Both the position numbers and the translations under genes were made by a program. DNA of 64,000 nt, from the NCBI GenBank assembly GCA_030522415.1, contig CM060107.1:21984071-22048070 (forward strand), read 5' to 3'. The notes under the pieces are model-generated. The model was not told the origin of the DNA, did no database searches, and saw only the letters and a program-made list of their open reading frames with translations. Shown here in pieces: positions 1 through 64,000 of this stretch. Within the stretch, counting starts at the first letter, position 1. Every line of letters begins with the position of its first letter. This DNA is from Channallabes apus (taxonomy: Eukaryota > Chordata > Actinopteri > Siluriformes > Clariidae).

Positions 1-262
1 TTTCTGCCCATTTGTTCCTCATTTGTTTTGTTGTGCATTTTCTGTTTTCAAGTCATATTGCTTTAAGTTTTCTGTCTTGGCGCTTTGATGTCTTTCTTGG
101 TCTACCAGTATGCTTCCCTTTTACAACCTTTCCATTTGATTTGTACTTGGTCCAGATTTTAGACACAGCTGACTGGGAACAACCAACATCTTTTGCAACA
201 TTCCATGAAGATTTACCTTCTTCAAGAAGTTTGATAATTCTCTCCTTTGTTTCAACTGACAT
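1..262 (-). pseudogene. Tc1-like transposase, N-terminal part, broken
   Basis: Cut-and-paste transposase of the Tc1 family, which binds the terminal repeats through two helix-turn-helix domains and cuts with a DDE domain. Only the N-terminal DNA-binding part is visible. From the ATG at 262 it reads MSVETKERIIKLLEEGK, then an HTH with CSQSAVSKIW and a GRPRKTS AT-hook-like linker (about residues 53-59). After about 70 codons an in-frame TGA (near 50-53) interrupts it. The same frame then stays open with Tc1-like residues (ENRKCTTKQM) to base 1. The stop makes this copy inactive unless suppressed. Family assignment is secure; the exact subfamily is not. Confidence 0.75.
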
Positions 263-604
263 CTCTCGTGTTGGAGCTATGAGTTATGTCAATCATCTTG
301 GTTCAACACATCCCTAATGTGTGCAAGCACTCTTTTTTAACTGTAGACTAATTAGCAGTTGTAGAAATGCAAAGTGCATGGTGATTCCATATTTTTTCCC
401 TCTGTTTGAGCTGTTAAAACAGTTGTCGTTGACTATAGTTATCTTTCTTTGTTTTTTTAAAAGTGTTTTATACAGCCAGAAGTTTGGATTGTTGAGTGAA
501 AATAGTTTTGTGGCATGTATGTGCTTGTTTTTTTTCTACACAATTAAACATTTGAATGAACATCTTCTGAGAGGGTGATTCCAGAATTTTTGCCAGGGGC
601 TGTA
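1..604 (-). mobile_element. Tc1-like DNA transposon, truncated by the window edge
   Basis: The right part of a Tc1/mariner-type element lies here with its transposase on the minus strand. The end at about 574-604 reads, on the minus strand, tacagcccctggcaaaaat and onward, an A/T-rich terminal repeat typical of fish Tc1-like elements, followed by a TA dinucleotide. Between the transposase start (262) and this end lies about 310 bp of AT-rich untranslated sequence. The other end is outside the window, so full length and target duplication cannot be checked. Confidence 0.75.
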
Positions 605-1054
605 CATGTATATTTTTATATTTCTTATTTATAATAAAAATCGCTTCGTGATAATACTCATATATTATATTTGATAATAATAATATGAATATTTGATTGT
701 GATGTCCTCATATATTTGACAGAGATTTTGTGGGGGTGCAATCAGTGGCAGGGAGGCATTTTAGCGCATAACACCGGTACGCAGCGTTTCTGAAAGATTT
801 AGCTCCAGCAGGCTGTAACAGGAGAAGATCTAAAAATATTTTTTTTTGTAAAAACTTCTCTGTCCACTCCGGAGCAAGAAAATATGCGATTTGTCATTTC
901 TTGATAAACAAATGAGATAATCTCGGTTCACCTCCAGTGCTCAAATATCCCCCTCTTGGTCGGCGAGTGCGAGTGACGTCACTCCCCATACAATCCCGCC
1001 CCACAGTATAGACCCGCCCCTGACGCTGATTGACAGGTTTCTGTGTAACGTGTT
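605..1054. other. Intergenic, with a short copy of a dispersed repeat
   Basis: No gene is supported. Bases 738-775 (ggcattttagcgcataacaccgg) match stretches at 12155-12180 (inverted) and 13945-13970, so a fragment of a dispersed non-autonomous DNA element is present. The rest is AT-rich sequence with no visible signal. Confidence 0.5.
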
Positions 1055-1385
1055 GGAAATGCAATTGCAAATGGATTAGCGATTGCGTTTGAATTTTGGC
1101 CGGCTTGACGCGCGGCGCAGAGAAAGTGAAAAAGCAAACGTGGTGATTGATTTTGCTATTGAAATATGACAGGTTCATGACGTGTAAGACCTGGGAAATA
1201 CAAATGCAAATGTACTTTGTTTTTTCATTTGAAATTTGGCAGTCAGTGTGCGCTCGCGAAGGCGAATCAGCAAACGGTAATGCAAAGTTTGCAATTGCAT
1301 TTGAATTATGGCACACTTTGTGCGTCCACATATGGGAAACGCAATTGCAAATGCTATTTGCAATTGCATTTGAATATTGTCCGCG
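1055..1385. repeat. Degenerate tandem repeat with octamer-like motifs
   Basis: At least four diverged units are spaced tens to about 140 bp apart. Each has a palindromic core of the form gcaattgcaaatg followed by atttgaat and tggc: near 1058, 1200, 1278 and 1340. The motif atgcaaat, which matches the POU/octamer consensus, occurs at about 1203 with near matches in the other units. Open frames here (for example 894-1532 minus) follow the repeat and look like chance. Confidence 0.6.
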
Positions 1386-1807
1386 ATATCGTTCCATATA
1401 TATGGCTTTGTCAAAAGTAAAAAGGAAGTTAAGCCGTATGAACGTTAAAAAAATAACATTATTATGAAAGACCATCAAAATTACACTTAGGAATGACCCA
1501 TGTTTCAGTGCTGTGTTTTTAACTTCATTCATATTGCATGTGATGTTTTAATAAAGTCAAGTGGTCAACTTTGGGCTTTTTTTTTTTTTTTTTCATTTCC
1601 CCACATCATGAGGTCGCAAACTTCCGGGGTGTAAAATGACCAGCAACACCCTTGTGATCACACATGTCTGATTTTAAGCACAAGAGTGCAATTATGTACC
1701 ACTATATTTGTCAAAGATATTAAAGCTAAGTTTAATTACAATTATTTCTCAATCAAACTCTCAACTCATCCAGATGAGGTAAAATGTATCTTATTACTTT
1801 GTGTTTT

Positions 1808-1857
<50 letters not shown>

Positions 1858-2486
1858 TCACAATTAGAGTCAAAGCACATTGTCTTACAATGGAATTTAA
1901 TAATCAAAGTCAAATACTTTTTCAAAAAAAGCTTTCGATTCAGCAGTGGCTTCTAAAAATAGAAGACCACTAACATGATTTCAGTTAGTTGTTGTGGTCT
2001 CTCTCTCAGTCAGATTCTATCTATATTATGTAGAGCACACAGCACCCCCAAAGACAAAACCACTAGTAAGTTCACAGCGATTCTTTCTGCAGTTTAGCAA
2101 CATACAGCACTTCCTGTTCCACTATCACTGCTGCTTGTCAAAATGGCCCATTTTGGCCGCTTATATAACCCTACATACAGTACTGTACATAACTGCAGGA
2201 AACACTCCAAGAAAGTCCCATCAACTTAGCATATGTGATGACTCACATGCTAGTCATATGCAAATATCACAACACAATCTTGTGTTAGGGAGAAAAATAA
2301 AGGTTCCTTTGATTATGTATCAGAAGAGAATACAGCAACCTGGGCTTGCACTTTATAAAACAATTTATAAAACTTTTCACCAGAATTCGACAACTGAGAA
2401 CAATATAAACATTGCCAGTCCAGTCATGTACTGTACTGTAGTAAGCATTGTTCGGATTGTTTAGCTTTTAAATATCTAGTAATTAG
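1386..2486. other. Intergenic sequence with a TA microsatellite
   Basis: A (TA)n tract lies at about 1809-1851 and a T-run at 1577-1594. No splice-flanked coding exon or repeat family is recognised in the rest. Bases 2482-2486 (attag) are the left target-site duplication of Gypsy-1. Confidence 0.6.
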
Positions 2487-2663
2487 TGTAGATGTGTGTA
2501 GACAAAATGACCAACACTTCTGTAGCACCGAGCTCTTTTTATTTAGCACCATGCATCACCAGCAACTTCCTGTTTTGTTACCCACACACCCCCGGGACCT
2601 TTTATATATTTTTATTGTAAACAGCCACTAAGGGGCGCCAAACAGCCATTAACATGATCTACA
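2487..2663 (-). repeat. Gypsy-1 3' LTR
   Basis: This is the downstream LTR in the element's own direction, 177 bp, with TG...CA ends in both orientations. It contains tttttattt and ccttttatatatttttatt (about 2599-2617), an A/T-rich stretch that could hold the promoter or poly(A) signal on the minus strand. Confidence 0.93.
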
Positions 2664-2672
2664 TCCCCCTTC
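2664..2672 (-). other. Gypsy-1 polypurine tract
   Basis: On the minus strand AAGGGGGA lies immediately before the 3' LTR. This is the expected primer site for plus-strand DNA synthesis in an LTR retrotransposon. Confidence 0.8.
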
Positions 2673-2983
2673 TTAATTAAGTGTGTATCTACCTAATTTA
2701 ACATGAATACAACAATGAAACTGAATTAACAAGAACAGTTTTAACAGTCGCAGGTGTTTTTTTTTTTTTTTTTTTCGTTTCAACGGTTAGCCTTGATGCA
2801 TGCAAATACTAAAATCATATAACAATGTTATATTTTACTTGACAGCCACATGGAACCGGGCTGTTGAACTATAAGTTATGAGCTTATGTGGTGTAGTCCT
2901 TATATAGGGAGTTGGGCTTTGATACCCTTCCTGAACGGGTGACTACCACGGGTGCTTCGTGCACCTGTTCTGTTTGCGGCTGG
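2673..2983 (-). other. Gypsy-1 3' untranslated region
   Basis: About 310 bp between the pol stop codon (2984) and the polypurine tract. It contains a T-run at 2758-2775 and no open frame of note. Confidence 0.7.
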
Positions 2984-5545
2984 TCAGAGCTGGGGCTCTG
3001 GCAGAGGTTCGTTGTTGGTGTTGAGTGTGACCTGTGTAGTTGCAGGCGGGGTGTATTGTTCAGGCGTATGTAAGAGATGGCGCCTGTTTCTTACATATGT
3101 GGCATCTTCAGCCTGAACCTGGTAGCTGTTTGGCTGTGGTGCTCTTCCTATTATCGTTGCCAATCTGTTATATCCCCTGTCCGTCTGTATTCTCACGGTC
3201 TGCCCTGCATGCAATGGGGCCAAGGGCCTGGCGGACCTGTCATAATGTGTCTTTCCTCTCTGTCTGTTCCGTGTTATAGCTGCCTGGACCCGTGTTTCCA
3301 CCTTTGGCACATACATTGCTTTGATCATGGGAATGGAAGTCTTGGTGCGCCGAGAAAGCAGGCGCTGGGCTGGTGAAGGCAGCCCATCCCTTGGTATGTT
3401 ACGTAGATTGAGCAGTGCCAAATATAGGTCTGTTCCATCACGTGCACATTTTTCTAATAGGTGTTTGGCTGAGCGCACAGCTCTCTCAGCCAGCCCATTT
3501 GATTGAGGGTAGTGTGGACTGCTGGTAATATGGCAGAAGTCCCATAGGCTGGAAAATTCTTTGAACTCCCTGCTTGTAAAATATCCTGCGTTGTCGGTCA
3601 TTAGCTCCTGGGGAGCTCCATGTGTGGCAAAGTGGTGTTTTAGTCTGGTTATGATGGCCGTACTGGTTAAATTTGGGAGCTGGTCTATTTCAAACCAGCC
3701 AGAATAGGAGTCAACGAGCACCAGATATTCTCTCCCTCTCCACTCAAAAATGTCCGCCGCTGTAAGGGCCCACGGCAAGTCTGGTATATCATGCAATTGA
3801 AGGGGTTCCCTTCTTTGGTGTGGTCTGAGGGCATTACAAGGAGCGCATCTGGAGACTTCCTGTTCGATGTCTTGGTATATACTAGGCCAAAACATGGTTT
3901 CTTTGGCCCTGCGCTTTGTTGCTTCTAGGCCCGGGTGACCTTGATGCAGTTGTTTGGTATAAAAGTGTTGCAGTGAGTGGGGAATGACAAAACGCTGACC
4001 GCGGAGCAGTAAGCCATCATCAACTGTTAGTTCATCTCTGATAGAATAGAATTGCCTAAGGTCATGCGGCAACTTCTTTGATGAGTCAGGCCAACCTGTG
4101 ATCACGACCTCAAGCAATTGCCTGCATATACGGTCTGCCTGTGTTTCTCGTCTCAGCTCAATTCTCCCTGTGGAGAGGGCTTCCACGGTCATTACATCAT
4201 AGTCCTCACTAGTTTCGGCATAGTCAGTGGAAGGCAGGTGTGCGCGTGAGAGCGCGTCTGCTAAGTACAACTCTTTGCCTCTTTTGTAAATAACATTGAG
4301 GTTGTAACGCTGAAGCTTAAGCATCATCCTCTGAAGGCGTGCAGAGGCTGAGTGTAGGGGTTTTCGTAGAATAGTGATAAGGGGCTGATGATCAGTTTCA
4401 ACAGTCACTGGACGGCCATATATGTAGTCGTGGAATTTCTGACATGCATAGACAAGGGCCAGCAGCTCCTTCTCTATCTGAGCATAGCGTGACTCAGTCT
4501 CGGTCAGTGCTCTTGAAGCAAACGCTACTGGTTTATTGCTCTGGAGGCAGACGGCGCCCAGGCCGTGCTGCGATGCATCTGCAGATAATACCACTGGTTG
4601 GTGCACATCAAAGTACTGAAGTACAGGAGGACTTGTGAGGAGTTCTTTGAGTCTGGTGAACGCAGTCATGTGGTGCTCCTGCCATGTCCACTCCACATCT
4701 TGAAGTAGGAGTTGACGTAGAGGGGCTGTGATTTCGCTGTATCCTGGGATGAATTTGGATAAATAGTTTGTCATGCCCAAGAACCTTTGAACACCATGCT
4801 TGTCTGCTGGGGTTGGCATAGAACGGACTGCATCCGTCTTCATTGGGTCAGGCTTTATGCCCTGGTCAGTTAGGAGGTGACCTACATATGGCACCTCAGA
4901 CACCCGGAAACGGCATTTATCAGGGTTTAGTTTGAGATTTACAGCACGTATTCTGTCCATGACCTGCCGGAGACGCGTGTCATGCTCCTCTCTTGTGCTG
5001 CCCCAAACAAGGATGTCGTCAACAACGATTGCACATGGCTGTCCTTCAAAGAGTTGCTCCATACACCTTTGGAAGACTTCACTACCCGTGGATATCCCAT
5101 ATGGCATGCGGAGAAAGGCATATCGCCCCGCAGGGGTCATAAACGTAGTCAGGTTTGATGATTCCTCACTGAGTGACACCTGCCAGAATCCACACTTTGC
5201 ATCAAGAACGCTGAACACCTTGGCACCTGGCATGTCGGCAATCACCTGTTCTATTGTTTTCATGGGATGGTGCGGTCTAAGGAGGGCTTTATTGAGGTGA
5301 ACGGGGTCAATGCATAGTCTTAGGGCACCATCTTTTTTACGTGTTGCCACCATAGAGGACACCCACTCTGTGGGCTCTTGAATTGGTCTAATGACTCCCA
5401 GTTTGGTCATCCTGTCGAGTTCACTGATTATTTTGTCTTTCATTGCCAACGGCACCCTTCTTGGAGCACAGATTGTCGGGTGCACTGAGGGGTCTAGGCG
5501 CATACAGTATGATAAACTACAGGCAGTTTGCCTACAGTGCTGCAA
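2984..5545 (-). CDS. Gypsy-1 Pol polyprotein (RT, RNase H, integrase)
   Basis: Copies the element's RNA into DNA and inserts it. The 853-codon frame is uninterrupted. RT covers about residues 40-220, with the catalytic box VVDD at 174-177 (a variant of YVDD). RNase H starts near SADAS (321-325), with the KELLALVYA motif around 359. The integrase zinc finger HH...CC lies at about 534-570, and the catalytic triad is D598, D651, E687, a DD35E spacing. All key residues are present. The frame overlaps gag-pro by 52 bp and is shifted by -1 relative to it. The listed ATG (5545) lies upstream of recognisable RT, so Pol is more likely made as a fusion by frameshift than from its own start. No clear slippery heptamer is visible, so a small indel is the alternative. 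Confidence 0.93.
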   Translation of the reverse strand: MQHCRQTACSLSYCMRLDPSVHPTICAPRRVPLAMKDKIISELDRMTKLGVIRPIQEPTEWVSSMVATRKKDGALRLCIDPVHLNKALLRPHHPMKTIEQVIADMPGAKVFSVLDAKCGFWQVSLSEESSNLTTFMTPAGRYAFLRMPYGISTGSEVFQRCMEQLFEGQPCAIVVDDILVWGSTREEHDTRLRQVMDRIRAVNLKLNPDKCRFRVSEVPYVGHLLTDQGIKPDPMKTDAVRSMPTPADKHGVQRFLGMTNYLSKFIPGYSEITAPLRQLLLQDVEWTWQEHHMTAFTRLKELLTSPPVLQYFDVHQPVVLSADASQHGLGAVCLQSNKPVAFASRALTETESRYAQIEKELLALVYACQKFHDYIYGRPVTVETDHQPLITILRKPLHSASARLQRMMLKLQRYNLNVIYKRGKELYLADALSRAHLPSTDYAETSEDYDVMTVEALSTGRIELRRETQADRICRQLLEVVITGWPDSSKKLPHDLRQFYSIRDELTVDDGLLLRGQRFVIPHSLQHFYTKQLHQGHPGLEATKRRAKETMFWPSIYQDIEQEVSRCAPCNALRPHQRREPLQLHDIPDLPWALTAADIFEWRGREYLVLVDSYSGWFEIDQLPNLTSTAIITRLKHHFATHGAPQELMTDNAGYFTSREFKEFSSLWDFCHITSSPHYPQSNGLAERAVRSAKHLLEKCARDGTDLYLALLNLRNIPRDGLPSPAQRLLSRRTKTSIPMIKAMYVPKVETRVQAAITRNRQRGKTHYDRSARPLAPLHAGQTVRIQTDRGYNRLATIIGRAPQPNSYQVQAEDATYVRNRRHLLHTPEQYTPPATTQVTLNTNNEPLPEPQL

Positions 5546-6795
5546 TCAAAGAGATCTTTGTACTCTGTAAGTTCAGGCCCCCCCTGCTGGAGAGCATGCA
5601 CATTTGGGCCCAGATGCACAAAGCCTAGTTTGACACTGTCTCTGAGGCCCAAGAGAGGCTTTACATCACTGTCAACAATATGGAACTGTAGTGTCCCACA
5701 TGTGAAGTTTATATTAGTAACGCCCAAAGTTCTTATAATCTGACCACCATAAGCTACAAGGTTGATTACATGGCTGTGGTCTACCTGTGCACCCGGGTCG
5801 ATGTGTTGGAGAACATCTCTGGACAGTACATTGCACCGGGCTCCAGTGTCGATCTTCACTTTGAGCTGCTTCCTTGTGTTAGAGGTGAACAGGATGGTAA
5901 ATATCTCTCCTCTGTCAGCTGGTACCTCTACACTTTCACAGTAAAATAAATCTGCTGGTTCACAAGCACTCTGTGCATCAAGTTCACTTATTCTATGTAT
6001 TTGTCCTCCCCGGCGTATGGTGGGGGGTGCTCTGTTTGGATAAGATGGACCTTGTCCTTGTCTGTTGTACGTGCGTGTTCTACTTGACCTGCAGCATTTA
6101 GAGAAGTGGTTCCATTTTCCACATGCATTGCAGCATTTGTTGAAGGCTGGACAGCTGCTGCGGTCAGATGAATGTTGGCCCCCACAGTTGGAGCATGCAG
6201 AATGCTGCACAGCACAGACTTCACTTTCCTTCTTTAGTTCTCTGTTGTCTGCTTCCTTTTTTATCTCTTTATTTCCTTTTTCAGACTGCTCATGTAGCAT
6301 GCACGTTTCAATAGCTGAGCTCAAAGTTAGATTTTTTTCTTTCAGCAACTGTGTTCGGATGTTGTCATTATAAGTGCCACACACCAATCGATCTCGTATC
6401 AGTTCATCATGTAACGTTCCAAAGTTGCATTTTGCAGCTAGTATTTTTAACGTGGCTACATATGATTGTATTGTTTCATGTGGCTTCTGGTTCGTTGTAT
6501 TGAATGCGTGTCTGTCCATAATTACATTCTTTACAGGTAAGCAGATTTCCTCAAATTTCTTTACCAGTATGTCTGTATCCTCAGGATCTTCCCCCTCCAC
6601 GAAAGTGAATGTGTCATATTTATCTTGGGCATCAGGACCGGCAAGGTTGAGAAATGTGTACGCTTGCACTTTTTTCGTTGCAGCAGAAAGACCGGCGTTG
6701 CAGTATATGCGCCATTCACGCTTAAACTTCAACCAGTTGTCCGCGATATTCTCATTAAAGATGAGGGGGTCAATCTTGCGAAGTCCTTGTGCCAT
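5494..6795 (-). CDS. Gypsy-1 Gag and aspartic protease
   Basis: Forms the particle and processes the polyprotein. The 433-codon frame opens at ATG 6795, only 25 nt after the 5' LTR, so the leader is unusually short. The N-terminal half is a retrotransposon Gag domain (for example LKFKREWRIY). Cysteine-rich zinc-knuckle-type motifs follow at about residues 200-235 (CSNCGGQH; CCNACGKWNHFSKCC). The protease active site DTGA lies near residue 318. A K/E-rich linker separates Gag from the zinc motif. The frame ends inside the start of the Pol region. No internal stop is present. Confidence 0.92.
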   Translation of the reverse strand: MAQGLRKIDPLIFNENIADNWLKFKREWRIYCNAGLSAATKKVQAYTFLNLAGPDAQDKYDTFTFVEGEDPEDTDILVKKFEEICLPVKNVIMDRHAFNTTNQKPHETIQSYVATLKILAAKCNFGTLHDELIRDRLVCGTYNDNIRTQLLKEKNLTLSSAIETCMLHEQSEKGNKEIKKEADNRELKKESEVCAVQHSACSNCGGQHSSDRSSCPAFNKCCNACGKWNHFSKCCRSSRTRTYNRQGQGPSYPNRAPPTIRRGGQIHRISELDAQSACEPADLFYCESVEVPADRGEIFTILFTSNTRKQLKVKIDTGARCNVLSRDVLQHIDPGAQVDHSHVINLVAYGGQIIRTLGVTNINFTCGTLQFHIVDSDVKPLLGLRDSVKLGFVHLGPNVHALQQGGPELTEYKDLFDCSTVGKLPVVYHTVCA

Positions 6796-6807
6796 CAGTA
6801 CAGGCTT

Positions 6808-6820
6808 ACTTCTGACACCA
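6808..6820 (-). other. Gypsy-1 primer-binding-site candidate
   Basis: On the minus strand TGGTGTCAGAAGT starts right after the 5' LTR. It begins with TGG, complementary to a tRNA CCA end. The same 13 bases occur at the Gypsy remnant near 16.3 kb, so two different Gypsy families in this window share the primer site. I could not assign the tRNA without a search. Confidence 0.8.
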
Positions 6821-6997
6821 TGTAGATGTGTGTAGACAAAATGACCAACACTTCTGTAGCACCGAGCTCTTTTTATTTAGCACCATGCATCACCAGCAAC
6901 TTCCTGTTTTGTTACCCACACACCCCCGGGACCTTTTATATATTTTTATTGTAAACAGCCACTAAGGGGCGCCAAACAGCCATTAACATGATCTACA
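6821..6997 (-). repeat. Gypsy-1 5' LTR
   Basis: This is the upstream LTR in the element's direction, 177 bp, base for base the same as 2487-2663 by eye. It is followed by the attag duplication at 6998-7002. Confidence 0.93.
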
Positions 6998-7002
6998 ATT
7001 AG

Positions 7003-9418
7003 TATCTAGTTATTTAATATTTCAATGCAAGTCTTCATTAAAAGTTAACAAAGTTAATCTTTGTTATTACCAGATAACAATAATGAGTGTTCTATAACAA
7101 TCAGGCGATAGTTTTCGAGAGTGTTTGTAACTGCAGTGTTTTTGGGAAGCAACCCCTTATTACATCAGACAATTTCAAAGCATTGCACGAAAATTCCTGG
7201 AATGTTTCAGTCTAATCTTAAATTTGTATATAGAAAATGTGGAAAGTGATAATAGTAATAAAACTGATATGACGGCTAAGCATAATTTTCCACAAAAAAA
7301 AAAAAAAAAAGATTAATGGGGACTCTAAATGTTTAGATTTGATTAATTATGTAAAGATAAAGAGATCAGAAAAAGCCCAGACTAAACTAGAGATTTGGAG
7401 CAAACAACCAGGTTATGACATTAAACAAAGGGATAATTACATGAAGGTAATCCTGTAACATCAAAAAAATGAGTGGAGAGAGAAAGGAGTTTTACGTATA
7501 GGATTTCAGTGGCTCACATATTTCCTCATTCTGTAACTTCTGTTACTGAAAAACTGCACAGCACTAACAGTCTTTTTAACTTGATTTGTACGTCTTTGAA
7601 AAAATAGCCATTATAATGATGATTACTATTACAAGTTATTCATTAGTTTCTTATTTTTGAAAACTTGATAGAATATAGTGAAGCGGAAAAAATTCTTTGC
7701 CCTTGAGAATATCCCTAACTAGAATTCTTGGTGTTGAATTAACTTGTGTGGTGTTAAAGTTCAGCTAAACCTTTAGACATACTGTACAGTCTACATGGGT
7801 ATTTTCCCTAAGAAGTATCATGGTTTAATTCAGGCTAAGGTCCTGATATAATTCCAACAAGATCCTATGGTTTCTGGATAACATAATGTAATAAAAATCA
7901 ACTAACCAGCAAACACAAAGTACACTATCAGATTAAAATCTATTCTCACAACAAACTCTCAGAATTGCTCAACTGTCTATCTTAAAACCTTACTTCCTGT
8001 ATAAATACAGACATTTCTTCTGTATTTAACTTTAACATCCAAGTTCAACATAATTATGTTTTCTCATGGGGTGTAGAATCCTTGTGCATTTGTTTCTGTC
8101 CCCTGTGATTTGAACTATTTACAGAGACTGCAAATCGTTCTAATTATGCACAAACAGCGGATGTAGAAATACAAACAGCAAGTATATGTCACCATGTCGT
8201 TTTAGAGAGACTGTTTGAAGCGGCTCCTTATCAACTATTATCCCTCAGTCAGCAATGGACCTCTTACTGACACTGGGAATACAGTATGAGTGATGGTATG
8301 TGGTGGTATTGTCACTAGTTTGGCCCTCCTGGGGTAGAGTTCATCTACTCATGAGAGGTCAGTAGCCTCTAATAAAGATCACACCATCTCTTTCTGCTAA
8401 GTGGATTCCTATAAACAGACAGAAACCTCAAGCACAAACACCATACCAAAAGGCTAACAAACCAGTGCTTATACTGTAGCACACAGTTAAATTGAGATCC
8501 TAATTCATCAGAGAGCTACATTCATCAGAGAGCTACATTTGACTTCTTCCTTAGCCTTGAGATTAACTAAACTGAATAATTATATTAAAAAGTATATAAT
8601 CACTAAGTTTTCTCAGAGGTTTTCTCATTTGCATTAACTAAAAGGTGCTACAGTGTGCCCATACTGTAGCACATGCAACTCTAGCATTGTGTACCTTGTC
8701 ACTTCTCCTGGCTGTTTGTGTATTAGCACCTGATACCTATTGAACTTGCTCAAGAAAGATGTTTGGCAAAAACCTAATAGCCAATACTCCTCATATGAGG
8801 ATCTCACAACAAGATACACACAATCTAACAAAGATACAATGTGAGGTTTTTATCTAAGGAGAGTGGGGTCTCAATAGGTTAAAGCTGCCAACATGTTTTC
8901 TCTGTTGACTGGTTCAAAAACCAGCTATGAGTTTCCCAAAGGTGATCATAAACAACTGTCTAAGATACATCATTACTGAAAGGAACAACAACAACAACAA
9001 CAAAAATCTCTGATTCAAGCGATTTTCTTTTTTTTCTCCTTTACAGCATGCTATTCAAAATTACTTTTGGCTTGAAAGAGAGCAGTGAGTAGGCTGCATG
9101 ATGTTGGACTTTCTCTAGATAATTAACACATTTCTAGATCATTATCAGTTCACCAAGTTAATGATTTGAGGGGTTTTGGAGTTTGCTGGTAAAACACCAC
9201 ATGAAAAAAGCATGGCATGAAAAAGGAAGAAGTATAATAAGTTTTGTTCTTCCTGGTGGTTCAAGCTGTGAAGGGAAGTTAATTTTAGTTGTGTCAATGT
9301 CCTAACGCAGCTTGATATTACACCCTTAAAATAGCACTGTTAAAAACTACACAAACATCTAGAACCCAAACCGGTTCCATTTCATATAAAATCAATTCAA
9401 TAATACCCAGTATTAATC
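7003..9418. other. Intergenic, AT-rich, no gene seen
   Basis: No convincing exon, RNA gene or known repeat is seen. Bases about 8068-8460 resemble 59810-60145 (see findings), for example ggtatgtggtggtattgtcac near 8294. The 65-codon frame at 8634-8831 (minus) has no recognisable features. Confidence 0.5.

Positions 9419-9456
<38 letters not shown>
9419..9456. repeat. (TTA)n microsatellite
   Basis: A pure run of about 12 ATT/TTA units. It sits at the edge of a SINE-type fragment, a common position for such tracts. Confidence 0.9.
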
Positions 9457-9458
<2 letters not shown>

Positions 9459-9620
9459 TCAGGGTACACCCTAATCATACTACTACATACTCCACATGTC
9501 TTGGGACTATGGGAGGAAACTGGAGTACCTGGATGAAACCCACTAAGTACAGGGAGGACATTGTACTGTAATTGCACACAAATAGAGTGGAGGTTAGAGC
9601 CCCGACCCTGGAGGTGTAAG
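9457..9620 (-). repeat. Fragment of a DANA/Mermaid-type SINE body
   Basis: Contains gggaggaaactggagtacc and the degraded continuation gaaacccactaagtacaggg, the reverse complement of the body of the SINE at 63700-63990 (ggtttcctctgggtaatcc and agtccaaagacat). The tRNA-like head is not clear here. Confidence 0.6.
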
Positions 9621-10769
9621 GTGACCGCACTAACTCTCAGCTGCCATGCCTAATCATGATTGTTTCTATTTTTGACCCATTAAGGAAAAAAAGAATTTAT
9701 TGTGTCTATTATTGAGCCATTAAGAAAAAAGGAACTTTTTATTTTTTCACCACAGGTAATTTAGCAGCTGGATTGCAGTGACTTCACCTTGGAAGATATC
9801 GGAGGGCAGAACAGACAGTCACATCTGCATGTCACTTAACCCAGCAGCTGTTAAACAAAAGTATGAAATATACAAAAAGGACAACTAATACAGTGTTTGG
9901 GTATAAAAGAACGTAAAATAATTTCCCATTGGGTTGTTGTTTGATGCCATTCTTATCTGACCTGTCTTTCAGAACAAGAAATGAAAATGTAATTAAAATA
10001 ATACAGATCTGCCTTTAAATAACAATAAGGACATTCTGGCGGGACCTGCATTTCCACTTAGTTCTAAAGGCTGTTAGATGTATGTTAAAACAGTGGTTAC
10101 AATATTTGACTATGAAAGCATGTAAATAGTTCCATGCGGTACATTATTTAAAATGAGTATCCTACAATATACATGTGTTACTAGTGACCCATAGTTTTAT
10201 ATGACTCATTTAATAGCATGAATAACTAACATTATCCTGCATACTTTGAACACTAGTGAAAACATCTGTTATTACAACAGGTATTTTAGTCAGTATGTAA
10301 CATTACTGGTTATAAGGATCTGGTATTATGGCCATATTACAATAAAGAGGAAGTATTTACTTCTGTAGGCCAGGAAGTGCTTGTCATCGTATTTAAAAAA
10401 AAAAGCTTTTAAAAAGCTTAAATAATTTTTTTTTAGAATCCCCAAAACCTATCCAGTGAACCAGCCAGAAACAAATATTTCAGTGAACAAATAACAAAAC
10501 AGCTCTTACATCAGCAGTTTCCTTTAAGCCTTAGAACACACCAAAACTTTGAACTGAATGCATGTCCTAACCCAGGATGGCTGCTTTTACAATCTCATAT
10601 TCACAGTAAGTTGTAGATATAGAGCAGACAAACATTGTTACTGCAAGCAGAAGTGAATTCACTGATGAACTGACAGGCTGGGCAAGGAGAGCATCAATCA
10701 GAGAAGCACCCAAGAGGCCATAAGCTATAAGAATGCCCAGTTGCAGTTCTACATGAATTGTCACGAACT
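9621..10769. other. Intergenic, no gene seen
   Basis: AT-rich sequence without a supported exon or known repeat. The 68-codon frame at 10567-10773 (minus) is not recognised and overlaps the edge of a Tc1 remnant. Confidence 0.5.
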
Positions 10770-11064
10770 GCAAAAGGGACTTCTTTCTTTCAACAATTTT
10801 GTTCTGCTTCCATAAAGGCCAGATTTGAGTGCTAACTAATCGTTGTCCTGTGGACGGATTCTCCCACCTGAGCTGTCAGTTTAGGTGGACGGCCATGTCT
10901 TGGTAGGTTTGAAGTTGTGCCATACTCTTTCCATTTTTGGATGATGGATTGAACAGTGCTTGATGAGATTTTCAAAGCTTCGGATATTTTTTAGAACCTA
11001 ATCCTGCTTTAAACTTCTCCACAGCCTTATCCCAGACCTGTCTCGTGTGTTCCTTAGACTTCAT
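10770..11064 (-). pseudogene. Tc1-like transposase N-terminus, decayed
   Basis: Minus-strand translation from ATG 11064 gives MKSKEHTRQVWDKAVEKFK, the start of a Tc1-like helix-turn-helix domain. A deletion or frameshift follows near 10985 (the tcggatattttttagaac stretch). In the next frame come HTH residues matching QSIIQKWKEYGTT-type Tc1 sequence and a proline-rich linker. The catalytic domain is missing. It is a different subfamily from the copies at 1-604 and 30651-32272. Confidence 0.7.
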
Positions 11065-11748
11065 AATGCTGTTTGTTCACTAATGTTCTCTCACAAACCT
11101 CTGAGGGCATCACAGATTGGAATATATACATATGGAAAATATTTTGTTGAGGGGGAAAAAATAATAGTCCTGCCACCTAGTGCATTGCTAAGTTTCTGGT
11201 CTTGTACATATTGTAGGTTTCAGTAGAATCAGGCTGTGTTGAAGAATGAACGACTGCAGGCAGAGTTTATCAGCAGTAGCAGTGAATCAGTGAGTCTTCT
11301 GACTGACAGCATGAATTAGTTGCTTATGTAATGAGCATGTATGTAATAATTGGGGTGATGACCCTTTGCTTAAAATATAGTTGTTGTTGTTGGTCTTTCG
11401 GCTGCTCAAATATAGTATTGGGTAAAATTTGTGCGGTTTTACAAAGGAATTACATTCTTAGTTTTACTGAAAATCCTGCAGAACTAGCCTTGATAACCAG
11501 TTCTTATGAGGCCTTTGTCACACCTGCTTCCCTTTTCATGCATGCAAAACATTCTTTTTTTTGTCTGTCTGAAAATTGCCTTTTACGTAATATGGTGCTT
11601 TCTTTTCCGGCCTATATACAGTATATAGATGTACAGGGCTGATAGTGGAAAACATTCCTGAGCCTGAACTTTTTTTCCTTGCCCCCGAGGTGAGTAGGGG
11701 TGGGGGTACTATGTATGAGACGCACTTTTAACACATAACACTTTTAAC

Positions 11749-11752
<4 letters not shown>
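11065..11752. other. Intergenic, Tc1 leader and unique sequence
   Basis: Bases 11065 to about 11170 probably belong to the leader of the Tc1 remnant. The rest has no recognised gene; the 103-codon plus frame at 11331-11642 lacks recognisable domains. Confidence 0.4.

Positions 11753-11822
<70 letters not shown>
11753..11822. repeat. (TA)n microsatellite
   Basis: About 35 TA units. Similar tracts at 1809, 13868 and 16887 mark this region as TA-rich. Confidence 0.95.
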
Positions 11823-11824
<2 letters not shown>

Positions 11825-12022
11825 CCTATGCATAACCCTGATCATTATTGTCAAGTGGCTCTTTTTAGATATTTTCATATTTGCATTATGCCCCCAGTAT
11901 TATTCAAGAAAATACAGCATTTTCTTCTCAATATGTTCAGTGCCTAGATTGACATTATCAGCCCATCTTAGTACAATCACTGGAAGTAAATGCTACAGAT
12001 GCTACAGCCATACCAAGACAGG

Positions 12023-12195
12023 TCAGTAATACCCCTTTTCCACTGCTCTGGTTCCCGTGCCGGTTTGGTGCCGGTTCCCAATTTTGGAACCAGTGCTGCG
12101 CTTTTCCACAAAGAAAAAAATTGGTGCCGGTGCCCTAAAATAAGCACCGAACCGGTGTTATGCGCTAAAATGCCCCCCTGCCATGGATTGCCCCC
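12023..12195. mobile_element. Non-autonomous DNA element (MITE) fragment
   Basis: Starts ccccttttccactgctctgg and holds internal repeats of ggtgccggt/accggcac type; it ends near gttatgcgctaaaatgccccc. The tail recurs at 738-775 and 13935-13970. Terminal cttttccac is shared in style with the MITE at 35129-35692. Superfamily (hAT- or Harbinger-like) is not resolved. Confidence 0.5.
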
Positions 12196-12240
12196 CCCCC
12201 CACACAGAATCGCTATCAAATATTATATTAGAACATAAAT

Positions 12241-13720
12241 TCAAGATTCAAGATTCAAGATTCTTTATTTGTCACATGCATAGTTATACAAGTATAACAC
12301 GCAGTGAAATGTATCCTGAACCGCTCCTACTTTGTGCAAATAACAAGAAACAAAAGAAATAATCTATAAATAGAAATTGGGGGGGAAAAAAATAAAAAAA
12401 GGTGGAAATGTAAACATAATAATAAAGTGTGTATATGAGCAGGATAAAATGTTAGAGCAAGTGATGCTTACAGTCCAGACTAAAGTGCAGTGTGCAGTGT
12501 GGAATGTCAGCACAGCAGTGTGTGGGTGAACTGGTACAGTCTTATGAATGGGAGAGTGGTCCATCATGGTTGAGGAGTCTAATCGCCTGTGGATAAAAAC
12601 TCCTCCTGAGTCTCTCCGTTTTGGCCATAATGACCCGGAACTTCTGCCTGAATGCAGAAGTTTGAACAGTCCATTATTGGGGTGCGACAAGTTCTTAATG
12701 ATTCGAGCTGCCCTGGTTTTACATCTCCTGGTGTAGATGTCCTGCATGGAGGGGAGAGTTAACCTGCAGCAGCGTTCAGCTGCCCGGATCACTCTCTGGA
12801 GGGCTTTCCTGTCCTGTACACAGCTATTCCCAAACCAGGATGAAATGTTCTGTGTGAGTATGCTCTCAACAGCACCCGAGTAGAAAGCCTTAAGGACAGC
12901 AGGGGAAACCCCAAACTTCCTCAACTGCCTCAGGTGGTACAGACGCTGCTTTGCCCTTTTCGTCTGAGCACAGATATGCTCAGTCCAAGTCAGATCCTCG
13001 GAGATGTGGACGCCCAGGTACTTGAAGCTGCTCACTCTCTCCACTAGAGCTCCATTGATGATGAGGGGTTTGTGGTCCAGTTGTCCCCTTCTGAAGTCCA
13101 CCACCAGCTCCTTCGTCTTACTGACGTTCAGTCGGAGGCAGTTTTCTTCACACCATAGTGCCAGGTTCTCCACTTCATCTATGTAGGCCGACTCATCGTT
13201 GTTGGAGATGAAGCCCAGCACCACCGTATCGTCAGCAAACTTAACGATGGTGTTGGAGTCGAACATGGCCACACAGTCTGAAGTGTAAAGGGAGTATAGC
13301 AGTGGAGAGAGAACACATCCCTGTGGAGCACTTGTGTTGATGGTGATGCTGCTGGAGAAGCACTTGCCCACTCTCACCGCTTGAGATCTGTCCGAGAGGA
13401 AGTCCAACACCCAGGCACACAAGCGTTTGTTAAGTCCTAGATCTCTCACCTTTGTGAACAGTCTGTTAGGCACTATTGTGTTGAAAGCAGAGCTGTAATC
13501 TATAAACAGCAATCTCACATAGTTACCTTGCTTCTTGTCCACGTGGCTGAGAGTGGTGTGCAGAACATGGGAGATGGCATCCTTTGTGGATCTGTTGGGG
13601 CGGTAGGCGAACTGAAGTGGATCTATGGAGTTGGGGATGGAGGAGGAGATGATGTTTTTTAGCAGACCCTCAAATACCTTCATGACCATCGATGTCAGTG
13701 CAACAGTGCAACAGTGCAAT
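12241..13720 (-). mobile_element. CR1/Rex1-like LINE, 5'-truncated
   Basis: A non-LTR retrotransposon on the minus strand. The 3' end is at 12241-12263, with three units of a caagatt/aatcttg-type tail repeat, the usual end of this family. Next to it ttctttatttgtcacatgc forms the 3' UTR end. The element is cut off at about 13720 and lacks ORF1, the endonuclease and the RT N-terminus. Confidence 0.85.
12364..13719 (-). pseudogene. Reverse transcriptase, CR1/Rex1-like LINE
   Basis: This is the RT part of a LINE ORF2 that copies its own RNA at the insertion site. The 451-codon frame has the jockey-superfamily order: LQFAYRPNRSTKDAI (about residues 36-50), FIDYSSAFN (72-80), GCVLSPLLYSLY and the catalytic FADD box (about residue 159). 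A C-terminal domain includes FKYLGVHI and RRCKTRAARIIKN. The last 60-70 residues run into UTR-like sequence, suggesting a late frameshift. The N-terminus including the endonuclease is absent, so it is dead as an element although the RT core is open. Confidence 0.85.
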
Positions 13721-13863
13721 TCATAGGTTTATTATTATCAAATGTGATATTACAATTATAATGAAGCCTAGGCACGAGACAGCCGTCAAGACCAATAATA
13801 CAAATTGTTGTATAATGTTTATTTTATGGCACATTTATTTTTCAGGGCTTGGTCATAAATATG

Positions 13864-13867
<4 letters not shown>

Positions 13868-13921
<54 letters not shown>
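13868..13921. repeat. (TA)n microsatellite
   Basis: About 27 TA units followed by ctgtatatatatat. It lies directly before the dispersed repeat fragment at 13935. Confidence 0.95.
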
Positions 13922-13922
<1 letters not shown>

Positions 13923-13934
13923 TGTATATATATA

Positions 13935-14575
13935 TCCATGGCAAGGGGGCATTTTAGCGCACAACACCGGCCCCTAAACTCTGCTGGTCTAGTCGCGAGA
14001 ACCCGTGACGTCACGAGCGGTGGGCGGAGTTATAGGGAGCGTTTTTTAAAAATGGCGGAAACATGGCATTAATAGTACTCCAAAGTACACAGGAATTGAT
14101 TAACTAATTGATTATCCTCCGCTAATTTCTTACATAAAGTGACGAGTGGGTGGGGGATATTAATTAACAGGTCAATCTCAGCAATAAAGGAGCATAAGCG
14201 AATTTTTAAATCAGTCACACATTGAGGGTGGAATATTATGCCGTAATATTCCTGCCACAATTCTGCGCGTGGGGTGTCTCGCTCAACATGTTCTCCGCGC
14301 AGACTTCTTGATTCTGTGCGCGCTCGACTCGCTTAACTTTGTCCAGTGTTACAAAACAGCCACAAAACTAGCCAATCACAGATATCCACACACTACTTCT
14401 GATTGGCTGTTCCTTCTCTATCACCTGCGCATCTCAGATCTAGAGAAATGACAGATCAATATCCGCGAACATGATTTTTATTTTTCCCCCGCAGTCACAA
14501 TACGCCGGATATCCGTACGTGGTGTGGTGCAGGAACGCTATTACCCTTGTGTGTGTGTGTGTATATATATATAGT
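13935..14575. other. Dispersed-repeat fragment and unique sequence before the Gypsy remnant
   Basis: Bases 13937-13970 (ggcaagggggcattttagcg) match 738-775 and, inverted, 12155-12180. The stretch 13990-14060 has tgacgtca and ggcggagt. Bases 14365-14410 hold two CCAAT-type motifs (gccaatcac; tgattggct) in opposite directions. No gene is supported. A (GT)n/(TA)n tract lies at 14549-14573. Confidence 0.45.
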
Positions 14576-14821
14576 AAAAAACGCTACTATATATATCTTG
14601 GATCTTGGAGTACGAGTGAGCTTACTTGCTCCCCAATGCAAAAGGCTGGGGAGTAGTTTATTACTCTCAGCACAAGCACACATACACAGGTCAAGCACAC
14701 ACACATAAACACGCGCAACTTGGCCGAAGCCACCAACCTAAACACTCTTCTCTCTCATGGTAGACAGAGAAAACCCCCGCAAAGCATGACGGTCGTCAGC
14801 CGCCGCCCTGCCCACGCCACA
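14576..14821 (-). repeat. Deleted Gypsy: 3' LTR
   Basis: Matches 16361-16582 closely from ggatcttggagtacg (14600) to cgcccacgccaca (14821). The outer 24 bp differ: gtaaaaaacgctactatata stands where the other LTR has tgtagcgtttttcgacgc. Confidence 0.85.
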
Positions 14822-16319
14822 CTGCCCCCACCCGAGCTGTGACCGTCCCCGGTCACCATGACTCTCAGTCTTGGAGGCGTGAAGGCGGTCGGCGCTGTGT
14901 ACGCCGGGGTCCTTTTGTGAAGAAGCACATTGTCCTGGAGGCGGTCCGGCCTCCGCAGAGTTCGATGTCTTGCCGGCGTTCGGCTGGTAAGGCGCAAGAT
15001 GGTCTCGGTGGAGCAACACTCGCGCCTGCCCCGCCAACCGCACCCGGTAGATGAACTCAGAGAGCTGAGCGAGCACTGTACAGGGGCCCACCCAGTGAGA
15101 CATGAGCTTGGGTGAACGCCCTCTCTTCCTTCCGGAGGAACACACCCACACCTGCTCATCAGCAGCAAAGCCTCGCCCCTGGCTGTGAGGGTCCACGCCC
15201 ACACGCTCCACAGGTGCCCCCACCCGAAAGTCCTGAAGCGGTGCCCGCAAGCGCTGGGTGGGGCCCTTCTTTGCCGTGTAGTGGACAAAGCGTTCACTGA
15301 CCAGCGGCGGCGCAGGTGAAACGACTGCGGGCGATGCTCTCGGCGAGGGAGTAACTCGGCACACGCGCTCTTCACCTGGCTCGCAGGACCGATGACGCGC
15401 TTTGCTGCCCGGATGTTCACCTGGCACGACCACTGGCGCTCGTCCGACGGCTGCTGGGGTACGCTGTCCCTCAGACCTAGGAACGTTGCCTCGGCATCGC
15501 CGCGAAACCCCAGAGACTTTTCCGTTGTGGCCTAGCCGTGACGGGTAGCCCTGTCCCCGGCTAGATTCACCTACCGAGTGCCCCCGAGCTGCGGGTGGTC
15601 GCTCGGCTCTTTCACCGTGATGCACCGCAGTTGTGGGTTCAGCGCGCTGTGCTGCGCATAGCGCCTCGGTAAGGGAAGCTGGTGCTGCTAACCTGATGTG
15701 CTCACGGAGCCGCGGCGGTCGGAGCCCGCGAAGAAAAGCGCGATACGCTAGCTCTTCCTGTTTATTGGGCTCGCACTCTGGATAGCCCCAGTGGCTCAGA
15801 TGCGCGCCGCTCGCGGACCGCCAGCTCCTCGCACGCTGCTTCTTGACGGTCACCGGCGCCGAACCGGAGGTGAATCGACTCTCGGAGCTTTGCCCAGTCC
15901 TTCCGCTCATCGGCCCAGAGGTCTTCCAATGCCCTGAGCGCATCGCCCTTCAGCGAGAGTGCAACCCTTACGGCCGTTTCCACCGAAGACCAGCCTGCGA
16001 ACTCGGCGACTAGCTCCACTTGGGCAAAGAACGCGTAGGGCTCGACGGCGCCGTTGTAGGAGGGAAGGCGCAGCTGCGGCGCACATCACCGGCACGGAGC
16101 TGTAGCTTGCTCCGGCACTTGCGCAGCGTCAACGTTGGGCTCCGCTCCGAGATCCAGTGCCGGGATCCTCATCTCGCCGCTCCGCTTTCGTCGTGCCGCT
16201 TTGTTGGCACTGATTCCGTCCGGGAGATGCTTCTTCTTCCGGAGTTGTGCTGCAACTCGGCGGCCCTCCTGAATCTTTCGCAGGTCCTCCGCCGTTCGCT
16301 CCAACTCAAAACTCTCCAT
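14822..16319 (-). pseudogene. Gag-integrase fusion left by deletion
   Basis: The gag start is ATG 16319, 16 nt after the LTR: MESFELERTAEDLRKIQEG, lysine-rich after about residue 28. The frame breaks near 16086. Gag-like sequence continues in other frames (15762-16019, containing LSLKGDALRALEDLW; then 15943 downward, with AYRAFLRGLRPPRL). Within the frame 14738-15943 the residues change to an integrase C-terminus: GRSPKLMSHWVGP, YRVRLAGQ and LLHRDHLAPY, the GPY/F-type module that normally follows the catalytic core. No active site remains. Confidence 0.8.
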
Positions 16320-16336
16320 CCCACTTCTGACACCAA

Positions 16337-16582
16337 TGTAGCGTTTTTCGACGCTAGCAGGGATCTTGGAGTACGAGTGAGCTTACTTGCTCCCCAATGC
16401 AAAAGGCTGGGGAGTAGTTTATTACTCTCAGCACAAGCACACATACACAGGTCAAGCACACACACATAAACACGCGCAACTTGGCCGAAGCCACCAACCT
16501 AAACACTCTTCTCTCTCATGGTAGACAGAGAAAACCCCCGCAAAGCATGACGGTCGTCAGCTGCCACCCCGCCCACGCCACA
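16337..16582 (-). repeat. Deleted Gypsy: 5' LTR
   Basis: 246 bp, beginning tgtagcgtttttcgacgct and ending cccacgccaca in plus orientation, with TG...CA ends. A 36-bp piece of this LTR end recurs at 47766-47801. Confidence 0.9.
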
Positions 16583-16592
16583 ATATATATAT

Positions 16593-17392
<800 letters not shown>

Positions 17393-18060
17393 TGCGTTCC
17401 ATTCCGAAGTGCTCCCACACAAGGTGCTCCCTTCTCCCTGGTCCGTTTACAGGGAATGCCGGTTAAGATGGGGCAATACAATCTGACTCACGTGAATTAA
17501 CAAGAGAATTAAAAACATTAAAAAGAACTTGTGGTCGCTTACAGGCTACTACGTTGGGAAAAAAAATAGTTTTAGCAGATTTTACAGCTCTCTGATATTT
17601 ACATAGCGCATTATTAGATTAATAATAATTCATTAATTCAGTTTTTTTTTACAGAGCCTATATAGATTTCTTGATTAAATTTAAATGTGAATTTTTGTGC
17701 CCTTTTAATATAATGTCCTCGATAATAATGATAAATAAATAAATCCTTTTTCACGCTCCAGCGAGATGCAATGACCTATGGGAAATATTTTATTCCTTTT
17801 TCCGGTGAAGGGAAGACCTGTTGTTCACTTATTCCCTACACCATTCGCAGTTCACTTTGAACTGGACATATTCGTTCCCTGTGGTCTGGAATCACACTTA
17901 ACATGGCTGAACACCCTGAGCAGTGTACTTCGCTGGGTACTTCAGGCCGTTTGGAACGCACCTTCGAGTTTTGTCGAGGTAAGTTCCCTTCACCGACATT
18001 CCCTGCAAATGGAAAAGGGAGTAGGGAGCACCCTGTGAAGTATCTTCGAAATGGAACACA
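17393..18060. mobile_element. MITE with imperfect terminal inverted repeats
   Basis: Left end tgcgttccattccgaag and right end (reverse complement) tgtgttccatttcgaag match in 15 of 17 positions. Homology continues inward through ggtgctccct on both sides. The length of 668 bp and absence of a transposase fit a non-autonomous DNA element. No clear target duplication is visible. Open frames inside (17778-18156) are not recognised. Confidence 0.6.
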
Positions 18061-18124
18061 GATCAAGAAATGTGCTGGAATAACAAGAGATCCTGGTTTA
18101 CTAGAAGAGGAATAAAGAGACCCC
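18061..18124. other. Spacer between MITE and Harbinger-A
   Basis: Short AT-rich link ending gaccccg; it contains no gene. Confidence 0.6.
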
Positions 18125-18336
18125 GGGGGTGTTCCAGGAAGCAGGTTATGTGACATACCCGGATAAGTTTGAGGGTAAGTTAGTGGATAACCTCAACTTC
18201 CGGTTCCAAAAACGGAGGTAACTTTCTGGGTATGTATGTAACCATAGCAACTTACTCTCTGAAGATAACCTGCTCGGCAGCAGGTTATGTTCCAGGGTAA
18301 GTTTGTTCCAGAAGGTTATTCAGCAGACCGCGCCCC

Positions 18337-19572
18337 TTTGATGAGGATCCTGTGGACGCGGAGGCACAAATTATACAAGGTTTTTTTCGCCGGGAGAGAG
18401 TTATAAGACCTCGTATTGATGTTTTTTTTTTTTTTTTTGATTTTCTAATGATTATTTGAAAGAGCGTTATTGGTTTTCAATGGAATTAAATTATTTAACA
18501 CATCTCTTGAAACCGCATATTGTACATATCACAAACGGCGGGTCTGCGCTTAGTAAACATTCCGTGTATATCACTTCGTTTTTTTCCAGGGCATTTTTTG
18601 TGCAACGTGGGTGATGCAGAGCATGTGGTAAAGGCAACTGTATGTCTGGCACTTAAACACTTCTTACACACATGTGTACAGCAGGTCCCTGGACATAAAC
18701 CTCTGTGTGGTATTAAAGAGGAATTCCACAGAGTGGCAGGTTTTGTCCTTTGTAGTAAAATTGATGACGCATATTTAATATGTAGTCATACTATTTATAT
18801 ACATGTATTCATCCTGCACACACACACACACTTGATCCTCCCATATATGACTTTCTATTTCAGGTTTTTCAAATGTAATTGGGTGCATTGATAGCACCTA
18901 TATTCCTATTAAAGCTAAAGCTATAGCTTCAATAAATGAGGGAGATGATGTTAATAGGAAATCTATTCATAGTATCAATGTACAGGTAACAACTTAATTT
19001 TGCGTCCTTAATTTTTTGCCTTGTTAAAATCATTAAACTCATTACTTTTTTCACACATATGTGAGGCAACTCACATCATTACTAATGATAAGACAAAATG
19101 GCCAGGATCTGTGTCATCATTATGCCAGACATTTCAGCAGTTTTTTTTTCTTTTTGCTATATTTGTATTGTACACTTGAATCATTACAGGACAGTACAGT
19201 GGTTACTTTGCTGGGGGACAGGGGATACCCTTGTCTGCGCTATTTAATGCCACCCTACCCTGAACCTGATCCTGGACCATAGACACGCTATAACCTGACT
19301 CACAGTCGAACATGGGCCAAGGTGGAGATGACCATAGGGATCCTCAAGTCTAGATTTCAGTGTAGCCCAGTGTGGGCTCCGGGTCAGTCCAGAGAGGGCA
19401 TGTGACATCATAATGGCTTGTGTTGTGCTTCACAACATTGCCACTATAAGAGGAGAGAGCCACCCTCCTTATATTGAAGAAGATGGCCCAGAGGAACCTC
19501 TACAGATTTTTGCACACAACAGAGATGGAAGACTTTTGAGAGACAGGATTTGTCAAAATTACTTTTATTAAA
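18337..19572 (+). pseudogene. Harbinger-A transposase, broken
   Basis: Collinear with the four exons of the Harbinger-B transposase. The ATG is missing (gcagaccgcgcccc where B has gagcatggcgtgccc). A T-run at 18422-18439 replaces the exon-1 segment encoding the FSFPND region. Exon-2-like sequence at about 18861-18986 carries IGCIDSTYIPIKA (Thr-His of the first catalytic motif changed to Thr-Tyr). Exon 3 has lost the ASVHDA-type segment, and exon 4 has small indels around 19370. Inactive. Confidence 0.85.
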
Positions 19573-19599
19573 TAGTTTGCACTGGTCTGCTGTACAGTT

Positions 19600-21185
19600 C
19601 ATGTCTTTTTTTCCTGAAAAACAATGAAAGTAAAATGAAATAAAATGTGTGTTTTTTTTTATGACATTGCTTTATATACACAACACTTTTAACACGCAAC
19701 AGATTAATATACGCACAAGTTCTCACCTTAAGGCGATGCTCCAGTAATTAAATTTCTAGTGTTGCTTTTTTAATGGATAGCCTTTTCTCTTCCATTTGAA
19801 GCTGTATAAGGTCCATCTCCATGTCACTTTTTCTTATTTGTTTTTGAAGATGGACCTTATACAGCTCCTGGCAACTACAGTAGGAAGGAAACTAGGAATT
19901 ATTATTCAAAAATAATTAAATAAATTCTGAGATTCTGTCAGAAAATAAAATGTAAATATGGACAACTGCACACAAATTCTTACATCGCTTAGATCGTGCA
20001 TTGAGGTTGAAGGACCTTCATCCGTGAAGAAATCCCCAGGTATGTACTGTGAAAGAACAATGACAGTTTGTTACTCTAATGTAAAAAGGGGGCGCTGCAT
20101 TATAATGGTATGCATCCCACCTCGGTGGATCTACCAGCATTGTCCACTTCTGTCACAGCAGATGTGGTCTCTTCATCTTCATCCTTCAGTGAAAATATGC
20201 AAGTATACGTCATCTGGCAAAAAAGAAAAAAAGTACCTAAAAGCAACTAAAGGTTCCTGACAACAAAACACTTGCAACTGTGACAGACTGTGTTCTTTCT
20301 GTAGCGTCCAATAATATAATCCCTTTATCTAATCAACCCAGTATCTATAAGAAAATACAACCCAGCATAAAATTCTCAATATTATCAAAGAAAAAACCAC
20401 TAATGCAGGAAAAAACATGTCAAAGTAATACAGCTTAGATCACAATAGCCTACTGTATACATCATGGGCAGTTAAATACATAAGCCTGCATAAAAACGTT
20501 AAGCATGTTCAAAAGCCTTTAAGTGATAGAGATAGTAATTTATGAATTCATATAATGAAAACAAACCATAGGTGTAAATTTACATTTCACCATGTTAGTG
20601 TCACTGGTGGCCCTTTATTAAGGGACAGAGCCAGAACTCCTCAGATGGGGTGAGGGGGGGTGGTGCTGGGCCCCCGCCAGTTAGATGGGCTTCAGCCTTC
20701 TTTCTATTAGCTACATGACAGATATACTAAACCGTGTTTAATAAATAGTTCAGTGATCGTGTAATAAGATATTACCTTTTTGCAGAACGTTTTTGTGTTT
20801 CATATTCACTTGGCTTCTGCCTCCAGAAGGATTAAACCTTCTTAAATAAGAAACCATACATTCCTAGTCAGTATACACTGGTATTTTAACCTAAAGAAAT
20901 TAATAGCAGGAAAAGTAAATGCTTTCATTTAACAGCCAAAAGGATGCGGAAGGGATGTTTAATTATTTTTGCATTATAATAAAAGGAGAGGCGATGTAAA
21001 TTTTGCAATTTAATACAATCACACATTTACTCTGTCTTTTATTTTTTGCCAAGTCAACTCTCTTTCTTTAGCCGATGCAGCCGTATTGCTTTTTTTTATT
21101 TATTATTATTGGCTTAAATTCCTCATATGCGCGCATTAAAACCTCTGTGAAGTATGCCGCTCTCTTTTTTCACTTTGATGTTCCA
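19600..21185 (-). pseudogene. Harbinger-A Myb/SANT-like gene, broken
   Basis: Minus-strand remnants match the eight exons of the Harbinger-B partner gene: the C-terminal coiled-coil region near 19750-19870, small acidic exons near 20000-20300, the proline-rich exon near 20590-20710, and a shortened SANT exon near 21060-21185. Codons are lost in the SANT exon, so no functional product is expected. Confidence 0.7.
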
Positions 21186-21587
21186 TTTTGACTCGTGAAA
21201 TCGTCGATCCATTGAAAATGTCTTTATGTAGGCACCGTGCACGCGCACTAACTCTGGGTAACCAGTAGGGGGTTGATTAAACTAAATCTTATGACATACT
21301 CTCGGTATGCGGGTTTGGGGTTAATCAACCCAGAGGTTAAGATTAACCAAATGGTAAGTTAACCAAGCTTTCTGGAACACCCCCCAGGGGGGTGTTCCAG
21401 GAAGCAGGTTATGTGACATACCCGGATAAGTTTGAGGGTAAGTTAGTGGATAACCTCAACTTCCGGTTCCAAAAACGGAGGTAACTTTCTGGGTATGTAT
21501 GTAACCATAGCAACTTACTCTCTGAAGATAACCTGCTCGGTAGCAGGTTATGTTCCAGGGTAAGTTTGTTTCAGAAGCTTAGTGAGC

Positions 21588-22900
21588 ATGGCGTGCCCTT
21601 TTGATGAGGATCCTGTGGACGTGGAGGCACAGATTATACGCGGTTTTTTTCGCCGGGAGAGAGTTATAAGACCGCGTATTGATGTGTTTTCATTTCCGAA
21701 TGATTATTTAAAAGAGCGTTATCGGTTTTCAAGGGAATCATTAATTTACTTAACAGATCTCCTGAAACCGCATATTGCACATGTCACACACCGCAAGTCT
21801 GCGCTTAGCACAGAAAATATTCTGTACATAGCACTTCGGTTTTTTGCGTCAGGGCATTTTCTGTACAATGTGGGAGATGCAGAGCATGTGGGAAAGGCAA
21901 CTGTGTGTAGAGCCGTTCGTACAGTATGTCTGGCACTTAAGAACTTTTTACACTCATGTGTACAGTTCCCTGGACATAAACCTCTCCACATTATTAAAGA
22001 GGAATTCCACAGAGTGGCAGGTTTGTCCTTTGTAGTAAAATCTATGACGCACATTTAATATGTAGATATACTATTTATATACATGTATTCATCCTGCATA
22101 CACACACTTGATCCTTGCATACTCTTTGCCTTTGTATTTCAGGGTTTCCAAATGTAATTGGGTGCATTGATGGCACCCACATTCCTATTAAAGCTCCTTC
22201 AATAAATGAGGGAGACTATGTTAATAGGAAATCTATTCATAGCATCAATGTACAGGTAAAAACTTAATTTTGTGTCCTTAATTTTTTGCCTTGTTAGAAT
22301 CATTAAACTCATTACTTTTTTCCACTAAATAGGTAATATGTGAGGCAACCCACATTATTACTAATGTTGAGGCCAAATGGCCAGGATCTGTGCATGATGC
22401 CAGAATTTTCCGGGAGTCATCATTATGCCAGACATTTCAGCAGGGTATGTTTTGTGTTATACATTTTAATTTTTACAAAATTGCATTGTACACTTGAAAC
22501 ATTACAGGACACTTGAATCATTACAGGACAGTTCAATGGTTACTTGCTGGGGGACAGAGGATACCCTTGTCTGCCCTATTTAATGACACCCTACCCTGAA
22601 CCTGATCCTGGACCACAGACACGCTTTAACCTGGCTCACAGCCGAACACGGGCAAAGGTGGAGATGACCATAGGGATCCTCAAGTCTAGGTTTCAGTGTC
22701 TGCGTGGGCTCCGGGTCAGTCCAGAGAGAGCATGCGACATCATAGTGGCTTGTGTTGTGCTTCACAACATTGCCACGATAAGAGGAGAGAGCCACCCTCC
22801 TTGTATCGAAGAGGATGGCGTAGAGGAACCTCTACAAATTTGTGCCCATAGAGATGGAAAACTTTTGAGAGACAGGATTTGTCAAAGTTTCTTTTATTAA
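21588..22900 (+). CDS. Harbinger transposase (HARBI1-like DDE nuclease), four exons
   Basis: Catalyses excision and insertion of the element. Proposed exons are 21588-22020, 22143-22255, 22333-22444 and 22527-22900; each intron has GT-AG ends and the phases agree, giving 343 codons (HARBI1 is of similar size). Exon 1 ([17 protein letters not shown]) holds the N-terminal helical part with [19 protein letters not shown]. Catalytic residues: D154 in [11 protein letters not shown]229 in LLGDRGYP, E265 in [14 protein letters not shown], giving 35 residues between the last two. HDARIF is also kept. I chose ATG 21588; the GTG at 21582 is in frame but unlikely. All key residues are present, so activity is plausible. 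Splice sites are inferred. Confidence 0.9.
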
Positions 22901-22932
22901 ATTTTTTTTAGTGGTCTGCTGTTCACTGTGGT

Positions 22933-24511
22933 TCATTTCTTTATTTCCTGAAAAACAATGAAAGTAAAATTAAATAAAATGTGGTGTTAATACATTGCTT
23001 TATATACACAACACTTTTAACATGCAACAGATTCATATTTACACAAGTTCTCACCTTAAGGCGATGCTCCAGTAATTCAATTTCTAGAGTAGCCTTTTTA
23101 ATTTGAAGCTGTATAAGGTCCATCTCCATGTCACTTTTTCTTATTTGTTTTTGAAGATGGACCTTATACAGCTCCTTTGCTGGCAACTAGGAAGGCAAAA
23201 ATAAATACATAAATGGCATTCTGTCAGACAATAAAATTTAAATCTGGACAACTGCACAAATTCTTACACTTCTTAGATCATGAACTGAGGTTGAAGGACC
23301 CTCATCTGTTGGTAAATCCCCAGGTATGTACTGTGAAAGAACAATGCCTGTTACTGTAATGAAAAAGGGGGCGTTGCATTATAATGGTATGCATCATACC
23401 TCAGTGGATCTTCCAGCATTGTCCACGTCTGTCACAGCAGATATGGTCTCTTCATCGTCATCCTTCAGTGGAAATATACAAGTATTCATTATCAGGCAAA
23501 AAGACAAAAAATAAAGATCTAAAAGTACCTGACAACAAAACACTTACAACTGTGACAGACTGTGTCATTTCTGCAGGGTCCAATAATACAAGCCCTCCAT
23601 CTGTATCTATACGAAAATACAACCCATAAAATTCTCAATTTTATCAAAGACAAAGCAATAATGCAGGGAAAAAGACCTTGTCAAAGTAATACAACTAATC
23701 AAAAAAAAGTCACAGTAGCATAAACATCATATGCAGTTAAATACAGTAAGCCTACATAAAAACGGTAAGCATGTTCAAAAGCCTTTAAGTGACAGAGATA
23801 GAAATTTATTCAATCATATAATTAAATCAAATCATAGTGGTAAACTTACATTTCACCATGTTACTTGTGGTGCATGGTGTGTGTGATGATGTGCCCCCTG
23901 GAATGCCAGCAACCACTGGTCGCCCTTTATTAAGGGACAGAGCCAGCTCCTCAGATGGGGTGAGGGGAGGTGGAGGTGGCCCCCCGCCAGTTAGACGGGC
24001 TTCAGCCTTCTTTCTATTAGCTACATGACAGAAAGAATATACTAAACCGTGTTTAATAAATTGTACAGTTAATGTGTTATCAAATATTACCTTTTTGCAG
24101 AATGTTCTTGTGTTTCATTTTGACTTGGCTCAAAGTTCTTTTGGCTCCAGATGGATTACAACTTATTAAATAAGAAACCATATATTCCTAGTCAATATAC
24201 ACTGGTATTTTAACCTAAAGAAATCAATGGCTAGAAAAGTAAATGCAATCATAGTGATTTAACAGTCAAAAGGATGCGGAAGGGGTGTTTTAATTAATTA
24301 TAAATATTTAGCATTATAATTAAATTTAATATACTCACGCATTTACTCTGTCCGTTATTTTTTGCCAAGCCAACTCTCTTTGTTTAGCCGATGCAGCCGT
24401 ATTGCTTTTTTTCTGGATTATAGGCTTTAATTCTTCAAAAGCGAGCATTAAAACCTCCAACTCCGCCTCCGTGAAGTATGCCGCTCTCTTTATTTCATTT
24501 TGAAGTTCCAT
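22933..24511 (-). CDS. Myb/SANT-like Harbinger partner protein, eight exons
   Basis: In characterised Harbinger elements this partner binds DNA and brings the transposase to the nucleus and transposon ends. Proposed exons, in order: 24339-24511, 24091-24161, 23850-24020, 23548-23606, 23400-23462, 23268-23330, 23055-23186 and 22933-22947. All have GT-AG borders, phases fit, and together they give 248 codons. Exons 1-2 form the SANT-type domain (REL-AWQKITDRVNACNPSG, then KRTLSQVKMKHKNIL). Exon 3 has a proline run after LTGGG and then EELALSLNKG. Exons 4-6 are acidic (DDDEETISAV). Exon 7 is a Leu/Ile-rich coiled coil (MEMDLIQLQIKKATLEIELL). The last exon encodes only EIKK and the stop. Confidence 0.85.
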
Positions 24512-24728
24512 TATAACTCGTGAAATCCGCGATCCATTGAAAATGTCTTTATGTAGGCACCGTGCACGCGCATTAACTCTGGGTAACCAGTAGAGGGTTG
24601 ATTAAACTAAATCTTATCAGGTGTTTTGGAACCGACATACTCTCGGTATGCGGGTTTGGGGTTAATCAACCCAGAGGTTAAGATTAACCAAATGGTAAGT
24701 TAACCAAGCTTTCTGGAACACCCCCCTG

Positions 24729-25022
24729 CTCATGTGGCAACGTTTTGTCCAGCAGATGGCGGTAAAGACTAGTGATGGGAAGTTTGAATAATTTTAGTGA
24801 CTCGGCTATGGGATCAAATTTCCATCAAAAGTATTGCGGTAACAGATAGAAAAATAATAAGCGTAAATAAAAGAAAATGAAAGACTTGTAAAAATTATAA
24901 CGCACAAAAAAATAGATGCAAAGTTATTTAGAAAAACAAACAACGCAGTCACGGGTCGAAAAATAATAAGCGCAAATTCCAAATGTAAACCCATTACAAA
25001 TTACATTGCACAAAACTGAAAC
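24729..25022. other. Unique sequence, no gene seen
   Basis: AT-rich. A short internal repeat (aaaaataataagcg at about 24851 and 24959) is present. Nothing else is recognised. Confidence 0.5.
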
Positions 25023-25285
25023 ACGAATTCAGCATTTTTCGAGTCACATACAAAATCAGGTTTTCCGCTCATATTTTATTTTTTTGTGTGCTTATGCTCC
25101 TTTCCCTTTTGCTAACGTTCTCATGTTTTGCGCTTGCATTTCAAAACTTTGCCGTCAGAGTTAGATGTAAATTAGGGGCGGGCTTCAGTGTCACCATTGG
25201 TTATCTAGTCGGAATTGACAGCTGCTCCTCTAGCCAATCAGTCGAAGGGGAAGATTACGTCACTCCAGTGCGACTCATGACTTCT
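25023..25285. repeat. Promoter-like sequence, inverted copy of 40863-41125
   Basis: Reverse-complement match to 40863-41125 with few differences. It contains a GC box (ggggcggg, 25175-25182), ccattgg (25193-25199), agccaatcag (25232-25241) and a CRE-like ttacgtca (25255-25262). After the LINE insertion at 25286-27728 the match resumes at 27745-27773. Confidence 0.8.
25270..25285. repeat. 16-bp target-site duplication, left copy
   Basis: gcgactcatgacttct here and again at 27729-27744, flanking the composite LINE insertion. Confidence 0.9.
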
Positions 25286-26988
25286 TTTTTTTCTTCTTCT
25301 TCTTCTTTGTCTTTCGGCTGTTCCCTTTCAGGGGTCGCCACAGCGAATAATCTGCCTTCATCTAACCCTATCCTCTGCATCCTCCTCTCTCACTGCATCC
25401 ATAAATCTCCTCTTTGGTCTTCCTTTAGACCTCCTGCCTGGCAGTTCCAACCTCAGCATCCTTCTACCAATATATTCACACTCTCTCCTCTGAACATGTC
25501 CAAACCACCTCAATCTGGCCTCTCTGACTTTATCTCCAAAACATCTAACATGGGTTGTCCCTCTGGTGAACTCATTCTTGATCCTATCCATCCTTGTCAC
25601 TCCCAAAGAGAACCTCAACATCTTCAGCTCTGCTACCTCTAGCTCTGCCTCCTGTCTTTTCTTCAGTGCCACTGTCTCTAAGCCGTAGAGCATTGCTGGT
25701 CTCACCACTGTCCTGTACACCTTTCCTTTCATTCTCGCTGATACTCTTTTATCGCACAACACACCTGACACTTTTCTCCACCCATTCCAACCTGCCTGTA
25801 CTCGTCTCTTCACCTCCTTTGAACACTCTCCGTTGCTCTCGACCGTTGACCCTAAGTACTTAAAATCCTGCACCTTCTTTACCTCTGCTCCCTGTAGCCT
25901 CACTGTTCCTCTTGGGTCCCTCTCATTCACACACATGTATTCCGTCTTGCTGCGGCTAACCTTCATTCCTCTGCTTTCCAGAGACGTACCTCCACCTCTC
26001 CAAATTTTCCTCCACCTGTTCCCCGCTCTCGCTACAAAGCACAATGTCATCTGCAAACATCATAGTCCATGGAGACTCCTGTCTAACTTCATCTGTCATC
26101 CTGTCCATCACTAGAGCAAACAAAAAGGGGCTTAGAGCCGATCCTTGATGCAGACCCACCTCCACCTTGAACTCTTCTGTCACACCTACAGCACATCTTA
26201 CCACTGTCTTACAGCTCTCATACATGTCCTGCACCACTCTAACATACTCCTCTGCCACTCCAGACTTCCTCATACAACACCACAGCTCCTCTCTCGGCAC
26301 CCTGTCGTACGCTTTCTCTAAATCTACAAAGACACAATGCAACTCTTTATTACTGTACCTCCTCTGTACTTCTCCACCAGCATCCTCAAACCAAATACTG
26401 CATCTGATGTACGCTTTCTAGGCATAAAACCATATTGCTGCTCACAAATTCTCACCTCTGCCCTTAACCTAGCTTCCACTACTCTTTCCCACAGCTTCAT
26501 TGTATGGCTCATTAGCTTTATACCTCTGTAATTGTCACAGCTCTGCACATCTCCCTTGTTCTTAAAAATCGGCACCAATACACTTCTCCTCCATTCCTCT
26601 GGAATCCTCTCATTCTCCAAGATCTCGTTAAACAAACTAGTCAGAAACTCTACTGCCACCTCTCCTAAGCACTTCCATACCTCCACAGGTATGTCATCAG
26701 GACCAACAGCCTTTCCACTCTTCATCCTCTTCAACGCCCTTCTCACCTCACTTTTACTAATATTTGCTACTTCCTGCTCCACAACAGTCACCTCTTCTAC
26801 TCTTTGTTCTCTTTCGTTTTCCTCTTTCATCAACTCCTCAAAGTACTCCTTCCATCTTCCCATCACCCTCATGGCATCTGTCAGTACATTTCCATCTCTA
26901 TCTTTAATCACTCTAACCTGCTGCACATCCTTCCCATCTCTATCTCTTTGCCTCGCCAACCTGTACAGATCCACCTCGACCAAAAACA
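25286..26988 (-). mobile_element. RTE-type LINE, 5'-truncated
   Basis: Minus-strand non-LTR retrotransposon whose 3' end is the (TTC)n/(GAA)n tract at 25286-25307 preceded by gtcgccacagcgaa. Three frames carry RT (see pseudogene). Residue pattern ([30 protein letters not shown]) is that of the RTE group common in teleosts. It stops abruptly at about 26975-26988, where L1/Tx1 sequence begins. Confidence 0.85.
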
Positions 26989-26989
26989 T
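25358..26989 (-). pseudogene. RTE reverse transcriptase, frameshifted
   Basis: Reads in three overlapping frames: 26324-26989 (LYRLARQRDRDGKDVQQV, NYRGIKLMSHTMKLWERVVE), 25956-26342 ([13 protein letters not shown], catalytic FADD) and 25358-26056 (SKTEYMCVNE, FKYLGSTVESNG, LRWFGHVQRREC). The two frame changes fall near 26330 and 26000. The endonuclease domain is absent because of 5' truncation. Confidence 0.85.
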
Positions 26990-27728
26990 AGAACAAGATA
27001 TACATTTATAATAGCATCATAAAGTTGTGTAAACGTTGATAAAAAAAACAAGGCACACATTAATTAAACACAAAAAAGTATCGAAACAAAGAGATAATAA
27101 CAAAAATATATATAACAAAGAAATTAATAAATAATCAAAATAAAATAAAATAAATAAGTGAATACAAATGAAAAAGCGTCTCTTTAATTTTCTTCTAATA
27201 AACCAAATTCTTTTATTATTCCAACAAGTTTCTTGGCCTTTTTACCTTTCATATGTTCCAATGATGGAACATAATTGCAAATAAAATCTTTTTTAAAACT
27301 GAAAAATAAGGTTTAGTTTTTATACACTTGCATTTATGAATAAAGAATTGGCCTAAAATTAGTATTATATTAATGAGAAAGTTATTATTCTTATCATCCA
27401 GTAGTATTCCAAATATAATATGGTTTCTATCAAAAGCGAGCAGTGATTGCATCCCTGGCTCCAACCAATAAGACATATTTTCCCAAAAGATAGCAGAATA
27501 CTCACAAGAAAAGAAAAGGTGATCAGTAGTCTCAATGTCAACTTTACAGAAAGTACAAGCATTTTGTTCAAAATTAAACCGGTGTCTTAAAAACTCAGAT
27601 GATGGATAAATACCATTAAATATTTTGAAATGGGTTTCTTTTGCTTTAGGAGCCACTGGAAAGGCAATATATTGTGTTCGTAGTATTTTAACGGTTGGTT
27701 TATCATAATTTTGTAAAATATTGTTATA
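26989..27728 (-). mobile_element. L1/Tx1-type LINE fragment (ORF2 C-terminus and 3' UTR)
   Basis: Minus-strand tail of another LINE. The frame 27249-27728 encodes the C-terminal zinc region of an L1-type ORF2: KETHFKIFNGIYPSSEF, then CTFCKVDIETTDHLFFSC, a C-x2-C ... H-x4-C pattern. About 260 bp of AT-rich 3' UTR follows (26989-27248). It ends at the RTE junction instead of at a target duplication, so both LINE pieces share one 16-bp duplication. Confidence 0.8.
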
Positions 27729-27744
27729 GCGACTCATGACTTCT
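27729..27744. repeat. 16-bp target-site duplication, right copy
   Basis: Same 16 bases as 25270-25285. Confidence 0.9.
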
Positions 27745-28158
27745 GTGGCCAGGAAGCGCCAAAGTTTCCCGGCATTATTTTCATGAACTGGATGTTTTCA
27801 AAGAATGGTTAACCTGTGTTATATACTGTAGCCTAATTATTTAATAAGCTGTTGTAAATACTGGAAGATGTTTTCACACTACGTATGCACGCTATGTTTG
27901 TTTTTGTGTTATATAACCATTTTACGCTGGGTCATTGTATTGCAGGCTTGCTGATGTGCAAAATAAACAAGTACAATTCAAATGTTTTAATTAACATATA
28001 TTTTAAAGTATGGATATCACACCATTGTAGCCATTTTGTGTGCAGTAGACTAGGCTAAGGTAAGTAGCAATAGTTAATTTTAACTTCACTGAAGTGGAAG
28101 AATAATAAACTTACACCTAGTTTTGAAGTAGATTAATATCAAAAGCTTCAATTTTCTC

Positions 28159-28227
<69 letters not shown>

Positions 28228-28446
28228 GAGTGTGGTGTCCTATAATTGCTGTATTTGTGTGTTTGATGTGTACACCAGGTGGTTTAATAGAACTAGATGT
28301 TTGAGTGGGTAAAAAAAAAGAAAGAGTATCCTGGTCATCACGAGTATACACTCTACCCTTGAGTTACATGCTATAATAAATTACAAAGTATAACCTTAAA
28401 TATATTTACAATAAATCAGGATCACCTCTATCATCACACAGCTAAT
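27745..28446. other. Tail of the promoter-like repeat, unique sequence and (GATA)n
   Basis: Bases 27745-27773 continue the inverted copy of the 40.8-kb sequence. A (GATA)n run lies at 28160-28227. No gene is supported in the rest. Confidence 0.6.
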
Positions 28447-29553
28447 TAAATTCAATTAAATTTTATTTGTATAGCGCTTTTAACAATTGACATTTTCTCA
28501 AAACAGCTTTACACAATCAAAAGAATTATTTAAGTTTGTATGGAATGTGAATGTGTATGAATCAAAATGGTCAGATAGTCCCTGGTGAGCAAGCCCGAGG
28601 GCGACAGTGGCAAGGAAAAACTCCCTGAGATGGTAATAGGAAGAAACCTTGAGAGGAACCACACTCAACAGGGAACCCATCCTCATTTGGGTGAAACAGA
28701 TAGCAGGAAATGATCTGCATTTATATAGTGTGTTAATGCAGGCAGGCAGTTCAGCTATAATAGTTGATGTTAATTGATGTTAAAATGGAGTCCAGTAGTT
28801 ATTGGAGACTCAGATAGACTTGTAGAAAGTTCCAGTCCTGAACTATCGAATTGTCAAGTCCTCAGAGAAACAGCTGACAACACCAGTCGAGGCCAGAACC
28901 ATCTTCTAAGTAGATAGAATCATCCCCAGACACCAGACGCATCCCAAAGAGACACACGGGGCATCCATGCGACGAGACCTCCAACCAGAAACGGGGCACC
29001 AGGATGGATCAGACAGGTCCGGAGGGCAGAGGGAGTCTGGATCACTGGCAGCTCAGGAGTGACATGTGTAGCTCGACAGAGAGAGAGAGAGAGAGAGAGA
29101 AAGAGTGAAAGGGGGAGACAGGGGGAGAGAGGAAAGAGAAAGAGGGGGAGAAAGAGAAGAAGAGGAGAGATGGCAGTTAGGTATGGTCACAGTCACATAA
29201 TCTATAATGTGAATGTATATTTACTGTAGAGTGCAGGCAGGGACTCCGGCAGGACTAACTATGACAGCATAACTAAAAGGGAGAGCCAGAAGGAAACACA
29301 AACATGAGGGCTCCCTGAGATGTAAAGCAAACAATCACCTCACCGTCAACAAACCTGAGTGATCAAATGAGAGTGAGGAAGACAGCATCTAAACATACCA
29401 GTTCATCATAATACTCTACGTCCATGAGTCCCCCAGATCTGCTCCTTTACCTATGGCAAATCTATTTATAAAAATGCTTGGCTAAATAAATAGGTTTTTA
29501 GCCTAGACTTAAACACTGAGACTGTGTCTGAGTCCTGAACACTATTTGGAAGA

Positions 29554-30650
29554 CTATTCCATAATTTTGGGGCTTTGTAAGAAAAAGCTCTGCCCCCAGC
29601 TGTAGTTTTCATAATACGCGGTACTGACAAGCAGCGTGCATCCTTTGATCGAAGTAGGCGTGGCGGATAGCAGTTCGCTCAGATACTGCGGCGCGAGACC
29701 ATTTAATGCTTTATATGTCAAGAGTAGTATTTTAAAATCAATGCGCAATTTCACAGGGAGACAATGTAGTGAAGATAGGATAGGAGTTATGTGCTCATAT
29801 CTTCTGGTTCTAGTGAGAACTCTCGCTGCTGCATTCTGGACTAGCTGAAGCTTGTTTATGCACCTAACAGAACAACCAGACAGTAAGGCATTACAATAGT
29901 CCAACCTAGAAGTGAAAAAAGCATGAACTAGTTTTTCTGCATCGTTTAGCGACAATATATTTCTCATCTTGGTAATATTTCTGAGGTGAAAGAATGCTAT
30001 CCTGGTTATATTATCTACATGAGCTTCAAATGAAAGCCTGGAATCTATAATCATGCCGAGGTCTTTTACTGTTGCACTTGATGGAACAGAAAGGCCATCT
30101 AAAAAGATTTTACTTCTAGCTGTATGTGGTCCTATGACTAGAACTTCTGTCTTATCCGGATTAATTAGCATCCAATTTCTTATGTCCTGCACACATTGCT
30201 CAACTTTAGTAAGATGGTTTTTCTCATCAGGTTTTGTTGAGACGTATAACTGTGTGTCGTCAGCATAACAATGAAAACTAATACCATGCTTACTGATTAT
30301 GTTGCCCAGAGGAAGCATGTATAGGGAAAAAAGCAGTGGGCCTAAAACTGAACCCTGCGGAACGCCAAACTCCACTAGAGAACATGCAGAATAATCACCA
30401 TTTAAGTCTACATACTGATAACGATCGGTCAAATAGGATCTGAGCCAGGAGAGGGCTGTACCCTTAATTCCTACTACTTTTTCTAATCTGTGAAGAAGAA
30501 TAGCATGATCAATGGTGTCAAAAGCTGCACTGAGGTCGAGTAATACAAGCATAGTTACACAACCCTGATCAGAGGCCAATAGGAGGTCATTTACTACTTT
30601 AACGAGTGCTGTTTCTGTGCTGTGATGAGGCCTAAATCCTGACTGATATA
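29554..30650 (-). pseudogene. L2-type reverse transcriptase, 3' part of ORF2
   Basis: Carries RT motifs [56 protein letters not shown] and the catalytic YADD box. A C-terminal region includes [17 protein letters not shown]. Compared with copy B it lacks a few residues (the region after NWMLIN) and shifts frame near 29650. The upstream part of the frame lies across the Tc1 insertion at 30651-32272. Confidence 0.85.
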
Positions 30651-32272
30651 CAGTGGTGTGAAAAACTATTTGCCCCACTTCTGATTTCTTATTCTTTTGC
30701 CTGTTTGTCACACAAAATGTTTCTGATCATCAAACACATTTAACTATTAGTCAAAGATAACACAAGTAAACACAAAATGCAGTTTTTAAATGAGGGGTTT
30801 TATTATTTATGGAGAAAAAAAATCCAAACCTACATGGCCCTGTGTGAAAAAGTAATTGCCCCCTGAACCTAATAACTGGTTGGGCCACCCTTAGCAGCAA
30901 TAACTGCAATCAAGCGTTTGCGATAACTTGCAACGAGTTTTTTACAGCGCTCTGGAGGAATTTTGGCCCACTTATCTTTGCATAATTGTTGTAATTCAGC
31001 TTTATTTGAGGGTTTTCTAGCATGAACCGCCTTTTTAAGGTCATGCCACAACATCTCAGTAGGATTCAGGTCAGGACTTTGACTAGGCCACTCCAAAGTC
31101 TTCATTTTTCTTTTTCTTCAGCCATTCAGAGGTGGATTTGCTGGTGTGTTTTTGGGTCATTGTCTTGCTGCAGCACCCAAGATCGCTTCAGCTTGAGTTG
31201 ACGAACAGATGGCCGGACATTCTCCTTCAGGATTTTTTGGTAGACAGTAGAATTCATGGTTCCATCTATCACAGCAAGCCTTCCAGGTCCTGAAGCAACA
31301 AAACAACCCCAGACCATCACACTACCACCACCATATTTTACTGTTGGTATGATGTTCTTTTTCTGAAATGCTGTGTTACTTTTACGCCAGATGTAACGGG
31401 ACACGCACCTTCCAAAAAGTTCAACTTTTGTCTCGTCGGTCCACAAGGTATTTTCCCAAAAGTCTTGGCAATCATTGAGATGTTTTTTAGCAAAATTGAG
31501 ACGAGCCTTAATGTTCTTTTTGCTTAAAAGTGGTTTGCGCCTTGGAAATCTGCCATGCAGGCCGTTTTTGCCCAGTCTCTTTCTTATGGTGGAGTCGTGA
31601 ACACTGACATTAATTGAGGCAAGTGAGGCCTGCAGTTCTTTAGATGTTGTCCTGGGGTCTTTTGTGGCCTCTCGGATGAGTTGTCTCTGCGCTCTTGGGG
31701 TAATTTTGGTCGGCCAGCCACTCCTGGGAAGGTTCACCACTGTTCCATGTTTTTGCCATTTGTGGATAATGGCTCTCACTGTGGTTCGCTGGAGTCCCAA
31801 AGCTTTAGAAATGGCTTTACAACCTTTACCAGACTGATAGATCTCAATTACTTTTGTTCTCATTTGTTCCTGAATTTCTTTGGATCTTGGCATGATGTCT
31901 AGCTTTTGAGGTGCTGTTGGTCTACTTCTCTGTGTCAGGTAGCTCCTATTTAAGTGATTTCTTGATTGAAACAGGTGTGGCAGTAATCAGGCCTGGGGGT
32001 GACTACAGAAATTGAACTCAGGTGTGATAAACTACAGTTAAGTTATTTTTTAACAAGGGGGGCAATCACTTTTTCACACAGGGCCATGTAGATTTGGAGT
32101 TTTTTTTCTCCCTTAATAACGTAAACCTTCATTTAAAAACTGCATTTTGTGTTCAATTATGTTATCTTTGACTAATAGTTAACAGTTTTTGATGAGCAGA
32201 AACATTTAAGTGTGACAAACATGCAAAAGAATAAGAAATCAGGAAGGGGGCAAATAGTTTTTCACACCACTG
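30651..32272 (-). mobile_element. Tc1-like transposon inserted in L2 copy A
   Basis: A 1.62-kb element with ends cagtggtgtgaaaaactatt (30651) and the inverse at 32253-32272. TA lies on both sides (30649-30650, 32273-32274). Each end has an outer repeat and an inner one (acatggccctgtgtgaaaaa at about 30833; its inverse near 32070), the IR/DR arrangement. Comparison with copy B (55583-55599) shows the flanks rejoin at tata with a single base difference. Confidence 0.95.
30869..31893 (-). pseudogene. Tc1-like transposase, one frameshift
   Basis: DDE-type transposase. From ATG 31893 (MPRSKEIQEQMRTKVIEIYQ) the frame runs 255 codons through paired HTH domains, the GRP-like AT-hook (here SGWPTK), catalytic D in WTDETKVELFG, a glycine-rich box and the second D in QQDNDPK. 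One extra T in the T-run at about 31148-31152 shifts the frame there. The remainder continues at 31105-30869 with NPTEMLWHDL (catalytic E). Apart from that frameshift the protein is complete, about 340 residues as usual. Confidence 0.92.
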
Positions 32273-32356
32273 TAGTTCATGTATGCCATTTCTATGTAGA
32301 TATGAGCATAGCTGCTCCGCTACTATCTTTTCCAGAATCTTAGAGATAAATGGGAG

Positions 32357-32762
32357 TGTCACGAACTAACCAGGATGACCAGAATGATGATCGCGCTATC
32401 TGTCACGAACTAACCGGGATGAACAGATAGCTTTAGCAGTTAGCCCTGTAGCGTGAATGGTAAACCCAAACGCGGATAAACACGAGCAGGCAGGATAATC
32501 ACGCGATTTGCTATAAGGACTCTCACACTCAATCAGCACAGGAAAGACACAATCTAACCCTAGTCCTATAAACACACACTCAGTCTGAAAAGATAGACAA
32601 GAAAGTGAGTACTCACATATACTGGAACGATTCCGAAAAGACATGGGCATAACTCAATGACAGAGCGATGTGCGGTGCCATCTTGTTTCCTTTTATGCTT
32701 TCAGCATTGCGACCGTCTTACTTCCGGGTCCTAGTGCCGGTCGCGGCTGAGTATGCATGACA
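32357..32762 (-). repeat. Gypsy-2 3' LTR
   Basis: 406 bp, tgtcacgaactaacc...gcatgaca. The first 44 bp recur immediately as a partial internal duplication (tgtcacgaac again at 32401). The minus-strand polypurine tract GGACGGGGGGGTACTG lies just after it (32763-32778). Confidence 0.92.
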
Positions 32763-33777
32763 GTACCCCCCCGTCCAGGACCGACTCCGGACGGTCCAGG
32801 GGTGGAGGATACCCGGTGACGGTAGTCCCTAATGAGCCCGGAGTCGAGGATGAAGCGAGCTGGAACCCAGGACCGCTCCTTGGGGCCGTAGCCCTCCCAG
32901 TCGACCAGATACTGGGTGCCCCTGCCCCGAGGGCGCGAGTCGAGGATCCATCGCACGGTGTAGGCGGGACCGCCGTCAATGATTCGGGGAGGGGAACAGG
33001 GGGGGTGGGTGTAACCATGGGTGAGGTGGTGAATGGTTTCAACTGTGAGGTGTGGAAGGCGGGGTGGATCCGGAGCGCCGCAGGCAGCTGGAGCCGGTAG
33101 GTGACTGGGTTGATCCTGAGGGTGATGCGGTATGGCCCGATGAACCTTGGTGATAATTTTTTGGATTCGGTGTGCAGGTGGAGGTTTCTGGTTGATAGCC
33201 ACACTTTGTCACCTACGTGGTACAATCGTCCCGGGGGGTGCCGGCGGCGGTGTTGGGCCACATAGTTGGCGTTGGTGCGTCGGATGGCGAGGTTGGCTTG
33301 GTGCCATAGCCGCCGGCACCGGCGAACCAACTGTTGGGCCGATGGTACGTCAACCTCCAGTTCCTGGTGGGTGAACATTGGAGGCTGGAAACCATAGCAC
33401 ACCTCAAATGGGCTCAAGTTGGTGGCTGAGGAGACATGGAGGTTATGGGATAATTCGGCCCACTTGAGGTAGCGGGCCCAGGAGCGCTGGCGGTCCGACA
33501 CAAAACATCTCAGGTAGCGCTCCAGCTGTTGGTTGGCTCGTTCCGTCTGACCGTTCGTCTGAGGGTGGTAGCCGGAAGACAAACTGCAGGACGAATCGAT
33601 CAGATGGCAGAAGGCCTTCCAGAACCGGGCGGTGAACTGGGGACCTCTGTCCGAGACGATGTCCTTTGGGAACCCATGCAATCGGACTACGTGTTCCAAG
33701 ATCAGCTCGGCTGTCTCTCTCGCTGACGGGAGTCCGGCGAGGGCCACCAGGTGCACTGCCTTGGAGAAGCGGTCCAC
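32693..33777 (-). pseudogene. Gypsy-2 integrase C-terminal half and chromodomain
   Basis: The frame from 33777 starts inside the integrase core (MDRFSKAVHL) and has D in VSDRGPQFT and E in HPQTNGQTERANQ, then the GPY/F module ([12 protein letters not shown]). The frame then shifts. From about 33060 another frame gives a chromodomain: [20 protein letters not shown] followed by [20 protein letters not shown]. Chromodomains steer chromovirus integration to marked chromatin. Confidence 0.88.
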
Positions 33778-35128
33778 AATGGTCAGGATGACGTCTTTTC
33801 CATCTGAATCTGGCAGGCCCGTGATGAAATCTACGGCAATGTGGGACCAGGGTCGACGGGGAACTGGGAGTGGTTAGAGTTCCCCTGGAGTTGGTTGGTT
33901 AATGTCCTTCGCCCTGGCGCACATTGGGCACGCCCGAACGAACTCGGTTATTTCCCTCCTCATTGAGGGCCACCAGAAAGCCCGGCCGATGAAGGTGGTG
34001 GTTCTCCGGCTTCCCTGGTGTCCTGCGACGGGTGACGAATGGCCCCACTGGAGGACCTCCGATCGGAGTCGTTCAGGGACGAAGATCCGTCCGGGCGGCA
34101 CACCTGCCGGTGCTGGGTCCCTGGTCAGTGCCTGGCGGACCCTCGTCTCCAGGTTCCACTGCAGGGGTGCGATGATGCGGGTAGGTGCAAGGACAGGCAC
34201 GGGGTCCGCCCGGGGCGTCTCTCGCTCGTGTTGCCGGGAGAGGGCGTCAGCCTTGGTGTTCTTTGACCCCGGGCGGTACGAGAGGTGGAAGTTGAATTGT
34301 TCGAAGAACAGTGCCCACCGTGCCTGTCGTGGGTTCAACTGCTTCAAATTGCGGATGGTGATCAGGTTTTGGTGGTCCGTTCAGACGATGAATGGCTCGC
34401 TGGCACCCTGGAGCCAGTGACGCCACTCCTCCAAGGCCCACTTTATGCCCAACAGTTCGCGGTCCCCCACACCGTATCGCTGCTGAGTGGGGTTAAACTT
34501 TTTGGAGTAGAAGCCACATGGGTGCAGCTTCTGGTCTGGACCTCGTTGGGAGAGAACAGCGCCGGCGCCCACCTCCGACGTGTCCACCTCCACAACGAAC
34601 GGTTGGCTGGCATCTGGATGAAGCAGGATGGGTGCGGTGGTGAACAGATGACAGAGTCGATGAAAAGCTGAGATGGCGGTAGGATCGAGTCGGAAGGAAT
34701 GGTTGGAGAGCCTGGTAAGTGCTGTGAGCGGTGCTGCAACTGTACTGTAGCCCCGGATAAAGCGACGATAAAAGTTCGCAAACCCGAGAAAGTGTTGGAG
34801 CTGGAGGTAGGGGCCAGTGACGTACAACCTCCAGCTTCTGCGGGTCCATGGCCACACCCTGGGGCGAGATGACAAAACCCAGGAACGTGGTGGAGTGCTC
34901 GTGAAAAGCACACTTTTCCAGCTTACAGTACAGCTGGTGGGCGAGCAATCTCTTAAGGACAGCTCGAACGTGTTTTGTGTGTTCAGCGGGGGTACGTGAG
35001 TAAATTAAAATGTCATCCAGATAGACAAACACCCATCGGCCTAGCATGTCCCTGAGGACATCGTTGATGAAGGCTTGGAAGGCCGAGGGTGCGTTGCAGA
35101 GACCAAATGGGATGACCAGGCTCTCATA
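33778..35128 (-). pseudogene. Gypsy-2 RT 3' half, RNase H and integrase N-terminus
   Basis: Frames 34493-35047 ([12 protein letters not shown], catalytic [21 protein letters not shown]), 34381-34911 ([46 protein letters not shown]) and 33874-34347 ([19 protein letters not shown]; integrase zinc finger with CPMCARAK) together cover RT, RNase H and the start of integrase. Frameshifts lie near 34380 and 34800, and an in-frame TAA at 33874-33876 separates the last piece from the integrase core. Confidence 0.88.
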
Positions 35129-35692
35129 TGCCTCTTTTCCACTGCATAGAACGACACGACACAGTTCAGTTCAACTCACTTAGGTTCGGCGCAGTTTGCT
35201 CTTCCACTGCAGTGTAGTAACACTTTAGCGTGGGCGGGATTACTCACGCGCGCGGCGCCGCTACTGCCGTGACGTCATCGTAAGCGCGCCACAAACACAC
35301 ACACAACAATGGAGCATATCGACAGCATGGTGTTCTTCATTCTCGGCATGTGGATGTTTTTAACAGCGAGACGAATTAGTTTGTTTCAAAAGAGGCCGAC
35401 GGTTAATACAAAAAGGTGCGTGCAATCCTTCTCTGGCTGTTTCTAAATATATCGGTTCTGTTGTGTCTCGTGTCGCAAGTTCAGTGATGCAGTAATAACG
35501 ATTTTCTCCGGCTAATCAGTGACCAGCGTGTTTACACGTCACGTTTTGGTAACGGTTTGGCGCGCTTGGAACCTCGGGCGAGGTGGTACTAAAAAAAGGA
35601 ACAGGTACTATGTACTGGTCCCAGTGGAAAACCCCCCAAAAGTGAGTAGAACTGAGCCGTGTCGTGTCGTACTATGCAGTGGAAAAGCGCCA
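35129..35692. mobile_element. MITE with long terminal inverted repeats inside Gypsy-2 RT
   Basis: A 564-bp element. Ends: tgcctcttttccactgcat (35129) and, in reverse complement, tggcgcttttccactgcat. The inverted match continues for about 48 bp with few differences. ata (35126-35128, 35693-35695) is a 3-bp target duplication; removing the element restores homology with the RT of Gypsy-3 across the junction. No transposase inside. The superfamily is open: 3-bp duplication suggests PIF/Harbinger-like, but ata is not its usual target. Confidence 0.9.
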
Positions 35693-35695
35693 ATA

Positions 35696-36728
35696 GTGTC
35701 CGGTAGGGGTGATGAAGGCTGTCTTCCACTCATCACCCTCTCTGATGCGCACCAAGTTGTAGGCGCTCCGGAGGTCCAACTTAGTGAACGTGGTGGCACC
35801 AGAGAGGGCGTCCAGGGCTGAATTGGTGAGAGGCAGAGGGTGACGATTTCGAATGGTGATCTTATTTAGCCCCCGATAGTCGACACACGGGCGAAGTTCG
35901 CCCCCTTTCTTCTTTACGAAGAAGAACCCCGCGGCAGCCGGCGAAGAGGAGGGCCTGATGGTGCCATTTCGCAGGGCGTTGGCGACATACTCCTCCATAG
36001 CCTGGGTCTCGTTGGTAGAGAGGGAGTAGAGATGGCCGCGGGGGGGGGGGGGGGCTGGAGCCTGGCTGGAGTTCAATGGCTAGGTCGTAGGGTCGGTGAG
36101 GTGGAAGGTGGCTGGCCCGGCATTTACAGAACACTTCAGCCAGGTCTCGATACGGTGGAGGAATGGCGTGGATGTCGACGTCGGGGGCCTCGGACTCCCT
36201 GGAACACGTCCCAGCCTGGGCCTGTAGGCATAAGTTGGTACAGGTCGGCCCCCATTGAAGGATCCGGTTCTGAGACCAGGAGATGAGTGGGTCGTGCTGT
36301 AAGAGCGAGGGATAGCCGAGGATGATGGGTGGAGAGGAGATGGGTGTGAGGTGAAATTGTATGGACTCCTGATGTTGGCCGAGGACGAGAGTGATGGGTA
36401 GAGTCTGCTGGGTGATGGGGCTGGATGAGAGGGGCCGCCCGTCGACTGAGGTGATTCTCATTGGCTGGGATAACGCCTCAATCTTTACCCCCAATCCTTT
36501 GGCGTACGTTGAGTCAATGAAGTTACCCGCGGCACCGGAATCGATGGCCCGTTTGTGGCCAAGGTGGAGGGTTACCTGAACCGTGAGTCGAGTAGCGGTG
36601 TGATCGGTGGTGGCGGAGAGGTGGATGGTACCCGAGGAGTCTCTCCTATCTCTCACCGGGTCTGGGCGTTTCCCGGACGGGACGGGCAGGTGGCTCGGTG
36701 GTGCGCTGCTGAGCCGCAATAGGCGCAC
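35696..36728 (-). pseudogene. Gypsy-2 protease and RT 5' half
   Basis: The frame 35862-36728 has the protease motif AIDSGAAGNFID and the linker VDIHAIPPPYRDLAEVF. It then shifts near 36040, where a G-run of about 13 lies. The frame 35672-36076 continues with [61 protein letters not shown]. The MITE then interrupts it at 35692. Confidence 0.88.
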
Positions 36729-38572
36729 AGTCCCTCGCGGTAACTTCTCTGGCGTTCCGCCACGTTCAGGGAGGCGCGCCCTAGTTGCATGGGTTCCCCG
36801 GCTCCGGTGTCAACCACGGCAGGGGGTGGAGATCCGACACGTCCAGGAAGAGCTGTGGTGACGGTGGGTGGTGGTCTTGGTGCAGTGTAGGCATAAGTGG
36901 ATGGTGGCGGCAGGGTTCGGGGTGCTGGCTTCGGGCGAGAGAGGAGGCGCTGATCGATCCGGAGGGCTAGCTGGATTAGCCCCTCCAGTGTGGCTGGGAG
37001 CTCTCGTCCGGCTAGCTCGTCTTTGATACGATTAGCCAGCCCCTCGAAGTAGGACGTCCGGAGAGCTCGTCTCCCCAGGAGGTCTGGATGGCGAGGGTCC
37101 GGAACTCGGCAGTATATTTACTCACGGACAGTCCTCCCTGCCACAGGTGGTAGAGCTTTGTGTCGGTCTCCACCTCGCCCGCGGGATGTTCAAATGTTAG
37201 CTTGAGCTGACGGGTGAATTCGTTATAGGAGTGCGCAGTGTCTGTGTCAGCGCGCAGGACTGCCGTGGCCCACTCTGCTGCCTGCCCTGATAGCAACGAG
37301 ACGAGGAGTGCAATGCGCAGCCGGTCGGTGGAGTACTTGGTGGCATTGAACTCAAACACCAGTTCCAGCGATGTTAAAAACACACTGCATTTCCCATCCG
37401 TGCCATCCCATTTATCTGGAAGAGCTAAAAAAACATCAGAAGGGGGGGGGGGTGGCGGGCGGACCGCTAGCCAGCCCACTAACCGCCGCCCGAAGGCTCG
37501 CGTTCTCCTGCCTTGGAGGTCGCGGTGTCTTGGACACTCCGGCGCAATTCAATTCAATTCAATTCAGTTTTATTTGTATAGCGCTTTTAACAATTGACAT
37601 TGTCTCAAAACAGCTTTACACAATCAAAAGAATTATTTAAGTTTGTATGGAATGTGAATGTGTATGAATCAAAATGTTCAGATAGTCCCTGGTGAGCAAG
37701 CCCGAGGGCGACAGTGGCAAGGAAAAACTCCCTGAGATGGTAATAGGAAGAAACCTTGAGAGGAACCAGACTCGACAGGGAACCCATCCTCATCTGGGTG
37801 AAACAGATAGCAGGAAATGATCTGCATTTATACAATGTTAAGTGTTAGGTTCAGCTATAATAGTTGATGTTAATTGATGTTATAATAGTTGATGTAAAAT
37901 GGAGTCCAGTAGTTATTCGAGACTCAGATAGACTTGTAGAAAGTTCCAGTCCTGAACTATCGAATTGTCAAGTCCTCAGAGAAACAGCTGACAACACCAG
38001 TCGAGGCCAGAACCATCTTCTAAGTAGATAGAATCATCCCCAGACACCAGGCACATCCTAAAGAGACACACGGGGCATCCATGCGATGAGACCTCCAACC
38101 AGAAACCGGGCACCAGGATGGACCAGACAGGTCCGGAGGGCAGAGGGAGTCTGGATCACTGGCAGCTCAGGAACCACATGTGTAGCTCGACAGAGAGAGA
38201 GAGAGAAAGAGTGAAAGGGGGAGACAGGGGGAGAGAGGAAAGAGAAAGAGGGGGAGGAAGAGAAGAGGAGGAGTGATTGCAATTAGGTATGGTCACAGTC
38301 ACAATGTCTAATGTGAATGTATATTTACTGTAGAGTGCAAGCAGGGACTCCGGCAGGACTAACTATGACAGCATAACTAAAAGGGAGAGCCAGAAGGAAA
38401 CACAAACATGAGGGGGAACTGAGATGTAAAGCAAACAATCACCTCACCGTCAACAAACCTGAGTGATCAGAGAATCGAGTTCCGCGGTTAGCGCATTAAT
38501 GAGCAAAGCATGCTGGTCAACCACATCGCGAAGGCGGGCGTAATCCGCTGTGTTTACTGCTGGCTCTGTCAT
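36680..38572 (-). pseudogene. Gypsy-2 gag, split by an L2 tail
   Basis: Start ATG 38572 directly after the priming site: MTEPAVNTADYARLRDVVDQ, coiled-coil-like. It is interrupted after about 35 codons by the L2 fragment 37545-38467. The continuation (37479-37012) is the chromovirus Gag core: LPDKWDGTDGKCSVFLTSLE, LLSGQAAEWATAVL. A frameshift near 37070 follows, and the zinc knuckle CAYCGSAAHHRATC is readable at about 36680-36725 in another frame. Confidence 0.85.
37545..38467 (-). mobile_element. L2 3'-UTR fragment inserted in Gypsy-2 gag
   Basis: Begins with four units of caatt (37545-37565), then ttttatttgtatagcgcttt, and is collinear with 28450 to about 29360 of copy A. It holds only the 3' UTR (severe 5' truncation). 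No clear target duplication is visible. Confidence 0.9.
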
Positions 38573-38573
38573 T
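38563..38573 (-). other. Gypsy-2 self-priming site candidate
   Basis: Minus-strand AATGACAGAGC, one base after the 5' LTR. It is the exact complement of GCTCTGTCATT in the same LTR (38874-38884), which lies where transcription should begin. No TGG start as expected for tRNA priming is present. Confidence 0.75.
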
Positions 38574-38574
38574 C

Positions 38575-38980
38575 TGTCACGAACTAACCGGGATGACCAG
38601 AATGATGATCGCGCTATCTGTCACGAACTAACCGGGATGAACAGATAGCTTTAGCAGTTAGCCCTGTAGCATGGATGGTAAACCCAAACGCGGATAAACA
38701 CGAGCAGGCAGGATAATCACGCGATTTGCTATAAGGACTCTCACACTCAATGAGCACAGGAAAGACACAATCTAACCCTAGTCCTATAAACACACACTCA
38801 GTCTGAAAAGATAGCCAAGAAAGTGAGTACTCACATATACTGGAACGATTCCGAAAAGACATGGGCATAACTCAATGACAGAGCGATGTGCGGCGCCATC
38901 TTGTTTCCTTTTATGCTTTCAGCTTCGCGACCGTCTTACTTTCGGGTCCTAGTGCCGGTCGCGGCTGAGTGTGCATGACA
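38575..38980 (-). repeat. Gypsy-2 5' LTR
   Basis: 406 bp, tgtcacgaactaaccggg...gtgcatgaca. It carries the TATA-like box GCATAAAAGG on the minus strand (38907-38916). Confidence 0.92.
38874..38916 (-). promoter_or_regulatory. Gypsy-2 LTR promoter and predicted transcript start
   Basis: Minus strand: CATAAAAGG (about 38907-38915), then about 31 bp later GCTCTGTCATT (38884 down to 38874), complementary to the priming site at 38563-38573. Confidence 0.65.
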
Positions 38981-39103
38981 GGGAGGTTTGATATTGGCCT
39001 GTAATTGGACAGCTGACAGGGGTCGAGGTCAGGTTTCTTAATTATTGGTTTGATAACTGCTAATTTAAAAGATTTTGGAACATAACCAATGCTGAGTGAG
39101 GAA

Positions 39104-40404
39104 TTAATTATTCTGTTTAAGAAAATGTGTCGGTATAGGATCTAATATGAATTTGAATGAATTTGATGAAGAGATGAGTGAAATTAGTTCATTCTCTTCA
39201 AGGGGAGTAAAGTATTCTAGGTTCGAATCTGACATGGCTAGGTTAACATCTGTATCAATTACATTGTTCGGTTTCAAAGCCTCAATTTTATGCCTGATAT
39301 TTACAATTTTATTATTAAAAAAGTTCATGAAATCCTCACTATTGCATAATGTTGTTGTGGAGATTTCTGTAGTGGTCTTATTTCTGGTTAATTTGGCTAC
39401 GGTATTAAATAAAAATCTAGGATTATTTTATTTTCTTCTATAAGAGTGGAGAGATACATTGATCTAGCTACACTAAGAGCTTTCCTATAGTTCAGGATGC
39501 TCTCTTTCCATGCTATTTGAAATACTAACAATTTAGGCTCTAATTTCCGAGCGGTCTGTTTTAAAGTGCGCGTGTGATCGTTATACCAGGGAGCGAGTTT
39601 CTTATCTCTAATAATTTTTCTTTTAGCTGGAGCTACATTATCTACGGTACAACAAAATGTCGACTCTAAATATTCAGTCGCCTGATCGAGTTCTGTGGGG
39701 TCAGACGGTGACCTAATCGAAGTTGGTAACTCTGGGAGATTACTGATAAAACTCTGTGTGGTAGTTGATGTGAATGTACGTTTAATACGGTAGCGCGGTG
39801 CTGTGCGTACATTATCACTGTGACACACTTGAATGGAGACAAGATAGTAATCTGAGATAATTTCAGACAATGGAATTGTGAATACATTTCTTATACTTAA
39901 TCCGAAAAATATTGTTAAGTCTAAAGTGTGACCTGCTTTATGAGTGGGTCCTACTACACACTGATTTACGCCTACGGAGTCCAGTATGGACATAAATGCT
40001 GTTCTCAGAGGGTCTTCTGTATTCTCAAAATGAATGTTAAAATCTCCGGCAATTAACGCTTTGTCTACAGAAACGACCAGGTCTGAGATGAAATCTGCAA
40101 ATTCACTAAGAAATTCAGAATACGGCCCTGGAGGTCTGTAAATTATAATTAGTGGAATCAACTGAGCTGACTTAATATACTTAAATACACTTATGTTACT
40201 ATAAAGAATTTCAAATGAGTTAAATTTGTGTACGTGTTTTTGTACGATAGACAGATTATCATCATGAATAACTGCGACGCCGCCTCCTCTACCAGTTAAC
40301 CGAGGCTGGTGTATGTAGCTGTATCCAGGAGGACTAGCTTCATTTAGAGCTACATACTCGTCCTGTTTAACCCATGTTTCAGTTAAACAGAGTATATCAA
40401 ACAC
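39104..40404 (-). pseudogene. L2-type endonuclease and linker (5' part of ORF2, copy A)
   Basis: Apurinic-type endonuclease that nicks the target DNA. The frame 39397-40404 reads MFDILCLTETWVKQDEYVAL, GGGVAVIHDD, LIIIYRPPGPYS, ALIAGDFNIHFE, THKAGHTLDLTI: the APE motif order, though S-D-H is changed to SDYYLVSI. Upstream an in-frame TAA (near 40425) separates it from LLNIRSLPSKAVIVN. A frameshift near 39400 leads to the linker frame 39104-39328, which matches copy B at 55134 onward. Confidence 0.85.
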
Positions 40405-40500
40405 CTGATCTGTGATAATTTAATTAACAATAACCGCTTTTGATGGGAGAGATCTAATATTTAACAGTCCTAGCTTCAGATCAGAGGTAATGTACATGTA

Positions 40501-40762
40501 ATAAAAGTAGTCATGATGTCAGTACTTGCCCAGCAAACCAGTCTTTTGCAGCGGTTTAAAATGTCTGAATTATCAAATATTAAAAAAAAAGCGAAAAGAC
40601 GCTCAATTATTTTGTATAGGTTATTTGTTTAATTCATAAAGTTCGTAAAACCACTTTAAAACGAGAGGAAAGCTGTTAAAATCCTTCTAAAATCGCCTTC
40701 TCAGCGTTAGGTACCGAGTAACGTCATGATTTGCGACCGGGGAAACATAGGGAAACTGAATT
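40501..40762. other. Sequence beside L2 copy A, no gene seen
   Basis: The exact 5' end of L2 copy A is uncertain (about 40500). The rest is AT-rich with a taacgtcatg motif near 40722. No exon is supported. Confidence 0.4.
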
Positions 40763-41125
40763 TCCCGGAACACCGGGAAACTTTGGCGCTTCCTTCAGAT
40801 CCCCGACCCAAGATGGCGGCGATGTTGAGGCGACATCTAGTCAGTATATATCTATGGCCACAGAAGTCATGAATCGCACTGGAGTGACGTAATCTTCCCC
40901 TTCGACTGATTGACTAGAGGAGCAGCTGTCAATTCGGACTAGATAACCAATGGTGACACTGAAGCCCGCCCCTAATTTACATCAAACTCTGACGGCAAAG
41001 TTTTGAAACGCAAGCGCAAAACATGAGAACGTGAGCAAAAGGGAAAAGAGCATAAGCACACAAAAAAATAAAATATGAGCGGAAAACCTGATTTTGTATG
41101 TGACTCGAAAAATGCTGAATTACTT
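40763..41125. repeat. Promoter-like sequence, partner of the 25.0/27.7-kb inverted copy
   Basis: Reverse-complement match to 25023-25285 plus 27745-27773. Here about 60 bp (40786-40852) are present that are missing from the other copy. Contains CCAAT-type, GC-box and CRE-like motifs. With 25 kb it forms an inverted pair about 15 kb apart. Confidence 0.75.
40813..40843 (+). CDS. Possible first coding exon of a housekeeping gene
   Basis: The stretch cccaagatggcggcgatg fits a YY1-type start-site element (aagatggcggc) that often contains the ATG of nuclear genes for ribosomal or mitochondrial proteins. Reading on gives MAAMLRRHLV, Arg-rich as a mitochondrial presequence would be, and then tca|gtatat, a possible splice donor at 40844. 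The frame closes soon after if unspliced. No second exon was found in the window. This could be chance. Confidence 0.25.
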
Positions 41126-41528
41126 CTTGCGCCACCACATCCAGAAAACGCGCTGTTCAGCCTGTTCAAATTCTTCCTCGTCGCCGTCGTCTCCAAACAC
41201 CTGTGTTCCGTCAGCAGCCGATTGTCTTGGCAATACGTTTATATCTTACTGCTTTCCCAGTTATTTTATAGCGCAAAGGGGAAAAGACCCAGAAACTATG
41301 AACAAATTAATACATTAATAAATAAATACACGCGCACACGTGTTAAAAGGAGCATAAATTTGTGTCTCTACTCCTTTTACCATGCATGCGCGCACACGCG
41401 CATGGTAAAAAAAAAAGGCATAAAATTGTGTCTCTATGCAAATAGAAATAAAATGTACATTTTGAAACATAAGCTGGAACATATCCCATATGTACATAAT
41501 ATTATACACATAAAAAAACATTATACAG

Positions 41529-41563
<35 letters not shown>

Positions 41564-41889
41564 ATTATTTATATATATAATTATTTTGAACTTAACTTAG
41601 GGTATTTACTATTTACTAACATACATTTGCAACCGTGTAAACATGTCTTCAGTACAGCACACTCAACACTCTTACTGTAAGTACTATGTACTAAATTTGT
41701 TTAGTTTAACCACTGCATCCACCAAAAAGTTCACACTACTAATCTAATCAGGTTAAATCAATAAATTTTCTACAGTAAGTTAAATTTTCAAGCTTTTCTT
41801 AAATAGATTCAGCAATTACTTTTTACCATGAAATCAACACAAATTAAGACACACCAACACTCAGATACAGGACAGTAGATTCCAAAATA
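41126..41889. other. Unique sequence with (GATA)n
   Basis: A (GATA)n run at 41530-41563 and an inverted pair of gcatgcgcgcacacgcgcatg type near 41384-41404 are visible. The plus frame 41075-41539 (154 codons) has no recognisable domain and no splice context. Confidence 0.5.
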
Positions 41890-42224
41890 TCAGTGTTTCA
41901 ATTTCAGTTTTTCAATTATTAGACCTATTGCAGAATAACAATATCTGTAAACACAAGTCTTCCTTGTAAATGTTGAGATTTGAGTCGGTGCTTCTGCAGT
42001 TTGATTAACTACTGAAACTGCAGCAACACTGAATGTATAGTTCACTCCAGCAGTCAGACCAGTGACAGTGTAAGACATGTCTGAAGTTGTAAAGTTCATA
42101 TTCACACTGCCATCAGTCCAGTTTATAAAAAAGCTGCTTCCAGATGTCGCATACCAGTTTAGTGACACAGATGAAGTGGTTTTGGCATAAACATTGAGAT
42201 AGCTGAGAGCACCAGTCACTATAA
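41890..42224 (-). CDS. Fibronectin type III-like exon (host gene or remnant)
   Basis: The minus-strand frame reads TGALSYLNVYAKTTSSVSLN, W, then FINWTDGSVNMNFT, MSYTVTGLTAGVNYTFSVAA. This is one FN3 domain: Trp in the B strand, Leu-Tyr pattern LTAGVNYTF, about 85 residues. Such repeats are typical of receptor-type tyrosine phosphatases and related fish membrane proteins. A possible acceptor (ttttatag) precedes TGALSY at about 42224. A clear GT donor at the other end (near 41955) is not seen; the frame just runs on, so it may be a decayed exon. The gag-free LTR element at 42272 inserted about 50 bp upstream of it. Confidence 0.45.
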
Positions 42225-42271
42225 AACACACAAATGCAAATGGCAAAATTGTTAATGTCTATCATTGTAAT

Positions 42272-42646
42272 TGTAACGGTTAACCCCTAGATGGCGCCAG
42301 AGCGCCATTTATATTTATGTTGTGTTTTGAGTTGTAGTTTTGTTTTTCGTTCAGTTGGACTTCAGTTCCCAGTTTGCACCTCGGTCAGGTGACGTAGAAG
42401 CTCACCTGAACCGAGGGAAGTTAATTTGATGATTAGTTTATGTTTAGTTCTTTAAATAGCCTGGCTGAACTCCAGTCAGGCGTCTAGCAACCGTTACAGA
42501 AAGTTTAGTTTGTGTTGGAGTGTTTTTGTTTTATGTTTTGTTTGGAATTCAAAAATAAAAGGACTTTGTTAACCGTCAGCTCGCCTCTGCGATCATGCCT
42601 CGCACACACGGCCGACACAGACATAGTAAGGGAAGGAAACGTGACA
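42272..42646 (+). repeat. 5' LTR of the repeat-protein element
   Basis: 375 bp. U3 contains a short palindrome (tggcgccagagcgcca, 42294-42309). A TATA-like box is at 42451, the predicted start of R at 42482, and a poly(A) signal aataaa at about 42553. U5 holds the ATG of the long ORF (42595). Confidence 0.93.
42451..42490 (+). promoter_or_regulatory. LTR promoter and predicted transcript 5' end
   Basis: tttaaata at 42451-42458 is followed 31 bp later by gtctagcaa (42482-42490). Those nine bases are exactly complementary to ttgctagac at 42649-42657, just after the LTR. The spacing supports 42482 as the start of R. Confidence 0.7.
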
Positions 42647-45600
42647 GATTGCTAGACCCAAAAAGAGGCATGGCGGAGGATCTCCTCCTAAGGAGTTACT
42701 TAGGAGGAGAGATCATCATCTCCAACGAGCTGGCGGAACTGCTGCGGGCTAGCGAGGAGCCCGGCGAAGTAGAAGTTTGGCAAGGGTGGAGTAACATTGA
42801 GCACAGCGAGCCAGTGAGCTCAGGGGAGGACAGCATGACAGCTCGAGAGAGAGTGGCAAGGCGAAGCTGGGAAGGCTGCGGACCCGTCGTCCGGCGCACA
42901 CCGCCGCGAGGTGTGGCAGCCGAGGGAGTGACGGGAGGATTCGACAGGCAGTGGGCGGAACGCAACGAGGAGTGCATTAATGACCTGCGCGAGCAGGTGC
43001 TGCAGCTCCAACTGCAGTACGTCCAGGTTCGAGAGAACCAAGCTGTAGTCCCGGAAGCGATCTCGCTCTTGAATCTGGACGATGCACTCCTCCCACGGCC
43101 ACTGCCTGAAGGAGGCGCGGACAGCACACCGGAGCTGAGCCTGGAGGACTGGACGCCGCTGCAGCACGGCGATGAGGCAGACTTCTACAGGCAGTGGGCG
43201 GAGTCCAACCAGGAGCGCATTCGTGACCTGCGCGAGCAGGTGCTGCAGCTCCAACTGCAGTTCGTCCAGGTTCGGGAGAACCAATCTGTAGCCCCGGAAG
43301 CGATCCCCCTCCCGGGTCTGGACGATGCACTCACCCCCCGACCACTGCCTGAGTCTGTCGAGGGGGAAGACGTCGCGCCGTGTCTGCAAGGAGAGGAGAG
43401 CGCTGTGCACGCTCCAACGTTGCAGTCGAGCGCCGTGCCCGCTCCAACGAGGCAGGAAAGCGCTGTGCATGCTCCAACGCTGCAGGAGAGCGCAGTGCAC
43501 GCTCCAACGCTGCAGTCGAGCGCAGTGCACGCTCCAACGCTGCAGTCGAGCGCAGTGCACGCTCCAACGCTGCAGGAAAGCGCCGTGCACGAGAGCGCCG
43601 TGCACGCTCCAACGCTGCAGGAAAGCGCCGTGCACGCTCCAACGCTACAGGAGAGCGCCGTGCACGCTCCAACGCTGCAGGGAAGCGCCGTGCACGCTCC
43701 AACGCTGCAGGAGAGCTCCGTGCACGCTCCAACGCTGCAGGAGAGCGCCGTGCACGCTCCAACGCTGCAGGAGAGCGCCGTGCACGCTCCCATGCTGCAG
43801 ACGAGCTCCGTGCACGCTCCCAGGCTGCAGGCGAGCGCCGTGCACGCTCCAACGCTGCAGGAAAGCGCCGTGCACGCTCCAACGCTGCAGTCGAGCGCAG
43901 TGCACGCTCCAACGCTGCAGGAGAGCGCCGTGCACGCCCCAACGCTGCAGGAGAGCGCCGTGCACGCTCCAGCGCTGCAGGAGAGCACCGTGCATGCTCC
44001 AACGCTGTCGAGCCCTGCACAAGCTCCAACGACCAAGGCACCTGTTCCAACGCCACCTCCCGGCTTCGAGGATAGCGAGCTAGCACGCCAACAGCCGCTG
44101 TCCCATGCACCTGTTCCTATGCCACTTCCTGGTTTCGAGGATAGCGAGCTAGCACGCCAGCAGCCGCTGTCCCATGCACCTGTTCTGCCGCCGCCTCCCG
44201 GCTTCGAGGATAGCGAGCTAGCACGCCAGCAGCCGCTGTCCCATGCACCTGTTCTGACGCCACTTCCTGGCTTCGAGGATAGCGAGCTAGCACGCCAGCA
44301 GCCGCTGTCCCATGCACCTGTTCTGCCGCCGCCTCCCGGCTTTGAGGACGACGTTGAGCCGTCGAGCACGCTGCACGCTCCAACGCCGCTGTCGAGCGCA
44401 CTGCCCACTCCAACGCCTGTGTCGAGCGCACTGCACGCTCCAACGCCGCTGTCGAGCGCACTGCACGTTCCAGAGCCGTCGTCGAGCGTCGTGCACGCTC
44501 CAGAGCCGTCGTCGAGCGTCGTGCACGCTCCAGAGCCGTCGTCGAGCGTCGTGCACGCTCCAGGGCCGTCGTCGAGCGTCGGGCACGCTCCAGGGCCTTC
44601 GGCGAGCGCAGTGCACGCTCCAACGCCGCTGTTGAGCTCTGCACAAGCCCCAACGTCGTCGTCGAGCGCAGTGCACGCTCCAACGCCGCTGTTGAGCTCT
44701 GCACAAGCTCCAACGCCGTCTCCGAGCGCAGTGTCCGCTCCCACGCCGTCTCCGAGCGCAGTGACCGCTCCCACGCCGTCTACGAGCGCAGTGACCGCTC
44801 CCACGCCGTCTACGAGCGCAGTGACCGCTCCCACGCCGGCTACGAGCGCAGTGACCGCTCCCGCGCCGTCTACGAGCGCAGTGACCGCTCCAACGCCGTC
44901 TCCGAGCGCAGTGACCGCTCCCACGCCGTCTACGAGCGCAGTGACCGCTCCCACGCCGTCTACGAGCGCAGTGACCGCTCCTACGCCGTCTACGAGCGCA
45001 GTGACCGCTCCTACGCCGTCTGCGAGCGCAGTGACCGCTCCCACGCCGTCTGCGAGCGCAGTGACCGCTCCCACGCCGTCTACGAGCGCAGTGACCGCTC
45101 CCACGCCGTCTACGAGCGCAGTGACCGCTCCCACGCCGTCTACGAGCGCAGTGACCGCTCCTACGCCGTCTACGAGCGCAGTGACCGCTCCTACGCCGTC
45201 TGCGAGCGCAGTGACCGCTCCCACGCCGTCTGCGAGCGCAGTGACCGCTCCCACGCCGTCTACGAGCGCAGTGACCGCTCCCACGCCGTCTACGAGCGCA
45301 GTGACCGCTCCCACGCCGTCTCCGAGCGCAGTGACCGCTCCCACGCCGTCTCCGAGCGCAGTGACCGCTCCCACGCCGTCTCCGAGCGCAGTGACCGCTC
45401 CCACGCCGTCTCCGAGCGCAGTGACCGCTCCCACGCCGTCTACGAGCGCAGTGACCGCTCCCACGCCTGAGTCGAGCGCAGTGACCGCCCTAACGCCTGC
45501 GGCGAGCGCAGTGACCGCTCCAACGCCTGCGTCGAGCGCAGTGACCGCTCCAACGCCTGCGTCGAGCGCTTCTCCAGCCCTGCCGCCGCCGAGCGTTTCT

Positions 45601-46359
45601 CCAGATCTGCAGCAGCAGAGCGCTTCTCAAGCTCAGCAGCAGCCGAGCGCTTCTCCAGCCCTGCCGCCGCCGAGCGTTTCTCCAGATCTGCAGCAGCAGA
45701 GCGCTTCTCCAGCTCAGCAGCAGCCGAGCACGTTTCCAGCTCAGCAGCATCCGAGCACGCTTCCAGCTCAGCAGCATCCGAGCACGCTTCCAGCTCAGCA
45801 GCATCCGAGCACGCTTCTAGCTCAGCAGCATCCGAGCACGCTTCTAGCTCTGCAGCATCCGAGCGCTTCTCCAGCTCTGCAGCATCCGAGCGCTTCTCCA
45901 GATCTGCAGCAGCAGAGCGCTTCTCCAGCTCAGCAGCATCCGAGCACGCTTCCAGCTCAGCAGCAGCCGAGCACGCTTCCAGCTCTACAGCAGCCGAGCA
46001 CTTCTCCAGCCCTGCAGCCGCCGAGCACGTCTCCAGCTCTGCAGCATCCGAGCGCTTCTCCAGATCTGCAGCACCCGAGCGCTTCTCCAGCTCAGCAGCA
46101 TCCGAGCGCTTCTCCAGCTCTGCAGCATCCGAGCGCTTCTCCAGCTCTGCAGCAGCCGAGCACGCTTCCAGCTCTGCAGCAGCCGAACACTTCTCCAGCT
46201 CTGCAGCCGCCGAGCACGCTTCCAGCCCAGCAGCCGCAGAGCATGCCTCCAGCCCCGTCACCCAGCCTCCTGGATAGGAGGCTAAAGGTAGAACATTGGG
46301 TTGGGTGTCCGGGGCCTCCGGTGATGCTCCGGGAGGAGCATTTTTTAGAGGGGGGGTAA
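42595..46359 (+). CDS. Repeat protein of the non-autonomous LTR element, function unknown
   Basis: The frame of 1,254 codons starts at ATG 42595 inside U5 (MPRTHGRHRHSKGRKRD, very basic); MAEDLLLRSYLGGE at 42670 is an alternative start. Residues about 115-250 hold two copies of a Q/L/R-rich segment (REQVLQLQLQYVQVREN), probably coiled coil. Then follow about 20 units of a 10-residue repeat (ESAVHAPTLQ), four to five units of 23 residues (PPPGFEDSELARQQPLSH), about 30 units of SAVTAPTPST, and about 24 units of 9 residues (HPSTLPAQQ). The C-terminus is unique (LKVEHWVGCPGPPVML, then REEHFLEGG), with the last codons forming the polypurine tract. No enzyme motif, signal peptide or membrane segment. 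Opposite-strand frames are also long, so openness partly follows from repeat periods divisible by three. Confidence 0.65.
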   Translation: MPRTHGRHRHSKGRKRDRLLDPKRGMAEDLLLRSYLGGEIIISNELAELLRASEEPGEVEVWQGWSNIEHSEPVSSGEDSMTARERVARRSWEGCGPVVRRTPPRGVAAEGVTGGFDRQWAERNEECINDLREQVLQLQLQYVQVRENQAVVPEAISLLNLDDALLPRPLPEGGADSTPELSLEDWTPLQHGDEADFYRQWAESNQERIRDLREQVLQLQLQFVQVRENQSVAPEAIPLPGLDDALTPRPLPESVEGEDVAPCLQGEESAVHAPTLQSSAVPAPTRQESAVHAPTLQESAVHAPTLQSSAVHAPTLQSSAVHAPTLQESAVHESAVHAPTLQESAVHAPTLQESAVHAPTLQGSAVHAPTLQESSVHAPTLQESAVHAPTLQESAVHAPMLQTSSVHAPRLQASAVHAPTLQESAVHAPTLQSSAVHAPTLQESAVHAPTLQESAVHAPALQESTVHAPTLSSPAQAPTTKAPVPTPPPGFEDSELARQQPLSHAPVPMPLPGFEDSELARQQPLSHAPVLPPPPGFEDSELARQQPLSHAPVLTPLPGFEDSELARQQPLSHAPVLPPPPGFEDDVEPSSTLHAPTPLSSALPTPTPVSSALHAPTPLSSALHVPEPSSSVVHAPEPSSSVVHAPEPSSSVVHAPGPSSSVGHAPGPSASAVHAPTPLLSSAQAPTSSSSAVHAPTPLLSSAQAPTPSPSAVSAPTPSPSAVTAPTPSTSAVTAPTPSTSAVTAPTPATSAVTAPAPSTSAVTAPTPSPSAVTAPTPSTSAVTAPTPSTSAVTAPTPSTSAVTAPTPSASAVTAPTPSASAVTAPTPSTSAVTAPTPSTSAVTAPTPSTSAVTAPTPSTSAVTAPTPSASAVTAPTPSASAVTAPTPSTSAVTAPTPSTSAVTAPTPSPSAVTAPTPSPSAVTAPTPSPSAVTAPTPSPSAVTAPTPSTSAVTAPTPESSAVTALTPAASAVTAPTPASSAVTAPTPASSASPALPPPSVSPDLQQQSASQAQQQPSASPALPPPSVSPDLQQQSASPAQQQPSTFPAQQHPSTLPAQQHPSTLPAQQHPSTLLAQQHPSTLLALQHPSASPALQHPSASPDLQQQSASPAQQHPSTLPAQQQPSTLPALQQPSTSPALQPPSTSPALQHPSASPDLQHPSASPAQQHPSASPALQHPSASPALQQPSTLPALQQPNTSPALQPPSTLPAQQPQSMPPAPSPSLLDRRLKVEHWVGCPGPPVMLREEHFLEGG
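42649..42657 (+). other. Self-priming site candidate
   Basis: ttgctagac begins two bases after the LTR end. There is no TGG as in tRNA-primed elements. Pairing with 42482-42490 at the RNA 5' end would give a self primer, as known for Tf1 and sushi-type elements. Confidence 0.75.
43399..46250. repeat. Coding minisatellite arrays (30-, 69-, 30- and 27-bp units)
   Basis: Four adjoining arrays: 30 bp (43399-44010, ctccaacgctgcag core), 69 bp (44035-44345), 30 bp (44355-45570, ctcccacgccgtctacgagc core) and 27 bp (45590-46250, cagctcagcagcatccgag core). All periods are multiples of three, so length change keeps the frame. Higher-order repetition is visible, for example 45001-45090 is nearly repeated at 45181-45270. 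Confidence 0.92.
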
Positions 46360-46734
46360 TGTAACGGTTAACCCCTAGATGGCGCCAGAGCGCCATTTAT
46401 ATTTATGTTGTGTTTTGAGTTGTAGTTTTGTTTTTCGTTCAGTTGGACTTCAGTTCCCAGTTTGCACCTCGGTCAGGTGACGTAGAAGCTCACCTGAACC
46501 GAGGGAAGTTAATTTGATGATTAGTTTATGTTTAGTTCTTTAAATAGCCTGGCTGAACTCCAGTCAGGCGTCTAGCAACCGTTACAGAAAGTTTAGTTTG
46601 TGTTGGAGTGTTTTTGTTTTATGTTTTGTTTGGAATTCAAAAATAAAAGGACTTTGTTAACCGTCAGCTCGCCTCTGCGATCATGCCTCGCACACACGGC
46701 CGACACAGACATAGTAAGGGAAGGAAACGTGACA
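46360..46734 (+). repeat. 3' LTR of the repeat-protein element
   Basis: Base-for-base the same as 42272-42646 by eye, including the MPRTHGRHRHSKGRKRD start in U5, here followed by host sequence. Confidence 0.93.
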
Positions 46735-46739
46735 GTAAT

Positions 46740-47622
46740 ATGAAACATTGTTTGAACAATACGAATATGTTGGAATTGTGCATATGTAGACATACTGTAT
46801 GCTCAGAAAAAAAAATACAGCCTCTGGGCACCTCTAAATTTATCAGGAGTACACCGATCTTTTCTTATTTAATTGATTCTTTTTTCTTTTTTACACTTTT
46901 GTGTAAGTTAAGTGAATCAATGCCTTTATTTGTCACATATACAGTACATTACTGCACAGTGAATTTCTTTCTTTGCATATCCCAGCGTAACTGGGGTCAG
47001 AGCGCAGGGTCAGCCATGATACAGCGCCCCTAGAGCAGATAGAGTTAAGGACCTTGCTCAAGGGCCCAACAATAGAAAACTGGTGGAGCTGGGGCTCAAA
47101 CCACCAACCTTCTGAGTTATTTTATGACAAGAGTGATTAGTGTTCCTACTCCACTCCTCTTCACATACAGTATATTCTCTCTATTTAATAATTTTGTGTT
47201 CTTGCTTAGATGGGTTTGCATGTGAATATGGAAGATATACAGTAATTTGTGATTATAGAACATTTACTACACTACATGACTTACTTGTATAATTGTCTGC
47301 ATTGGCCAGTGAGCCAAAGTTGAAAAACAGAAGCTGAAATAAATATAAAAAAGTCAAACAAGACATCTCAAGATACTGGCAAAAACAACTGATACAGAAC
47401 ACCAGTGGATACTAACATTACATTATTAAGGAAAACCTTCATATTTCTAATTAGGCACACACTTTAAAAAAAAAACAGAGATTAACATGCAGTTATTCTA
47501 CCACTCGTAGTACTATTATTTAATTGTATTTAAATTATTTAATAATTTAATTAATACTGTCACAACAGCTTTATTGATTTGATTATTAAATTTGATTTAG
47601 TTAAATGAGAAAATAACTTTGG
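46740..47622. other. Unique sequence with a dispersed fish repeat
   Basis: Bases about 46920-47115 (tttatttgtcacatatacag; gaccttgctcaagggccca; ggggctcaaaccaccaacc) belong to a dispersed repeat; the first block resembles the 3' end of the LINE at 12260. The remainder is AT-rich with no supported exon. Confidence 0.5.
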
Positions 47623-48555
47623 GAGATTCAAACCCCGCATCCATTCATTTTTCTGGATGACTGTAATGCTTAATACCCCTATTCACTTATGCGGTTTGAC
47701 TCGCTGTGAGATGTGATGTTATACCCCTATCTCACCTGCGCGGTCTCACGCAATGGCCATACCATACTCCAAGATCCCTGCTAGTGTCGAAAAACGCTAC
47801 AATATAAATTAAATCGCCAAACTGTCGCTAATATTTTCATGTATCCTGTAGTGTAGTGACTGTGAAACGAACCAGGTATACAATCATAGTTGATGGACAA
47901 ACAGCTGAACACTCTTCACCAGCTTCAGTAACAATGTGAAGTGTCAGTTGTTGGGGTTGTATAGCGCACTTATGGAATGAATACAATGAGTTGACAGAGT
48001 GGAGGTTTAATACTCCTATCTCACCTATGCGGTTTCGTGCAGGAGCCGTAAGTGCGGTTCATCATGATTCAGCGCGAGTTTTGGTGCCATGGTTACGTTT
48101 CCATTTTTCCACGCAAAATTTTTTACATGTTTAACATGCGGAAGCTCGCGGAACTTGCAGATCTTTTTGGACCGTTGGGCGGTCACTCGAGGTGGATCAC
48201 GGTGCCTAATACCCCTATCTCACCTGTGTGGCCTGACTCATCTCCGTGAGCTGCCGCGATTGCCCACGACGTTCCTTTAACGTTCCGCAAAGTTCTGCAT
48301 GGTCTGCAAACTTCCACGAGGACCAGCAAAAAATTAAACATTTAATTTTTCACGTGGAAAGATGGAAACGGAATCACAGCGCAAAAACTCGGGGTGAATC
48401 ATGATGTTGCCTACTTACGGCCACTGCGCTAGTCAGGTGCAGGTGAGATAGGGGTATAACACCACATCTCACAGCGAGTCAAACCGCATAAGTGAATAGT
48501 GGTATTAAGCATTACAGTCATCCAGAAAAATGAATGGATGCGGGGTTTGAATCTC
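47623..48555. mobile_element. Fold-back element (MITE) with about 115-bp terminal inverted repeats
   Basis: Left arm from gagattcaaaccccgcatcc (47623) and right arm ending ggatgcggggtttgaatctc (48555) are inverted copies for about 115 bp with only a few differences. The phrase ataccc(c)tatctcacct recurs several times inside (47731, 48013, 48209 and inverted at 48444), and inner segments around 48075-48115 and 48355-48400 are also inverted. No transposase. A target duplication could not be fixed. Confidence 0.85.
47766..47801 (+). repeat. 36-bp Gypsy LTR end inside the fold-back element
   Basis: ctccaagatccctgctag, then tgtcgaaaaacgctaca. This is the reverse complement of the first 36 bp of the LTR at 16337, with one difference. 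It includes the exact terminal TACA. Confidence 0.8.
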
Positions 48556-49733
48556 TTCTTTTTTCTCAAAACTTTTCTTTTTTTTTTAAAATAACGACCA
48601 CGGGGAAAATATGAAAAGGGCTGAAGTTTTGTCTAAAGGAAAAATGTACATGACCCACACGGCTCCACGGACTGCGTCGTCTTGAGTTTAACACAACAAC
48701 ACGCTGTATCGCTCCCAAATTGTTTGCCACCTTTAACGCCAATTTTAATGCATTAGTCACATTATGAAATAGGCTAATTAAAAGTCACTCTATTAGTTCT
48801 GATATCAAATAAAATAACATTCTTAAACAGGTCTACAGTATATTCCATAATTAATACGACTTTGATAACATGCCATAATGTGTTTGCATGCACCGCTGGG
48901 TTATAAAGACTGCTGCTCAGTGGCGGCGACTAGCGTTTTGAGCTGAAACTACGCTAAGAATGAGTTAAGGTTGTCCAGACCAACCTTACGAATGTGTGAC
49001 TTAGCTAAGAGATACTGTACTTAGCATAAGAACGTTAAGAGAGAGGTTAAGGTACAACTTAAGAACTACTTAGCGATAAGAAGCTTTCGAGAAACGGGGC
49101 CCAGATTTTTTTGTACCTACCTGTAGCAGGTTAAGCAGAGTATTTTTTCTCTGACTGCTCACAATTTTGAAATTTATCAATAGACAGTGGTTTATTGCTT
49201 ATAAGTGCATGTTTTTTCCATGGCATTGCATGGTGCAAAAAAAAGGAGTGACAAAATCTAACTTGCACAAATGTGTTTACTGATATCTACAATTTTATGT
49301 GTATATTTCATTCTCTAACAGCTTGAAAGTTCACCATTTAATACCCTTTGTTCTGTCTCAGCACAATAAAATCTCCCATATTAATCATTGTTTAATTAAC
49401 TGTATTAACAGGCAACACAACATCAAGAGTTTCATGAAGAATGCTTTTCCTGAATCAGCTGCTTACAGTAGTTAACAGCAGGTACAACTTCCAACTAAGG
49501 TTAGGTTTAAGTAGCCTGATTTAAAATACACACAAAATGTGTTAACAGACAGTTTGGTATTACAGAGAATAATACATCATTCATGAAAGCAAATTTTTAT
49601 AGGGTAAAATTTTTTTTAAATATAGCCAATGTAATAAGGGGTCATTTAAAGAGAGTAAAAGTAGTAATACTTATAGATTTAAGAGTAAATAATAATTTTA
49701 AAAAACAGCGTTGATTTGTTTTTATGTTAGCTT
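48556..49733. other. Unique sequence with a possible MITE
   Basis: Bases about 48960-49101 have repeated ttaag/cttaac-type blocks (aagttaaggttgtcc, gaacgttaagagagagg, aactacttagcg) and end gagaaacggggccc, a style of many fish non-autonomous DNA elements; ends are not firm. Bases 49729-49733 (agctt) are the left target duplication of Gypsy-3. No gene is supported. Confidence 0.4.
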
Positions 49734-50079
49734 TGTCACGAACGCAGGCAGAACGATATGAATCCAAGTGCGGATACTGACTATATAGAGATGTGGGGGG
49801 CGTGGTCGGGGGCGTGAGCAAGGGTCGAATGCCGTGAGTCCGTCAGCGAAGCGTCCAAAGCAAAAACACGAGACGAGAGCCGTAGTCAAAAAGAGGAAGC
49901 GTAAGGTCAAAACCGGGAAATCAAAAGGGCAGGCGAACAATCCAAATCGGCAAGCAGAAAATCAAAAACGAGAAAAAACAAAGCGAGGTCGTAACATGAA
50001 AGCAGAGAAAAGAAAACGCGAGAGAATCGAGGTATAACACACACAATAATCCAGCGATCTGAGCAGCGCGCCGCGCATG
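49734..50079 (-). repeat. Gypsy-3 3' LTR, truncated
   Basis: Matches 54055-54400. In element orientation its first about 161 bp (U3 start) are missing. At the break gccgcgcatg joins ggcatgagatgagg of pol; a shared catg may be the microhomology used. Confidence 0.92.
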
Positions 50080-53000
50080 GGCATGAGATGAGGCGACGTA
50101 GCTGGGACACGTGGAATGTGGGATTTATTCGTCGCAACGTAGAGGGAAGTAGAAGTCTGACCGCGCAGGGGTTGACAATCCTGGTTATGGTGAAGGGGCC
50201 GATGTAACGGGGTGAGAGTTTGCGGGACAGGGTCTTAAGAGGGAGGTCTCTGGTGGAGAGCATGACTCTCTGCCCTATCCTGTACTTGGGGACCTGAGAG
50301 CGTCTACGGTCTGCTTGCTCCTTGTAAATTCTGCCTTGTCGTAGCAGCGTCCTTCTGGCTTGGGTCCAGGTCCTCCTACAGCGGCGAATGAAGGCTTGGG
50401 CAGAGGGGACGCTGACCTCCTCTTCCTGAGAGGGGAACAAGGGTGGTTGGTAGCCCAGGCAGCACTGGAAGGGGGACAGCCCAGTAGACGAAGAGACTAG
50501 GGAGTTGTGGGCGTATTCGACCCAGGGCAGGAATCTGCTCCACGAGGTGACATCCCGGTAGGTCATGCACCTCAGGGCGATCTCGAGGGCTTGATTCTTC
50601 CTCTCCGTCTGCCCATTGGATTGAGGGTGGAAACCTGATGACAGGCTTGGGGTGGCTCCAATGAGCTTACAAAATGCCTTCCAGAACTGAGAAGTGAACT
50701 GTGGGCCCCGATCAGACACAATGTCCTTGGGCAGGCCGTGGAGCATAAATACGTGATTAATCATGAGCTCTGCAGTCTCCTTGGCGGACGGAAGTTTTGG
50801 TAGGGGGATAAAGTGAGCAGCTTTAGAGAACCGATCAACCACGGTCATGATGCAGGTGTGGCCGGTGGAGGGGGGTAGACCGGTGACGAAGTCCAGGGCG
50901 ATGTTGGACCAGGGGCGATGAGGGATGGGCAGGGGTCTGAGGAGGCCAGCTGGGGCCGTGTTGACATGTTTGGATCTTATGCAGACATTGCATGCTGCAA
51001 CAAAGCGGGAGACGTCATCCTTGAGGGTGGACCACCAAAACCGCTGCTGGGCTAGTGCCAGAGTTCTGGCGGTGCCTGGGTGGCAAGCGAGCTTGGAACT
51101 GTGGGCCCACTCCAGGACCTGAGAGCGCAGAGCGAGGGGAACGAAGAGACGGTTAGGAGGCACATTGCTTGGGCTTGGTCCATGGGATAGGGCTTCCTTG
51201 ACGCTGGTTTCGATATCGAGCTCGGCCACGGCGAGGAGGCAGGGGGGCGGCAAAATAGTCTCACATGGGGCAGGGTCTTGGGTGGTCGAAAATATTCTTG
51301 AAAGCGCATCCGGCTTGGTGTTCTTAGACCCTGGTCGGTAGGAGAGGGTAAAATTGAACCTGGCAAAGAACAGGGACCACCGGGCCTGACGAGAGTTGAG
51401 CCTCTTGGCGCTCCGTAGGTACTCGAGGTTCTTGTGATCGGTCCATACCAGGAATGGGGCCTCCGTTCCCTCCAGCCAGTGTCTCCATTCCTCCAGTGCT
51501 AACTTGATGGCTAAGAGTTCACGATCTCCGATGCCGTAATTGCTCTCAGCAGGGGTTAGGCGGTGGGAGAAGAAGGAGCAGGGGTGCAGCTTATTATCTC
51601 TGTTGGATCTTTGTGAGAGGATGCCTCCTACTCCGGTGCTGGAGGCGTCGACTTCTACGATGAACTGCCGTGACGGATCTGGGATGGTGAGGATAGGGGC
51701 GGAGGTGAACCGTTTCTTCAGCTCGCTGAAGGCTTTTTCGGATTCCAAGTTCCAGCAGAATTGGGTTTTGGTAGAGGTTAGAGCTGTTAGAGGGGCGGCG
51801 ATGGAGCTGTAGCCTCGGATAAACCGACGATAAAAGTTAGCAAAGCCTAAGAACCTCTGGAGTTCATGTCGAGAAGTAGGGGTGGGCCACCTAGTGACCG
51901 CTTCGAGTTTAGCAGGTTCCATCTCGATGCCCTTGGGGCTGATGGTGAATCCGAGGAACGTGGTGGCTGTGGTGTGGAACTCGCACTTCTCAGCCTTGAT
52001 GAACAAGTTGTTCTCCAGGAGTCTCTGCAGTACCTGCCTGACATGATGTTGGTGTTCTTCTGGGTTGTGAGAAAAGATCAGGATGTCGTCGAGATAGACG
52101 AATACGAATGAGTTAAGGAAATCCCTGAGGACGTCATTGATTAAGGCTTGAAACACTCCGGGGGCATTAGTAAGTCCAAAGGGAACCACCAGATACTCAT
52201 AATGTCCAGTTGGCGTATTAAAAGCTGTTTTCCACTCATCCCCTTCCCGAATGCGAACAAGGTGATAGGCGTTGCGCAGATCTAGCTTAGTGAAGGTGCT
52301 GGCCCCCTGAAGGAGTTCGAAGGCAGTAGACATTAGAGGAAGGGGGTATCGGTTCTTAATGGTGATGTTGTTAAGGCCCCTATAATCAATGCACGGACGA
52401 AGGGAACCATCTTTCTTACCTACGAAGAAGAATCCCGCCCCTGCCGGAGAGGAAGAGGGGCGGATGATTCCTGCGGCCAGCGATTCCGTGATGTACTGGT
52501 CCATGGCTTGGCGTTCTTTGGGCGACAGTGAGTAAAGACGGCCCTTGGGGGGGGAGGTGCCTGGGAGGAGGTCAATGGCGCAGTCATATGGTCGGTGGGG
52601 GGGAAGAGAGACTGCACGTGATTTACTGAACATAGTCCTGAGGTCATGGTATTCTGGGGGAACACGGGTGAGGTCCGATGGCTCCTTTGTGGGGACTGGG
52701 TCGAGGCAGGGCGTAGTGACGGCGCGTAAACATGACGTGGAGCATGATGGACTCCAGGCTACGATCGTGTTCCTGACCCAATCAATGTGCGGATTGTGTT
52801 GGGTTAACCAGGGGAGGCCTAGGACGACCGTGGCATGTGACCCCTCCATGATGAACAGCGACGTTTGTTCTGAGTGATTGCCGGACACCTTTAGGCCAAT
52901 GAGAGGGGTTCTGTGGGTGATGGGTGGGAGTGGACTCCCGTCGAGGGCCTGGACTTTGAGGTGGTTCTCCAAGGGCAGCGCAGGAATACCCAGGGTCTCG

Positions 53001-54013
53001 GCTGAAGCCGCATTCAGCAGGTTACGATCCGAACCCGAGTCGACCAGTGCCTGCACTAGGTGGGTCTGTCGCTCATGGATGAGGAAGATGGGAAGCAGAT
53101 GACGTTGGTCTGGGAGCCTTCTTGGAGTCTCGCCCTCTAGTGCTCCCAGCTGAACTAGAGGGCGCCCCCCTTTTACTGGACAGTTCTTCAGCAGGTGTCC
53201 TGATTTCCCACAGTAGAAGCAGGCCCCCTCCACCCGCCGGCGGTGACGCTCCTCTGGGGTGATGCGGGTTCTGCCCAGTTGCATGGGATCCTCCTGGGGT
53301 TCAACTCGTGGAGGTGGGGGTCGCGGTAGTGCCCTGGGAGGAGAAAATCGGGCTGACCTACGAAGACGGAGACGGGCATCTACTCGACCAGCCAGGTCCA
53401 CAAGCTCTTGGAGCGACGAGGGAAGCTCTCGCGAGATTAGCTCATCTTGGAGCTTCTCTGTCAGACCCTCCAAAAAGACGTCGCATAACGCTCGGTTATT
53501 CCAACCACTGGGGAGGGCCAGGGTCTGGAACTCAATGGCATATTCATAGGCCGAGCGCGAGCCCTGGCGAAGATTCAGCAGTTTTCGGCCCGCCTCCCTG
53601 CCATGGCATGAGCGGTCAAACACCCTCTTCATCTCTCTGGCGAAGTCTCCGTAATTGGAACAGCAGGGGTCGTGTGCATCTCAAAGCGTGGTGCTCCATT
53701 CACGGGCGCGTCCTGACAGGAGTGTGATGACGTAAGCCACCTTAGATCGTTCGGTGGAAAAGGCGGAGGCTTGGAGCTCGAAGATCAGGGAACACTGAGA
53801 TAAGAAGGAGCGACAGGTGCCTGGATCTCCCTCGTAGGTGGGAGGAGCGGGGAGGCGTGGTTCCTGTGGCGCATGTGAGCTTGCTCCTTGCGGTAGGGAG
53901 AGTTGGAGTCTCTGAAGCTGAGACGTGACGTCGGCGAGAGACTGCTTGGTGCTGAGCAGTTCCTGTTGGTGAGTCCCGAGCAGGGCACCTTGACTTTCCA
54001 ATGCCGCTCTCAT
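49907..54013 (-). pseudogene. Gypsy-3 Gag-Pol, one nonsense codon, chromodomain lost
   Basis: Single-frame Gag-Pol of chromovirus type. The first ATG after the LTR is 54013 (DHMRAALES). A TGA at about 53681-53683 follows the Gag residues RAREWSTTL; the same frame then continues 1,241 codons. In that part: zinc knuckle [14 protein letters not shown] (138-151), protease VDSGSDRN (197-204), RT with YLDD (513-516), RNase H VDAS (661-664), integrase zinc finger (about 844-885) and triad D914, D974, E1010 (DD35E), then the GPY/F module [10 protein letters not shown]. All catalytic residues are kept. After HVSQLRRL the frame runs into LTR sequence because of the 3' deletion, so the chromodomain expected in this group is gone. 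Confidence 0.93.
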
Positions 54014-54042
54014 ATGGTCAGAAGCCGCTGGATCAATAGCTG

Positions 54043-54053
54043 GCTGGATTATT
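54043..54053 (-). other. Gypsy-3 self-priming site candidate
   Basis: Minus-strand AATAATCCAGC, one base after the 5' LTR, is the exact complement of GCTGGATTATT at 54376-54366 in the LTR. Confidence 0.78.
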
Positions 54054-54054
54054 C

Positions 54055-54561
54055 TGTCACGAACGCAGGCAGAACGATATGAATCCAAGTGCGGATACTG
54101 ACTATATAGAGATGTGGGGGGCGTGGTCGGGGGCGTGAGCAAGGGTCGAATGCCGTGAGTCCGTCAGCGAAGTGTCCAAAGCAAAAACACGAGACGAGAG
54201 CCGTAGTCAAAAAGAGGAAGCGTAAGGTCAAAACCGGGAAATCAAAAGGGCAGGCGAACAATCCAAATCGGCAAGCAGAAAATCAAAAACGAGAAAAAAC
54301 AAAGCGAGGTCGTAACATGAAAGCAGAGAAAAGAAAACGCGAGAGAATCGAGGTATAACACACACAATAATCCAGCGATCTGAGCAGCGCGCCGCGCATG
54401 CTTAAATCGCTGGAGTAATCAGTCATGGAATGAGAAACAGCTGAGCAGACGGGGCGGAAACGGGGGCGTGAGAGCGCACGTGACGGCTAGACAAAAACAT
54501 GAGCGCGTGGGGGAGTGACAGCGTGGGAAAAAAAACGGCCGACAGACCGTGACTCGTGACA
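54055..54561 (-). repeat. Gypsy-3 5' LTR
   Basis: 507 bp, tgtcacgaacgcagg...gactcgtgaca. It contains the promoter-like block at 54366-54408. Confidence 0.93.
54366..54408 (-). promoter_or_regulatory. Gypsy-3 LTR promoter and predicted transcript start
   Basis: Minus strand: GATTTAAG (54408-54401), and about 30 bp later GCTGGATTATT (54376-54366), complementary to the priming site 54043-54053. Confidence 0.65.
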
Positions 54562-54689
54562 AGCTTACTAAGTAACTTCCCAAGTCAAAACAAAATTTCA
54601 CGTACAGTTTCATTTAAAAGCTATCTATTACCTAGATTTTATACAAATTGTCTGGGAAGATCTGCTTAGAGATTGTATAGTAGTTTATA

Positions 54690-55107
54690 TTTAACGTCTG
54701 TGACACCATTCTACGGATGTTCTATGAAACCGTTGTGGCGAGTGCAATTTTTTACGCTGTGGTCTGTTGGGGTGATAACATTAAGGTGTCTGATAAGAAC
54801 AAACTGGACAAGTCAATTAATAAGGCCGGATCTGTGCTAGGCATGGAGCTTGACTCGGTGGATGCAGTAGTGAAGAGGAGGATTCTATCCAAAGTACAAT
54901 CCATTGTGAACAATCCTTTTCACCTGCTATACAGCATTTTCGCTGAACAGAGGAGCAGTTTCAGCCAGAGACTGATTACTATCAAATGTTCCACAGAGCG
55001 TCACAGGAGATCCTTTCTCCCAACAGCCATAAAAGTTTACAACTCTTCTCTGTAACTCATACACACATGTATGTGGATGTTTTCACTGACTGGTACACAA
55101 CAGGACA
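54690..55107 (+). mobile_element. CR1/Rex1-like LINE 3' fragment, split by L2 copy B
   Basis: Contains the C-terminal end of ORF2 (54717-55055). Its 3' tail resumes after L2 copy B at about 57775-58010, with gggattaataaagttctttg and the aatcttg tail unit as in the LINE at 12241. So L2 copy B inserted into its 3' UTR. Confidence 0.75.
54717..55055 (+). pseudogene. CR1/Rex1-like ORF2 C-terminus
   Basis: The frame reads FYETVVASAIFYAVVCWGDN, KLDKSINKAGSVLGM, then HRRSFLPTAIKVYNSSL and stop: the C-terminal region that follows RT in this LINE group (VCWGG...SVLG...RRSFLPTAIRLYN type). RT itself is missing. Confidence 0.8.
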
Positions 55108-57770
55108 TTAATTGCAATAGTGAGGACTTCATGAACTTTTTTAATAATAAAATTGTAAATATCAGACATAAAATTGAGGGATTGAAACCGAACAATGTAA
55201 TTGATACAGATGTTAACCTAGCCATGTCATATCGGAACCTAGAATACTTTACTCCCCTTGAAGAGAATGAACTAATTTCACTCTTCTCTTCTGCAAATTC
55301 ATCAACCTGTATATTAGATCCTATACCGACACATTTTCTTAAACAGATAGTACCAGTAATAACAGAACCGCTGTTGAGAATAATTAATTCCTCACTCAGC
55401 ATTGGTTATGCTCCAAAATCTTTTAAATTAGCAGTTATCAAACCAATAATTAAGAAACCTGACCTCGACCCCTGACAGCTGTCCAATTACAGGCCAATAT
55501 CGAACCTCCCCTTCGTCTCTAAGATTCTGGAAACGATAGTAGCGGAGCAGCTATGCTCATATCTACATAGAAATGGCATACATGAACTGTATCAGTCAGG
55601 ATTTAGGCCTCATCACAGCACAGAAACAGCACTCGTTAAAGTAGTAAATGACCTCCTATTGGCCTCTGATCAGGGTTGTGTAACTATGCTTGTATTACTC
55701 GACCTCAGTGCAGCTTTTGACACCATTGATCATGCTATTCTTCTTCACAGATTAGAAAAAGTAGTAGGAATTAAGGGTACAGCCCTCTCCTGGCTCAGAT
55801 CCTATTTGACCGATCGTTATCAGTATGTAGACTTAAATGGTGATTATTCTGCATGTTCTCTAGTGGAGTTTGGCGTTCCGCAGGGTTCAGTTTTAGGCCC
55901 ACTACTTTTTTCCCTTTACATGCTTCCTCTGGGCAACATAATCCGTAAGCATGGTATTAGTTTTCATTGTTATGCTGACGACACACAGTTGTATGTCTCA
56001 GCAAAACCTGATGAGAAAAACCAGCTAACTAAAGTTGAGCAATGTGTGCAGGACATAAGAAATTGGATGCTAATTAACTTCCTTCTGCTTAATCCGGATA
56101 AGACAGAAGCAGTCATAGGACCGCATACAGCTAGGAGTAAAATCTTAGATTACACCGTAACTTTTGATGGCCTTTCTGTTCCATCAAGTGCAACAGTAAA
56201 AGACCTCGGCGTGATTATAGATTCTAGTCTTTCATTTGAAGCTCATGTAAATAATATCACCAGGATAGCATCCTTTCACCTCAGAAATATTGCCAAGATA
56301 AGAAATATATTGTCGCTAAACGATGCAGAAAAACTAGTTCATGCTTTTATCACTTCTAGGTTGGACTATTGTAATGGCTTACTGTCTGGTTGTTCAGCTA
56401 GGTGCATAAACAAACTTCAGCTAGTCCAGAATGCAGCAGCGAGAGTCCTCACTAGAACCAGAAGATATGAGCACATCACCCCTATCCTATCTTCACTGCA
56501 TTGGCTCCCTGTGAAATTTCGCATTGATTTTAAAATACTACTCTTGACATATAAAGCATTAAATGGTCTCGCGCCGCAGTATCTGAGTGAACTGCTAGTG
56601 TCTTACGATCCGCCACGCCTACTTCGATCAAAGAATGCAGGCAGCAGGATGTCAGTACCGCGTATTATGAAAACTACAGCTGGGGCCAGAGATTTTTCTT
56701 ACAAAGCCCCAAAATTATGGACTACTCTTCCAAATAGTGTTCGGGACTCAGACACAGTCTCTTTGTTTAAGTCTAGGCTAAAAACCTATTTATTTAGCCA
56801 AGCATTTTTATAAATAGATTTGCCTTAGGTAAAGGAGCAGATCTGGGGGACTCATGGACGTAGAGTATTACGGTGAACTGGTATGTTTAGATGCTGTCTT
56901 CCTCACTCTCATTTGATCACTCAGGTTTGTTGACAGTGAGGTGATTGTTGCTGTCATAGTTAGTCCTGCCGGAGTCCCTGCCTGCACTCTACAGTAAATA
57001 TACATTCACATTATACATTATGTGACTGTGACCATACCTAACTGCCATCTCTCCTCTTCTTCTCTTTCTCCCCCTCTTTCTCTTTCCTCTCTCCCCCTGT
57101 CTCCCCCTTTCACTCTTTCACTCTTTCTCTCTCTCTGTCGAGCTACACATGTCATTCCTGAGCTGCCAGTGATCCAGACTCCCTCTGCCCTCCGGACCTG
57201 TCTGACTCATCCTGGTGCCCCGTTTCTGGTTGGAGATCTCGTCACATGGATGCCCCGTGTGTCTCTTTGGGATGCATCTGGTGTCTGGGGATGATTCTCT
57301 CTACTTAGAAGACGGTTCTGGCCTCGACTGGTGTTAGCAGCTGTTTCTCTGAAGACTTGAGAATTCGATAGTTCAGGACTGGAACTTTCTACAAGTCTAT
57401 CTGAGTCTCCAATAACTGCCTGGACTCCATTTTAACATCAATTAACATCAACTATTATAGCTGAACTGCCTGCCATCTAACACACTGTATAAATGCAGAT
57501 AATTTCTTGCTATCTGTTTCACCCAGATGAGGATGGGTTCCCTGTTGAGTCTGGTTCCTCTGAAGGATTCTTACTATTACCATCTCAGGGAGTTTTTCCT
57601 TGCCACTGTCGCCCTCAGGCTTGCTCACCAGGGACTATCTGACCATTTTGATTCATACACATTCACATTCCATACAAACTTAAATAATTCTTTTGATTGT
57701 GTAAAGCTGTTTTGAGACAATGTCAATTCTTAAAAGCGCTATACAAATAAAATTGAATTTAATTGAAAAT
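55108..57770 (+). mobile_element. L2-type LINE (copy B), 5'-truncated
   Basis: Collinear with copy A from about gcaatagtgaggacttcatg (55115) to the tail gcgctatacaaataaaattg (57738-57757). It holds the RT and the full 3' UTR with CT-rich stretch at 57053-57140. Endonuclease is absent. Confidence 0.9.
55134..56813 (+). pseudogene. L2-type RT (copy B), one nonsense codon
   Basis: The frame runs from NFFNNKIVNIRHKIEGLKPN to [20 protein letters not shown] and a normal stop at 56813. The only break is TGA at 55473-55475 after KKPDLDP, where copy A has a TGT codon. RT motifs: [52 protein letters not shown], catalytic YADD, and [18 protein letters not shown] complete RT core, but no endonuclease. 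Confidence 0.88.
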
Positions 57771-57774
57771 GTAA

Positions 57775-58010
57775 TTAATACTTAAATACTTAAATACTTA
57801 ATTTAATTAATAATATGTTAAGTGCAATACTATTTTACTAAAGTCATATTTTGTTGGTACTTATTGTTTTAGGAACCCTTTTTTTTTTTTAGATTATTAT
57901 TTATTACCTTTATTACCTTTCCTTAGATAACACCTGTGAGCACCTGTAACCGAGCATAAGAAACTTCCCTCTGGGATTAATAAAGTTCTTTGAATCTTGA
58001 TTTTGAATTT
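57775..58010 (+). repeat. 3' tail of the CR1/Rex1-like LINE
   Basis: Sequence after L2 copy B ending ctgggattaataaagttctt and tgaatcttgattttgaa. The tail unit tgaatct is that of this LINE group. Confidence 0.65.
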
Positions 58011-59127
58011 TATAGGAAAAGTAAGACAAGCAGTGACATTGCTTTTATGCTTCCAGTAATTTTACAGGCCTAGCAAAACTGCAATTATACTTTCATTTAC
58101 ACAGTATATTCCAAATGTTGTCAGTTATTCAGTTGTATAAGAAATAAATAGTTTTAAGTTACATTTGCTACAGATAAAGTTGAACTCAGTGTTTAAATTG
58201 TCTAATATAAAAAGTTAGATCTTATAGTAGACCAGTACACTTCTATGACATATTCATTAAAATTTGTAGTATGGTATGGACAATTCTATCCAGCATCACG
58301 TGTGTAATTCAGTTGATAACCTCGGATTGTTTCATCAGCTGAAAAACTAAAAGCTAAACACAGAAAGCTTGTGTTCGGGTTGTCTTAGGGTCCACCGTGA
58401 CTTGGATATACTGTAGCTCTCATAACCATGAATGAACGTAAGACGGTATGATCTGGTACTACTGTGTACCACAAAAAAAATTCAGTGGCAGTCTGCAAGA
58501 CTAGAAAAAGGGGAGAGCTGCTGCCTGTCATCTTAAACAAGACTTTTGCCTCAATTGCCTCTAAACAATCTGTGTTGTGATTTGATCTTTAATTACTGCT
58601 AGTTAATGTGAGTGTACGCTTCCGACATGTAGCCAGTGCTGTGGTCTTTTAGCAGGCAGAAATTTCTTGCAAAATCTCCCAAGTAAGATGTGTTGCAGAA
58701 TAAGTTGTGATGGTTCATGATATGTTTTGTCCCAACAAAATAAATAGCAGCTCAGAAAAGTCGTACCGTATGTAAGATGATGATCAGGGATTCTCTGTAA
58801 ACAGTACCTGACTGTGCATGCATATCCTTCTTCACTTCCTAAACACCACATCTGTGAAAGGGTGCTTCAATTAAAACAAAACAAATTAAGAGGATTGTGA
58901 AAGTTTTGTCAATTTTCACATAAACCTGTTAAAGTTTGCACCTTAATCATTAAAGCAAACTGTTTGCTATACACAATGTCAGATGGGCAATATAAATGTT
59001 AAAATACAGAAATGTTTTTAAGGATACACAACTTACATGAATTTTGTTATTTATTTATTTATTAGACGTGTTTCTACTAAAAATAATCAATGTGTATTTC
59101 CCTAAAGATTAATTGCAAGAATAACTA

Positions 59128-59131
<4 letters not shown>
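58011..59131. other. Unique AT-rich sequence, no gene seen
   Basis: No known repeat, RNA gene or exon is supported. The 82-codon minus frame at 58603-58851 is unrecognised. Confidence 0.5.
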
Positions 59132-59181
<50 letters not shown>

Positions 59182-59185
59182 AAGA
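59132..59185. repeat. (ATT)n microsatellite
   Basis: About 16 units followed by agagctatacaaataaaattg (59184-59204), an L2-type tail sequence, so this may be the worn end of another LINE. Confidence 0.85.
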
Positions 59186-59314
59186 GCTATACAAATAAAA
59201 TTGGAAAATTGAAAGTGACAGATTTCAGCAAACAAAAAAACAATAAAACAAAAGTAAAAAATAAAACAAAAACAATCTATAAAAAAATTATATATATTTT
59301 TATATATGTAATTT

Positions 59315-59640
59315 TTTTGGATTCACCCTAATTTAGTCGTGTCCAATTCCTCCCCATCACTAGGGGCTACCACATTAAGGCTACTACTACCAATCAGCCG
59401 GGAGTGTTTCCTCTGAACCACATGACGCCAGTCGACCGCATCTTTTCGCTCACGCACCGTTAGGGGCGGCGTAACACACTCGGAGGACAGCGCTATCCGC
59501 TCCCTCCACGTGCGTGAGCTCACAGAACCCCCTGATTGGCTGTAGAGCCGTGATTAATGTGGGAGCACTAAGTACTGTACCTCTCATCCCTCCCCTGTGA
59601 GAGATCTCGGCCAATCAGCTCTCTCTAGACCTAGGCTTGT
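59315..59640. repeat. Dispersed fish repeat with CCAAT-like motifs
   Basis: Contains gtccaattcctccccatcac, taaggctactactaccaatc, ggcggcgtaacacactcgg and ggccaatcagctctct. From general knowledge this belongs to a repeat found in several teleosts; class not known to me. Less AT-rich than its surroundings. Confidence 0.55.
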
Positions 59641-60589
59641 ATTCAGAATTAACCAGTAAATCACTTCTTCTAACCCACTGTTACTTAGAGGGCTTTTTCA
59701 CTACCTCTTTGCTGCTGCTGATCTTTATAGTGCTGCACCTATTGGAAGGCCTTTTCATTGTAATAATGATGACTACTCCTTTATAAGCACTGCAGTGTTC
59801 ACATGGGCCACAGAATCCCTGAGCAGCCATTTCAGTCCTCTGATTACACCCTGTTTACAGTCTGCAAAATTATCTAATTACATTGAGACCATGGATACAC
59901 AACACAGAGAGGCAGTATTTATGTCACAACATTGCTTTGCTCGAAGCTACATCTTTCATCTCATCAGTCTTTTGTATGTCAGCTACACAGATATGATTAA
60001 TGGTATGTGGTTGTATTGTCACTAGCTTGGTCCTTTTTTTTCCATCAACTCTGAAAACACTTTAGCCCCCTATTCCTACTCTGTCTGTCTAGTGCATTTA
60101 CTGTAAACACAAAAACCTCAGGCATCAAAACACAACCATGCTTATTATACATAAGACACTTTAACCAGTCATTATCATCCTGTTTGATATGTTATATATG
60201 CACTTTTGATATGTTGTAAACTGAAAGCTTGTTATGAAGTGTGTTAACATATTTGGTTTTCTTACATAAATTAAACAATAAAACCTTTCACAGTCGAATC
60301 AACCTTACTAATACACAGAGATGAGTATTACAAACTAAAAAGCCCTTTAGGGTATTATAGAAAGCATTGCTAATATTAAGCCAACCTGCCTGTCTTCATT
60401 GCTTTGTCATGAAAGTTTGCAGTGCTTGTGTGTCATTACATTACATGTAAACTCCAGGGTGCAGCATATTGGGGGTTCCATAGATTCATAAATTACAACA
60501 ACAACTAGGATGTACATCCCATCAACTAGGATTCTTTAGTCATGCAGTGAAGGAAGAATACATATTTTTGTATATTTTTATTAAATAAT
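59641..60589. other. Unique sequence, includes homology to the 8-kb region
   Basis: Bases about 59810-60145 resemble 8068-8460 in the same order and direction. No gene is supported. Confidence 0.45.
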
Positions 60590-60732
60590 AACAGACTCCC
60601 TCCTGGCGCAATGCCCCCCACCCGCCCCCCTGTGTACAAATAAATCTTATGTAAATATAGAATTATTATAGAACAAATCACACTAAAGAAAAATAACTTA
60701 TTTTCTTCACTGCAGAACAGAAACCACAAAGT

Positions 60733-61057
60733 GAAACTAAAATCTGACTTTTCTGGCCTTTCTAGATGCAGTCATCAATAATGGCATTATATGAGATATG
60801 CTCCCCTATTACATGATTTATGTTTATGACATATGCTTTATGCTTATGACAGCAAGGCAAGTGAGCCGTTGCTGTTGAGAATGAGGCATGGTTGACCTCA
60901 GGTATGTCTTGATTAACCTGATTTTGGAAAAGCTCCTCTCTGCTTGAGCTACAGTCACTGGCAATGTAAGTGCAATCCTGAGAGCAGTCCAAAAGTTGGG
61001 GTAGATATCAGATAGATCCTTATCGTGCATAAAAGTGATAAGCTCAAAGAGGCTCAT
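60733..61057 (-). pseudogene. hAT transposase C-terminal (dimerisation) region
   Basis: The minus frame from 61057 reads FELITFMHDKDLSDIYPNFW, TALRIALTLPVTVAQAERSF, SKIRLIKTYLRSTM, QQRLTCLAVISIKH: the hAT C-terminal dimerisation motif (typically ...A.AERSFS.L...K...RS.M...RL..L). A frameshift near 60840 then leads to a degenerate tail (YNAIIDD). The zinc finger and the catalytic domain are absent. Confidence 0.8.
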
Positions 61058-61411
61058 GGTTTTTGATGGCAGTCATTAGACACTTTATTAATCTAATATA
61101 ATATAATCTAAGGGAGGAACAATTAGCTCCTTGGTTAATTTATTGCCTCAAATTATATGCTTTGTCACGTAACAGAGTTATAGCAAATGGAAAATGTCTT
61201 TTAAACTATCTACACATATGTAAATTAAACTGGCTATTTACAGTATACTGTAAATATATCGTAAATATATTGGCTATAGCCAACATTAACATAATAAACA
61301 ATCGAAATAAATAACTGTACTTGCAACAGTCTTGCAAGTTTTGTGGTTACATTTTGTGGTATTTAATAGAAACCATTAGAATTTCTGTGATGGTTTGTAA
61401 ATTAGGCTTTT

Positions 61412-61414
<3 letters not shown>

Positions 61415-61457
<43 letters not shown>

Positions 61458-61464
61458 TGTGTGT
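61415..61464. repeat. (GT)n microsatellite
   Basis: About 25 GT units with one ta interruption, inside the hAT remnant. Confidence 0.93.
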
Positions 61465-62088
61465 TTGCAAGGTAAGCATAGCAAGCATCATAAGCAAGAA
61501 GGCTAACAAACCTAAGAGTTAACGTTATACCACTAATTAACATGATGACATGAATAACTTAATCATACAGAGAGAACATTGGTGAATACCTTTATCTTTT
61601 CCCCATTTCTCCTCATCTTCTTTTCTTTTTTTTTCTAAATTGGGCCCCTGAAAGCTTTGGCCTTTTTCTCTCCATCGCTGTGTTTACTTTATAATCGACA
61701 ATTCGACAATCAACAGATTTTCCCCAACACTGTCACTCACGACCAGACGTCAAGACTAAACCAATTCACCTCCACAGCATAATCGTTATTTTCTATTTTT
61801 ATTTGCCATTTCACACAATTAAATAAATGAAAAAAAGTGCAAATTACTGGTGTGTAATTAGTTTCAGTTTGTGGTTTCTGTTCTGCAGTGAAGTAAATAA
61901 GTTATTTTTCTTTAGTGTGATTCGTTCTATATTAATTCTATATTTATATAATATTTGTTTGTACACGGTATATTTATTTAAGTTATGAGTAGTTTAATAA
62001 AATGTGTGGTGTGTACACAATGTGATTTTTTTTTTGGGGGGGGGGGGGAGTCTCGCCCAGGAAGCAATTCAGTGTTGAACCGCCACTG

Positions 62089-62180
62089 CGTGTGATTGTT
62101 CACTGGAAATCCTACATCCATTGCAAAACAGGAATAAATACAGTGGTAATCACCACTGACCTCCATATTATCTAGTTGAA
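62089..62180 (+). repeat. SINE tail fragment
   Basis: tgtgattgttcactgg...aatcaccactgacctccat matches the 3' part of the SINE at 63930-63985 (gtggtaatcgccattgacct). The head is missing. Confidence 0.65.
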
Positions 62181-62671
62181 CTACAGAGATTCCTAGATGG
62201 ATGGGTGGGTAAAATAAATAAAATAAATAAATAAGCGATCGCTTAATTATGCTTCACAATCACTGCAATTTTATTATATTATTTTATTAAAATGTTCAAT
62301 AAAATTGTTGGAGTATTCAGCTGAATATATGCCTACAGTACTCATATGGAGCAGAAAGCTTTGCAGAATATCAGTGAGTGACGGGCAAATCTTAACAACA
62401 ATCCAATCAGTGTGAATCTTTTCTTCGCCTTCGCCACGCCTACATGTCTGTTTTATTCTCCTTTTCACCTCATGATGGCGCTGTCTGGCCTGCAGTTCGG
62501 TTTATATTCTGGGAATAACATATAAAGACTAGAATTTATGACGCATTCGCAGGTCATTTAGCTATAAATGCTCAGTTGTAGTCAGTGTAATCTGTATTGA
62601 TTGATCTGGTGCTCATGAGGAAGTGTCTGGCTCTGCGCGGACAGGGCCGGTCAATAAGAAGCTCCAGTAGA
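62181..62671. other. Unique sequence, no gene seen
   Basis: Includes a (aaat)n stretch (62214-62234), a tgatggcgctgtc stretch (62473) and ctataaatg (62558-62566), a possible TATA box for the region to the right. No exon is established. Confidence 0.45.
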
Positions 62672-62880
62672 GGGGGGGGGGGGGGGGAGAGAGAGAGAGA
62701 GAGAGAGTGCAGGCTCTCCGCCGCGCTGCTCTTTTAAATCCCGATGGCCCTTTAATCTACCGATCACCACGCTGACGTCAACTAAACCTGAGCCTTGGCT
62801 TCCTATTGGCTGAAAGTGACGTCAGCTACATTTTTCCCCCTCCTGAACCATGACCTCATCCTTAGTTAATTTCTAGTGCC
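62672..62880 (+). promoter_or_regulatory. Candidate host promoter: G-run, (GA)n, two CRE sites, CCAAT box
   Basis: Order: G14 and (GA)n (62672-62707), cttttaaat (62731), tgacgtca (62774-62781), ctattggctg (62804-62813, a CCAAT box on the minus strand) and tgacgtca again (62818-62825). Two full CRE palindromes 44 bp apart with a CCAAT box between is a strong, non-repeat arrangement for this window. Direction is inferred from the possible exon at 63152. Confidence 0.55.
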
Positions 62881-63151
62881 AAAGTGTACCTTCTGTTTGT
62901 GTGTGCTTGTGGTTTTTATTTTATTTATTTTTTTACCCGAATGGTTAATAGATTGTAATTTACAGATTGCTTTTTACCTGATCAGTCACTAGTCATAGTC
63001 GCCGAGCTGAATACACGGGACGAGAATGAAATGCACTACAGGAGTCGGTCGTGTTGTGTGCGTGTGTATGTTGTTTTTTATCCGCATGTCCAATGCTGCT
63101 CTGTGACACGAGTGTCCACGAGCTGTGTGGATTAGTTAACAGTGCGTGTTA

Positions 63152-63229
63152 ATGGCGAGAGCCTTCAGCGTGTTATGGAGACGAGCTGAAGAGGAAAACG
63201 CGCGTTTTGGGGAGACCGGGGACTGTATG
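63152..63229 (+). CDS. Possible first coding exon, product unknown
   Basis: ATG 63152 (ttaatggcg) gives MARAFSVLWRRAEEENARFG, then ETGDCM, then a good donor (atg|gtacgt) at 63230. The stretch is richer in CpG than its surroundings and lies 330 bp after the CRE promoter candidate. If unspliced the frame stops after 34 codons. I do not recognise the protein. Confidence 0.35.
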
Positions 63230-63699
63230 GTACGTATAATCCAACAACTGCTCTAATGCGCATGCGGCATTTCGTACAATTAGCTGAGAATGGGCTCGCG
63301 CTCCAGTTTCCACTGGAGCTGTTAATATAATGTGCTGTGTGGACTCTGAGAGATGAAAATGGACTGTGTGTGTGTGTGTGTGAGAGAGAGCTTTTTCTCT
63401 ACTGTTGTCGGGTATATTTATTACCATTTATCAGTAGCAGATGTCAAAACCCGCTCTGGCTGCATTGGGATGCGCGCAATCACTCTCTTTTCATCATTCA
63501 TGCAATGAAATATAATGCTATAAATGAATATAAAATTAAATGTATCATTTATAATAAATGTATATCTAATAATAATAATGCAATTTATTCACCAGCAATA
63601 TGCTTCTAAGGTTGCTTTTACATCAGGGACCCGGATTCACTTGACCCCAAAGTCCATTTCATTTCATTAGTGTGAACACTGTAACTTATCCAGGGACGG
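63230..63699. other. Possible first intron or unique sequence
   Basis: Contains a short GT run (63365-63382) and AT-rich sequence. No further exon is seen. Confidence 0.4.
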
Positions 63700-64000
63700 C
63701 GTACAGCTTGGCAGCACAGCGGCTTAGTGGTTAGCACTGCCGCCTTGCATCCCCAGATTCTGGGTTCGATTCCCACCTCGCGGTCTATGTATATAGAGTT
63801 TGCATGTTCTCCCCGTGCTTGGTGGGTTTCCTCTGGGTAATCCATATTCCTCCCACAGTCCAAAGACATACTGATTATGCTACTTGGCATCTCCAAATTG
63901 CCCGTAATGTGTGAATGTTGACCAGAGGTTCTATCACAGTCGTGCAATGGGAATATATAATTGTGGTAATCGCCATTGACCTCCACGATCCCTCATTGGA
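63700..64000 (+). repeat. tRNA-derived SINE (DANA/Mermaid-like V-SINE)
   Basis: Head with pol III A box (tagtggttagcac, 63725-63737) and B box (gggttcgattccc, 63762-63774). The body contains gtttgcatgttctcccc, ggtttcctctgggtaatcc and cagtccaaagacat, the conserved core of this fish SINE group. It is cut by the window edge. Confidence 0.85.

Follow-up and report, generated by a model that had tools for sequence, protein, structure and literature searches.

A gag-less LTR retrotransposon of Channallabes apus with a putative self-primer and a long repeat-protein frame

Non-autonomous LTR elements are usually regarded as passive RNA parasites. The element at positions 42272-46734 of a 64,000-nucleotide window from Channallabes apus (contig CM060107.1), the window being the whole stretch of DNA analysed here, raises the question of how a copy without detectable gag or pol could have been mobilized and of what the long protein frame in its interior might do.

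Structure of the element

The target site duplication GTAAT was found at either flank of the element (42267-42271 on the 5' side and 46735-46739 on the 3' side, without strand), and all other features described for the element are on the plus strand. Its LTRs (42272-42646 and 46360-46734) are each 375 bp long and run from TGTAACGG to CGTGACA, and a pairwise comparison found 375/375 bases to be identical, so the identical LTRs and the perfect duplication given in the preliminary description were both confirmed. With 0 differences at 375 sites, the LTR divergence is below ~0.8% (95% bound, rule of three), and the identity of the LTRs therefore indicates a recent insertion. A third copy of the 375-bp LTR was not found in the window by blastn (E up to 1e-3). 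Matching TG..CA-ended LTRs, a target duplication, a primer binding site (PBS) and a polypurine tract (PPT) are all present, as is general for LTR retrotransposons.

Within the 5' LTR, a TATA-like TTTAAA lies at LTR position 180 (42451-42456) and a poly(A) signal AATAAA at LTR position 283 (42554-42559). The ATG of the main ORF (1,254 codons, 42595-46359) is located 41 nt past the start of AATAAA, still within the LTR and presumably in U5, and the frame fills the element as had been described. The earlier claim that the ORF ends exactly in the PPT holds insofar as the frame reaches that tract (AGAGGGGGGG, 46347-46356, with six T directly before it), while the stop codon TAA, at 46357-46359, is placed between the tract and the 3' LTR. 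An upstream ORF of 40 codons (42533-42655) is out of frame and overlaps the main start; its start context is weak by our reading, and ribosomes would reach the main ORF only by leaky scanning or would have to use a different start.

The priming site and the neighbouring elements

A tRNA-type primer binding site would show TGG near the LTR. The first bases past the 5' LTR are GATTGCTAGACCC, and TGG is absent from the first 22 nt, the criterion from which alone tRNA priming was judged; the number of tRNA genes in the window is 0. Bases 3-11 past the LTR, i.e., the primer binding site TTGCTAGAC at 42649-42657, which begins after 2 nt, are the reverse complement of LTR bases 211-219, the putative self-primer GTCTAGCAA at 42482-42490. 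This word lies 31 nt downstream of the TATA-like TTTAAA, where the transcript start is expected, and would thus form the 5' end of the RNA and the start of R. While the PPT and a priming site had been correctly placed before, the complementarity between the priming site and the predicted 5' end of the RNA of the element itself is a new point, and the site looks like that of a self-primer.

To be matched by 9 nt at any place of the LTR is not rare in itself, as it occurred in 2.8% of shuffles and 2.3% of the 22-mers of the window. The joint geometry at 9 nt, on the other hand, is rare, being true of three elements and of 49 of 30,936 other points in the window. In both the MFE and the centroid folds of the predicted RNA 5' end, the 5' end pairs with the PBS, and compared with shuffles the fold of this region showed no extra stability (z -0.43; 66 of 200 shuffles were as good).

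The two other elements that share the geometry, denoted as e50 and e32, are sushi-type by our assignment, which is based on their domains and on their predicted priming. The first, at ~49734-54561 on the minus strand, contains RVT_1, rve and SH3_Tf2-1, is flanked by the duplication AGCTT and has an 11-nt self-primer. Its late gag and pol share a 1,257-codon frame, an early gag frame stops just before, and its 3' LTR seems to lack the beginning, considering that the shared repeat is 346 bp and the 5' LTR 507 bp. The second, e32, at ~32357-38980 on the minus strand, contains rve, SH3_Tf2-1 and a chromodomain and likewise has an 11-nt self-primer; its LTRs are 97.5% alike, its duplication is GGGAG, and GGGGGGGTAC stands ahead of its 3' LTR. 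The stretch 37551-38469 of e32 recurs at 28444-29365 and 56949-57767.

The self-primers of both neighbours are 30-31 nt past TATA-like motifs. Compared with these, the self-primer of the gag-less element is shorter (9 nt vs 11 nt) and its PBS offset is 3 instead of 2. The LTR end CGTGACA and the 5-bp duplications are common to all three elements, and the layout GGGGGGGTA-N-TG before the 3' LTR, a G7 polypurine tract adjoining TG, is common to e32 and the gag-less element. Self-priming is described as the feature common to the Tf1/sushi group (PMC10085805). Since the self-primer/PBS layout of the gag-less element is that of the Tf1/sushi group (sushi-ichi; here e32 and e50), the element is most likely non-autonomous and a parasite on members of this group, and its cis machinery is most likely to be read as sushi-type. 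It differs from these elements in that gag, protease, RT, integrase and a chromodomain were not detected, in that one unrelated repeat-protein ORF is found instead, and in that its LTR starts with TGTAACG, whereas those of e32 and e50 start with TGTC.

The LTR start speaks against the sushi assignment. The LTR end motifs given in PMC3601003 (Table 3) are TGTYANR ... CNTNACA for sushi and TGTNANR for rGmr1. The 3' end of our LTR fits CNTNACA, while its 5' end departs from the sushi motif at one base, base 4, and fits that of rGmr1. The helper may accordingly be Gmr1-like. Within the window, no autonomous element carrying the LTR of the gag-less element was seen.

Taken all together, we consider the element, with a probability of roughly 0.6, to be a recently inserted non-autonomous Ty3/Gypsy element of Tf1/sushi (self-priming chromovirus) type that encodes an ORF protein of its own family. 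Its RNA would start at ~42482, and the first nine bases would fold back onto the PBS just past the 5' LTR, where the cleaved self-primer could start reverse transcription; the G-rich polypurine tract would then prime the second strand. An autonomous sushi-type helper may supply Gag and Pol in trans, and the integrase of this helper would join the LTR ends to the chromosome.

A further LTR element of the window, e2 (2487-6997, minus strand), is gypsy-like and has identical 177-bp LTRs (TGTAGA...TCTACA), an open 853-codon pol frame and an upstream frame of 460 codons that gave no Pfam match. A self-primer match of at least 6 nt was not found in e2, whose PBS begins with TGG.

The open reading frame and its predicted protein

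The ORF is built as had been reported, with a segment in two copies followed by four arrays. The 177-bp coiled-coil-like segment occurs at 42933-43109 and 43176-43352 with 86% likeness, and both copies carry a 6-of-6 hydrophobic heptad, IxDLREQVLQLQLQ(Y/F)VQV, with heptad cores at 42976-43038 and 43219-43281. This pattern alone is no proof, as it was also obtained in 238 of 5,000 shuffles of the N-terminal part. The arrays have units of 30 nt (array 1, ESAVHAPTLQ-like, 43394-44007), 69 nt (array 2, 44038-44348), 30 nt (array 3, PTPSTSAVTA-like, 44360-45569) and 27 nt (array 4, SASPALQQP-like, 45563-46215). The ~940 residues of Pro/Ala/Ser/Thr/Gln repeats are probably disordered. Residues 1-261 are rich in charge (30 K+R and 48 D+E) with a basic stretch in the first 24 residues, and the arrays are poor in basic residues, with 2, 5, 0 and 0 K+R and 15, 14, 4 and 4 D+E, respectively.

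The N-terminal fifth of the ORF looks coding. When its 262 codons were shuffled by mononucleotides, the frame was open in 4 of 20,000 trials; its G+C contents by codon position are 73/44/68%, against a flat 69/68/65% in the arrays. The earlier view, that the LTR element is young and non-autonomous and that its gene looks genuine, is supported. Open arrays as coding evidence were rejected as weak, considering that all array periods are divisible by three and that the 80 distinct unit variants would be expected to give 1.8 stops (P of none 0.16). When all 203 unit differences were counted, 5.4 stops were expected and P of none was 0.005, although copied units are not independent. Large frames of up to 813 codons in other phases or antisense were taken as by-products of the same array periods.

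The strongest rival to our reading starts from this point. The element could be a self-priming parasite whose protein is inert, the open frame serving to hold ribosomes on an RNA whose 3' UTR is short and which would thereby escape decay, and tandem arrays with periods divisible by three would be a cheap way of staying open. The dN/dS values between the internal duplicate segments are 1.04 (58 codons) and 1.02 (64 codons), and those of the other five frames over the same stretches are 0.62-1.14. The duplicate segments thus give no sign of purifying selection, and paralogous copies may diverge freely. Frame 0 has no stop before its end, compared with 52, 20, 16, 12 and 24 stops in the other five frames across the ORF, and its stop codon is positioned directly ahead of the 3' LTR, all of which would be expected if only openness is retained. 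The pN/pS ratios among array units are mixed, with 0.50 in 1b, 0.66 in 3b, 1.71 in array 4 and 0.31 in array 2. Against an inert protein stand the codon-position bias of the N-terminal part and its recognizable relative in Clarias described below, with the heptad kept, neither of which is decisive. We regard this explanation as possible but about half as probable as our own.

When the N-terminal part was compared with 5.77 billion proteins, a single match at E up to 10 was obtained among the candidates scored, denoted as P0001 (E 2.5e-10); the protein searches scored only the 7,996-7,997 candidates sharing most words with the query. P0001 is a 326-aa protein model of the catfish Clarias gariepinus annotated as "high affinity immunoglobulin epsilon receptor subunit beta-like". 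Its residues 195-318 align with ORF residues 35-163 (42697-43083) with 57 identities in 151 columns, of which 49 columns are gaps, and the identity in aligned residues is 56%. The relative reads in the frame of the ORF, retains the 6-of-6 heptad and has a single coiled-coil segment in place of the two of the ORF. None of the gaps breaks the frame, but exon choice by a gene predictor can produce such a result by itself. A search with the two-row alignment including P0001 again returned P0001 as the sole match among the candidates scored. The host part of P0001 is a separate MS4A-type segment (PF04103), and the ORF-related stretch of ~130 residues is its tail, which means that a catfish gene has taken up a retroelement exon or that the gene model is faulty. 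With a relative of its N-terminal part present in a catfish protein model, the gene of the element is not a one-off.

The divergent relative and an ORF that begins inside the LTR, upstream of the position expected for gag, would also fit an accessory gene of an autonomous parent, from which the present copy arose by internal deletion of gag-pol. However, among 7,996 candidates scored, none in the range of 690-2,195 residues had a related N-terminal part at E up to 10, and the frame holds no Pfam trace of gag or pol, so we think such an origin improbable.

The ORF protein had also been proposed to replace Gag, and a Gag too diverged for recognition has a precedent in zebrafish, where that of BHIKHARI escaped notice before structure prediction. 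The non-autonomous Bik-1 has one 617-aa ORF assigned by structure prediction to a Gag with a coiled coil and a capsid domain, and is similar to our element in its N-terminal coiled coil and single ORF (PMC10996621). In our case, Pfam found 0 families at E up to 1 on the whole 1,254-codon ORF, and the five sub-threshold matches of the N-terminal 262 residues (best E 0.032) include no retroelement family. The interior therefore has no gag, protease, RT, RNase H or integrase detectable by Pfam, in accordance with the preliminary description, whereas the same library found them in e50 and Gag-type domains in both e32 and e50. Neither a capsid domain nor a zinc knuckle was detected by Pfam, and the first 261 residues contain 2 Cys. 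The N-terminal part did not significantly match the Gag frame of either neighbour (E 0.26 and 0.90), nor any Protein Data Bank sequence at E up to 10. AlphaFold2 models of the N-terminal part alone and together with P0001 were too weak to speak for or against a capsid fold, with mean pLDDT of 42 and 39 and helices predicted at low confidence, and the non-repeat residues number only ~260. Replacement of Gag is unsupported by the sequence matches, and we give a strongly diverged Gag a very low probability.

A captured host gene or gene fragment, likewise suggested before as a guess, would fit the unusual composition but seems least likely of all, since no host homologue of the N-terminal part appeared among the protein candidates scored and the sole relative, although annotated within a host gene, is only the tail of one gene model beside its separate MS4A-type segment. 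Viral contigs gave no match to two words of the LTR and six peptide patterns of the ORF, and the 27 stretches of bacterial and archaeal genome contigs that matched a pattern included 0 relatives.

Returning to the self-priming parasite with a protein of its own family, the predicted product begins with a basic stretch, followed by a short coiled coil in two copies and by ~940 repeat residues. Its basic first 24 residues, its coiled coil and its long arms, which are probably disordered, are more in keeping with a factor associated with RNA or particles than with a capsid, and we infer that the protein would act as an accessory factor beside the Gag of the helper rather than replacing it. A more far-reaching and tentative idea, for which the odds are rather low, is a lineage of self-priming sushi-type fish parasites that has existed for long enough to show 56% identity of aligned residues between two hosts and that has its own non-Gag gene, whose basic, coiled-coil, repeat-armed protein would bind its own RNA and enter or capture helper particles. 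In this case the element would be a satellite retroelement that carries a protein devoted to hijacking.

Comparison with known non-autonomous elements

TRIM and Helenus/Ajax-type elements are also non-autonomous LTR elements; they are small and without a long protein ORF. The nearest published parallel that we found is BHIKHARI of zebrafish (PMC10996621, with PMC9341512 cited beside it). BHIKHARI-1 and BHIKHARI-2 are endogenous retroviruses that resemble our element in being recent, non-autonomous LTR elements of a fish which lack pol and have a single long ORF, and BHIKHARI-2 (crestin) is also reported to encode Gag (PMC10996621). The gag-less element differs from these in having no detected capsid, four repeat arrays and a sushi-type priming layout. 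Among the literature matches listed, which mostly do not cover subscription journals, none described a sushi-type element whose ORF encodes a repeat protein other than Gag.

A non-autonomous element that retains a large non-Gag gene with a catfish relative would make it testable whether proteins that exploit the helper evolve in satellites of retrotransposons, as happens in some satellites of viruses. Self-primed parasites may be recognizable from sequence alone when a self-primer ~30 nt past a TATA box is sought and not a tRNA site.

Elsewhere in the window, three stretches of 0.8-1.4 kb within 18125-24726 each occur twice with ~84% identity at a distance of ~3.3 kb, which represents a local duplication around 18.1-21.4 and 21.4-24.7 kb. 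The gag-less element itself lies beside a fibronectin type III exon (frame 41890-42246, minus strand; PF00041, E 5.2e-09), ~48 nt upstream of what we read as a likely 3' splice site (AG at 42220-42219, minus strand), and is antisense to this gene.
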